The position numbers were made by a program, and so were the translations under genes. Below, piece by piece: positions 1 to 36,154 of a stretch of 36,154 bases of DNA (positions within the stretch are counted from its first letter, which is position 1; the number at the start of each line of letters is the position of its first letter). The stretch lies in IMG/VR virus record IMGVR_UViG_3300044939_000023, positions 1 through 36,154 of that record. The stretch is one strand, 5' to 3'. The stretch comes from a virus. The notes under the pieces were generated by a model. It ran no database searches. It had not been told where the DNA came from and saw nothing but the letters and a program-made list of their open reading frames with translations.

Positions 1-1
1 C

Positions 2-154
2 CCCGAACTGATGGGGGACATCCTCCAGGAGGCATTGAGGCGGATGGATAAAGCCGTCTCGCGCTTCCTAGCATCGGAGGCTGCACAAGCTGCCTTTGCG
101 AAGGCGGTCTATTACGATCTGCCCGTGGCCAAGAATCTTGAAAAAAGTAGTTGA
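2..154 (+). CDS. 3' end of an unknown phage gene (partial)
   Basis: An open frame enters from the left edge and ends at TGA 152-154, giving 50 visible residues that start PELMGDILQEALRR. The visible part is alanine-rich and predicted helical (LRRMDKAVSRFLASEAAQAAFAKAV). I do not recognise the family. Its last codons overlap a promoter: the TTGACA -35 box at 151-156 includes the stop codon, so the next operon starts exactly where this gene ends. The upstream start lies outside the window. Confidence 0.6.
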   Translation, partial: PELMGDILQEALRRMDKAVSRFLASEAAQAAFAKAVYYDLPVAKNLEKSS

Positions 155-178
155 CATCTTCAAGAAAAAGCGTATTAG
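137..178 (+). promoter_or_regulatory. Promoter with shared AAAAAGTAGTTGAC box (copy 1)
   Basis: TTGACA at 151-156 is followed after 16 bp by TATTAG at 173-178. The 20 bases at 137-156 are identical to 2060-2079, and 14 of them recur on the minus strand at 33091-33104. Predicted transcription start is near 185. A 6-bp hairpin (GCACCA/TGGTGC, loop AGAA) at 187-202 would sit at the very 5' end of the mRNA. Confidence 0.7.
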
Positions 179-255
179 TCCATCAAGCACCAAGAATGGT
201 GCGAACCCCACAACCAACCGTCCAGCCCCAGGACGTTAAAGTCGGGAAGAAAAAT

Positions 256-1479
256 ATGAACCTGAAAAAGTATATCCTCGAAACCTTAATCTCAAATGAA
301 GCCGAGCTGGGTAACCGTCATCTCGAGTTCGCAGCCAAGATCGGCATCCTTCCTGATCTCCTAAAGGAAACAACCCTGGCCGAGGAAGATGGCTTCCGCT
401 GGCTTGGCATTTGGGTAGCGTATAAGGACGCTGGTCATGAGTGCCCCAAATACTCCCATACTTACGACGACGACTACACCACGGAGTGGGGCACCACGTG
501 GGGTTATGACACCATTGAAGCGTTCGGTGTCAGTCACACCCAATTTTGGGTCGCCTGGTATGGCGGCTCCAACCCCGGCTGGAACGGGGTCTCTTGGAAT
601 GACTGGGTGGTTGAGGAGGATTCTGAAGGGTCCGAGCGGAATTACTGCCTTCAGGCAATGGTGGATGTGTTCGACATCAAGCCCAAAGGACAACCCGCCG
701 AGCCGGATATCTCGGAATGCGTTCGGGACAAAAAACCCACCATGACGGTCTACGTCCTCAGCGAGGACGGGGAGTTGGAAGAAGTCGAGATCTACCGCTT
801 CTCACATCCCAAAGAAGCTCTCCGCGACGAAAACGGCAACATCACCTACTTTCCGGAAGAATCTCCGTTCCCCCACTATTATTCGGATAAGTCGGGGGAC
901 GAACAATATGACTCTTGGAAGGATATGATTGAGGCGCTGGAAGACGGCGAGAATGTCTGTGGCGTGTTCGAGGACGAGTCCGAGGCCGAGGTGGCCCAAC
1001 TCCGCCTCTTGGCGGAGATGGCGGTCGGCGCGCATGGCGAGCCGTCGGTCTTCGACCTCTACGTCCCAGAGGACCAAGACGAAGCCCCCTACCTGATCCC
1101 CCAGGGCGGGGAGGACGTCGAGGATGACCGCTACCACCTCGACGCTGAACAGTGGCGTCGTGTCATCGAGCATGGATGGGTCGCCATTGCTGGCGACGTG
1201 GAGGATGCTTGGGGCAAACGGGCAGCACTCGCCGCCCTCAAGGAGCGGCGCGATCAGGCCAAGGCGATCTTGGCCACCCGCCCGCATACGGTGTGGGTCA
1301 GCTTGGCCAGTAGCTACGCCGCAGGCAATTGCCGCCAAGGGACCGATGCCTTCCTCCGCAAGCACGGCATCGACCCCGAAAAAGTCGGGGCAATCCGCGC
1401 CGACGCCCTACTGGAAATGGACCCCACCAACCCCTTCCTTCAGAAGGCTTGCGAGCTGGCCGCCCTGGGGGTGCGTTGA
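256..1479 (+). CDS. Unknown acidic phage protein (407 aa)
   Basis: The ATG at 256 is chosen because GGAAGA (245-250) precedes it by 5 nt; upstream in-frame starts at TTG 151 (inside the promoter) or ATG 196 lack a ribosome site. The protein is strongly acidic and rich in Trp and Tyr in its first half (residues about 65-125, e.g. WNGVSWNDWVVEEDSEGSE), with an alanine-rich C-terminal part (residues about 300-407). I do not recognise a domain. It is the first gene after the copy-1 promoter and its TGA overlaps the next ATG by one base, so the two are translated together. Position at the head of a strong phage promoter suggests an early or accessory role, but no function can be assigned. Confidence 0.8.
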   Translation: MNLKKYILETLISNEAELGNRHLEFAAKIGILPDLLKETTLAEEDGFRWLGIWVAYKDAGHECPKYSHTYDDDYTTEWGTTWGYDTIEAFGVSHTQFWVAWYGGSNPGWNGVSWNDWVVEEDSEGSERNYCLQAMVDVFDIKPKGQPAEPDISECVRDKKPTMTVYVLSEDGELEEVEIYRFSHPKEALRDENGNITYFPEESPFPHYYSDKSGDEQYDSWKDMIEALEDGENVCGVFEDESEAEVAQLRLLAEMAVGAHGEPSVFDLYVPEDQDEAPYLIPQGGEDVEDDRYHLDAEQWRRVIEHGWVAIAGDVEDAWGKRAALAALKERRDQAKAILATRPHTVWVSLASSYAAGNCRQGTDAFLRKHGIDPEKVGAIRADALLEMDPTNPFLQKACELAALGVR

Positions 1480-2051
1480 TGACTAAACATCTCTACCGTC
1501 TGGCCCATTTGCTCCAGGAGAGTCTGCGCCAAGGCGCAGGCTCTCCGCCTGCCAAGGAATGGGTCCGAAATGTCCCCCGAATGCATCTCGACGCATGGGC
1601 CACCTTATTGAAATGGCACGAGTGCGGCGAACCCATCACCCGCATCACCGACGAGCAGGAAGCGGCACTCCTCGAAGGTCTGCCGCCCGATCTCGACCTA
1701 GCCCGTGCCCCCTTATCCCATTCCGCTCTCGCCATCCAAATGCCGGAGCGGAAATACTGGTTTGTGATTGCTCGGCATGAAGCCCAGGACCCCATCTTCG
1801 TCACTCAAGATCAAATGTGGGCATACCCAGCCCCCATGATTACCTATGTCTCAAATTGCCACGACGGTGGTCTCATGTCGGGGTATATCAATTTACGGGA
1901 TCAGCCCACTCCTTCTCATTTGCAACTCGTCCCTGGATTCGCGCTAAGCCCCGATGGCACTTGCCATCCACTTGCGGAGGCCGAAATTGCCGAGGATGAC
2001 TACCGCCTCGCCTTGGCCCTCTCCGCACTCTACCGAGGAACCTTCCCGTGA
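1479..2051 (+). CDS. Unknown phage protein (190 aa)
   Basis: The ATG at 1479 shares its A with the TGA of the preceding gene (TGATG), which argues for coupled translation and for this start rather than the longer in-frame extension upstream. The protein begins MTKHLYRLAHLLQESLRQ and has a helical N-terminus, then a mixed region with Trp and Tyr residues (residues about 95-140) that probably folds as beta structure, and an acidic alanine-rich C-terminus. I do not recognise the family. A new promoter begins about 9 bases after the stop, so this gene is the last of a two-gene operon. Confidence 0.75.
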   Translation: MTKHLYRLAHLLQESLRQGAGSPPAKEWVRNVPRMHLDAWATLLKWHECGEPITRITDEQEAALLEGLPPDLDLARAPLSHSALAIQMPERKYWFVIARHEAQDPIFVTQDQMWAYPAPMITYVSNCHDGGLMSGYINLRDQPTPSHLQLVPGFALSPDGTCHPLAEAEIAEDDYRLALALSALYRGTFP

Positions 2052-2059
2052 CCAAAAAA

Positions 2060-2100
2060 CTTGAAAAAAGTAGTTGACAAAAGCAGGAAAGACGTAGTGT
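2060..2100 (+). promoter_or_regulatory. Promoter with shared AAAAAGTAGTTGAC box (copy 2)
   Basis: TTGACA at 2074-2079 lies inside a 20-base block identical to 137-156. A poor -10 (TAGTGT, 2095-2100) follows after 15 bp. The predicted transcript starts near 2107 and would give the 44-aa gene a 36-nt leader with a good Shine-Dalgarno. Confidence 0.6.
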
Positions 2101-2142
2101 GGTCTCAAGCTCAATAGAGCAAAATTCAACCAAGGAGAAAAA

Positions 2143-2277
2143 ATGAAAAGAGCCATCTGGTTCTCCCGGCACCAGCCAAGCCGGGAGCAAATCGGCAGCG
2201 GGGAAAAGAAATTCGAGCAGGCAATTATGGCGAGAAATATGGCGAGAAATAACTCTGTTATGGTTGTGTTGCCATAA
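2143..2277 (+). CDS. Small protein with WFSRH motif (44 aa)
   Basis: An ATG at 2143 is preceded by AAGGAGA (2132-2138) and by the copy-2 promoter, so this short frame is very likely translated. It begins MKRAIWFSRHQPSREQ, a hydrophobic strand followed by a Ser-Arg-His motif. The C-terminal half contains a perfect tandem 12-nt duplication (ATGGCGAGAAAT twice), giving MARNMARN. The stop codon lies inside an 8-bp inverted repeat (TGTTATGG 2256-2263, CCATAACA 2272-2279). Proteins starting with a similar W-F-x-x-R-H pattern are usually longer, so this copy may be truncated; that comparison is from memory and not tested. Confidence 0.65.
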   Translation: MKRAIWFSRHQPSREQIGSGEKKFEQAIMARNMARNNSVMVVLP

Positions 2278-2279
2278 CA
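2256..2279 (+). promoter_or_regulatory. Inverted repeat over a stop codon
   Basis: TGTTATGG (2256-2263) and CCATAACA (2272-2279) form a perfect 8-bp stem with an 8-nt loop. It spans the TAA of the 44-aa gene. No T-run follows, so it is a poor intrinsic terminator; it could be an operator or an mRNA-stabilising hairpin. Confidence 0.4.
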
Positions 2280-2319
2280 TAGCCAAAAAACCAAAACTAA
2301 TGACACTTGAGGCATTTGA

Positions 2320-2514
2320 ATGAAAACTAAAAAAAACACCTGGGGCGGTGCCCGCCCAGGAGCCGGACGCCCGAAGGGGCGGCGAGTTGTAACCCGAAGC
2401 ATAAGTCTCCCGCCTGAGATGTGGGCGGAGATTGATGTCTTTCGGGGGCCACTTTCTCGGTCTAGGTGGTTCCGATGGGTATTAGAAGAGCGTAAAATTG
2501 CGCCTTGGATTTAA
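2320..2514 (+). CDS. Ribbon-helix-helix DNA-binding protein, paralog 1 (64 aa)
   Basis: The 64-residue product starts with a basic Gly/Arg/Pro stretch (GGARPGAGRPKGRR), resembling an AT-hook-type minor-groove tail, followed by a beta strand and two helices in the pattern VTRSISLPPEMWAEID...SRSRWFRWVLEE, which fits the MetJ/Arc ribbon-helix-helix fold. It should act as a dimeric DNA-binding repressor; the target is unknown. It is a shortened paralog of the gene at 3082 and lacks that protein's C-terminal 65 residues. No clear Shine-Dalgarno precedes ATG 2320, but a 7-codon frame starting at 2300 ends in ATGA over this start and may feed ribosomes in. A hairpin with a short T-run follows the gene. 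Confidence 0.75.
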   Translation: MKTKKNTWGGARPGAGRPKGRRVVTRSISLPPEMWAEIDVFRGPLSRSRWFRWVLEERKIAPWI

Positions 2515-2516
2515 TG

Positions 2517-2544
2517 AAGGCGCGATATTTGGAAACGCGCTTTT
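2517..2544 (+). terminator. Weak intrinsic terminator
   Basis: AAGGCGCG (2517-2524) pairs with CGCGCTTT (2536-2543) with one G-T wobble and an 11-nt loop, directly after the RHH gene. The T-run is largely used in the stem, so termination would be partial. Confidence 0.4.
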
Positions 2545-2560
2545 GTAATGAGGTAATTAA

Positions 2561-2833
2561 ATGAACACAGACGCTATTCTTGAATGGGTGGAGATTCTGC
2601 CCGGCTGCAATCCCGATGGAACCCCCGTGAATGTAGTTGTCACAATGCGGGCTTCTGCAAAAGATTGCATTGCCATGCAGCGGTATGAAGCAAAACAATG
2701 CGGCGCACGCATAGACAGAGAGGACAAGGAATACTTGTCAGAGTTTATGCCCATCAAATGGGCTAGCGTGGCAATTCCCAATTCCATGAGTCAACAGGAG
2801 GCGCGCAAAGACAACAATGAGGAGGACGAATGA
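2561..2833 (+). CDS. Unknown small phage protein (90 aa)
   Basis: ATG 2561 follows a GAGGT-type ribosome site. The protein has an N-terminal mixed part (residues 1-35, ILEWVEILPGCNPDGTPVNVVV), a helix with Cys residues, and a highly charged C-terminus (ARKDNNEEDE). Its last codons overlap the next gene by 4 nt (ATGA, 2830-2833), so the two are translationally coupled. I do not recognise the family. Confidence 0.7.
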   Translation: MNTDAILEWVEILPGCNPDGTPVNVVVTMRASAKDCIAMQRYEAKQCGARIDREDKEYLSEFMPIKWASVAIPNSMSQQEARKDNNEEDE

Positions 2834-3039
2834 CACTTGATCAGTTGCTCCAGGCAATCCAAGCCCGCGAAGTGGGCGGCAAAATTGTTTATTATGATGA
2901 GCGATCGGATCGTTATTTCACTTGTGGCTGGCCGGAGATTTACCGCTTGTGCCATCAGGTGGAACACGTGATTCGGATTTGGCATGCGGAAGCCCAGTCG
3001 TATCTCTGCGACGAAAACGGAAATGAGATAATCGACTAA
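2830..3039 (+). CDS. Unknown small phage protein (69 aa)
   Basis: The ATG at 2830 overlaps the upstream stop as ATGA. The 69-residue product starts MTLDQLLQAIQ, has a beta-rich centre with aromatic residues (KIVYYDERSDRYFTCGW) and ends CDENGNEIID. No known motif is seen. Its TAA at 3037 is the first triplet of the 49-bp repeat (copy 1), which also contains the start codon of the following gene. Confidence 0.7.
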   Translation: MTLDQLLQAIQAREVGGKIVYYDERSDRYFTCGWPEIYRLCHQVEHVIRIWHAEAQSYLCDENGNEIID

Positions 3040-3085
3040 GTATCCCGCGACTAAAGCCGTGGATTCCCTCGCGCATTTATCATGA
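3037..3085 (+). repeat. 49-bp direct repeat with hairpin, copy 1
   Basis: This 49-bp unit runs from the TAA of one gene to the ATGA of the next and matches 5134-5182 at 42 of 49 positions by hand count. It contains an imperfect hairpin around GCGACTAAAGCCGTGG and the invariant 3' half CTCGCGCATTTATCATGA. The hairpin core resembles the subterminal palindromes of IS200/IS605-type elements, which is a similarity from general knowledge only. Confidence 0.75.
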
Positions 3086-3468
3086 AAGCTCAAAAAAACA
3101 CCTGGGGCGGCCCCCGCCCAGGAGCCGGGCGTCCAAAGGGGTCCGGCAAGGGGCGAAAGGTTGTAACCCGCAGCATCAATCTCCCACCTGAGACGTGGGC
3201 GGAAATAGACCGCCTGCGCGGGCCGCTTTCGCGGTCTAAGTGGATAAAAAAGCTAATTAAGCTAGGTGGCCTTCTGGCCGAGGAACACGCCCGACTCCAA
3301 GGCGTGCAACCCGTCATCGACTTTTCTGCCTTATTTGGAGCAGGCAAAGGCGAGGACTGGGAGGGCTTTGATGAGGCGTTAAAGCAATGGCGCCAAGGGA
3401 ACGCGGATAAACGCCGTTCCGCATTAGATGATGTTTCCAAGAAAGCTCACGATTTGGAATTGTATTAA
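3082..3468 (+). CDS. Ribbon-helix-helix DNA-binding protein, paralog 2 (128 aa)
   Basis: Residues 1-60 parallel the gene at 2320: a basic GGPRPGAGRPKGSGKG tail, then VTRSINLPPETWAEIDRLRG..SRSKWIKKLIK, the strand-helix-helix pattern of the MetJ/Arc fold. It adds a C-terminal extension (residues 65-128) that is acidic then basic and helical, and may mediate oligomerisation or bind a partner. It is probably a phage repressor or accessory DNA-binding protein. The start codon lies inside repeat copy 1 and there is no Shine-Dalgarno. The two paralogs flank the 90-aa and 69-aa genes, which suggests a local duplication. Confidence 0.75.
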   Translation: MKAQKNTWGGPRPGAGRPKGSGKGRKVVTRSINLPPETWAEIDRLRGPLSRSKWIKKLIKLGGLLAEEHARLQGVQPVIDFSALFGAGKGEDWEGFDEALKQWRQGNADKRRSALDDVSKKAHDLELY

Positions 3469-3495
3469 CTATGACCTGAACACCGAAAAACTAAC

Positions 3496-3909
3496 ATGAA
3501 ACACAACTTTTCAGAAGAAGAAAAAGAATGCTTGAGGCACGCCTTAATGCACCTCGAACACAACAAAATTTTGGAAAACCTCGGTTACAAGTATTGGTAT
3601 TCTGGCAATCGCAGGGAATTTATTGCGCGTCATAAAAAAGCACTGGCCGTGCTGCGGGGATTCCTTGGACAGGCGGAGGACAGCGCCATGAACGCACAAC
3701 AAAAATCATTTGCAGAGCAATTTAAACAACTCGTCGAAAAATACGGAGACGTCGAGGATTTTTTTGTTTACAACGAAAATCGTATTGGCTGTCGCTACGC
3801 CAACCTGGTTTTGCACAGGGAAGAGGACGGCTGGCACTGCGGCAAGCTTCCTGAGGCATATCCAACCCCAGCCGAATGTTACGGTCGCTTGTGGGAGGGG
3901 GTAGCATGA
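3496..3909 (+). CDS. Unknown phage protein (137 aa)
   Basis: The product begins MKHNFSEEEKECLRHAL and is helical for about 90 residues, with a beta-rich end carrying Cys and aromatic residues (FVYNENRIGCRYANLVLHREEDGWHCGKLP). I do not recognise the family. The stop overlaps the next ATG by 4 nt (3906-3909), giving coupled translation with the small Cys/His-rich protein that follows. The gene lies within the repeat-bracketed cassette. Confidence 0.65.
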   Translation: MKHNFSEEEKECLRHALMHLEHNKILENLGYKYWYSGNRREFIARHKKALAVLRGFLGQAEDSAMNAQQKSFAEQFKQLVEKYGDVEDFFVYNENRIGCRYANLVLHREEDGWHCGKLPEAYPTPAECYGRLWEGVA

Positions 3910-4103
3910 CAACTGTTACCGTGTTCGTCCACGGCAAAAAACGCCGGGTGATCGTCGCGGACAAGGCGTGCCCCACATTCGCGTGTTTCCACCCGCATGA
4001 CTGCCCGACGCAAGGGGCCAAGGGCGTGCGCCAGAGCGCTGAGCGATACATGTGTCTAACCAACGTCTTGCACGGGTGCCCAGAACACCCCCAACCAAAG
4101 TGA
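3906..4103 (+). CDS. Small Cys/His-rich protein (65 aa)
   Basis: The start MTTVTVFVHGKKRR at 3906 is chosen for its ATGA overlap with the upstream gene. Five Cys and several His residues follow (KACPTFACFHPHDCP and MCLTNVLHGCPEH), a spacing that would suit a structural zinc site, though it matches no finger I know. The N-terminus looks like a beta hairpin with a basic turn. It may bind nucleic acid or protein; no function can be assigned. Confidence 0.6.
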   Translation: MTTVTVFVHGKKRRVIVADKACPTFACFHPHDCPTQGAKGVRQSAERYMCLTNVLHGCPEHPQPK

Positions 4104-4127
4104 GAAAGCTGTGTGGAAGAACAAGCG

Positions 4128-4505
4128 ATGAACGAACAACGCCGAAGCACCACTGAAGCCCTGTGGCAGCACATGCACCAGGAGCACGGGTTGATCCTCA
4201 TGGAATCCCAGCTTGATGAAATCATCCGCCTCGCCACTTGCGAGGCGCTCATCAATTTGATGGAGCAGCGGGGCTTTGTTGTCGGGCGTGGCACATACGC
4301 CCACCCCAACGGAGAAACCTTGCCAACCTGGGTGGTGACTAGGCCAACTGCCCCTGATTGGTCTGGCGTCTGGTCGCCGTGGGACGAGCGGCCAGACCAT
4401 ATTGAGGATGGAGAGGCCCAGGTATTGCTTGAGGTCTGCCGCTTGGCCATCTCTAAGTGGGATGAGGAAGCGCATCTGTTTGTGCAAGAAAATGAGCCAA
4501 AATAA
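4128..4505 (+). CDS. Unknown phage protein (125 aa)
   Basis: ATG 4128 is preceded by GGAAGA at 4115-4120 with 7-nt spacing, which favours it over the in-frame GTG at 4113. The product begins MNEQRRSTTEALWQHMHQEHG, is helical at both ends and has a beta-rich, Trp-rich middle (TLPTWVVTRPTAPDWSGVWSPWDERP). I do not recognise the family. It overlaps the methyltransferase start by 14 nt, so the two are probably co-translated; it might be a partner of that enzyme, but this rests on position only. Confidence 0.65.
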   Translation: MNEQRRSTTEALWQHMHQEHGLILMESQLDEIIRLATCEALINLMEQRGFVVGRGTYAHPNGETLPTWVVTRPTAPDWSGVWSPWDERPDHIEDGEAQVLLEVCRLAISKWDEEAHLFVQENEPK

Positions 4506-5136
4506 CCCCAACCGCTACGTTACTGAATACCTAGACCTTCGCCTGATGGACTGCATGGAACTCATGGCGCAATATCCCGATGGGCATTTCGATTGGGCCA
4601 TTACTGATCCCCCCTACGGGATTGGTGTAACAGCAATGAACATGGGTGGGAGAAAGACAGTCAGACCAGACAAAAAAAGCTGGGACGACACCCCCCCGCC
4701 GCCCGAATACTTCGCCGAATTGCGGCGGGTTTCACGCCATCAAATAATTTGGGGCGCCAACCACTTTTCTCTCCCGTGTTCACGTGGGTGGATTGTATGG
4801 GACAAGGGGGAATCTATGTATGGCAGAAGTTTCTCTGAGGTGGAACTGGCATGGACATCAATGGACATGTCGGCGCGCATATTTAAGGTTACGCCCAACC
4901 AGTCATTGCGCATCCACCCAACGCAAAAACCAGTCAAGCTCTACTCTTGGCTACTATCCAACTACGCCAAGCCCGGAGACAAAATCTTAGACACACACCT
5001 CGGCAGTGGCTCCATTGCTATTGCTTGCCACTACGCCAAGTTGCACCTAACGGCCTGCGAGATTGATCCTGATTATTTCCAAGCCGCTTGCGAGAGGATC
5101 GCCAGAGAAACCTCGCAGTCAGAGTTTAACTTCTAA
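4492..5136 (+). CDS. Beta-class DNA methyltransferase (N6-adenine or N4-cytosine)
   Basis: The 214-residue enzyme transfers a methyl group from S-adenosylmethionine to an amino group of adenine or cytosine in DNA. The catalytic DPPYG motif is at residues 39-43, and HPTQKP (142-147) and the SAM-binding loop (DTHLGSGS, about 167-174) follow it. That order (motif IV before motif I) defines the beta class. MSQNN at 4492 is chosen as start because the longer frame would read through the upstream gene. No restriction partner is seen, so it is likely a solitary phage methylase used to protect phage DNA or alter regulation. A truncated relative lies at 30698-30991, and both end in QSEF-type tails. 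Confidence 0.93.
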   Translation: MSQNNPNRYVTEYLDLRLMDCMELMAQYPDGHFDWAITDPPYGIGVTAMNMGGRKTVRPDKKSWDDTPPPPEYFAELRRVSRHQIIWGANHFSLPCSRGWIVWDKGESMYGRSFSEVELAWTSMDMSARIFKVTPNQSLRIHPTQKPVKLYSWLLSNYAKPGDKILDTHLGSGSIAIACHYAKLHLTACEIDPDYFQAACERIARETSQSEFNF

Positions 5137-5182
5137 GTATCCCACGGCTTTAGCCGTGGGTCTCCTCGCGCATTTATCATGA
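5134..5182 (+). repeat. 49-bp direct repeat with hairpin, copy 2
   Basis: This copy starts at the methyltransferase TAA and carries a perfect 9-bp hairpin (CCCACGGCT 5141-5149 with AGCCGTGGG 5152-5160). The stem may fold with a larger loop by opening the inner pairs. It sits between the convergent ends of the methyltransferase and the minus-strand 82-aa gene. With copy 1 it brackets 2.05 kb holding RHH paralog 2, three unknown genes and the methyltransferase. Confidence 0.75.
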
Positions 5183-5198
5183 CACAACAGAAAGGAAC

Positions 5199-5447
5199 TC
5201 AACCCAAGCCGCCCCGGCTATGCTTGGCGAGTATCCGTTCGGCCTCAACCTGGTTCTCAATCAGCCGCCCCAGCGTGGCGCAATGTTGGCTAGCCTGGGG
5301 CCAGTCGCGCTGGCGGATCGCGCCCAGCAGTAGGGCGCTGCGGCTGGCCATCTTGGCCTTGTTTGCCTCAATGAGACGGTTGGCGGCCGTCAGGACTAGG
5401 CGGCGGAGGTTGCGGACTTGTTTTTGTTTCTTTTGGATTTGGTTCAT
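5199..5447 (-). CDS. Unknown helical protein (82 aa), reversed in the left module
   Basis: The frame reads MNQIQKKQKQVRNLRRLVLTAANRLIEANKAKMASRSALLLGAIRQ and on to a Gly-rich end; it is basic and almost wholly helical, possibly a coiled coil. Its composition is natural, while the overlapping plus-strand frame at 5179-5568 is Trp/Arg/Ser-rich and looks like a shadow. The ATG at 5447 abuts a perfect 7-bp inverted repeat (5448-5466). The only in-frame alternative is TTG 5519, which would add 24 residues encoded across the palindrome. There is no obvious Shine-Dalgarno for either start. Function unknown. Confidence 0.5.
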   Translation of the reverse strand: MNQIQKKQKQVRNLRRLVLTAANRLIEANKAKMASRSALLLGAIRQRDWPQASQHCATLGRLIENQVEAERILAKHSRGGLG

Positions 5448-5466
5448 GCGTCCGATTACCGGACGC
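5448..5466 (-). promoter_or_regulatory. Palindrome abutting the start of the 82-aa gene
   Basis: GCGTCCG (5448-5454) and CGGACGC (5460-5466) form a perfect 7-bp inverted repeat with a 5-nt spacer, immediately upstream of ATG 5447. It could be an operator or an mRNA hairpin occupying the ribosome site. Confidence 0.45.
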
Positions 5467-5533
5467 CCATTGGATTTGTCGGCAGATTTTTCATCACCAA
5501 TCCTATGCGGTAAGCGCAAAGGAATTGGCCCTC

Positions 5534-5565
5534 AAAAAAACGGGGCACGGCGGCGAACCGTGCCC
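5534..5565 (-). terminator. Strong intrinsic terminator (minus strand)
   Basis: GGGCACGG/CCGTGCCC (5543-5550, 5558-5565) is a perfect 8-bp GC-rich stem with a 7-nt loop, followed on the minus strand by seven T residues (5540-5534). Confidence 0.85.
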
Positions 5566-5597
5566 TAATGCACCTTCCGCATGTGGCGGATGTGCTT
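5534..5597 (-). ncRNA. Candidate small RNA (minus strand, about 64 nt)
   Basis: A promoter TTGACT (5626-5631) with 16-bp spacing to TATTAA (5604-5609) predicts a start near 5597. The transcript would contain a small hairpin (TCCGC/GCGGA) and then end at an intrinsic terminator at 5534-5565. No credible frame lies between. It is mirrored by a plus-strand unit at 5741-5806. Confidence 0.4.
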
Positions 5598-5603
5598 ATT
5601 TGT

Positions 5604-5631
5604 TTAATAGCCAGCCCGTTCCCAAAGTCAA
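5604..5631 (-). promoter_or_regulatory. Promoter for the minus-strand candidate small RNA
   Basis: TTGACT at 5631-5626 and TATTAA at 5609-5604 are separated by 16 bp on the minus strand. No protein gene starts downstream before the terminator. Confidence 0.5.
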
Positions 5632-5706
5632 GCAATCGCGATAATGCGTCCTATTTTCGCACATTTTTAAGCCGCCGAGTGCCAGGCATGATAGCCGAAA
5701 TACAGG

Positions 5707-5734
5707 TTGCATTCCTTTGCCATCACACTATGAT
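5707..5734 (+). promoter_or_regulatory. Promoter for the plus-strand candidate small RNA
   Basis: TTGCAT (5707-5712) and TATGAT (5729-5734) are 16 bp apart, predicting a start near 5741. No protein gene begins before the terminator at 5773-5806. Confidence 0.5.
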
Positions 5735-5740
5735 GAGATC

Positions 5741-5806
5741 ACCCCCCCCCTATGGCTTCGGCTACGGGGCGCAAGGCCGTCCATTAGTGGGCGGCCTTTG
5801 CTTTTG
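5741..5806 (+). ncRNA. Candidate small RNA with UUCG hairpin (plus strand, about 66 nt)
   Basis: The predicted transcript begins A followed by nine C residues (5742-5750), folds into a hairpin capped by C-UUCG-G (5747-5769) and ends in an 11-bp terminator hairpin. The UUCG cap is one of the most stable RNA tetraloops. No reading frame of use lies inside. The whole unit has the size and layout of a phage small RNA, but there is no expression evidence. Confidence 0.4.
5773..5806 (+). terminator. Intrinsic terminator (plus strand)
   Basis: AAGGCCGTCCA (5773-5783) pairs with TGGGCGGCCTT (5788-5798) with one wobble and a TTAG loop, followed by TGCTTTT. Confidence 0.75.
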
Positions 5807-5865
5807 CGGCAGATAAGCGATACGCCAGATGACAAAAAGCCCTGCAAATCAATAAGCGTATTTGT

Positions 5866-5894
5866 TTGACAAGCCAGACGATCAAATTTAAGCC
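5866..5894 (+). promoter_or_regulatory. Possible promoter of the dUTPase gene
   Basis: A consensus TTGACA lies at 5866-5871, but the -10 region (TTTAAG near 5887-5892) is poor. A TAGAAT at 5902-5907 is an alternative -10 without a matching -35. Confidence 0.35.
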
Positions 5895-5920
5895 AGTCCA
5901 ATAGAATCAAAACGCAGAAT

Positions 5921-6298
5921 ATGAACCAAGACAAACTAGAACAAATATTCCAACTGCAAGACCAACTTAACCGGCGCATTGGCATCAATGCGGCTGGCCT
6001 TACCGATGAGGAGCGGGTCCAGTGGATCTTGAACTACACCCGCGCCATGTCCCAGGAGATTGCCGAACTAGTCGATTCTGTGCCATGGAAATGGTGGGCT
6101 AAATACCAGACCTTCGATGTTCAAAACGCCCGTGTGGAAGTGGTGGACCTGTTCCACTTTCTCGTCTCTATTGCCCAAGTTTTGGGCATGGGAGCAGATG
6201 ACGTTTATCAAGCCTACGTTAAGAAAAACCAAGTTAACCACCAGCGGCAAGACAGCGGCTATGCTGTCAAAGACAATGCCGATTCCAAACATATCTGA
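5921..6298 (+). CDS. Dimeric dUTPase (all-alpha dUTPase_2 family)
   Basis: The 125-residue protein hydrolyses dUTP to dUMP and pyrophosphate, keeping uracil out of phage DNA and feeding dTMP synthesis. It belongs to the all-alpha NTP-pyrophosphatase fold, unrelated to the trimeric enzyme. Family signatures are clear: QDQLNRRIGI near residue 13, the metal-binding EIAELVDSVPWKWW (about 46-59), VEVVDLFHFLVSI (about 73-85), and KKNQVNHQRQDSGY near the end. It lies after the two small RNA units and is followed by a small membrane protein gene with a 10-nt gap, probably in one transcript. Confidence 0.93.
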   Translation: MNQDKLEQIFQLQDQLNRRIGINAAGLTDEERVQWILNYTRAMSQEIAELVDSVPWKWWAKYQTFDVQNARVEVVDLFHFLVSIAQVLGMGADDVYQAYVKKNQVNHQRQDSGYAVKDNADSKHI

Positions 6299-6309
6299 GG
6301 AGACATGTC

Positions 6310-6555
6310 ATGAAAAAATACCTAGAGCCTGCTGTCTTTGGCGCATTGATTGGAACCGCTTACTATGATCTTGATTGGGTTATTATCACAGTTGGCATTT
6401 TGCTGGTGTTCTTAATCGCCTTTATTCTTGCGCTTGCAGCTTTTTCCCTATTGACAGACCTTCTCGCTGAAGCTGTGTTTTTAGCTGATACAAACGATTC
6501 AACTGGTCGCGCTTCTCTTCGGGCGTCATCTCGCGGCTTGCCCAAATCTGATTGA
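6310..6555 (+). CDS. Small membrane protein (81 aa)
   Basis: GAGGAG precedes ATG 6310 with good spacing. Residues about 6-50 are strongly hydrophobic (VFGALIGTAYYDLDWVIITVGILLVFLIAFILALAAFSLL), enough for one or two membrane spans, followed by a hydrophilic tail. The last 134 bp run head-on into the 3' end of the giant minus-strand gene, so the tail (residues about 38-81) is encoded on both strands. That shared part makes the C-terminus less certain as a selected sequence. Function unknown; a role in membrane effects on the host is possible. Confidence 0.6.
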   Translation: MKKYLEPAVFGALIGTAYYDLDWVIITVGILLVFLIAFILALAAFSLLTDLLAEAVFLADTNDSTGRASLRASSRGLPKSD

Positions 6556-9500
6556 TCAACTTGTTGATATTTGTCAGATCTCTCTCATATTTGCCAAGCA
6601 CCCTGCTGCGCTCAAGCACCATAGGGTCCGCTTTCAAGAGACGATTGGTTTCTTCTAAGTCCATGGCCTCAGCAACCTGGCGCACGCGACGGGCAAGTGC
6701 CTGAGTTTCATCGGCCATCTTGTAGAATAAGTCAGGGTATTTAGTTCTTACATTTTGTGGGTTCTTGATGAATCGGCCAACACCCAAAACTCGATTTTCC
6801 CACCACTCCTGCTTAGGGGGCGGCGGCACGTCAGCAAAGTTCTTGTAGATAGCATCTGCAGCCATCATGGCGTAGGTGCCCATTGTCCCGAAATACCCTT
6901 CGACAAAATGCTGCACTTTTAGCGGACTAACTCCAAGCTTCTCGCCAATGCCTCTTGCTGTGAAGGGCGTGGTTGGATAATACCTTGCTTCCGGTGGCAA
7001 GGCCCGCACGTTGGCCGGCTCAATTTCACGCTCGAAGTAAGACTTCCAGCCGCCAGGGCCAGCATGCAATTCAAGGATCGGCTTGACGAGCTGTGGTGTT
7101 GGGTTAAGGCGCAGCATGTTGGTTGCTAGGTATCCTAAGCGGTAGGTTAACTCCCTCATATCCGCCTTGCCAAACTCACCCTCTGCCTTCTTCATGAAGG
7201 CTACCGTCAGGCGCTCTGGCACTGTTCCCAACATGGTTCCAATCTCAAATGGCTTGGGAATGAGGATCATGGTTCGATCCGCGTCTCCCTTATTGCCTGT
7301 GAGATAAACCCAATAGCGGTCCTTAATGTCGTCAGGCAGCTTGTCGTAGTCATCATCATCCCAGTTCCGCAATGCGAGCAATGTGGAGATTGCAAAAAGC
7401 ATGGAGCCGCGCGTCCAAAATGTTCTCGTATTCATAGCGCGGCCCATGCGGATTAAGCCCTGCATCCCCGCATTAAAGAATGGGGCAGTCTGCGCCAAAA
7501 ACTGAATCATCTTGCTACTACCAGAAAGCGAGAAGTCCGTGGTTGCCTCACGGTAAGCCCACGCCGCCTCCACTAAGTCGCCTGTCCTCTTGAGAGTGTT
7601 TAGGGCCACCTGCGTGCGGGTGGCACTTTCTGTGGCTTGGCCAAAAGTCTCGGCGGCTTGAAGCGTAGCGTTGCCAGCACGCCGCAAGGCCTCAAGAGCC
7701 TGCCAAAGTGCCTGCGGGTTGTCAGCCTTGATGATTCTAGAAATCCTTGGGCGCGTGACAGAAGTAATGCTTTCCCTAGTTACGCCTTCTTGGCGGAAAG
7801 TTGAAGGGTCGCCGGCCCCTGCCAAGAAAATGCGGTCTAGGTCGCTAATTTCGCCATCCCGCCCCATAAGCTTTTTTACCACTTGGCGGTTGCTGGCCCA
7901 CGCCAAAGCCCCACGCATTGTTTCTATAATAGGGACAGCCATATCCTTGTTTTGTAGCCACGATGCCATTGTGTCGCGCATGGCGTTTGCCCCCACAAAC
8001 TCCAAAGTAATCGTAATGCTGCTCTGGAAAAGTCTCCGCGCAAAGCGAGCCAGCGTCATAAAAGGATTCCCAGCCCCTATGGCCCCTCGGCTCATAGCCT
8101 CAAAAGAATCCCAAACCAGGTCATCCACAATGCGGCGATACTGAACCCTGCCGTCCTTCATAAAGGAAACAATGTCGCTCCCCTTTTGTGGACGCCCAAT
8201 AGCATAGATGTTCACCCAAACAGAGGGGTCAATATATTGCGAAAGCTCCTCCGGCACTCCCTGTTTCTCAAGCTCCCGCATGATGGCCCAGTTGGAGATG
8301 GCCACTTTTTCTTTTTGAGAAACAGGGACCATGAACTGCGGACCATCGGGCGCCATTTGTTCATTGATTTCATCCTTGCGGATTGCCAAAGCCTGCTCTG
8401 CCTGAACCCTTTGCCGCTCATAGTCTGGCTCACTAATCTCGCCATTCGCCAGCCTCTTCTTGAGGTCAGATTGAATCTTGGCAAATTCCGCCTCAGCCTC
8501 CTTAATTGCGGCATCCCTCTTCGCCTTAGCTTCCGCACTCTGCTTGGCGTTGATGGCGTCACTCATAGCCACTGCGCGGAGCATGACTATGTTTTTAATG
8601 CCCGCCACCATCATGTGGACCATGTTGCGCTCGATGTTTTCGTATAGATCATTCAACGGCTCTGTGCCCCCAAGGATTCGACGGATGCCGCTGCGCTGGT
8701 CTGCAAAGCCTCTCTTGGATGTCGGCGGCCCATACAACTCGCCTGCCATCGGATCAATTGCCCGATAGAACGGAACATACTGTGTGTGCAGCTTTTCAAG
8801 GTGATCGCGCAGCTCCGGCGAAACTAGTCCCGTGGCCACCGCAAAATCCATGACGCCACGCACGTTGGCCTGGTAATCGGCAAATGCTTCCTCAAAGCCT
8901 TCACGCTTCATGGCCAAAAGCGCCGCAATCTCAGCCTTGCTGAAAAGGGTTTCGCGGCGCGGGATTTCAAGCCGCGTCATGGCAGCCAAAGCAACAAGCT
9001 CTGCATCGGTATGCAGCTTGGCATCTTCTGCTTTCAGCCCAATAATCTCAAGGTGCTGATCGCGACGAAGCTTTTGCATGTCATTGAAAATATTGGCTGC
9101 GCGAGAACTAGATGCCAAAAGTGAATTAAGCTCGGCTTCAGCAATGGCCTTGAGTTCGCTGGCCCTCCGCCCGGCCATATATCCCATGAAGTCTCTTAGC
9201 CCATCCTCACCATATTTGTCGCGGATGTCCTTAAATATCATGGCAACACCACGCACCCGGTTATCCACCTGGAAAGCTCCGTCCTTCATCACGGGGATGC
9301 CAAGCCACAAGGCTTCGTGCGCCATGGAATAAGCATCAGTGGCAACTTGCGCAAACTTGGCTGCACTCTCTTTCCCAGAAAGAAGCTCGCGTCCGCGCCC
9401 ACGCACAATCTGGTTGAAAGTCTTTTCCATCTCGTGCAGGGCATACTGCTTGTTAAATGCCTTCTGAACCACAAGCCACTTGATGCGGTTCCAGCCAGCA

Positions 9501-12500
9501 TCTTTAATGGCCTCTATATTGGCGCGCAAGCTGTCGAAGGCTTCTTCGACGTGTGTTTTCTGCCGCCGCATCTTGCCCAAGGCGTATTCTTTGGGGTTAG
9601 TGCGTCCTCTTGTGGCCCTTCTTGCTGCGTCAAGCCTCGGTAGAATTGTAATGGGGATGTCCAGAGGAATGATTTGCCCTTTGTATTTCCTGAAGTTGTC
9701 TGGCTTTACGTCGGCCAAGGCAACGCCATCAGATTGGCGAAACCACGCCCTTGCCGTCCCCACAGGCTCAAAGCCCTCGCTTTTTAGCCAATCAGAAATC
9801 TCCTGAATGGTAGGCTCATCCCCAGGCACAAAATCCTGCTTGACCACCAAGGCAATGGTCCCATCTGGCCGCTCGGCAGCGCCCTCAAACGTGACTTCCG
9901 GCGCAACACCGCCAAAGACATGGTTGAATGTGTCCCACCGCTCCAGATATTCCGAAGGCGTCGCATTCCCAGTAACAACCCTAGGGATGCCGTTGATGGT
10001 CGCTACTGGGACTGCCCGATAGCCTGAAGGCACCCCTTGGCTATTGCTGGTGAACTTGTAAACTTCCCGCCCACGAATCTGGACAACGTGCTCAAACCCA
10101 CTCCCCGAAGGCTTCTTGGGCCAAGGCAATTTCTTGATTCGCCCATCCTCCATCATCTGGCGAATGGCATATTCACCCAAAATTATTTGCGCTTCATGGT
10201 CGCCTTCATCAGCGCCAAGCTCTTTTGAAATTCTGGCGAGTTCTCGGGACAGCTTCGCAAAAGGCGTTTCACTTCCTCTTGCCGCCTCTGGTGTTCCGGG
10301 TGTTCCAGATATGTCTGTCCTTGCTTCAGTTTCAGCAGTTTTGTTTTCATTTTTTGCTTTTCCTTTGCGCCCACGCGAGGCGCGGATGTTGGGGCTTTCC
10401 GAAAATATCCCAGTATTTGGATCGCCTGGCAACGGCCCTTTTTGCCCACCCTCAAAAATTGCTTCATCTCCAGCCAGCTTAATATTGTTGGAGTAAAAAA
10501 CGCCCCAAGTTGGCACATCCCCAAATTTGGGGAATATTTCCTCGCTCATTTTAATGGCGTCATAGCCCATTTCTCTGAGGATCGTAGAAAACCCAGGATT
10601 TTCGACCAAGCCCCAAACATTTTTAATCTTGCTCCAAGCATCTTCAATTGTGGCGTTTGGATTATTTTGTTGTTCTGCGCGTAACAATATTTTAGCTTGC
10701 AACTCAATCAGGTCCGCAGTTTTCTCAAACTCATCCTTTGTGGTCTGGCTGTATTTGTCAGCGGCCCCACTTCTTCCGTAATCAATGACCGCCTTAATCT
10801 CGTTGTAATTCTTGGCGTCCAAAAACTTCCTAGCGCGCATGAACAATGGCAGGGAAACGATTGGCGAATTGAGCTGACTTTGCGTTTGATTGGAGATGAC
10901 TCTCCCGTGCCGCTCATCTTCAGCTAAGAAGTAAAGGCCATTATTATCTGGCGCAAGAGACTTTAGCTCTGGCACCGTGGTTGAATGATAAAAAACCTTT
11001 GGCTCGCCAGTCAGTTGGTCAAGAATAACATTCCCCTCACCAATACGCCAGTCACCGCCAGCCCACTCCATAAAGTTCGGGGTGCGAACAGCCCGCCACT
11101 GAGATTCCGTAAGCAAGCTTGGACCACCGTAAGGATTAAGCAGGCGTCCATTGGCTACCCATGTATAATATGCCGTCGTATTGCCTTGGAAAACAGGATG
11201 ATCTTGTGCGACAAGGCCCGCCTCATCACGGACAAGAGGGACTTCTAAAAGCTGCTTGCGGGCATCCCATGCGGCATCCACGAACTCATTTGCCGTCATA
11301 TTCTTTGAGTTCTTCATCCGCAAGGAAGTATCGCCAAATGCGTTCTGAATGACGGCCATGCGATTCTTCAGCACGCCCAGAATTGCACGCAATCTAGGGC
11401 TTTTATTTTCCATTACTTTTCTAAATGCGCCATGAAATTCCCACAGGATTTTGGCAAGGCCATCATTTAGCTCCTCAATGCTCATCTCCCCATAAAGATC
11501 GGACAGCCCCGGTATGCTGGGTATATCTAAGCCCTTGCGCAAAAACATCTTTTTGACGTTATCCGGCAACAAGGCAAACACTTCCTTGTCCGACCATGCA
11601 AGTTCTGATTTGCTTTTAGGTTCGCCATTAGACTTATACCCAAGCGCGCCACTCATGCTAACGCGATAAGGCACAGGGACGTATGAGAATGAATCATCAA
11701 CAATGATGTTGCTCAAATTATCCCCGCCACCATCAAGGTTCTGCAGAAGCAGGTCCACCCAATACCCACTGCGAAGCGCAGCTTTCAAGGAATCGAGCTT
11801 AAATTTTGCCTCGCTTTCTGGAAGTTGCTCCAAGGATTTAATGTATTCCCCTAATGTTGGGCCTTCAATGTATTGTTTCTCAATCCATTCTGCGCGCACC
11901 AACTCATTATCAAACCACTCCGTATCACTGATTGGCCTTACAATGTTCCATTCGCCGCTTATATTTGAGCCGTATTTGCTAATAAGTTTTACTGATGGGG
12001 CAAGCACCCCAATATCTTTCACGTCATTAAAAAGTGTTTGCCACAAGGCATGAATTTTGTGGGCAAAAAATTCTTCAAGCCGTTGTTCTAGGCCGCGTCC
12101 GCGTTTAAGGACAACTTTTGTGCCATATTTATTTATCGCCAAAATGGCCCCATTGTCGCCTTGTAGCTTGGCAATGAATTTGTATCCAACCGCCTCAAGA
12201 TCGGCAAATTTGTCCATCAGCTCTTTGTCAGAAACTCTACCACGAGAGGCCCGTCTTTGAGCGGATGGCAGCGCCATTCTTTCCTGAAGCGATTGGCGAG
12301 ACATCTCCTCGGCCAACTTAGGGGCGTTCTCCACGGCTTTCAAAGCCTCATCAATGGCGGCAAGACGTTCGCGTAGCTCAGGGAAGTTGCCCCGTATTTT
12401 GGCCATCCAAGTTTTCAGGAGATTGGCCAAGCGATAGAAAAACTGCTTCAGAGTAGGCATTCCAGCCAGATCAAAAGCCTCTGGCGCAGAAAATTGGCCA

Positions 12501-15500
12501 CGAGAATGCGCGCTCCATTCGGCGGCAAACTCAGGGAAGAAATTGTCAATCCAAAGGACGTCACCCACGCTGCCGCTATCGGCATTGGCAAAGCCAATAA
12601 TCTCGCCAGACGAGTTGCGTAATGTCAAAACACGGGATGCCTGAAGGTATCTGGCGGCGAATTGCTCCGCCTTGGTTATGCCCATTTCATCAATGAGCCT
12701 ACGACCATGTTCGGCCACAAACTCCTCATAAGACATCTCAGTGCCAGACTCCTCCCAAAGCTTCATCATCACCTGGTCGTGCGCAAGGTGATGCATTTCT
12801 TCGGCAAGAACGGCCCTAACGTATTCCTCGAAGGCTTTTTCTTTTTCCTTGGCCCCCATGTTGCCAAGTTCATTAAAGGTTTCAGCCAAGCGGAACAGGT
12901 TGGCAAAAACGACGTTCGACTCCCCAACCTCGACAAACATGGCGGCAGGATCAGTGGGATCGTTAAGCCAGGCAATATCAATGCCTTCTGGCAGCAAAAC
13001 TCTGGCAAGGCGCTGGATGACGTTGCGCACCTTGAGTTGCGTGTCATTGGCCATGCTCCATTGCAACCCTTCGATCTTCCTCCTGCCTTTACTGGCAAAG
13101 CGGGCAAGCTCATCACGCCTTTCTTTCCATTCCTGAAGAATGTCAGCAACAAAAGGCTGCTGCTCCCTGTTGGTCTCAATGAACTCCCAAATCGCCTGCA
13201 TGTCAGACTGGCGAAGCTCGTCGTTGACTAAATTGATGAGCGCATTCTTGATTGTTGCAGGAATAGAGGAATTATTGATTTTCTCTTTAGTCTGCGCTGC
13301 CACCTTCTCTAGCTCGTCATTAATCTCTTGACGAATCTTTGCCCTTTCTGGGCTTTCGGGAGTGGCAATGGAATTGTCCAGCGTTTCGGCCCCACTTTCT
13401 ATTGGCTCGCCATCCTCTGTGAACTGTTGAATGGGCGGCTCGTTAATGTCATCGCCTTCAGTCCCAACTTCTTCTTCACCAACGCCCAAGCCATCTTCAA
13501 CATTGGTATCCCCATCGCTTTGATTGGATGCTTTTTCTACAGGCTGGGCATCTAGGCTAATCTTGGGCGCATTGGCTTCACTAGCAGCATACTTGCGCAG
13601 TGTTGGCTTCATGTAGTTCACCCACGCAAATCCGCGTCCCTGCTCGTTCTTTGCTTCCAATGAGCCGTATTGCTCGATCCAAAGCAAGGCTCGGCGCGCG
13701 GCCTGGTAGGCTGCATCATCAATGGCCTGCAACTTGGTTGCCTCATCAAACCACGTGAACGTAGTGGGGTTTGATGCAATGCTGTCGGCAAATTCACGCG
13801 CTTTTAAGAGAAATGCCACAAGCTCTTGCTTTTGCGCTTCGGCAAGCTTGATAGTTCTCTGCCCTTTGCCATGTTGTTTAATTTTCCCATCGAGAATGTC
13901 GGCAATCTTGGATGTTGCGGCCTTTTCGTTGGCCTGCTTTGTTTTCCTGGGGCTGCGCTCGCCCCTCGCCTTGCTTGGGGATGGGGTCTCAATTTCGGGT
14001 GTCAGTGGCTTGGGCGCCTGTTTCTTCTTATCGACAGCTTGCTCTTTCGGTCCCGCGACTGGCGTGGTTACGCTTAATCCAGTTCTTGGCTGGGGGCGTT
14101 CTTCTGTTGCTTGTTGTGCTTGCCCTTGCGTTTCCTGGCTGGCGTCACTCGCCACCGGCACCCCTCTTCGTGCAACTCCTCGATCTCCTCTGGAGTCAGA
14201 TTCTTGAGGTTTCTGAGTTTGTTGAGGTAATGATGACGTTCCGGCTTGCTCATTGGTCTCGACTCTTTCTGCTTGTGAAACTGGTTGCTGGGGTTCCTGC
14301 TGATTTGAGGCTGCTGCTTCGGCGGCAGCCTGAGATTGTGGGGCTCGGAAAATTTTTTGTATTGCCGGGGCTGGGGACCAATCCCCACCACGAATCCTCT
14401 TTAGGCCATCCACAGGCTTTTCGCCCCAGTTTTGGGGGTTAGCCATCCGCCCCTTCGATTTGTCATACACCCATCCATTTTTAAGCAAGTCTTGGACAGC
14501 CGACATAACTTCATCTGTGTTATACACGCCAAACATCCGCATTCTTAAATCAGGAGCATATTCAGAAGCTATGGCGTCGGCTAAGGTGCCCAAAATTTTA
14601 TCCAAATCATTCGTAGTGACCCACCCAGTCATGGGTGGCTTGGGCTTTTGAGCTTGTGGTTGTTGAGCCGGAGAATGAGATTGGGGGGCCAATGGAGCGG
14701 GTGCAGCAGTGCTAGCTATCCCCTCATCATTTTGCTCGGATCGTGGTTGAGGTGCTGGGGCCTGTTCTTCTGCTGGTTTAGCAACTGGGGAAGATTCTTG
14801 TGCAACAGGTTGAGGTGGTGCAACAGGTCGTGCCGCCGCGCTTTGTTTTTCTTCTTTTGCTTCTTGAGGGCTTTGCGTTGCCGACGGTTCTTGTGGCACA
14901 ACGGGTTGCGCTGCTTCTGAGGCATCCGCCTCTTCTTCTGCAATAGGCGCAACTAAGCCCAAGTCGGCATTGGTTGCCATCTCTTGCTTCTTCTGATCTT
15001 TAGCCTGAATTGGCTGGGAGATGGCTTCTTGTTGGTTGGCCTGCGCACCTTGTTCTTCCGCCTTTTGCTGAAAGGCGGCTTGCGTAGCCGGACCTACCGC
15101 TGAGGCCGCTTGGGCCGCCTCACTGGCCGCACGGCGCTTGGCTGAAGCCTTCTCCTCAGCCGCCGCCCAGTCGGGGTTGTTGGACAAAATTTCATAGCGG
15201 GCAGTCCCCATCTTCAAGATAAACTCTTGATCGCTCCAGCCCGCCTCTTCTTCTGAACGGCGACGCAGTTCTTCTTCAAGGCTTTTGTCTAGTTCCGATT
15301 GAGTGAAATTCCCGCTAGCGCTTACCTCAATTTGACGCGCTGCCGCGATCCGGGCCAAGTCATCAACACTTAATTCCCTTAATGCTGCGACACGCTTGAG
15401 CGGAGAAAGCGATTCAAGAGATTCGACGGTGACGCCAGACGACTGCGCCAACTTAGACTGGCGCACCATGTCTTTTGAAATTTGAAATTGGAACTCGGCT

Positions 15501-16888
15501 GGAAGGTCTTTGAGTTGGACGGGATTGCCATTTTTATCGACAGCCACTACGGTTTCGGCGTTTGCATTTGCCCAAAGGTAAGCAGCTACGTTATCATCCG
15601 AAGTGGTTAATGCTTTGTATTGCTTGCGCCAATCCCTCTCCGACCGCATCTGATTAAGACCAGAGGCCAATCCAGAAAGTGCCCCACCAACCACAAAGCT
15701 TTGGCCAACATCATCGGCAATTGGTTTGCCCAATACAAGGTTTTGCCCCATTTGCGAAATGGCTTCGCTAGTGCCCCCCGCAAGGCCCTGCGCCCCAATC
15801 TCAGCAAAAGGACGCACCGCGCCGCGCACGCCTTTGGCTAGCCTTGCAAACGGTAGTAGTGACTCCGCCAACTCCGATCCAAACTCAATGCTGGTCGTAG
15901 CCTTTGCCGCTATATCGGCATAAGAAATGGCATCATTTAGATTGGCGCCATCCTGGTATTTTCGCTGCAGCGCCTCATCCCATCCGCTGTTGTAGCTCCG
16001 TGCTACCTGCACGGTAAGGTAAGACGGCATAGTGACAATGGCGGCAGGCGGGACAACATACCCAACAAACATGGGGGTCATGACGCCAGCCTCATTGCCA
16101 AGTGAGTATAATGTCTCTGCGCCCTTCCCAAATCTCTGCTGCGGGCGGCCAAATGCGTTGATTTGAAGTTCCTGGATTTTTTGTTCGGCAAGCCGCCTTT
16201 TTTCTTCTTCATTGCCGAACGCACGCTGTTGAAGCCCATTCAACAACTGCGGCAGATCGCCCCAAGTGCCCAAGCCTTGGCTTAACCCAACACCAAAGGC
16301 ATCATACCACTTCATTTCCCCAAAAGTCTTGTCGATGTTTTGTTGTGTCTTTTGGGTGCTTTCGTAATTGGCCTGGTAAAACTTGGAAAGCGAAGCGAAA
16401 TCGCTGTCTGGCAAGACGCCAGCCCTCCGGGCCTGATCCAATGCCTTAAATGGATCGTCTCCTATAACACGGAAGCGCTTGACAACACTGTTCCCCCCTT
16501 TGCTTTCTTCGCCTGGGGGAAGAGGCGTATATTGGAACAATAGCTTTTCCTTGCCATTAAAGATGGAAGAGGCCACAGCATAAGCAGGCGACAGACTGTC
16601 AGCGTCGTAAATCAGTTTGCCGCCACTTGTGGGAATCCCATTCTTATAAGCCTCAAACATGCCCTTGGGGTCTTGCCCGCTTGCCGCTGAATTAACAAGG
16701 TCAAGGGCAGCAGAACGCGCCCTAAATTCGCCCAGCCGAAGTTGGTAATCTCCTCCGGCGCTATTTAGTCTCTCGCCCTGGCCGTTGGACAAGGCCGTTG
16801 GCTTAAGCCAATCCGGCATAGGCGTAGCCATGCTGCTGCCATTATCCTCGCTGTCTAAAAAATTGTTGGGAATTTCTTGTTGTTTCAT
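6422..16888 (-). CDS. Giant polyvalent ejection-type protein (3488 aa) with kinase-like and ADP-ribosyltransferase-like regions
   Basis: This gene fills 29% of the window. Seen in order: a hydrophilic N-terminus, a Gly/Ala-rich hydrophobic segment (about 265-420) that could insert in membranes, a Gln/Pro/Ala-rich linker (about 590-960) with a small folded insert (about 750-835), a helical region with EEMHHLAHD (1363-1371) that recalls a zincin helix but lacks the first His, a kinase-like region (about 1550-1860; K1595, D1719, D1723, N1724), an ADP-ribosyltransferase-like region (about 1940-2135; EPKVFYHST with H1968, GLYFLAEDE, ILREMGYDAI), a second kinase-like region (about 2205-2415; DVKPDNF from D2393, LD at D2410), and a helical C-terminus with FFNAGMQGL at 3137, like LPD38. 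Such layouts define the 'polyvalent proteins' described by Iyer, Aravind and colleagues. Inference: it is packaged, ejected with the DNA and modifies host targets. Start is coupled to the upstream gene by ATGA. Confidence 0.85.
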   Translation of the reverse strand: MKQQEIPNNFLDSEDNGSSMATPMPDWLKPTALSNGQGERLNSAGGDYQLRLGEFRARSAALDLVNSAASGQDPKGMFEAYKNGIPTSGGKLIYDADSLSPAYAVASSIFNGKEKLLFQYTPLPPGEESKGGNSVVKRFRVIGDDPFKALDQARRAGVLPDSDFASLSKFYQANYESTQKTQQNIDKTFGEMKWYDAFGVGLSQGLGTWGDLPQLLNGLQQRAFGNEEEKRRLAEQKIQELQINAFGRPQQRFGKGAETLYSLGNEAGVMTPMFVGYVVPPAAIVTMPSYLTVQVARSYNSGWDEALQRKYQDGANLNDAISYADIAAKATTSIEFGSELAESLLPFARLAKGVRGAVRPFAEIGAQGLAGGTSEAISQMGQNLVLGKPIADDVGQSFVVGGALSGLASGLNQMRSERDWRKQYKALTTSDDNVAAYLWANANAETVVAVDKNGNPVQLKDLPAEFQFQISKDMVRQSKLAQSSGVTVESLESLSPLKRVAALRELSVDDLARIAAARQIEVSASGNFTQSELDKSLEEELRRRSEEEAGWSDQEFILKMGTARYEILSNNPDWAAAEEKASAKRRAASEAAQAASAVGPATQAAFQQKAEEQGAQANQQEAISQPIQAKDQKKQEMATNADLGLVAPIAEEEADASEAAQPVVPQEPSATQSPQEAKEEKQSAAARPVAPPQPVAQESSPVAKPAEEQAPAPQPRSEQNDEGIASTAAPAPLAPQSHSPAQQPQAQKPKPPMTGWVTTNDLDKILGTLADAIASEYAPDLRMRMFGVYNTDEVMSAVQDLLKNGWVYDKSKGRMANPQNWGEKPVDGLKRIRGGDWSPAPAIQKIFRAPQSQAAAEAAASNQQEPQQPVSQAERVETNEQAGTSSLPQQTQKPQESDSRGDRGVARRGVPVASDASQETQGQAQQATEERPQPRTGLSVTTPVAGPKEQAVDKKKQAPKPLTPEIETPSPSKARGERSPRKTKQANEKAATSKIADILDGKIKQHGKGQRTIKLAEAQKQELVAFLLKAREFADSIASNPTTFTWFDEATKLQAIDDAAYQAARRALLWIEQYGSLEAKNEQGRGFAWVNYMKPTLRKYAASEANAPKISLDAQPVEKASNQSDGDTNVEDGLGVGEEEVGTEGDDINEPPIQQFTEDGEPIESGAETLDNSIATPESPERAKIRQEINDELEKVAAQTKEKINNSSIPATIKNALINLVNDELRQSDMQAIWEFIETNREQQPFVADILQEWKERRDELARFASKGRRKIEGLQWSMANDTQLKVRNVIQRLARVLLPEGIDIAWLNDPTDPAAMFVEVGESNVVFANLFRLAETFNELGNMGAKEKEKAFEEYVRAVLAEEMHHLAHDQVMMKLWEESGTEMSYEEFVAEHGRRLIDEMGITKAEQFAARYLQASRVLTLRNSSGEIIGFANADSGSVGDVLWIDNFFPEFAAEWSAHSRGQFSAPEAFDLAGMPTLKQFFYRLANLLKTWMAKIRGNFPELRERLAAIDEALKAVENAPKLAEEMSRQSLQERMALPSAQRRASRGRVSDKELMDKFADLEAVGYKFIAKLQGDNGAILAINKYGTKVVLKRGRGLEQRLEEFFAHKIHALWQTLFNDVKDIGVLAPSVKLISKYGSNISGEWNIVRPISDTEWFDNELVRAEWIEKQYIEGPTLGEYIKSLEQLPESEAKFKLDSLKAALRSGYWVDLLLQNLDGGGDNLSNIIVDDSFSYVPVPYRVSMSGALGYKSNGEPKSKSELAWSDKEVFALLPDNVKKMFLRKGLDIPSIPGLSDLYGEMSIEELNDGLAKILWEFHGAFRKVMENKSPRLRAILGVLKNRMAVIQNAFGDTSLRMKNSKNMTANEFVDAAWDARKQLLEVPLVRDEAGLVAQDHPVFQGNTTAYYTWVANGRLLNPYGGPSLLTESQWRAVRTPNFMEWAGGDWRIGEGNVILDQLTGEPKVFYHSTTVPELKSLAPDNNGLYFLAEDERHGRVISNQTQSQLNSPIVSLPLFMRARKFLDAKNYNEIKAVIDYGRSGAADKYSQTTKDEFEKTADLIELQAKILLRAEQQNNPNATIEDAWSKIKNVWGLVENPGFSTILREMGYDAIKMSEEIFPKFGDVPTWGVFYSNNIKLAGDEAIFEGGQKGPLPGDPNTGIFSESPNIRASRGRKGKAKNENKTAETEARTDISGTPGTPEAARGSETPFAKLSRELARISKELGADEGDHEAQIILGEYAIRQMMEDGRIKKLPWPKKPSGSGFEHVVQIRGREVYKFTSNSQGVPSGYRAVPVATINGIPRVVTGNATPSEYLERWDTFNHVFGGVAPEVTFEGAAERPDGTIALVVKQDFVPGDEPTIQEISDWLKSEGFEPVGTARAWFRQSDGVALADVKPDNFRKYKGQIIPLDIPITILPRLDAARRATRGRTNPKEYALGKMRRQKTHVEEAFDSLRANIEAIKDAGWNRIKWLVVQKAFNKQYALHEMEKTFNQIVRGRGRELLSGKESAAKFAQVATDAYSMAHEALWLGIPVMKDGAFQVDNRVRGVAMIFKDIRDKYGEDGLRDFMGYMAGRRASELKAIAEAELNSLLASSSRAANIFNDMQKLRRDQHLEIIGLKAEDAKLHTDAELVALAAMTRLEIPRRETLFSKAEIAALLAMKREGFEEAFADYQANVRGVMDFAVATGLVSPELRDHLEKLHTQYVPFYRAIDPMAGELYGPPTSKRGFADQRSGIRRILGGTEPLNDLYENIERNMVHMMVAGIKNIVMLRAVAMSDAINAKQSAEAKAKRDAAIKEAEAEFAKIQSDLKKRLANGEISEPDYERQRVQAEQALAIRKDEINEQMAPDGPQFMVPVSQKEKVAISNWAIMRELEKQGVPEELSQYIDPSVWVNIYAIGRPQKGSDIVSFMKDGRVQYRRIVDDLVWDSFEAMSRGAIGAGNPFMTLARFARRLFQSSITITLEFVGANAMRDTMASWLQNKDMAVPIIETMRGALAWASNRQVVKKLMGRDGEISDLDRIFLAGAGDPSTFRQEGVTRESITSVTRPRISRIIKADNPQALWQALEALRRAGNATLQAAETFGQATESATRTQVALNTLKRTGDLVEAAWAYREATTDFSLSGSSKMIQFLAQTAPFFNAGMQGLIRMGRAMNTRTFWTRGSMLFAISTLLALRNWDDDDYDKLPDDIKDRYWVYLTGNKGDADRTMILIPKPFEIGTMLGTVPERLTVAFMKKAEGEFGKADMRELTYRLGYLATNMLRLNPTPQLVKPILELHAGPGGWKSYFEREIEPANVRALPPEARYYPTTPFTARGIGEKLGVSPLKVQHFVEGYFGTMGTYAMMAADAIYKNFADVPPPPKQEWWENRVLGVGRFIKNPQNVRTKYPDLFYKMADETQALARRVRQVAEAMDLEETNRLLKADPMVLERSRVLGKYERDLTNINKLINQIWASREMTPEEKRDQLNRLYQLKTQLQREGLSIGKKLQAQE

Positions 16889-18432
16889 CGAATTGAACTG
16901 ACAATGGCGTTAAATTCGTTCCAATCAATCTGATTTTCGTCAAATGGCCATCTTGACACTGGCCTGATGGCCGGCCCCTTGGCCATGCCCAGGCCGCCAA
17001 GCCCTGTGACATTTTTGATGGTTTGGGCAACGTCGAATTGGGATTCGGCCATCTTCTCGTCCAAAGACTTGCTCATGGACAATGGCGGGGCAACCGACTT
17101 CATGAATCGCTTGGCCGCTTCGATGCGCTCTTGGGCTGGCATTTTTTGAAGCTCTCTGAATTGCTCTGGTGTAGTGTTAGCACGGATAGCTTCCGCCAAG
17201 GCGGAGGCTGCTGCAATCTTGCCTCCCACAAAAAAGGCATGGTTGTTTTTCCCGCGCTCCAGCAAGTCTCTTGCCTGTTGGAATTTGGAGGCCAAGGAAT
17301 CCGATGAGATTTCCGTGGCCATTGGACTTTCTTCAGGGATAAATTTTGGTCCTGCTGGCCTGCTAAGCCCACGAATAACTTGGCCATTGGAGGCCTCCTC
17401 ATCTGATAAAGGCTCGTCCTGCAACGGCTGGTTTACCGTCTGTGACACCTCCACCGATGGGGATGCGCTTGGTTGAGAGTCTGCACCAGCTTTGTTTTGT
17501 GTAGGAATTGGTTGCCCGGTAAGTTCGTCAATGCGATTATAGCCCAATATTTCCTTTCTCTTGTTTAGGTCTGAATGCAGCTTGATCCTCCTATCCTCAA
17601 GCTCCATGATGTTTTTGTTGATAGCATTGATTCTTTCATCCTTGAACAGTGAAGATGCCGCTGGGCCAATGTTCGGATTTTTCTCCTGCATTTCCCTTTG
17701 AATCGCATCGCGCTGTTGGTAATACTTTTTTAGTTGGGCGTTGGTAGCCCTCAAATCTTCTTCGAGATTGTAGTGCTCAAGCTGTGTATCGGCCTTCTTT
17801 TGCGCCATCAGCATTTGCCGTTGCCGCTGTTCCTTCTCTAACTCTTGGGCGTATCTGATGGCCGTAGTGTCGTCTAGCTTGTCAACATCATTCACCCCAT
17901 TTTGGGAAAGATACTCTCGTGCAGCAATACCGGCTTCGGCCTTCTGGTTGCTCAAACGAAGAGCCTGCCTTTGGCTCTCCTCGTTGAGCAGGCCATGTTT
18001 CCGCGATATTTTCATGTCGGCCAACTTCTGAGTAAGATGGGGTGGCAAATTTGAGGGGACTTGGATAGAGTCAATGTCACTAAGCGTCGCATTGGAAACG
18101 CTAATGATAAAGTCATTGACAATTGGCTGATACTTAAGCTCCTCAGCCACCTTTTGAGCGGCCAATTTCTGAGATTCAATTTGGCTGCGGCGGTATTCTG
18201 TTTCCGCCTCAATTTCTGCCATCCTCAGCGGCAGCATAAGCTCTTCTAGCTGTTGGCGGCGCTTTTGTTCTTCCATCTGAAGCATCATTTGACGCTCTTG
18301 CATGGAAAGACGGCGGTTGTCGTCAAAAGCACCCTTGTATCCCAAAACCTGTCTTGTTATAAGCGCTGGGTCAGGCATATCAAACTGCCTGTCATTCCCA
18401 ATCATGCTGACGAGTTGCTGGCCTAGCGACAT
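16885..18432 (-). CDS. Coiled-coil ejection/internal virion protein (515 aa)
   Basis: Residues about 40-290 are charged and heptad-like (MQERQMMLQMEEQKRRQQLEELMLPLRMAEIEAETEYRRSQ is 41 residues of continuous helix, cited here by its parts near residue 45-85), giving a long coiled coil. A Pro/Ser-rich linker (about 315-370) leads to a helical C-terminus. No enzyme motif is visible. A good AGGAGA site precedes ATG 18432 and the stop overlaps the giant gene as ATGA. By position between the tail genes and the giant protein, and by composition, it resembles internal virion proteins that assemble with the giant ejection protein, as T7 gp14-gp16 do. That assignment is inference. Confidence 0.7.
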   Translation of the reverse strand: MSLGQQLVSMIGNDRQFDMPDPALITRQVLGYKGAFDDNRRLSMQERQMMLQMEEQKRRQQLEELMLPLRMAEIEAETEYRRSQIESQKLAAQKVAEELKYQPIVNDFIISVSNATLSDIDSIQVPSNLPPHLTQKLADMKISRKHGLLNEESQRQALRLSNQKAEAGIAAREYLSQNGVNDVDKLDDTTAIRYAQELEKEQRQRQMLMAQKKADTQLEHYNLEEDLRATNAQLKKYYQQRDAIQREMQEKNPNIGPAASSLFKDERINAINKNIMELEDRRIKLHSDLNKRKEILGYNRIDELTGQPIPTQNKAGADSQPSASPSVEVSQTVNQPLQDEPLSDEEASNGQVIRGLSRPAGPKFIPEESPMATEISSDSLASKFQQARDLLERGKNNHAFFVGGKIAAASALAEAIRANTTPEQFRELQKMPAQERIEAAKRFMKSVAPPLSMSKSLDEKMAESQFDVAQTIKNVTGLGGLGMAKGPAIRPVSRWPFDENQIDWNEFNAIVSSIR

Positions 18433-18444
18433 GTTTTCTGTCTC

Positions 18445-19317
18445 CTAGTAATAGTAGGGCAAGGCGCGAGGTGCCGTTGGGTTAAACATGTTCCCCAAAA
18501 AGTTAGAGCCAAGTCCTAGCGGGCTGCCACCAAAGGCGCTCGGTGCCTGGCCAAAATAGCCATAAGAAGAGCCTAGCCCAATCCCGCCAACCCCACCCAC
18601 ATTGTTGCCCCAAAATCTAGGAGTTGGCGTCAAGTAAGACATGGCAGCACCAGCAGCCATTTGCGGTATCTGCTGCACAACCCCCAAAGAGTTATTCAAA
18701 AAGTTGAATGGCGTGCTTACTATGTTGCCTATGGTGCTTTCAAGCAGCCTGCTGAAACCCGATTTCCGCTGGCTGTTGGCAAAATCAATTTGCTTGTTTT
18801 GGTTGCGGATGTTGAGGTTGGTCAAGGCCTGATTGTCACGTCGCTGCATGATGGTCCCAGGATCATAAATCATGTTCTGCGCAATGGCGGGGGTCAGTGC
18901 CTGGCTCCAATTAAGCTCGTTGCCAAGGCGCGCAAATCCCTGGCCCATCAAATCCATACTTGTTAAGCCAAGGTCACGGGAGGTTAAATTTCTCCCCATC
19001 AGGCTGTCTGGGCCATAACCACCACTGATCGAGCGCGCCACGCTTCCACGGATGATGGCATCACGGACATCTTTGGGAATCTCGCCTCGCAGATAGGAGT
19101 CGGTAGTTTGCCCAGCCCGATTGAGACGATCCAAAAGTCCAGGAATTGCGCTATCTAGGCTTTCACGATAGCCAGTGTTCAGCTTGTTTGCAAAGTCCTG
19201 AAGCTTCGGCTGAAGCTCGCCCTGCTTGAGATATTCTTCCAGGTATTTATTAACTTCAGGAAGTTTTAACTCCTCAAGCCTTGGGGCCGCTTTGGGTTTC
19301 TTGAAAAAGCCAAACAT
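18445..19317 (-). CDS. Structural/ejection protein with Gly-rich tail (290 aa)
   Basis: The N-terminal two thirds are helical and hydrophilic, starting MFGFFKKPKAAPRLEELKLP. From about residue 200 the sequence becomes rich in Gly, Ser, Asn, Phe and Tyr (WGNNVGGVGGIGLGSSYGYFG) and ends ALPYYY, typical of flexible virion segments. The segment about 190-235 is moderately hydrophobic. An AAGGA site precedes ATG 19317. It is the first of three consecutive ejection-type genes after the tail adaptor. I do not recognise a named family. Confidence 0.65.
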   Translation of the reverse strand: MFGFFKKPKAAPRLEELKLPEVNKYLEEYLKQGELQPKLQDFANKLNTGYRESLDSAIPGLLDRLNRAGQTTDSYLRGEIPKDVRDAIIRGSVARSISGGYGPDSLMGRNLTSRDLGLTSMDLMGQGFARLGNELNWSQALTPAIAQNMIYDPGTIMQRRDNQALTNLNIRNQNKQIDFANSQRKSGFSRLLESTIGNIVSTPFNFLNNSLGVVQQIPQMAAGAAMSYLTPTPRFWGNNVGGVGGIGLGSSYGYFGQAPSAFGGSPLGLGSNFLGNMFNPTAPRALPYYY

Positions 19318-19331
19318 AGATTGTTTCCTTT

Positions 19332-20342
19332 TTAACGAGAGTTGGTTGCAATGTCAGCCCAATTAGTCATCTGGATGTTGAAAGCCCCCTGCTGGCCGCC
19401 TATGTGCTCATTAAGTTCCTCTTGCAAATAGCGCAATGCCCGTGCCTCTAATGCCTCGGCGTCGCGAATGTTGCCTGCCTCTTCCTTCTCTATGGCCATC
19501 ACCATATTTTTAAGGGCAGCAATGTTGGTGATGAGCAGATCGTCCGTTTCATTGACGGCGGGGATATAACGCCGCTTGGCAAGGACAGTCACAACCTGCT
19601 GCTTCCCATTGCCGCATGTAGCGCAAGTGGATGCACTGCTTGGGATTCGGTAGCGAGGATAGATTGGGGATGTTTCATCGGGAGCATAAAAAGCCAAAGC
19701 CTGTTCTGTCCCTGTGTTCTGGTCGTATTCGTAAAGCCTGACATATCCTTTAAGGCCAGACGGCAGAATCACGCGGTCCACAGAAACAATATCTTGGGTG
19801 GCTGTCACGGGCATGGGGCCAAACAAATTGATGTATTCCCCGTAAACCCACGAACCATTGTGAAGCGTCCGAATCTTGTAACCATTAGCGTCATAGCCGG
19901 AATAAAAAAGCTTCAGCCCATTATCCTCAGTCAAGTCAGTATAAACCCTAAGCTTCTTAACCCCGCAGACATCCCTGAATGTTGGGGCCGAGCCTGCCAA
20001 AAATACTCCTTGCGGAAGCTGGCCGCCACTTGCGCATGAGGCACAGCTGTTCGCAATCCCAGGGCCATTGTCAAGGAACTCATACCACGGGCTGTTAACT
20101 CGCTCCGGCTTGTCTCCAATCCCAATTGCCAAAATGGTGGAAAGCTCTCGCGGCAGACTAATGCAGTTGCCGTAAGTGCAAAAAGCATAGCGCATTACCG
20201 TGTTCACCCATAAGCCCTTGGGGAGAAGGCGTTGTTGCGCCTCATTGATGCGCGCCAGCACAGCAGGACTAGAAGGGCACTCCCCGCCTTGGACAACCTT
20301 GGCAATGAGATGGCGAGCTTGTGCTACAGTGAGGCGCTGCAT
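19332..20342 (-). CDS. Tail tubular A-like / head-tail adaptor protein (336 aa)
   Basis: The N-terminus (LTVAQARHLIAKV...VLARINEAQQRLLPKGLW) is the helical opening seen in tail tubular and adaptor proteins of podoviruses, followed by a beta-rich body (ISLPRELSTILAIGIGDKPERVNSPWYEFLDNGPG) and a long C-terminal helix with an acidic stretch (MAIEKEEAGNIRDAEALEARAL). In those phages this protein forms the ring joining the head connector to the tail nozzle. Two CxxC motifs (SCASCASGG and STCATCGNGK) are inserted in the beta-rich part. It starts 3 nt after the collar gene stop with no Shine-Dalgarno, so it is probably translated by reinitiation. Confidence 0.65.
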   Translation of the reverse strand: MQRLTVAQARHLIAKVVQGGECPSSPAVLARINEAQQRLLPKGLWVNTVMRYAFCTYGNCISLPRELSTILAIGIGDKPERVNSPWYEFLDNGPGIANSCASCASGGQLPQGVFLAGSAPTFRDVCGVKKLRVYTDLTEDNGLKLFYSGYDANGYKIRTLHNGSWVYGEYINLFGPMPVTATQDIVSVDRVILPSGLKGYVRLYEYDQNTGTEQALAFYAPDETSPIYPRYRIPSSASTCATCGNGKQQVVTVLAKRRYIPAVNETDDLLITNIAALKNMVMAIEKEEAGNIRDAEALEARALRYLQEELNEHIGGQQGAFNIQMTNWADIATNSR

Positions 20343-20345
20343 GGC

Positions 20346-21038
20346 TTAGAAGTATCCTCGGTATTGGATAAACGCCTGAACAATATATGGGTTCATCACG
20401 TTTATTGGCGGAGAAGTCGTGCCCCCTTCCACGGGCACTTGCGGCTTGCGCACGCCGCCCCGTTGGGGATTTCTAGCATCTTCGACAAAGTAAAAAACAT
20501 CAGGGGGGTTGTTGCCAGGCGTAGTTCCCCTAAAGGTCTGCGCTTTGCGCAGGTCAACATAAAGCCCTTCGGTTGTGTTGGCCACTTGAATTTCTTTTGT
20601 CCCGCCCGTAGAACCCATGGTCGCCGTGTTGTTGTCTTTGTAACCTAAAACAAAGCGGTCGCGCATGTCTGGCGTCCCATTTTGCCCGTTGCACAAAAAC
20701 CATCCCATCCACGCACTGGCCGTAGCCTTGCCCGTAGGGTCCAAGGCCAAAGGCACTAAGTCATCACAAATTGCAATCATCCCTATGGGCAGTCCCCAAT
20801 CCCTAATCCAGGAACCATTATGATATATCCATGTGCCCATGGGCTTGCCTTGAGCGTCGGTGCGAATCCATGGACGATCTTGGCGGTCCGGGGGCGGGGT
20901 GTCATGTCCGTAGTTGGGGATTTTGACTTTTTCAGTGAACTGGACAGTAATGTAGGATGCCACCAAGTCCAAAAGTTCCTGTTTCCAAGGTGGCGTCCCA
21001 GCTGGCAAGACGGCAGCGGATAGGGCAAGTTCTGACAT
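20346..21038 (-). CDS. Tail fibre/collar-domain protein (230 aa)
   Basis: Residues about 82-135 carry the phage tail-collar pattern: IGMIAICDDLVP..., then GWFLCNGQNGTPDMRDRFVLGY, as found in many tail fibre and microcollar proteins. The rest is Pro/Gly/Asn-rich, ending YIVQAFIQYRGYF, which resembles the usual 'y.i..ik' ending of collar domains. It probably forms part of a receptor-binding or fibre-attachment structure. The gene has its own promoter whose -10 is 6 nt from the ATG, and a 23-bp palindrome sits just upstream, so its level may be set apart from the rest of the tail operon. Confidence 0.85.
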   Translation of the reverse strand: MSELALSAAVLPAGTPPWKQELLDLVASYITVQFTEKVKIPNYGHDTPPPDRQDRPWIRTDAQGKPMGTWIYHNGSWIRDWGLPIGMIAICDDLVPLALDPTGKATASAWMGWFLCNGQNGTPDMRDRFVLGYKDNNTATMGSTGGTKEIQVANTTEGLYVDLRKAQTFRGTTPGNNPPDVFYFVEDARNPQRGGVRKPQVPVEGGTTSPPINVMNPYIVQAFIQYRGYF

Positions 21039-21044
21039 AGCGGC

Positions 21045-21073
21045 ATTGTGCTGCCTCTATCAATCAGTGTCAA
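21045..21073 (-). promoter_or_regulatory. Promoter of the collar gene, predicted leaderless
   Basis: TTGACA (21073-21068), 17-bp spacer, CACAAT (21050-21045) on the minus strand. Only 6 nt separate the -10 from ATG 21038, so transcription should start at the A of the start codon. No Shine-Dalgarno is present. Confidence 0.65.
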
Positions 21074-21077
21074 GAAA

Positions 21078-21102
21078 GTTGCAAATGCAAAGCATTTGCA
21101 AC
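21078..21102 (-). promoter_or_regulatory. Perfect palindrome upstream of the collar promoter
   Basis: GTTGCAAATGC and GCATTTGCAAC form a perfect 11-bp inverted repeat with a 3-nt spacer, ending 4 bp from the -35 box. Its centre is near -52, a position used by activators. In RNA form, with CTTTCTT after it, it could also be a weak terminator for the 285-aa gene. Confidence 0.55.
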
Positions 21103-21118
21103 AATTCTGTGCTAGATG

Positions 21119-21976
21119 TCAAGGAATGACAAAGCCGCCCATTGGCTCTATGTGTTCAAAGTATGGCCCGCTGGCAGGATAGCCTTGGGAAAAATAGCTC
21201 GGCATCCCATTGGCTGCCGCATACTGGTTGATGTTCTGATAGGGTGGTGGACCGTTTGGGTTGATCAGGGGCGGGCTCGGAGTGTCGGGCGAGGCCCCAG
21301 TGCGCATCTCCCCGCCAGTTGTCACCCATTTGGCCCCGTTGCTGTAAGTTACCTTAGCTTTCCAAGGCGAGGTGCGCCAATTAAACTGGAAGCTATCTAC
21401 GGCAAACATCTCAATTAAGTCCAAGCGCTGCATTGGACCACGATAGCGGATGCGGATAAAGTTTTCCGTCGCAAAATTAGCCCCCGCATACCACGACACA
21501 TTCCATTTGCGGTTAGATTCGGTGATTGGGAAGAATTGAGGGGTATTTGGATGGGGGGGGGCAAAGCCCGGGGGCGGCGTCCACCGTCTCCATTGGTTGG
21601 TCCACTTATTCAAAACATGGTCCCAGTATTCAAGTCCCGGCTGCTTCAATGTTTCACCATTCTTCGTCACCTTCAGGTCGTCATCGACATGGCCAATGCA
21701 TTCAATGATTAATTCAACTGGCCATATTTCCCCCTGAAATTCCTCGCACCCAACATTTTCTGGACACGACTCCCCATGAGGAACAAGTGGCAACAAGGTG
21801 TCGTTGCAAGTGCGTGTTTCAGCACAGCCACCGGACTCAGGGCATAAGCCCACGGGCGGGGCAACCTGTGGCAAGCTATCGTTGCAAGCCCGCTGTTCAG
21901 CACACCCGCCAGATTCGGGGCAAGAATCGCTTGGAGGAATTACATTCCCAAGCTCTTCGCTGCAAATCCTTGCCAT
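21119..21976 (-). CDS. Tail-associated protein with three Cys-rich 26-residue repeats (285 aa)
   Basis: Residues 5-80 contain nine Cys in an exact 26-residue period (C5/31/57, C19/45/71, C25/51/77), built on CPESGGCAE-type units. The rest (residues about 90-285) is beta-rich and aromatic, with Pro-rich loops (WTPPPGFAPPHPNTP; PSPPLINPNGPPPYQN), like a small carbohydrate-binding or tail-surface domain, but I cannot name a family. GGAAAGG precedes ATG 21976. Position between the nozzle-like and collar genes points to a virion tail component. The Cys repeats could hold metal or form disulfides once outside the cell. Confidence 0.7.
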   Translation of the reverse strand: MARICSEELGNVIPPSDSCPESGGCAEQRACNDSLPQVAPPVGLCPESGGCAETRTCNDTLLPLVPHGESCPENVGCEEFQGEIWPVELIIECIGHVDDDLKVTKNGETLKQPGLEYWDHVLNKWTNQWRRWTPPPGFAPPHPNTPQFFPITESNRKWNVSWYAGANFATENFIRIRYRGPMQRLDLIEMFAVDSFQFNWRTSPWKAKVTYSNGAKWVTTGGEMRTGASPDTPSPPLINPNGPPPYQNINQYAAANGMPSYFSQGYPASGPYFEHIEPMGGFVIP

Positions 21977-21988
21977 AGCCTTTCCATT

Positions 21989-23683
21989 TTAACATGCCGC
22001 TTGGGTGCTTTGATCCTTGAGGATTGCCCGGAAAAAGGCCATGTCTAATTTAGCGCGGCCCGTCCATTGAATTTTAGGCTGGAAGAAATAAGCTGTTCCA
22101 ACCTGGCGGCCACTATATTCATTGCAGGCTGAAGCTGGTTCGCCAGCCTCAATTCGATAGGCGTAGCCCTTCCTCAAGTCCTTGGGGCCAGTTGCTGCAT
22201 CAATTTCCGAGCGGTCATAAGCTGTGCAAAAACTCCCGCTTTTCCAATGCTTCCAACACATGGAGCGATCCTCTCGGAATAACAAACTCCAATCCACTTG
22301 CCCTTCGGCAGAGCTAAAAAACACCTCGCCGCGCTTCAACGTCTTTAAGGCGCGAGGCGCGCCAAATGCCAACATCGGTAGCTCCACGGTGCTTGTAATT
22401 CTGACTTCTCCCGTGCTATTGCGGTCATAACGCTGTCCTGGCACCAATTCCCATATAGCATTTTGTCCATCGCAGGTGTTCCCAAAAATAAACAAACGAT
22501 CCCTCCCAACAAAGTTCCCTTTGACAAAAAACTTAGGATGTATGCCTGTCCATTCCCCCTCCCATACAGGGGCACCATCGCCGGCCATTGTTGCGGATGG
22601 CGCAAAATTTAAGCTGGCCATAGCTTCGCAAGCCACGTTGTAGCCTGGCTCCCCATCAATTGCGCTTTCGTGACGATTTAGCCTGGGGTTGACGCCAACC
22701 AAAAGGCGGTTGCGAAAATATACCCCTGGCTGGTATTTCCACCACTTGGGACTGTCGTAATCAAAAAGACGTGCGGCCTCTCTGCTAATTGGCGTAACAC
22801 CAGCATCTTGCAGGTCGGCCATGGTGTTGCGCAGGCTCCGCAGTCCATCGCTCGAAAGGAAATACAAATCTTGGTTGACTGGGGTTATGGAAATCCCAGA
22901 AACACAGCCAATGTTTGGGAAAAGCAGGCGTTGCATGACAATGTTTTTCCACTGCATGCGATCTGTTACCTGCGCTTTGATTGTGGTGATGGAGTTTGCA
23001 GTAAAGCAAATTAAGTCTCCGTATTCCGTAGCATTGTCTAGGCGCGGCAGGAACGCCATCCCCGTTCCTTGCCCAGGCAGCAGAAACGAACCTCCCTCTG
23101 CCAAGTAGGCGTTCTCGTCAAAAAGCAAATGACTGTTTTCGCTGACCCCATAAAGGTCGCCAGCAAAAACTTCTCTGTTCCGCATCACCCAAAGCCTGCC
23201 ATTGCCAGCAGCCATCCACGTGCCCACAGGCACCTCCCCGTCCACTGCTCTCCGGCTTGCACCGCCATCAAAGATAATTGGCTTAGAAATTCCGTCTTGG
23301 ATGATGAGGTGTTGGGCAATTTGGGCAAAATAAGCAAACGGAACTATGCGGCTGTTCCTTGGCCCAGGGGGCTTTATGCTCTGGCTGTAAATTATATCGT
23401 TGACAATGTTGTGCAGATAAGGGATGCCGTCCACCACAGAAACCATGGCCCCTTCGTCATTCTCGTAGTAACACGCCCCTTGAAGCTTGCCAGAAGGCAA
23501 AAACGCCCGATGCACAATGGCCGGGCGTGTGGCAGGCATCCCATCGGTAAGGTCAATGTTGACGCCCCATGCCAAGGAATTTTTGGGGAGCATTAAAAGG
23601 TCCACGCCGGAATGAACACCGCGTAATGACGGCCCATGTTCTTCCCACCTCTCATTGGCGTCAGGAACAGCCATAAGACTCAA
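21989..23683 (-). CDS. Tail tubular B-like (nozzle) protein (564 aa)
   Basis: The protein is beta-rich throughout with repeated short strands such as GRLWVMRNREVFAGDLYG and DLYFLSSDGLRSL, fitting the beta-propeller nozzle proteins (T7 gp12 type) found beside tubular A in podovirus tails. The N-terminal GVHSGVDLLMLPKNSLAWGVNIDLTDGMPATRP is typical of that family. It would build the tail tube end that contacts the cell surface. The start is either TTG 23683, which overlaps the fibre stop as TTGA and has AGGG nearby, or ATG 23674; the former is given here. Assignment is by pattern and neighbours. Confidence 0.65.
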   Translation of the reverse strand: MSLMAVPDANERWEEHGPSLRGVHSGVDLLMLPKNSLAWGVNIDLTDGMPATRPAIVHRAFLPSGKLQGACYYENDEGAMVSVVDGIPYLHNIVNDIIYSQSIKPPGPRNSRIVPFAYFAQIAQHLIIQDGISKPIIFDGGASRRAVDGEVPVGTWMAAGNGRLWVMRNREVFAGDLYGVSENSHLLFDENAYLAEGGSFLLPGQGTGMAFLPRLDNATEYGDLICFTANSITTIKAQVTDRMQWKNIVMQRLLFPNIGCVSGISITPVNQDLYFLSSDGLRSLRNTMADLQDAGVTPISREAARLFDYDSPKWWKYQPGVYFRNRLLVGVNPRLNRHESAIDGEPGYNVACEAMASLNFAPSATMAGDGAPVWEGEWTGIHPKFFVKGNFVGRDRLFIFGNTCDGQNAIWELVPGQRYDRNSTGEVRITSTVELPMLAFGAPRALKTLKRGEVFFSSAEGQVDWSLLFREDRSMCWKHWKSGSFCTAYDRSEIDAATGPKDLRKGYAYRIEAGEPASACNEYSGRQVGTAYFFQPKIQWTGRAKLDMAFFRAILKDQSTQAAC

Positions 23684-24999
23684 TCAACCCTATACCAAGT
23701 GTTGTTGCCGGAGTTGAATACCAAGTGACGCCGCCCCCCGTTGACGTTGATTGGGCTGATGCCAGCTCCAGATTCTAGGGTGTGCCCCGTGTTTGCCAAA
23801 ATGGTAATGTTGTTAGTGGCGGCGTCCAGTTTTTCATCCTTGATAATGATGTGCATTCCATCCACAGGATTGGCTGGGAGTGTCAAAGTTACTGGCCCTG
23901 CCGTTGTCAAATTAACGCCAACATAATAATCGACATCATCAAGAACGTCCGGGCTGGCCGTCACGGTGCGTCTAGGCTTATTGTAGCGGAAAGGCACATC
24001 AGCCCAGTTCATGCCCACGGTGGCATTGGAGTTGGCAACAAGCACCTGGCCATTAGTGCCCACTGGGAACCGCACCGCATTGTTGGCGTCTCTTACCAAG
24101 AGGTCGCCCTTGGCCAAAAATCCAGCTAGGTTGTTAATAGCAGCCTGTTGGGTGGCCCCGTTGGTGCCCCCACGGGCAATGGGGAGAATGCCTGTGGTTA
24201 TTTTACCAGCATCCAAATTGGGGATGTCGGATGGCACGAGTGCGCGGAATGTCGGCGCACCACCAGTCCCCGTGGCGGGGCTTGCAAACACAATCCCAGG
24301 TCCGCTGGTCGTCAATGGCGCCTGAGAAACAAGGCCAATCGTAATTGTGCCAGCCGTAGTCAGGGGGCTTCCTGTCACTGAGAATATCGAAGGAGCCGCC
24401 AAGCCAACACTCGTTATGGCACTCGCAGGCCCCTCATAACCCGTAGGGGTGACCAAGCGCCCAGTGGAAATTAGAGTGCCAATCCCCGCGTTGACCCCAC
24501 TGACGGCCAAGTTGCGGACCATGATTTGGTTGGCATTGGGAACAGCAACCACCCTGTAGTATCCGCCGCCGTCAATAAAGACGTTCATGCCCACACTTGC
24601 CCAAGCTGAAGAGGCGACCGCAACAGTAATGTGGTTAGTAAAAAGGTATGGGCTTGTGCCACTGCTTGTGGCATTAACAGTCATCGTTATTTGAGTTGGC
24701 GAGTTAATCGTAAGGATAGTAGCACCGTTGGGAATGCCGGGGCCAGAAACGGCCATGCCAGCAGTCAATGAAGATGTATTTGAAAGCCCAGTAATGATGG
24801 CACTGCCAGCAGTTCTGGTTCCAGAAATAGTGACATCAGGATAAGGCTGGTTGAAGTTGCCCGTCGTGTTGGTGACGGCATTTATCCCATTGGTCCCATT
24901 GATTCCTGGCGGCCCAGGAGGGCCAGTTTGCCCAGGCGGGCCTACGCCGCTTGAAGGGCAGGAGGGCGTTTGTGCGCAGTTTCCGGGGTTGACAAGCAT
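23680..24999 (-). CDS. Collagen-like tail fibre protein (439 aa)
   Basis: A short collagen-like Gly-X-Y run (GPPGQTGPPGPPGINGTNG, near residues 20-40) is followed by Thr/Ser/Ala/Gly-rich beta repeats typical of trimeric fibres, including ILPIARGGTNGATQQAAINNLAG (split here at ILPIARGGTNG and ATQQAAINNLAG), a motif common in phage fibres. The C-terminus resembles a small beta-sandwich. It probably forms a trimeric fibre or spike for host recognition. ATG 24999 is chosen because a promoter -10 lies 7 nt upstream; the longer frame from 25017 would run through that promoter. Confidence 0.8.
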   Translation of the reverse strand: MLVNPGNCAQTPSCPSSGVGPPGQTGPPGPPGINGTNGINAVTNTTGNFNQPYPDVTISGTRTAGSAIITGLSNTSSLTAGMAVSGPGIPNGATILTINSPTQITMTVNATSSGTSPYLFTNHITVAVASSAWASVGMNVFIDGGGYYRVVAVPNANQIMVRNLAVSGVNAGIGTLISTGRLVTPTGYEGPASAITSVGLAAPSIFSVTGSPLTTAGTITIGLVSQAPLTTSGPGIVFASPATGTGGAPTFRALVPSDIPNLDAGKITTGILPIARGGTNGATQQAAINNLAGFLAKGDLLVRDANNAVRFPVGTNGQVLVANSNATVGMNWADVPFRYNKPRRTVTASPDVLDDVDYYVGVNLTTAGPVTLTLPANPVDGMHIIIKDEKLDAATNNITILANTGHTLESGAGISPINVNGGRRHLVFNSGNNTWYRVD

Positions 25000-25006
25000 A
25001 GCGTAG

Positions 25007-25034
25007 AGTATCCACAAATTGAGCTATGCGTCAA
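25007..25034 (-). promoter_or_regulatory. Promoter of the fibre/structural genes, predicted leaderless
   Basis: TTGACG (25034-25029), 16-bp spacer, GATACT (25012-25007), then 7 nt to ATG 24999. It separates the replication genes from the structural genes. A 7-bp inverted repeat (GCATAGC/GCTATGC, 24996-25002 and 25023-25029) frames the -10 and includes the start codon. Confidence 0.55.
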
Positions 25035-25040
25035 ACTTTC

Positions 25041-26408
25041 TTAGAGGTCGGGTATTTCAGAGCGTGTGTCTTGGGTGAACCTTGTAGTTCGGTGATTGAA
25101 CACCACAGGAATGATTCCTGTTGGCCCATTACGCTGCTTGGCAATGTTGAGCTTCCCAAATAAGGACATCTTATCGTCATCAAGAATCTTGCGATGGAGC
25201 AAGGCTACGAAGTCGGCATCTTGCTCAATGTCGCCTGATTCCTTGAGGTCGGAAAGCCGTGGATAGCGGTCCTCTTTCTCAACATCGCGGCTCAGTTGAG
25301 CCAAGGCTAAAACGTGGATATTCAGTTCCTCTGCCAAGCAGGCCAATCCTTCGGATGCGGCAGAAACTTCCAACCTTTTGTCCTTGACGCCGGGGACTCG
25401 GATTTTTTGCAGGTAGTCAACAATAAACACCTTGATCCCAAAACGCTTCACCATCCGCCTAGCCGTAGCTGTAACCTGCGCCAAGGTTGCCCCACGGCGC
25501 TGCGCAATAGGCAAAGGCCAGTCTTTCATCTTGTCTGACGCCACAGCCAGCTTATCGTAGTCGCTGTTAGAAAGTCTCACGCTGTCGATTTTTTCCACAT
25601 CAATATCAGTTTCCATTGCCAAAAGCCTTGACCACATAGCCTCTACAGTCATTTCTAGGGAAAAAATCCCGCACGGATCGCCTGCCGTAACCATATTGTA
25701 AGCAAACGTAAGCCCAATTGCCGATTTGCCCACATTGGTCCTTGCCCCCACAACGCTATACCCCTTGGGGCGGAATCCTTTGGTCATTCTGTCCATCTCA
25801 GGGAATCCCGTGGACGGGCCTCTTAGTCCGTTGCCATTGGCGGCGTTAACTTCTTCCATAGCCCTGAACGTGCGGTTAAGCCCCTCCACAGGCGTGATAA
25901 TCGTGGAGCCAATGGTTTGATTCCCAACAGCCAAAATTCGTTGCTCACACTCAACAACCACGGAATCCGCCTCATGTTGCCGCTCCAAGCAATCGACAAT
26001 GTTTTGTGCCGAGGCCTGAACCATGCGGCGCAGCACGGCCTTGCTCCTGACTGACTCGATATGGCTTGCTAGCGTGATAGTCGGTATGACGCTCGCAGAA
26101 AGTTCGCCCAAGAAAGCCGCCCCACCCGCTGCGTCTGCAAGTTGGCGATCTGCTAGGTAGCGGTAAACAGTAGTCGCGTCGATGGGCTTCCCGCTGTTTC
26201 GCATGTCCAAAAGTGCGGAAAACAAAACCTGGTGGCACGGGTTAAAAAAATCTTCTCTGGTGAGCTTTTCAGCAGCATCGTCAATGCAATCTGCGGGGTT
26301 GGAAAGCATTGCCGCAAGCACATTGCGCTCGCACTCTGCGCTGTGGACAGCAGGCAAATTGTCAAGCTTGACCACTTGAGAAAACGTGCCCTTGCTTGTC
26401 TTAGTCAT
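25041..26408 (-). CDS. dnaB: DnaB-type replicative helicase
   Basis: The 455-residue protein has the DnaB layout: an N-terminal helical domain (about 20-125, beginning HSAECERNVLAAMLSNP) that binds primase or loader, a linker, and a RecA-like motor (about 195-450) with Walker A GARTNVGKSA at 221-230, Walker B VFIVDYLQKI with D331, and ALAQLSRDVE. It unwinds DNA 5' to 3' ahead of the phage fork as a hexamer. The GARTN variant of the Walker loop differs from the common ARPSMGKT of bacterial DnaB. It overlaps the upstream initiator gene by ATGA, which fits a loader-helicase pair. No phage primase is visible in the window. Confidence 0.95.
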   Translation of the reverse strand: MTKTSKGTFSQVVKLDNLPAVHSAECERNVLAAMLSNPADCIDDAAEKLTREDFFNPCHQVLFSALLDMRNSGKPIDATTVYRYLADRQLADAAGGAAFLGELSASVIPTITLASHIESVRSKAVLRRMVQASAQNIVDCLERQHEADSVVVECEQRILAVGNQTIGSTIITPVEGLNRTFRAMEEVNAANGNGLRGPSTGFPEMDRMTKGFRPKGYSVVGARTNVGKSAIGLTFAYNMVTAGDPCGIFSLEMTVEAMWSRLLAMETDIDVEKIDSVRLSNSDYDKLAVASDKMKDWPLPIAQRRGATLAQVTATARRMVKRFGIKVFIVDYLQKIRVPGVKDKRLEVSAASEGLACLAEELNIHVLALAQLSRDVEKEDRYPRLSDLKESGDIEQDADFVALLHRKILDDDKMSLFGKLNIAKQRNGPTGIIPVVFNHRTTRFTQDTRSEIPDL

Positions 26409-27193
26409 TTCATCGACTCCAACATTTTAATTTCTTCTTCCTGCGTTCGAGGCCGCTTAGTCGCTTCCGACATGGCTGCGGCCAAGTAATTGTCAAACTT
26501 GCTTTCACGAAAGATCGTTTGGGGGCAAAAATACTGCTCCATTTCCGTTCCGCGCCACAACCTCCATCTGTGTTCGAGCATCCACATCACGTTTTCCTCG
26601 GTAACTCCTGGCTCCTCCAGCCTTTTCCGTATGATCTTGTAATTAGACTCGACGTGCCGGAATGACTTGCCGCACAATGAGTTTATCTTATTCAAGATTC
26701 TTTTTGCAATCTCGTTAAGCCTGGCTGTCTTGCTCTTGGCCTTGGGCGCATCCTCAGAAGTCAAAACAAAAACACCATTGTCAAATAATGATTGCTCAAT
26801 GGTGGGCTTGTGATCCTCTGGCTGAGATAAAGGCTCGGACTTTGCCTCCTTGTTGTCTTGGTTTTTCTGCTGCGCATTTCTCTTGGCCCACCTTGCCACA
26901 GCGCCCTTTCTCCTCGAAAGGCGATACGCCAACTGCTTGTCACGCTCAATTTCCATTCGTTGGTTTTTAAGCAGGCCATTGATGTTTTGAAACTTGGCCA
27001 TAACGGCAGAAGGGATAGGGGTTGGCCGCTTAATAAGGGCCATGATTTCATCTTGGCTTGCTGGCAAGCCGTCCTTGCCTAAAAGCCACTGGTGGCAGAG
27101 CAGTCGGATATAGCAGCCAACCTCCTCATCTGACATTGCCGCCGTGCCCTCTAAGAAGTCTTGGGGGTAAAAGTCGAAGTATTGCTTTTTCAT
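26405..27193 (-). CDS. Replication initiator/helicase loader with DUF1376-like and Phg_2220_C-like domains
   Basis: The N-terminus (YFDFYPQDFLEGTAAMSDEEVGCYIRLLCHQWL, residues 4-36, in parts) is the winged-helix opening of DUF1376 proteins. The C-terminus (from about residue 160; LNEIAKRILNKIN, then FCPQTIFRESKFDNYL) matches the conserved C-terminal domain of phage replication proteins. A basic linker (about 95-125) joins them. These proteins bind the phage origin and recruit the DnaB helicase, whose gene follows with an ATGA overlap. An origin may lie inside or near this gene, but I see no clear iteron array. Confidence 0.85.
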   Translation of the reverse strand: MKKQYFDFYPQDFLEGTAAMSDEEVGCYIRLLCHQWLLGKDGLPASQDEIMALIKRPTPIPSAVMAKFQNINGLLKNQRMEIERDKQLAYRLSRRKGAVARWAKRNAQQKNQDNKEAKSEPLSQPEDHKPTIEQSLFDNGVFVLTSEDAPKAKSKTARLNEIAKRILNKINSLCGKSFRHVESNYKIIRKRLEEPGVTEENVMWMLEHRWRLWRGTEMEQYFCPQTIFRESKFDNYLAAAMSEATKRPRTQEEEIKMLESMK

Positions 27194-27591
27194 TTGCCTT
27201 CAAGCGGCTCCTCTTGGAAACAAACATACACTTTGCCTTGCCCCGGGGCCGCCCAAACCTTTTTGCCAATCATGACATGGATCATCCCATCTCCGTCCGG
27301 CCAAAGCGCATCGGCAATTGCCTTTAGCAGGTTGTCAACATCGGGGCGGACTCGGCAGGGCGTATTGAGCATTTTCTTTTTTTTCTTATCCGACCAGCTT
27401 TTGGGCATTGGAATGAAAAAGATGCATTCAAGACTGGTGGGGCATTGGCTAATTGGCTTAGGGCAAGACATGCGGACGACATCCTTGAACGTCCGGTAAC
27501 GCAAAACGCATGGGCGCGGCTTCCAGGTGTCTCGCCTTGTTTGCCGAGGAGCCGGAACAGGGTCGGCCATTACCCAAAATTGATGTGTCAT
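27190..27591 (-). CDS. rusA: RusA-family Holliday junction resolvase
   Basis: The start MTHQFWVMADPVPAPRQTRR at 27591 overlaps the exonuclease stop as ATGA. Residues about 80-95 carry the diagnostic RPDVDNLLKAIADAL motif with the catalytic Asp pair, and the fold is a homodimeric nuclease that cuts four-way junctions. It would resolve recombination or branched replication intermediates before packaging. A run of eight A residues (27377-27384 on the opposite strand as T) codes for Lys and is a possible slippage point in sequencing or translation. Confidence 0.92.
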   Translation of the reverse strand: MTHQFWVMADPVPAPRQTRRDTWKPRPCVLRYRTFKDVVRMSCPKPISQCPTSLECIFFIPMPKSWSDKKKKKMLNTPCRVRPDVDNLLKAIADALWPDGDGMIHVMIGKKVWAAPGQGKVYVCFQEEPLEGK

Positions 27592-28748
27592 TCGGCCTCC
27601 AGGCTTGGGGACTTTTGGGTTTCCGTAAAGGCGCCAATCAAACAATCTTCTAATGCTTGAGCCAGTTCCTTTCCTTTAATACCGTGGCGCTGAGCGAGCA
27701 TTTCCTTCAGTTTCCCTTGCGAAACTTCGCAACAGCGCACGAACTCTTCTGGCTCAAGAAAGCCAAGGCGGTCTATGTTTGCCCATACAATACCGGCATC
27801 GACATGCTTAATTTTGCCGCCCTTTTTCAGCCTGTAGCCTGGAATCACCGATGGCTGGGAATCAAAGTCAAAGCCCGTCCAGTCCCACTCGCCGCGCTCA
27901 TTTTGGGGGACGCCGGACGCAACAGCAATCGAATCAATGGCCAGTTTTTTGATGTCCCTAAAAACCTTTTCGGCAAATGCAATCTTGGGAAGCCACTGTG
28001 CAATTTGCTCTGGTGTTAAAGCATTGGGATGAGCTGGCAAGCTGGTGGTTGCTAGCAGCGCATGAGAAACACGCGCTTGGCAAGCACTGTTAGCACGGCA
28101 ATAGTCGCACTGCGGCGAGCCTGGGATTCGCGGGGCATCTGGCCGCATGGCATTCTCAATGACCTGCAAAATGCTGGTTTCAGCCTGCTGCAGCGCAGCC
28201 CTGTCATAGCAGGCAACAGACACTGAAGGCTCTACCCTTGGCTGGATGATGGCAACATACACTTCGTCCACATCCACATTTTGCTTGAGTAGAACAGCCA
28301 GTGCTCTCAACTGCCAGTTGCGTGACGCCTCCTCTGCCCCGCTGTAGCCAGTCTTGGCATCAATGATTAAGGCTCGGCGCCCGGAAACATAGATTCGGTC
28401 GGCCTTTCCAGAAAAGATGCGCTCTGGGATTGGCCTGCCCTCTGTTGCTTCATACCAAAGACGAGACTCGCGTATTTCACGAGTCTCGTCACCAACAAAG
28501 CCCAGCCTTTGGCAAAGTTCCTCCGTGTGCTGAATAAGCTCGGCCAGCACCCAATCCTCGCCTTCACGAAGCCCAACATCTTGACCTTCGTAAGCGGCAT
28601 GAATCCGTGTGCCAGAAGCCGCCTCATCACTTGTTGTGGGGGACAGGTTCTTTTCGGCATGCCATGAGCCAGGGCACAAAGCTATGCGCTCTATGCCGCT
28701 GGCACTTGGCAAATTCAGGCGTTCATCCAAATTTTGGTTGTCAGGCAT
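27588..28748 (-). CDS. PD-(D/E)XK exonuclease with predicted Fe-S cluster (DUF2800/Cas4-like)
   Basis: ATG 28748 (MPDNQNLDERLN) is preceded by GGGGG and overlaps the upstream gene by 8 nt. The N-terminal PSASGIERIALCPGSWHAEK and SGTRIHAAY motifs are those of DUF2800/RecB-type nucleases. Catalytic residues are seen in SGKADRIY and LIIDAKTGYSG, followed by the NWQLRALAV helix. One Cys near the N-terminus (ALCPG) and three in CDYCRANSAC fit the four-Cys iron-sulphur cluster of Cas4/AddB-type nucleases. With the preceding candidate annealing protein it forms a likely recombination pair like lambda Exo/Beta. Confidence 0.85.
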   Translation of the reverse strand: MPDNQNLDERLNLPSASGIERIALCPGSWHAEKNLSPTTSDEAASGTRIHAAYEGQDVGLREGEDWVLAELIQHTEELCQRLGFVGDETREIRESRLWYEATEGRPIPERIFSGKADRIYVSGRRALIIDAKTGYSGAEEASRNWQLRALAVLLKQNVDVDEVYVAIIQPRVEPSVSVACYDRAALQQAETSILQVIENAMRPDAPRIPGSPQCDYCRANSACQARVSHALLATTSLPAHPNALTPEQIAQWLPKIAFAEKVFRDIKKLAIDSIAVASGVPQNERGEWDWTGFDFDSQPSVIPGYRLKKGGKIKHVDAGIVWANIDRLGFLEPEEFVRCCEVSQGKLKEMLAQRHGIKGKELAQALEDCLIGAFTETQKSPSLEAE

Positions 28749-29820
28749 TGGCTTTATCCCCCGTATTCTGTGAGGCCAAAAAGCCATTGACCAAATTTTT
28801 CCAGTCATTCAAGATGGCTTCAGCAACTTTCGTGGACATGCTGGTAAGCGTAGCCACGCTTGGGAGCACGCCTTTCTTGCGCAGATACGATTCAAATGCC
28901 ACTGGGTTGATGTCAGCTTCGGCCATAAAAATGAGCACCTGATCTTTGGCCGGCGGCTCTCCGCTAGCACTGCTAGTTGCCTTTTCTTCTGGCGCATTCG
29001 GCTCGGGCTGCGCTGGTGCTGGCTGGTCCTTTTTCTTAAACGGTGTGGCCGTGGCAACTTCAGCCATTTTAACGGGCGCAGGGAAAGCTTCTTCTAGCTT
29101 AATCTCGCCCTCTTTCAGTGCAGTGCCTATGCCAATGAGCGTGCCGAGCTTATCGCCATCAATATCTTCGATGGTTCTTGCGCCAACTGCAGCAAGAATG
29201 CGATCTTCGGTTGCCCCCATTTTTTTGAGGCGGTCAATGACTTTAGCGCGCTTGCTTGCCAAGGATGAGGCATCCCCAATGGCAACCTTGCGTGCCGCCT
29301 CGTAAACAGGCTTGATAAGGCTTAATGGGACCACCTTAAAGACAGCATCACGGAAGGCGATGGAAGCACAGGCATTGACGGCCAGCATGATGTCGTCCTC
29401 GTCAACTGTATCACGGCCACGCTTTTTCAGGATACGGCGGCGTTTTTCGATGGTGATAAGCGTGTTGCGCTCTAAGTCATGGGCAACTGCCTGCACCACC
29501 ACGTGCGGGTTGTCGCCGTGAGCCTGGACGTGGATTGGGCGCGCTCCGGCCCGGAGATTGCCGTAAGCCCAAACTGCAATTTCTGCCAAGCGAACGCTCG
29601 GCCCTTGAATTTCCTTGCCCCCACGCGGCAGCGTGTAGAAGCAGGATTCGGCTGTCTCCTCGTCAAGTGTAGCAAACGTGAGCATGTCAGCTTTCACTTT
29701 AGAAAGCACACGAGGATACTTCTTTGCTGTGGCGATCTGGATGTCCGTATTGGCCCTTTCAATGGCCTCAATGGCACTGGGTTCAACAATTTCGGTATTG
29801 ATGGTTTTTTCGGTATTCAT
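28741..29820 (-). CDS. Candidate single-strand annealing/recombination protein (359 aa)
   Basis: The core (residues about 45-190) reads as a compact alpha/beta domain with a conserved-looking run: FYTLPRGGKEIQGPSVRLAE, then VVVQAVAHDLERNTLITIEK and DDIMLAVNACASIAFRDAVFKVVP. A central Ala/Lys/Pro-rich linker (about 250-295) leads to a small helical C-terminus. I recognise this as a phage protein type found next to RecB/Cas4-like exonucleases, where annealing proteins sit, but cannot place it firmly in RecT, Beta, Erf or Rad52. The role is inferred from context. It has no clear Shine-Dalgarno. Confidence 0.6.
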   Translation of the reverse strand: MNTEKTINTEIVEPSAIEAIERANTDIQIATAKKYPRVLSKVKADMLTFATLDEETAESCFYTLPRGGKEIQGPSVRLAEIAVWAYGNLRAGARPIHVQAHGDNPHVVVQAVAHDLERNTLITIEKRRRILKKRGRDTVDEDDIMLAVNACASIAFRDAVFKVVPLSLIKPVYEAARKVAIGDASSLASKRAKVIDRLKKMGATEDRILAAVGARTIEDIDGDKLGTLIGIGTALKEGEIKLEEAFPAPVKMAEVATATPFKKKDQPAPAQPEPNAPEEKATSSASGEPPAKDQVLIFMAEADINPVAFESYLRKKGVLPSVATLTSMSTKVAEAILNDWKNLVNGFLASQNTGDKANA

Positions 29821-29839
29821 TGGGGTTTATGGTTGATGG

Positions 29840-30034
29840 TTAACTGCGTTTGTTTTTGGGCGTAGAAATCAATGCGCGATGGCATGCAGATGCGTAGTCC
29901 ATGCGCTTTTCGATGAGTGCTATCTTGAGACTGCGCTCTAGGGCTTGGAGGAATCCAATGACGGCCTCTAGAAGCTTAATAGTCATCAGAAGAATGTCTG
30001 CTTGAAGGCAGATGATGGCGGGGCGAATTTTCAT
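29840..30034 (-). CDS. Small unknown protein (64 aa)
   Basis: The start MKIRPAIICLQADILLMTIKLLEAVIGFLQALERS at 30034 overlaps the upstream stop as ATGA, which selects it over the longer frame. The product is helical and amphipathic with a hydrophobic first half (residues about 5-32) and a basic C-terminus (STPKNKRS). It could be membrane-active or a helical partner of the recombination proteins. No family recognised. Confidence 0.6.
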   Translation of the reverse strand: MKIRPAIICLQADILLMTIKLLEAVIGFLQALERSLKIALIEKRMDYASACHRALISTPKNKRS

Positions 30035-30231
30035 AAGCCAGGCTCCTTTTTGGTGCCGTCCGGCCTCATCCGGGCTTCGGCCAATTCGGCCAACTGCTTG
30101 GCCTGGACTTGATTGAGCTTGGCCCAATTCATGCCACCAGCGATGCCTTTGAATAGGCGCTTGTGCGCCCTGGCCGCTGGGCTTACATACCTTGGGTCGG
30201 CTTTGATGCGAAGTTTGGATTGCTTGGGCAT
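30031..30231 (-). CDS. Small basic unknown protein (66 aa)
   Basis: Starting MPKQSKLRIKADPRYVSPAARAHKRLF at 30231, the product is strongly basic at the N-terminus and helical at the C-terminus (LNQVQAKQLAELAEARM), as in small DNA- or RNA-binding proteins. It lies 4 nt after the RHH regulator gene and overlaps the next gene by ATGA, so it belongs to the same early transcript. No family recognised. Confidence 0.6.
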   Translation of the reverse strand: MPKQSKLRIKADPRYVSPAARAHKRLFKGIAGGMNWAKLNQVQAKQLAELAEARMRPDGTKKEPGL

Positions 30232-30235
30232 ATAA

Positions 30236-30436
30236 TCAAGAAACGGCAATTTTTGCCTTGGATTTTTTGCTTGTTGCCAAGTTGCGACGAGTCAGCCATT
30301 CTTTGATGGCTCGGCAGATTAGCTGGCTCCTTGGCATGTCCTCAGCTTCAGATGCGTCTTGGAGTGCCTCCAGTAGGCTTACCCTAATGGAGAATGTGCT
30401 GGTGACGAATGGGTCGTCTTGTTTTGGGTTTTTCAT
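30236..30436 (-). CDS. CopG/Arc-type ribbon-helix-helix regulator (66 aa)
   Basis: The product shows a single beta strand (TSTFSIRVS) and two helices (LLEALQDASEAEDM, SQLICRAIKEWLTRR), the layout of a dimeric ribbon-helix-helix repressor, with a basic C-terminal tail. It is the first gene of the long minus-strand transcript and sits next to a divergent promoter pair, the usual position for an autoregulating phage repressor or early switch. Its ATG is 8 nt from a near-consensus -10, so the mRNA should be leaderless. It is unrelated in detail to the RHH paralogs of the left module. Confidence 0.8.
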   Translation of the reverse strand: MKNPKQDDPFVTSTFSIRVSLLEALQDASEAEDMPRSQLICRAIKEWLTRRNLATSKKSKAKIAVS

Positions 30437-30444
30437 AGGGCACC

Positions 30445-30473
30445 AATATAGTTGAAATGTTATTAAATGTCAA
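30445..30473 (-). promoter_or_regulatory. Near-consensus promoter of the RHH/replication operon, predicted leaderless
   Basis: TTGACA (30473-30468), exactly 17 bp, TATATT (30450-30445) on the minus strand. Eight nt separate the -10 from ATG 30436 and there is no Shine-Dalgarno. This is the best promoter in the window and should drive the 24-kb leftward block. Confidence 0.85.
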
Positions 30474-30492
30474 CACGAATTTAAAAAATCTT

Positions 30493-30520
30493 TTGCAAAG
30501 ATGATATTTGGTGTTAATGT
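30493..30520 (+). promoter_or_regulatory. Divergent promoter of the 57-aa membrane peptide, predicted leaderless
   Basis: TTGCAA (30493-30498), 16 bp, TAATGT (30515-30520), then 7 nt to ATG 30528. Only 19 bp separate its -35 from that of the opposing operon promoter. Confidence 0.45.
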
Positions 30521-30527
30521 GTTGGGC

Positions 30528-30701
30528 ATGAGGACTTTGCGCATTGCCTTTTGGCTGCTGGCCATAGTCACAGGGCGCATCTTGGCTCTTGCCGTAATGG
30601 GGATTGGACTTCTTCTGTTTGGAATTGTGTGTAGCCAACTTGTTAGCGTGGTGATTGGCCCCAACCAACGGACGATTGCAGGGGTGGTCCGAGACTACTA
30701 G
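30528..30701 (+). CDS. Small membrane peptide (57 aa), divergent from the main operon
   Basis: The only plus-strand gene in the right two thirds of the window. MRTLRIAFWLLAIVTG starts a hydrophobic protein with one or two membrane spans (residues about 5-42) and a short soluble tail. ATG 30528 is chosen because it sits 7 nt from a -10 box; the earlier ATG 30501 would lie inside the promoter. Opposing the RHH operon, it might be an early membrane effector (superinfection exclusion or similar), but that is a guess from position. Its TAG shares a CTAG with the stop of the opposite-strand methyltransferase fragment. Confidence 0.55.
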   Translation: MRTLRIAFWLLAIVTGRILALAVMGIGLLLFGIVCSQLVSVVIGPNQRTIAGVVRDY

Positions 30702-30991
30702 GCGTCAGGATTTTGTCTTAGCACGTCCAAAAATTCGGATTGCCTAGATGCTTCCTCAACGCGGCGGCAAGCCATGTCAAAGTAATCCGGATCGCGCTCA
30801 ATCCCAGTGCCGGTAAGGCCCATTGACTGGCACGCAACTAGGGTGGTCCCCGTGCCCATAAACGGATCAATGATAGACTTGGCTTGTTGGACAAAGCCGA
30901 GGCACCACTTGATCAAGGCCAATGGCTTTTGTGTGGGGGGGCCCACCTTCTCGCTTTTAGGGCAACCGCAAGGGCCAGACCAGTGCTTGGC
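30698..30991 (-). pseudogene. C-terminal fragment of a DNA methyltransferase, cut by a TnpB element
   Basis: The 97 residues beginning AKHWSGPCGCPKSEKVG carry the C-terminal half of a beta-class methyltransferase: PPTQKPLALIKWCLGF, the SAM-binding IIDPFMGTGTTLVAC and GIERDPDYFDMACRRVEEA. The DPPY catalytic half is missing and is not found on the other side of the transposon, so the N-terminus was lost rather than only displaced. The fragment begins exactly where the TnpB element's right end stops. It is a different lineage from the intact enzyme at 4492, though both end in a QSEF tail. Almost certainly inactive. Confidence 0.85.
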
Positions 30992-30992
30992 G

Positions 30993-31140
30993 GTGAACTA
31001 CCCCCTGCTTACGCAGGGAGCTTCTCGCTTCATAGCAACCTTTGGTCGCTCCACGAGCGCAGTCTGTCGGTTCCCGGCAGACAAAATTTTGTAGCCTCTT
31101 TGGGCAATGATAATTGCGCCGTTGTGATCGGCGTTGAGGG
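30993..31140 (-). ncRNA. Predicted omega/reRNA of the TnpB element
   Basis: In IS200/IS605 elements the TnpB guide RNA comes from the 3' end of tnpB and the right end, with the guide taken from the flanking DNA. The right-end hairpin at 31001-31020 and TAGTTCAC mark the scaffold's 3' end here. The guide would then be the first bases beyond 30993, inside the methyltransferase fragment. The 5' boundary given is approximate. Confidence 0.4.
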
Positions 31141-32287
31141 TTGTTCCGCAAGCCTGGCAGACAAACTCGGCTTGGGACCGTCTATTTAGAGGGTTAACGT
31201 GGTGGCAATGCGAGCACTCCTGGCTGGAATAAGCGGCGGATACGAGCACAAAATACTTGCCGCGACGTGGGGCTTTGTAGGCCGCATACTGGCGAATAAG
31301 CCCCAGGCCCCAACGCAGCAAGGAAGCATTGAGTCCGGCCTTTGCCGCTGCGCCATTGCGTTCGTAACCCTTGCCGTCTTCTTTTGGGCGGGGTTCAGGG
31401 GCAGCGGTCATGTCGCTTAGGCGCAAATTCTCAAAGGCGATGGCTTTGTGCGGGGTATGGCACAACGCATGGGAAGCCTTGTGGGCAAAGTCTCGCCGGA
31501 TGCGTCTTTGCTTGGCTTTGAGGCGGGCAATACGCTTTCGGGTCTTTTCTCTGCGGTGGGAACGCTTACGCTGCCGCGCCATTTTGCGCTGCAATCGCCT
31601 TGCCTTTTTCTCGCATTGGAAGTAGGAGCGCGTGGCTTCTGGCGTTGGATGGATGACAACTCCCTCAGAAGTTGTGACACTGCGAGCAACACCCAAGTCC
31701 ACGCCCAAAACATGTCCCTCGTTTTCGATGTGCGCGGGAAGTTTGGGAGCCTCAATTCCGTCGTCGTAACTAAACCCAGCGAACCATCTTCCATCAGCTT
31801 CCACGCTGACGACAAGCATGTTGGGAGTCTCAAATTCCCGATGAGCTTTCCAGCGCACAAAACCTAAATCCTGCTTTCTTGAACCAATGCGCAGGCATCC
31901 GTCTTGGATCGTAAAAAGCTCTTGGGTGAGCACGAGGCTTTGCCTCCCACCTCTGTTTTTTATAACTGGTGCGCCACCCCCTTGGGACGCAGCCAGAACG
32001 GCTTTGGCGTAACGATAGCATCCGTTGCGAAAAATCTGCGAAGGGACTTCCTTCATCCAGGGATTGTTCTTACGGAAATGGGAATACGCCTGATTGAAGA
32101 GGCTGATGTTTTTTGGATCGGGGTCGGTCCAAGAGGGAGAAAGAATAGCACGGTTGCGCAGCCATGCCTCATAGCGATATTCGTCAATCTTCGCGTTATA
32201 GACAAAGCGTTGTGCGCCAATCCACCGCCGCAAGACGCTTTCTTGCTCGGCATTGGGATACAGGCGAAACCTTCTTCCCACTTGCAT
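30998..32287 (-). CDS. tnpB: TnpB RNA-guided endonuclease (IS605 OrfB family)
   Basis: The 429-residue protein keeps all catalytic residues: RuvC Asp in GVDLGVARS (D197), Glu in IAFENLRL (E286), Asp in NADHNGA (D387), and a four-Cys zinc ribbon (C358, C361, C377, C380). The N-terminus MQVGRRFRLYPNAEQE and the Arg/Lys-rich helix (about 225-270) are typical. TnpB cuts DNA matched by the guide RNA made from its own 3' end. The stop TAG lies inside the right-end hairpin region, as usual. The intact active site suggests recent arrival or selection for function. Confidence 0.95.
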   Translation of the reverse strand: MQVGRRFRLYPNAEQESVLRRWIGAQRFVYNAKIDEYRYEAWLRNRAILSPSWTDPDPKNISLFNQAYSHFRKNNPWMKEVPSQIFRNGCYRYAKAVLAASQGGGAPVIKNRGGRQSLVLTQELFTIQDGCLRIGSRKQDLGFVRWKAHREFETPNMLVVSVEADGRWFAGFSYDDGIEAPKLPAHIENEGHVLGVDLGVARSVTTSEGVVIHPTPEATRSYFQCEKKARRLQRKMARQRKRSHRREKTRKRIARLKAKQRRIRRDFAHKASHALCHTPHKAIAFENLRLSDMTAAPEPRPKEDGKGYERNGAAAKAGLNASLLRWGLGLIRQYAAYKAPRRGKYFVLVSAAYSSQECSHCHHVNPLNRRSQAEFVCQACGTTLNADHNGAIIIAQRGYKILSAGNRQTALVERPKVAMKREAPCVSRG

Positions 32288-32318
32288 AAGCTCAATTTTG
32301 CGTATAGTTCTAGATATT

Positions 32319-32495
32319 TCAAAATTTTGTTTTGCATTGCTTGGCTATCAATGCGGCAAGGTCATTTAAAAGTTTTTGCGAAAGCTCAAGCAGGCAAGCC
32401 TGCAATTCTTTAGCAGTGACAACTTTAGTTGCTGTCACGGAGATGGGTGGCGCTTGATCCTCCAAAATTGCGATAGTGATGCTCAGTTTTTTCAT
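32319..32495 (-). CDS. Small unknown protein (58 aa)
   Basis: The product MKKLSITIAILEDQAPPISV... has an N-terminal beta hairpin and a C-terminal helix (residues 27-52, rich in Leu) ending QCKTKF. ATG 32495 overlaps the upstream stop as ATGA. It lies directly before tnpB, so its last codons could have been altered by the insertion. No family recognised. Confidence 0.6.
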   Translation of the reverse strand: MKKLSITIAILEDQAPPISVTATKVVTAKELQACLLELSQKLLNDLAALIAKQCKTKF

Positions 32496-32935
32496 TCGGC
32501 ACCTCTAATAGCATGGGGCTTTTTTGTTATTTCAAAATCTTTCAACAACTTAAAACGGAACTGCGGGCCGCGACGATAGGCTGGCTGATGTCCATAATTC
32601 TCAGGACGCGAGCGGAATTTTGAATACTTTTCCTCGTAGCCAAAGCGAATCATGGCCTGGCACAGCTCGTCGTCTCGGCTTAGGCATTGCTTGTGTCTGT
32701 AGCCCCGCATGAGCCGCAACACGCGGTGACTGCCTTGTTCTTCCTTGGGGATGATAGTGTTGACGTAAGCATCCCAAACAACAACAGACGCCAGCCATGA
32801 CGCCAAATGCCGCTTCCCCTGCGCCGCCCTGGCAATGCGGCGAGCAAGGGCAAAAGGTGGCTCGGCAAAAGCCACAACTGGCCTTTGCAGAATTTTCCCG
32901 TTCTTGTTGATGCGAAGGTTTAAGTCAGGAGTCAT
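32492..32935 (-). CDS. Unknown basic phage protein (147 aa)
   Basis: Starting MTPDLNLRINKNGKILQRP, the protein is basic, with a helical centre containing Trp and Ala (ASWLASVVVWDAYVNT) and a C-terminal basic, aromatic region (YRRGPQFRFKLLKDF). ATG 32935 is chosen because it overlaps the end of the 44-aa gene; the longer frame reaches 32986. It overlaps the next gene by ATGA. It may bind nucleic acid judging by its charge, but I recognise no family. Confidence 0.65.
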   Translation of the reverse strand: MTPDLNLRINKNGKILQRPVVAFAEPPFALARRIARAAQGKRHLASWLASVVVWDAYVNTIIPKEEQGSHRVLRLMRGYRHKQCLSRDDELCQAMIRFGYEEKYSKFRSRPENYGHQPAYRRGPQFRFKLLKDFEITKKPHAIRGAE

Positions 32936-33059
32936 GATCTTCGTCGCCACCAAAATATGCCTCGGCCAGCGCCCACAGCGCACCAACCAATCCGGTCAAT
33001 CCCCCCAAGACAACCGCAAGGCCCAAAGCAAGTAAGATGTAGTCAAGAATTTCGTCCAT
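32925..33059 (-). CDS. Small membrane peptide (44 aa)
   Basis: MDEILDYILLALGLAVVLGG begins a single membrane span (about residues 7-34, rich in Leu, Gly, Ala), followed by an acidic tail GGDEDHDS. It overlaps the following gene by 11 nt. The ATG is 8 nt from the -10 of the copy-3 promoter, making this the first gene of that operon and probably leaderless, although GGTGG upstream could act as a ribosome site if transcription starts earlier. Confidence 0.6.
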   Translation of the reverse strand: MDEILDYILLALGLAVVLGGLTGLVGALWALAEAYFGGDEDHDS

Positions 33060-33067
33060 GAATCCAC

Positions 33068-33104
33068 CGCATAGACGTCAGCAGCCGCTAGTCAACTACT
33101 TTTT
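33068..33104 (-). promoter_or_regulatory. Promoter with shared AAAAAGTAGTTGAC box (copy 3)
   Basis: AAAAAGTAGTTGAC on the minus strand (33104-33091) contains the -35 TTGACT (33095-33090), 16 bp, TATGCG (33073-33068). It starts 3 nt after the stop of the 82-aa gene and would begin a new transcript with the 44-aa gene at 33059. Confidence 0.65.
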
Positions 33105-33107
33105 GTA

Positions 33108-33356
33108 TCAATGTCGGATGCGCGGGTCGCCTTCGGACGGCTCTTCATCCTCATCATCTTCCTCATCCCCTGAGACACTGAAGTTGCTTGCCATGTATTC
33201 AGCGGCAAACTGATTGCCTGTCCACAGGCTGATCAGCTTAGTCTTTTGCCCGGGCCGCCTCCCAGGGACAGACGCCAAAATCACAACCGTGTCGGCGTGC
33301 TCGGCCAATACTTTAAGATAGCGCAGTGCCAAAGACTCAAGGGGGCACTTGCTCAT
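33108..33356 (-). CDS. Unknown protein with acidic tail (82 aa)
   Basis: The N-terminal part (SKCPLESLALRYLKVLAEHADTVVILASVPGRRPGQ, residues 2-37, in parts) is a helix then a hydrophobic strand, and the C-terminus is highly acidic (SGDEEDDEDEEPSEGDP). It overlaps the metallophosphoesterase stop/start region as ATGA, so it is translated after that enzyme and may bind it. No family recognised. Confidence 0.6.
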   Translation of the reverse strand: MSKCPLESLALRYLKVLAEHADTVVILASVPGRRPGQKTKLISLWTGNQFAAEYMASNFSVSGDEEDDEDEEPSEGDPRIRH

Positions 33357-34216
33357 TTGGCTCGACGCTCCTCAAATGTTAGGATGTGGTTGTTTTTGTG
33401 CCGTTCGTAGCGGAAGCGCACCCACCAGCCGCCCAATGGCCGTGCCGCCCTGCCCTTTTCGATATGAAAGCCGTGGCAGTCGTGTTCGTCTTTGTAGGTC
33501 CCAAGGCGCAGGAAAAGTTGCTCACGCACCCGGATGTTGCCCAAGCGGTCGCAATAGACGATCTGGTTCTCATCCATATTCCGCCGATGGATATGGCCCG
33601 AAAAGTAGATGTCGGCCAGGTATTGGCCACGTGTCCGGCTGTGGTCGATCAGCCCGCGAGTCACCTCCCCGCCTCCGCCGTAGCCGTGGTGGTAGTGGAT
33701 GTGGACATGATATTCGTTCTTCTGAATCCCCTTCCAGTGCCTAGCAAGTCTGACCACTACATAGCCCCAATAGCTCCCCATCTCCACGCCCAAGCGGTCG
33801 CAAAGCCTTTCTGTTAGGTTCGTTTCGTGCCTTTTGAGAATGGATGTTTCGTGATTGCCGGGGCAAATCAGAGCTATGTTGTCTTTGTAGGGTCGATACC
33901 ATTCCGCCGCAGTCGAGACCAAGCGATCCAGGTAGTTGCATCCTCTATGCTCGGCCCTCAATTGATCCTGCGACGCTCGTTTGTCCCACTTTCCCTGCAT
34001 AGCGCAAAAGACATCGCCAAACTTCAGGATTGGCGCGCCTAGAGCCTTGGCTTCTTCGTGGTGGCGTTTGAGCAGGTCCAAGCGACAGTGGGCGTTATCC
34101 CAGTGCTCATCGGCCTGGAAAAGAACCTCTTGCTCCTCGCCGGCGTGCTCCATGTGAAGGTCTAGCGCATGGACGTTGGGGCCTAGTTTGGTGATGGTCC
34201 ATTTTTTGTTTTTCAT
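33353..34216 (-). CDS. Calcineurin-like metallophosphoesterase (287 aa)
   Basis: The metal-binding motifs are present in order: ADEHWDN (motif I, near residue 35), KFGDVFC (near 65), PGNHETS (near 119), HIHYHHG (near 172) and SGHIHRR (near 207). Such enzymes use two metal ions to hydrolyse phosphoesters; phage members act as nucleases or phosphatases, related to SbcD/Mre11 in fold. The substrate cannot be told from sequence. It follows the endolysin gene with a 9-nt gap and no Shine-Dalgarno, and overlaps the 82-aa gene. Confidence 0.88.
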   Translation of the reverse strand: MKNKKWTITKLGPNVHALDLHMEHAGEEQEVLFQADEHWDNAHCRLDLLKRHHEEAKALGAPILKFGDVFCAMQGKWDKRASQDQLRAEHRGCNYLDRLVSTAAEWYRPYKDNIALICPGNHETSILKRHETNLTERLCDRLGVEMGSYWGYVVVRLARHWKGIQKNEYHVHIHYHHGYGGGGEVTRGLIDHSRTRGQYLADIYFSGHIHRRNMDENQIVYCDRLGNIRVREQLFLRLGTYKDEHDCHGFHIEKGRAARPLGGWWVRFRYERHKNNHILTFEERRAK

Positions 34217-34225
34217 GCAAGACCG

Positions 34226-34828
34226 TTAGGCAGGAATCCAGCCGTGCGGCAAAACCTGTCTCAGCTCGGCAATCCTCATTCCGGGCAGTTGGATGTGTGG
34301 AGTGTCTTTAAATGTTTTCCAGGCGCCGCCCCAATCCAGACCCATCTCAAGCGCGATCTGTCCTGCCTTGGCCATCAATGGACTATCCCACCTGGGCTGA
34401 CCCACGCCACCTTTTTCGTCAACACCGTCAAACACCACAAAATCAATCGCCACTCCGTAGTTGTGCATTGAGTCACCTGGCGCTGCCTTGGTGACGATTG
34501 GCCCGGGCTTAGTCCTACCTTGGGCGTAGATTTCGGCTTGCTCTGCAAATGTCCTTGTGCCGCAGATAATAACGGCTGGGATGCCCGCGTTGCGCACAGC
34601 TTGAAGCCACTCGCGAAAGCGCGCTTCGGCGTGCGGCTGCAAGGTTTTCAGATTTCGCTCGGATCGCGCGTCAAAAACCATGCTTGGAGGAGCCGCTTGG
34701 CTCGCTTTGTTAAGTGGTGGCTTGGCGGCAACTTCGGGCGGCTTGCTAACAATCGGCAAAGGTCGCTCGCCGGATATGATTTTGCGGAGGATTTTTTTGC
34801 GCTCATTGCGTCCCGGCCAGCGATTCAT
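34226..34828 (-). CDS. Peptidase M15-type endolysin (200 aa)
   Basis: After a basic, Pro-rich linker (residues 1-50) comes an M15/VanY-type domain: GTRTFAEQAEIYAQGRTKPG, then the zinc-binding SMHNYGVAIDFVVF (His and Asp) and PHIQL near the end, with WGGAWKTFKD. It cuts peptide bonds in the stem peptide of peptidoglycan, as T5 and Listeria phage endolysins do. It has a GGAG-type ribosome site. With the holin, lipoprotein and XhlA-like genes it forms a lysis cassette. Confidence 0.92.
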   Translation of the reverse strand: MNRWPGRNERKKILRKIISGERPLPIVSKPPEVAAKPPLNKASQAAPPSMVFDARSERNLKTLQPHAEARFREWLQAVRNAGIPAVIICGTRTFAEQAEIYAQGRTKPGPIVTKAAPGDSMHNYGVAIDFVVFDGVDEKGGVGQPRWDSPLMAKAGQIALEMGLDWGGAWKTFKDTPHIQLPGMRIAELRQVLPHGWIPA

Positions 34829-34831
34829 CTT

Positions 34832-35077
34832 TTATTTCTCCGGTCCGGGGTCTGGCAAGGCATACCAGCCCTCCTGCAACGTGACACGGCCACGCACCCA
34901 TTTGCCTTGAGCATCACGCACCCACACGGGCGCATTTTTAATTGGCGCAGCCAAACGGACAGGCTCGCCGGGTGGCACGTAAATCGTCCGCGTTGCGCAG
35001 CCAGCGAGGGCAAAGCCAGCACAGATGCTCGCTAGAGCAAGCGCAGTCCAGATTTTGATGACGTTGGCAATCGTCAT
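34832..35077 (-). CDS. Lysis-cassette lipoprotein, spanin-like (81 aa)
   Basis: The N-terminus MTIANVIKIWTALALASICAG leads to the lipobox LAGC (Cys at residue 27), so the mature protein should be lipid-anchored, probably in the outer membrane. The rest (IYVPPGEPVRLAAPI, WVRDAQGKWVRGRVTLQEGW) is Pro/Val/Trp-rich and beta-like. Its place between holin-type genes and the endolysin suggests an outer-membrane spanin (Rz1-like), though its beta-like body differs from the Pro-rich Rz1 type. An AAGGAGGTG site precedes ATG 35077. Confidence 0.75.
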   Translation of the reverse strand: MTIANVIKIWTALALASICAGFALAGCATRTIYVPPGEPVRLAAPIKNAPVWVRDAQGKWVRGRVTLQEGWYALPDPGPEK

Positions 35078-35256
35078 TGCACCTCCTTGATTTTGTTGAC
35101 AAGCCGCTGGCGCAAGTCAGGATCGCGCTTGCCGTCCTCAACCGTCGGTGTGATGGCCTCACGGATGGCGTCACGCAAGATGTCGCGCAGCACAGGAGCG
35201 CACTCCTTGAGCGCGGCACCTAGCAAGGTGCCAAGCCATAAGGCGAGTGCTTCCAT
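35074..35256 (-). CDS. Small lysis-cassette protein (60 aa)
   Basis: MEALALWLGTLLGAALKECAPVL begins with a hydrophobic helix, followed by a charged helical part (RDILRDAIREAITPT, then KRDPDLRQRLVNKIKEVQ). It could be an inner-membrane-associated partner of the lipoprotein. It overlaps that gene by ATGA and starts 3 nt after the holin stop. No family recognised. Confidence 0.6.
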   Translation of the reverse strand: MEALALWLGTLLGAALKECAPVLRDILRDAIREAITPTVEDGKRDPDLRQRLVNKIKEVQ

Positions 35257-35259
35257 GGG

Positions 35260-35463
35260 TCAGGATTTTTTGCGGGACAGCAAGTGGGCGTTCATCGTGG
35301 ACCAAACCCACGAAACCGCAAACAAGACAAGGGCAGAGAAAAACTCAACCCCTGCACTGGTCCACGAACCGGCGGCGTCAGCGTTGATCACGCCCTTGGC
35401 GACGAGGTAGCCAGCGGCGGCGGTTAGGCCCTGGCGGATGATGCGTTGGATGATGAGGCTCAT
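35260..35463 (-). CDS. Putative holin (67 aa)
   Basis: The protein has two hydrophobic stretches (about residues 12-27 and 38-57; FFSALVLFAVSWVWS) and a basic C-terminal end SRKKS. Size, the RQGLTAAAGYLVAKGVI opening and location resemble Pam3-gp28-type holins. A holin forms membrane holes that free the endolysin. AAAGGA precedes ATG 35463. Confidence 0.75.
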   Translation of the reverse strand: MSLIIQRIIRQGLTAAAGYLVAKGVINADAAGSWTSAGVEFFSALVLFAVSWVWSTMNAHLLSRKKS

Positions 35464-35479
35464 TTTTGTTTCCTTTTTG

Positions 35480-35776
35480 TTAGTTGACGAGGTGCAAAAA
35501 CTTCAATGCGGCAGCAGTTGCCGCAACAATGGCTGGGACTCCGCAAACGAGATAAACACGCTTTTCAAGCTCGTGCAGTCGCTGGTCTCGTTCCGCCGCA
35601 ATGCGGTCGAGACGCGCCATCAGCTTTTCAAGCCCCTCATTCATATTTTGCTCCAAGTCATGCACCCGCTTGGTGAGTCCGTTGTTCCCGTCGATGCCAA
35701 TGAGCCTGATCTCAAGCTCTCGCAGCTTGGACGCGACTTCTTCATTTTCTCGTTGTGGGCGCACGGACTCATTCAT
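35480..35776 (-). CDS. Coiled-coil membrane protein, XhlA-like (98 aa)
   Basis: MNESVRPQRENEEVASKLREL begins a long heptad-type coiled coil (about residues 8-72), followed by a single membrane span (YLVCGVPAIVAATAAALKFL). This layout is that of XhlA/hemolysin-like lysis proteins that work with a holin. ATG 35776 overlaps the upstream gene by 8 nt; the longer frame upstream has unlikely composition. Confidence 0.7.
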   Translation of the reverse strand: MNESVRPQRENEEVASKLRELEIRLIGIDGNNGLTKRVHDLEQNMNEGLEKLMARLDRIAAERDQRLHELEKRVYLVCGVPAIVAATAAALKFLHLVN

Positions 35777-36152
35777 TGATCTTTGCTTCAATCCCTGCCA
35801 GAAGTGCAAGGAAGCCCTCACGGAGTTCGGTGGGCATAGTCTCGGACGAGCGGGAAATTGTGCGTTGCCCCAGCGGACTTTGCACCGTTGCCACGCCAAT
35901 GACTTCGTGCCGATACGTCGGAAGCACGGGCGGATCGGCTTCGTTATCTCCGGCATCAACCAAAATGGCATTTCGCCGAATGTCGAGAATGATGTTCCCC
36001 GCCAATGTCTCACCTTGGGCAAGCTGCCCAACAAACCAGTCCAACGCTGCTTGCCGTATGGCGTTCTGCTCTATGGAAAGGTCGGAAATGGGGATTGCGA
36101 GGTTTGCCCGATACTCGCCATCTTGGTAGTAAATGACGGATTCGGATTCTGC
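35769..36152 (-). CDS. C-terminal part of a tail or baseplate-type protein (partial)
   Basis: The frame is open to the right edge and ends at 35769, giving 127 visible residues. The visible segment is beta-rich (SVIYYQDGEYRANLAIPISDL; EVIGVATVQSPLGQRTI) and ends in a helix (ELREGFLALLAGIEAKINE). I do not recognise the family. It overlaps the XhlA-like gene by 8 nt, so the lysis cassette is co-transcribed with genes beyond the window. Confidence 0.6.
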   Translation of the reverse strand, partial: AESESVIYYQDGEYRANLAIPISDLSIEQNAIRQAALDWFVGQLAQGETLAGNIILDIRRNAILVDAGDNEADPPVLPTYRHEVIGVATVQSPLGQRTISRSSETMPTELREGFLALLAGIEAKINE

Positions 36153-36154
36153 GA

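What the first reader, a model, noticed from the sequence alone, without database searches (positions are those of the whole stretch)
5448..5920. Two divergent small RNA units of equal size in one intergenic region
Minus unit: TTGACT-16-TATTAA, predicted start near 5597, small hairpin, strong terminator at 5565-5534. Plus unit: TTGCAT-16-TATGAT, predicted start 5741, C-tract, UUCG-capped hairpin, 11-bp terminator hairpin ending near 5806. Each would give a structured RNA of about 65 nt with no useful reading frame. A matched pair of promoter-hairpin-terminator units is not explained by the neighbouring genes.
Basis: seen in the sequence. Interest (0 to 1): 0.72.

Follow-up and report, generated by a model that had tools for sequence, protein, structure and literature searches.

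The report
Two back-to-back phage transcription terminators
A bacterial virus carries its two strongest transcription stop signals, one for each direction, in the small gap where its two oppositely transcribed gene blocks collide; they most likely keep the blocks apart, and the idea that each is a tiny RNA gene is possible but unproven.

Summary
The hairpins and terminators are real. With a perfect stem of at least 9 bp (7 or more G-C pairs) and a T-rich tail, only three sites exist in the 59-kb parent phage genome. Two are in this 473-bp gap, one per strand; the third is inside a gene. None of 1000 shuffles of the gap gave one per strand.

The promoters are weaker. Neither passes the consensus scan. 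By weight matrix the plus site is decent (about 1% of 70-nt stretches score as well) and the minus site ordinary (6-10%).

The gap lies where a rightward 19-kb block and a leftward 40-kb block converge. Each terminator is the first strong one met by polymerase running off the matching block. In the two diverged relatives found, homology stops at the minus terminator's T-tract, so neither unit is conserved in sequence. Both relatives have their own hairpins in the same place, and one has a promoter-hairpin-terminator unit of similar size. Pairing with phage gene starts is no better than shuffled.

Best reading: boundary terminators between converging blocks. A matched pair of small RNAs or attenuated leaders remains possible.

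The parts
5534..5565 (-). Leftward intrinsic terminator: 9-bp stem GGGCACGGT/GCCGTGCCC, 5-nt loop, CG spacer, T7 tract
   Evidence: one of three such sites in the 59-kb genome; hairpin -16.9 kcal/mol
5570..5595 (.). Second hairpin next to the leftward terminator (GCAC.TCCGC/GCGGA..GTGC). 5' hairpin of the putative minus RNA; read on the + strand it is followed by TTATTTGTTT and looks like a weak rightward terminator
   Evidence: -12.7 to -13.9 kcal/mol
5604..5631 (-). Promoter-like site TTGACT-16-TATTAA; its -10 box overlaps the T-rich tail that follows the 5570-5595 hairpin on the + strand
   Evidence: Weight matrix 8.3, genome rank 118; P 0.06-0.10 per 70 nt; not in consensus scan
5707..5734 (+). 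Promoter-like site TTGCAT-16-TATGAT
   Evidence: Weight matrix 10.4, genome rank 26; P about 0.011-0.013 per 70 nt; not in consensus scan
5742..5769 (+). C9 tract and UUCG-capped hairpin at the start of the putative plus RNA
   Evidence: -10.4 kcal/mol, z 0.05, not better than shuffles
5773..5806 (+). Rightward intrinsic terminator: 11-bp stem, 4-nt loop, tail TGCTTTTG
   Evidence: hairpin -18.8 kcal/mol
5199..5447 (-). Small gene downstream of the leftward terminator (82 aa, two long helices); homologues in L015 (91%) and L016 (79%) where the start lies further upstream
   Evidence: Codon bias +0.30/codon; AlphaFold pLDDT 91.5
5448..5466 (-). Leader hairpin GCGTCCGgtaatCGGACGC just before the ATG, kept in L016 with one both-sided change and one wobble
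   Evidence: only three sequences, and coding in the relatives
5921..6298 (+). dUTPase/MazG-like pyrophosphohydrolase gene downstream of the rightward terminator
   Evidence: PHROG 173 E 1.5e-21, PHROG 18650
6422..16888 (-). 3488-aa polyvalent protein gene, last large gene of the leftward block, convergent with the rightward block
4459..5136 (+). DNA methyltransferase gene, last gene of the rightward block before the gap
   Evidence: PHROG 67 E 5e-44; PADLOC MTase_II

Best explanation
The gap is a transcription boundary. The phage has two converging blocks: rightward (19 kb, ending with the methyltransferase gene at window 5136) and leftward (40 kb, ending with the 3488-aa gene at 6422). Neither block has a strong terminator directly after its last gene. 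Rightward polymerase first meets a strong terminator at 5773-5806, leftward polymerase at 5565-5534. The two RNAs would therefore overlap, and each would run antisense through one small accessory gene: the rightward RNA through the 5447-5199 gene, the leftward RNA through the dUTPase gene. The terminators stop each block from running into the other and bound this antisense overlap, as in an excludon or non-contiguous operon. Shown: the terminators, their rarity, their strand and place, and hairpins at the corresponding site in two relatives. Inferred: that they terminate in vivo, the early/late timing, and the antisense effect.
For: In the stringent class only three terminators exist in 59 kb; the two outside coding sequence are both here, one per strand. 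The block map shows convergence next to the gap, and each terminator points the way its block is transcribed. Relatives L015 and L016 have the same convergence next to a homologue of the small gene and carry their own hairpins with T-rich tails between the late block and that gene (L015 4626-4655 and 4749-4781; L016 4464-4511 and 4780-4826), although the sequence is unrelated. Conserved place without conserved sequence fits a generic stop signal better than a small RNA with a specific target. The promoter-like sites are borderline. Terminators at tail-to-tail junctions (PMC1852404) and overlapping convergent transcripts including phage examples (PMC7154746) are established.
Against: Each terminator lies upstream of a gene in its own direction, with a promoter-like site about 39 nt before it; that order is unusual for a plain boundary. 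The plus promoter is better than about 99% of 70-nt stretches, and L015 shows a similar promoter-hairpin-terminator order with a good promoter. More distant relatives rarely have such terminators after the homologous large gene (2 of 71 within 1.2 kb). The L016 hairpins are less clean than the others and not in the stringent class on the leftward strand.
Confidence: 0.56

Rival explanations
1. Two small regulatory RNA genes: each promoter makes a terminated RNA of about 65 nt that acts in trans on phage or host RNA.
For: Compact folds (z -4.1 and -2.2); plus promoter P about 0.01; a similarly sized unit (TTGACG-16-TATGCT, hairpin, 15-bp terminator, about 73 nt) at the corresponding place in L015, whose promoter ranks first or second of about 20,400 positions in that locus.
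Against: Minus promoter ordinary; no sequence conservation in the two diverged relatives; no Rfam match; best pairing with 45 phage gene starts no better than shuffled RNAs; the plus 5' hairpin is at shuffle level.
Confidence: 0.2
2. Attenuated leaders: each promoter drives the gene downstream of its terminator (the 82-aa gene; dUTPase), and read-through or antitermination sets expression. The short RNA is the aborted leader.
For: Order promoter-hairpin-terminator-gene on both sides, and in L015 upstream of the homologous gene; a conserved leader hairpin sits just before the 82-aa gene's ATG; no better promoter lies between terminator and gene (best is TTGACA-17-TAAGCC before dUTPase, 8.55).
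Against: No convincing alternative antiterminator pairing was seen by eye (only 4-5 bp options); L016 has no comparable clean unit; dUTPase relatives lie in unrelated contexts without it.
Confidence: 0.17
3. The minus unit is only a double hairpin for bidirectional termination: the 5570-5595 hairpin is the stem of a weak rightward terminator whose T-rich tail (TTATTTGTTT) mimics a -10 box on the other strand. This is a variant of the best explanation in which the minus promoter does not exist.
For: Tail and -10 box are the same bases (5596-5609); the tool lists this hairpin as a rightward terminator-like site.
Against: The tail is weak, and -35 and -10 are spaced as in a promoter.
Confidence: 0.3

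Closest known systems
Intrinsic terminators at tail-to-tail (convergent) gene junctions, as catalogued by TransTermHP (PMC1852404)
   Same: GC-rich stem, short loop, T-rich tail, placed where two blocks converge, one per strand
   Different: Each terminator lies beyond a small gene of the opposite block, so the predicted transcripts overlap
Excludon / non-contiguous operon (PMC7154746)
   Same: Predicted overlapping, mutually antisense convergent transcripts, with genes of one strand embedded in the other strand's RNA
   Different: No transcript data here; the mutual repression is inferred only
Phage small RNAs such as lambda OOP (reviewed in PMC12197685)
   Same: Short promoter-to-terminator unit in a phage regulatory region (OOP details beyond the review from general knowledge)
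   Different: OOP is antisense to a known target (cII); no target or transcript is shown here
Paired two-hairpin put RNAs of phage HK022 (from general knowledge, a lead only)
   Same: Two divergent leaders of about 65 nt, each with two hairpins
   Different: put RNAs suppress termination and do not end in T tracts; here the second hairpin is itself a terminator

Membership tests
Intrinsic (rho-independent) terminator | Stable GC-rich hairpin followed directly by a T-rich tract | tested here: met
Intrinsic (rho-independent) terminator | Releases RNA in vivo | not testable with these tools
   No transcript data
Convergent boundary terminator pair | One terminator per strand, between converging transcription blocks | tested here: met
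   Block map. A small gene of the opposite block lies between each block's last gene and its terminator
Phage small RNA gene | Own promoter | tested here: inconclusive
   plus site good, minus site ordinary; weight matrix is for E. coli sigma70 and the host is unknown
Phage small RNA gene | Conserved sequence or structure in relatives | tested here: not met
   homology with L015 and L016 ends at the T tract; only two diverged relatives available
Phage small RNA gene | Complementarity to targets above chance | tested here: not met
   phage gene starts only; host unknown
Phage small RNA gene | Discrete transcript | not testable with these tools
   No RNA data
Known Rfam RNA family | Covariance model match at gathering score | tested here: not met
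Transcription attenuator | Mutually exclusive antiterminator structure | tested here: inconclusive
   Only 4-5 bp alternatives by eye; no alternative structure in the predicted folds

The most novel reading that the evidence does not exclude
A phage group carries short promoter-hairpin-terminator units of fixed size (65-73 nt) at the junction of its two gene blocks. They are maintained by architecture rather than sequence (G001 twice, L015 once) and make abundant short RNAs that regulate the block switch or act as decoys.
Probability: 0.14. Interest if true: 0.5.

Novelty: new member of a known kind. Interest (0 to 1): 0.24.

Why it matters
If the boundary reading is right, it fixes where the two transcription blocks of an uncultured phage end and predicts mutual antisense over two small genes, one of them a dUTPase. 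If the RNAs are made, they would be phage small RNAs whose placement, but not sequence, is retained.

Tried and rejected
Rfam on the window and whole parent genome: nothing. tRNA/tmRNA in the window: none. Coding explanation of the gap: the 82-aa frame 5568-5816 and the antisense frame 5179-5568 have no coding bias and no PHROG match. Similar DNA in phage records: none relevant. Exact pattern scan for the minus unit: only the parent genome. dUTPase relatives L002-L004: unrelated context. Profile search for the small gene in bacterial genomes: nothing. Host from TnpB: only a 30% match in Streptomyces, uninformative. Type III toxin-antitoxin (RNA antitoxin plus terminator plus toxin): no tandem repeats in the gap and no toxin-like gene (predicted two-helix hairpin). 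Replication origin or terminus by GC skew: no clear signal at the gap. Retron ncRNA: the phage has a retron-type RT, but about 9 kb away.

Full report
What the window is. The window is 99.96% identical over 31,173 bases, plus 100% over a further 5,051, to IMGVR_UViG_3300044995_000110 (G001, 59,104 bases). That contig's ends share 70 bases, so it looks like a complete circular map of about 59,034 bp. It encodes a podovirus-like phage with a 3488-aa polyvalent protein, a DnaB-like helicase, a terminase-like protein and a methyltransferase. The long frames form two blocks: rightward (g 15006-34229) and leftward (g 14940 through the origin of the map to 34353), with g = window + 27931. They converge at window 6298-6422, just right of the gap 5448-5920. 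On the left of the gap is a small minus-strand gene (5447-5199) with coding bias; on the right a dUTPase-like plus-strand gene (5921-6298). The gap itself shows no coding bias in any frame.

The observation. The two terminators are the best two in the first 20 kb. Requiring a perfect stem of at least 9 pairs with at least 7 G-C and a T-rich tail, the whole genome has three: these two and one inside a coding gene near window 28460. Of 1000 dinucleotide shuffles of the gap, 2 contain any such site and none has one on each strand. The predicted RNAs fold well. The minus unit's first hairpin is unusual for its length (3% of random genome stretches); the plus unit's first hairpin is not. Read on the plus strand, the minus unit's first hairpin is followed by TTATTTGTTT and resembles a weak rightward terminator; its tail supplies the bases of the proposed minus -10 box.

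The promoters. The scan tool does not list them, and its count of promoter-like sites is at shuffle level. With a sigma70 weight matrix (frequencies entered from memory, for E. coli), the plus site scores 10.4 (rank 26 of 118,000) and the minus site 8.3 (rank 118). Such scores occur by chance in about 1.1-1.3% and 6-10% of 70-nt stretches. Clear promoters elsewhere in the genome score higher, for example TTGAAA-18-TATAAT at g 19552 (15.9) and TTGACA-17-TATATT at window 30450 (15.3). The host is unknown, so the matrix may not fit.

Relatives. Protein search with the small minus gene found two diverged relatives, L015 (91%) and L016 (79%); a profile search found no more, in viral or bacterial genomes. 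In both the gene again sits between the end of the polyvalent-protein block and a convergent block homologous to the window's rightward genes. DNA homology runs through the gene and its leader and stops at window 5526-5533, at the T tract of the minus terminator. Beyond that, similarity to either relative is at shuffle level, while L015 and L016 resemble each other further upstream. So the unit is not conserved in sequence. But L015 has in the same place and direction a strong terminator (4626-4655) and then TTGACG-16-TATGCT, a hairpin and a 15-bp terminator (4749-4781), giving an RNA of about 73 nt; that promoter ranks first or second of about 20,400 positions in its locus, depending on the background used. 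L016 has T-tailed hairpins at 4464-4511 and 4780-4826. Among 71 more distant loci with the polyvalent protein, strong late-direction terminators within 1.2 kb are rare (2 of 71; 0 of 68 in the gene-internal control).

Interpretation. The simplest account is a boundary: two converging blocks need one terminator each, and the genome's only two stringent non-coding terminators are found here on the correct strands. Because each block runs past a small gene of the other strand before it meets its terminator, overlapping antisense transcripts are predicted, as described for excludons and non-contiguous operons, including in phages (PMC7154746); terminators in tail-to-tail regions are standard (PMC1852404). 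What this leaves unexplained is the promoter-like site about 39 nt before each terminator and the similar arrangement in L015 (43 nt). I therefore keep real probability on short transcription units, either small RNAs or attenuated leaders. A test of pairing between the two RNAs and 45 phage gene starts gave nothing above shuffles, and no Rfam family matched.

Verdict. Observation partly confirmed (terminators yes, promoters borderline). The small-RNA interpretation is not excluded but not needed. Ordinary to mildly interesting.

Noticed in passing
L011:14038-14829 (-), about 3 kb beyond the left end of the window in the parent genome G001: Retron-type reverse transcriptase (NAxxH and YADD motifs; NCBIfam retron St85 RT E 2.9e-41 but below cutoff; PADLOC retron RT models) encoded by a phage; its msr-msd and any partner were not looked for.
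   Followed up: partly
G001 g 19050-19600 (window orientation); L015 4200-4420; L016 4430-4830: Arrays of palindromic or iteron-like repeats: TGATGCATATGCATCA and AGGGACAAATGTCCCTA in G001, TTTCGTGACG in L015, ACTTTTGTTC in L016. Each genome has its own repeat, possibly origin or repressor sites. In G001 they precede the strongest sigma70-like promoter.
   Followed up: no
G001 g 16797-17260: A 464-nt non-coding, G-rich, apparently structured gap right after the terminase-like gene; no Rfam match.
   Followed up: no
window 3036-3085 and 5133-5182: A 50-bp repeat (86% identical) with a hairpin (CCCACGGCTTTAGCCGTGGG in the second copy) spanning a stop codon and the next ATG.
   Followed up: partly
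window 5505-5447 (-) against L015 4940-5001: The small gene's start ATGAAAAAATC in L015 and L016 has lost one A in the window, so the upstream start is out of frame and translation probably begins at the ATG at 5447.
   Followed up: yes
L015:5251-5505 (-), L016:5246-5500 (-): An 84-aa frame that by eye resembles the N-terminal part of XRE antitoxins paired with ImmA/IrrE proteins; no NCBIfam match. In the window a methyltransferase gene sits in this place.
   Followed up: partly
window 30998-32287 (-): TnpB-like transposon protein in the phage; only a distant (30%) relative in the bacterial genome collection.
   Followed up: partly

Follow-up and report, generated by a model that had tools for sequence, protein, structure and literature searches.

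A giant polyvalent phage protein combining a predicted ADP-ribosyltransferase, a Kinase-PolyVal domain and a probable pseudokinase with an LPD38 C-terminus

What is a single phage protein of 3488 residues for, and how many of the enzymatic domains that its sequence suggests are likely to be active? The question is raised by a virus record, a stretch of 36,154 nucleotides (the window), for which an original prediction had proposed two kinase-like regions around an ADP-ribosyltransferase (ART) in one ejection-type protein with an LPD38-like C-terminus. The motifs listed there are present within one residue (K1595, D1719, D1723/N1724, YHST with H1968, GLYFL at 1984 and GYDAI at 2108), and DVKPDNF from D2393, D2410 and PFFNAGMQG at 3136 are likewise in place. 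The reading frame runs without interruption from an ATG at 16888 to 6422 on the minus strand, its start shares 4 bp (ATGA) with the stop of an upstream 515-aa gene, and its sequence recurs without a difference (100% identity) in another contig of the virus (IMGVR 3300044995_000110, 59,104 bp).

6422 to 16888, minus strand: polyvalent giant protein gene, 3488 aa (open reading frame; the same in the second contig)
16885 to 18432, minus strand: upstream gene, 515 aa, Q/E-rich (position and size as JC1 gp68)

With its 70-bp terminal repeat, the 59,104-bp contig has the appearance of a whole genome of about 59 kb that is circularly permuted; the giant gene occupies about 18% of it. A terminase large subunit (E 6e-10), a DnaB helicase and a sliding-clamp-like protein are also encoded, whereas no portal was identified by profile for this phage. 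Four structural-region proteins, three of them encoded upstream of the giant gene within the window, were searched against 50,697 phage records without a match. That these proteins lack relatives even though terminase, helicase and clamp are recognisable suggests that the phage lineage is poorly sampled, and it makes synteny unusable as evidence. Within the giant protein, the following regions were distinguished:

15209 to 16888, minus strand: residues 1-560, N-terminal region with one hydrophobic stretch at 267-285
13379 to 15208, minus strand: residues 561-1170, low-complexity linker rich in Q/E/P/A (by composition)
12479 to 12961, minus strand: residues 1310-1470, VLAEEMHH region, zincin-helix-like, first His replaced by Glu (by motif only)
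11234 to 12211, minus strand: residues 1560-1885, first kinase-like region (K1), NWD-type HipA/PI3K-like kinase fold (profile, AlphaFold2, Foldseek)
10469 to 11113, minus strand: residues 1926-2140, predicted ART-PolyVal-type ADP-ribosyltransferase with lead-in TPNFMEWAGGDW (triad and alignment of relatives)
9614 to 10102, minus strand: residues 2263-2425, second kinase (K2), Kinase-PolyVal, PF18762 (profile and catalytic residues)
6425 to 9100, minus strand: residues 2597-3488, conserved C-terminal chassis of LPD38 phage giants
7457 to 7483, minus strand: residues 3136-3144, PFFNAGMQG motif (chassis alignment)
6803 to 7357, minus strand: residues 3178-3362, LPD38 domain, PF18857 (profile match)

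The assignment to the polyvalent-type giants with an LPD38 C-terminus was borne out, with LPD38 at 105.3 bits (curated cut-off 27, E 5.6e-30) and Kinase-PolyVal also over its cut-off. Over its full length, the C-terminal part of ~900 residues can be aligned with giant proteins from phages of Vibrio, Aeromonas and Achromobacter at 25-32% identity, and the P, F, N, A, Q and G of PFFNAGMQG are invariant in the chassis alignment (n = 4 sequences). Scanning viral contigs with this alignment yielded at least 564 relatives, mostly in ORFs of 1,900-4,100 aa, and a scan of bacterial genomes yielded 141, the best 80 of which came mostly from Gamma- and Betaproteobacteria. Among the chassis relatives, residues 1-1530 had no counterpart and the effector segments had very few; thus, the alignments indicate that in LPD38 giants the chassis is constant and the cargo varies.

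LPD38 is listed as confined to phage-type polyvalent proteins (PMC5512222), and JC1 gp69 (4,515 aa), with LPD38 at 4195-4401, was detected by mass spectrometry in virions purified on CsCl, through 51 unique peptides (PMC9144972). The present protein resembles this DarB-like giant (JC1 gp69/Bcep22 gp75) in having LPD38 near the C-terminus of a protein of more than 3000 aa and a gene of ~510 aa before it: the virion-associated gp68 (510 aa) lies directly upstream of gp69, as the 515-aa gene does here with similar size, and a sequence match between the two was not found. Unlike the present protein, gp69 has methylase/helicase-type, LPD3 and lytic transglycosylase domains, and ART or kinase domains are not listed for it (PMC9144972). 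By analogy, the giant protein is probably carried in the virion and delivered into a bacterium; the argument is one of analogy because the chassis is 25-32% identical to its relatives and the structural neighbours have no recognisable relatives.

Profile searches against the polyvalent families, which had been proposed together with the prediction, brought LPD38 and Kinase-PolyVal over their cut-offs but left ART-PolyVal (PF18760) below, at 14.3 bits against 31.2 with model positions 3-135 of 140 aligned. The ART-like region nevertheless holds: a profile built from the ART domains of relatives matched at about 1e-10, and the H-Y-D triad (H1968, Y1986, D2110) is intact and aligned with relatives that pass the Pfam cut-off, ART-PolyVal lying above cut-off in 12 of 50 LPD38 and related records. 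H-Y-D is the ART configuration described by Iyer et al. (PMC5512222). The alignment with relatives extends to the lead-in TPNFMEWAGGDW and to the tail VFYSNNIKLA, which matches aFrPEQIKSA. Judged by these alignments, residues ~1926-2140 are a real, divergent ART with predicted activity. A close ART-PolyVal domain was also observed in the crAss-like phage cr271_1; its frame measures 2750 aa and neighbours a very long gene whose annotation reads nuclear pore complex-like.

K2 scored 33.6 bits with the Kinase-PolyVal profile in the whole protein and 38.7 bits as a fragment (cut-off 27). Aligned with 22 relatives, it keeps all near-invariant catalytic positions, namely E2266, K2278, Q2351, D2393, N2398 and D2410. 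By profile and alignment, K2 is a genuine Kinase-PolyVal domain, for which catalysis is predicted. The domain was absent from all 50 records of the LPD38 set. In a six-frame search, in which the window served as positive control and was detected, Kinase-PolyVal occurred in 20 of 388 genomes from the phylum of a Verrucomicrobia MAG as against 0 of 369 Gammaproteobacteria, hinting at a verrucomicrobial host. Phmmer matched K2 to Verrucomicrobia-group Kinase-PolyVal proteins down to 1.6e-13; these share its catalytic residues and some contain two such domains per protein, but their frames are about 200-1700 aa. Two Kinase-PolyVal domains per open frame were seen at four loci from this phylum.

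K1 by itself gave no matches in Pfam (including HipA_C and HipA_2), PHROGs, NCBIfam, PDB sequences or phage records. Single-protein scans of viral and genome contigs for relatives of K1 or K2 returned the same virus only, and direct PDB sequence searches with the whole protein, K1, K2 and the helical region gave nothing meaningful. The K1 segment NLDGGGDNLSNIIVDD...YRVSMSGALGYKSNGEPK resembles a putative phage motif, NWDVVG...DN, and this resemblance was tested by a pattern scan of viral contigs. At least 120 stretches were found, so that the family is larger than sampled here; 80 of them were made into loci. The motif lay in an open frame in all 80, and in nearly all it was followed by a D-G-G...R-A-Q-G...K block, giving the signature NWDVVG...DN...DxGG...RAQG..K. 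The word NWDVVG was found in none of the papers searched. Pfam reaches the family through weak HipA_C, HipA_2 and APH matches (HipA_C in 8 of 62 relatives, best E 1.3e-4), PHROGs essentially not at all. By sequence, NWD is thus a kinase-fold family that is widespread in phages and modelled neither by Pfam nor by PHROGs.

Against the NWD family profile K1 scored 32.7 bits (best of 200 shuffles, 5.6), and reciprocal phmmer with K1 alone as query recovered NWD members at 1e-5; the shuffled controls and the reciprocal match exclude motif chance as the explanation of all kinase calls. AlphaFold2 modelled K1 together with 61 relatives at pLDDT 80.8 and pTM 0.79 (K1 alone, pLDDT 38.2). The comparison with known folds that had been suggested for this region was run on K1, and all 50 listed PDB matches in Foldseek were kinases or kinase-fold pseudokinases, among them PI4KII-alpha, VPS34, BTK and the JAK2 pseudokinase (best E 6.7e-5, probability 0.97-1.00, TM-scores 0.29-0.46 by query). 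Among viral models, phage giants came closest, including a portal protein (E 2e-9) and an ADP-ribosyltransferase (E 2e-8). Sequence homology and predicted structure together support a kinase fold of the NWD family for K1, with low global TM-scores. The family resembles H. pylori CtkA and HipA-type kinases in its kinase fold and its weak HipA_C, HipA_2, APH and CtkA similarity, but all of these sequence matches are below cut-off, and K1 lacks both the DFG-type Asp and a toxin-antitoxin context.

K1 retains K1595, E1606, N1717, D1719 and N1727. Regarding the motifs assigned to it originally, D1719 stands, whereas the catalytic-loop Asn is N1727 by family register and not N1724. The NWD catalytic set, which includes the D of DxGG, is incomplete in K1: S1744 takes the place of an Asp found in 60 of 62 family members and S1746 that of a Gly found in 61 of 62, both positions lying outside the search pattern, while S1726 replaces an Asp found in 61 of 62, a conservation that is partly by construction since this position is within the pattern. 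In the AlphaFold2 model, S1744 comes after the hairpin's second strand, at the place expected for the DFG-type Asp. Both contigs agree on this active site; they may stem from one sample. Because the metal-binding Asp and two other family-conserved residues are lost, K1 is probably a pseudokinase. Two kinases are therefore upheld at the level of fold (K1 by model, K2 by profile), but activity is doubtful for K1 (S1744), and the three-enzyme arsenal did not survive in the form proposed.

Could K1 be active all the same? Kinases that work without the canonical Asp exist, K1 has kept its Lys-Glu pair, the catalytic D1719 and N1727, and additional acidic residues lie in the loop past the catalytic Asp. 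With a substituted metal site (e.g., D1723, D1731 or D1732), the protein would combine an ART with two kinases that differ in their targets. We consider this unlikely, as serines occupy 1744, 1726 and 1746, where 60-61 of 62 family members keep other residues, and conservation at 1744 and 1746 was not forced by the search pattern.

With ART, Kinase-PolyVal, the kinase-fold K1 and LPD38, a single chain holds at least two domains whose activities differ in kind. This agrees with the polyvalent proteins of Iyer et al. (2017; PMC5512222), giant phage proteins that unite ART, Kinase-PolyVal and LPD domains of unlike activities. The kinase section of that paper treats one monophyletic truncated kinase group, and the present protein adds a class not found there, a degenerate NWD-type HipA/PI3K-like kinase. 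T4 Alt sets the precedent for an ART delivered by the virion, and the T7 protein kinase that for a phage kinase acting on proteins of the host (both cited in PMC5512222); however, they are separate single-activity proteins, and the active site of Alt is R-S-E instead of H-Y-D. That the combination is uncommon proved correct for the exact set, since NWD kinase, ART, Kinase-PolyVal and LPD38 occurred together in no other record examined, but its pieces have precedents: ART with LPD38 (12 of 50), tandem Kinase-PolyVal, NWD with LPD38 and probably NWD with ART. No pairing of K2 with NWD, ART or LPD38 was seen in the other records examined. The giant protein is a new arrangement within a known kind, the polyvalent protein, plus a member of an unmodelled virion-associated kinase family.

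The reading that we lean towards, with somewhat better than even confidence, is an ejection-type polyvalent protein. As homology suggests, the C-terminal LPD38 chassis would put it into the virion, and it would enter the bacterium together with the phage DNA. There, judging from family and intact catalytic residues, the ART domain would use NAD+ to ADP-ribosylate host targets and K2 would act on host targets by phosphorylation, both helping takeover. K1, having probably lost normal phosphotransfer, would more likely bind nucleotide or a partner and may serve the neighbouring ART and K2 as a scaffold, in targeting or in regulation. The result is a testable domain map for a probably injected protein with which the phage may alter host proteins through two chemistries at once.

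The same domains might instead work in the cell that produces the phage, or on virion proteins packaged alongside, in self-modification, assembly or processing, and not in the next host. The giant gene does end a gene run that includes tail-like genes, and processing before packaging is known for some polyvalent proteins (PMC5512222). However, ART and kinase domains vary strongly among relatives while the chassis is constant, a pattern expected of host-directed effectors, so we hold this alternative to be distinctly improbable.

A broader proposal follows from the NWD family and extends the ejection-type reading preferred above. In 15 of 50 records (13 over cut-off) MuF was found in an ORF of exactly the length of the NWD ORF, and in 3 of 50 a portal; one family member joins NWD, NUDIX and LPD38 in one protein, and NWD and ART are probably joined in two (one over cut-off in sum). 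These fusions to MuF, portal and LPD38 support virion delivery for the NWD family in general. It is possible, and put forward tentatively, that NWD represents a large unmodelled kinase family in virion head and ejection proteins that is delivered at infection, and that its member here is a pseudokinase steering or switching on ART and Kinase-PolyVal as an allosteric module. Annotation pipelines that rely on Pfam and PHROGs now miss a common virion-fused kinase family; should its members prove active, kinases that enter with the DNA of phages would be much commoner than recognised.

No relatives were found for residues 1-560. Residues 1310-1470 contain VLAEEMHHLAHD followed by FAAEWSAH and have the look of a zincin helix, which is not statistically supported; in place of the HExxH with downstream Glu of polyvalent zincin metallopeptidases, EEMHH stands at 1363-1367. 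A peptidase domain at this position was rejected, as a small zincin profile scored no higher than shuffles. A zincin-like segment minus its first His, together with a degenerate K1, would fit a protein that served mainly in structural ejection or DNA transfer and whose ART and kinase segments were decaying passengers. Given that K2 and ART retain all family-conserved catalytic residues in a long intact ORF, we regard this as very unlikely, and least likely among the alternatives to an ejection-type effector.

An Rfam scan of the window returned no RNA families. At 30998-32287 (minus strand), the window encodes an IS605 OrfB/TnpB-type protein with Cas12f1-like TNB, OrfB_IS605 and HTH domains. 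Close to the end of the giant gene, at 4402-5136 (plus strand), lies a small N6/N4 DNA methyltransferase-like ORF, possibly a fragment of a longer enzyme.
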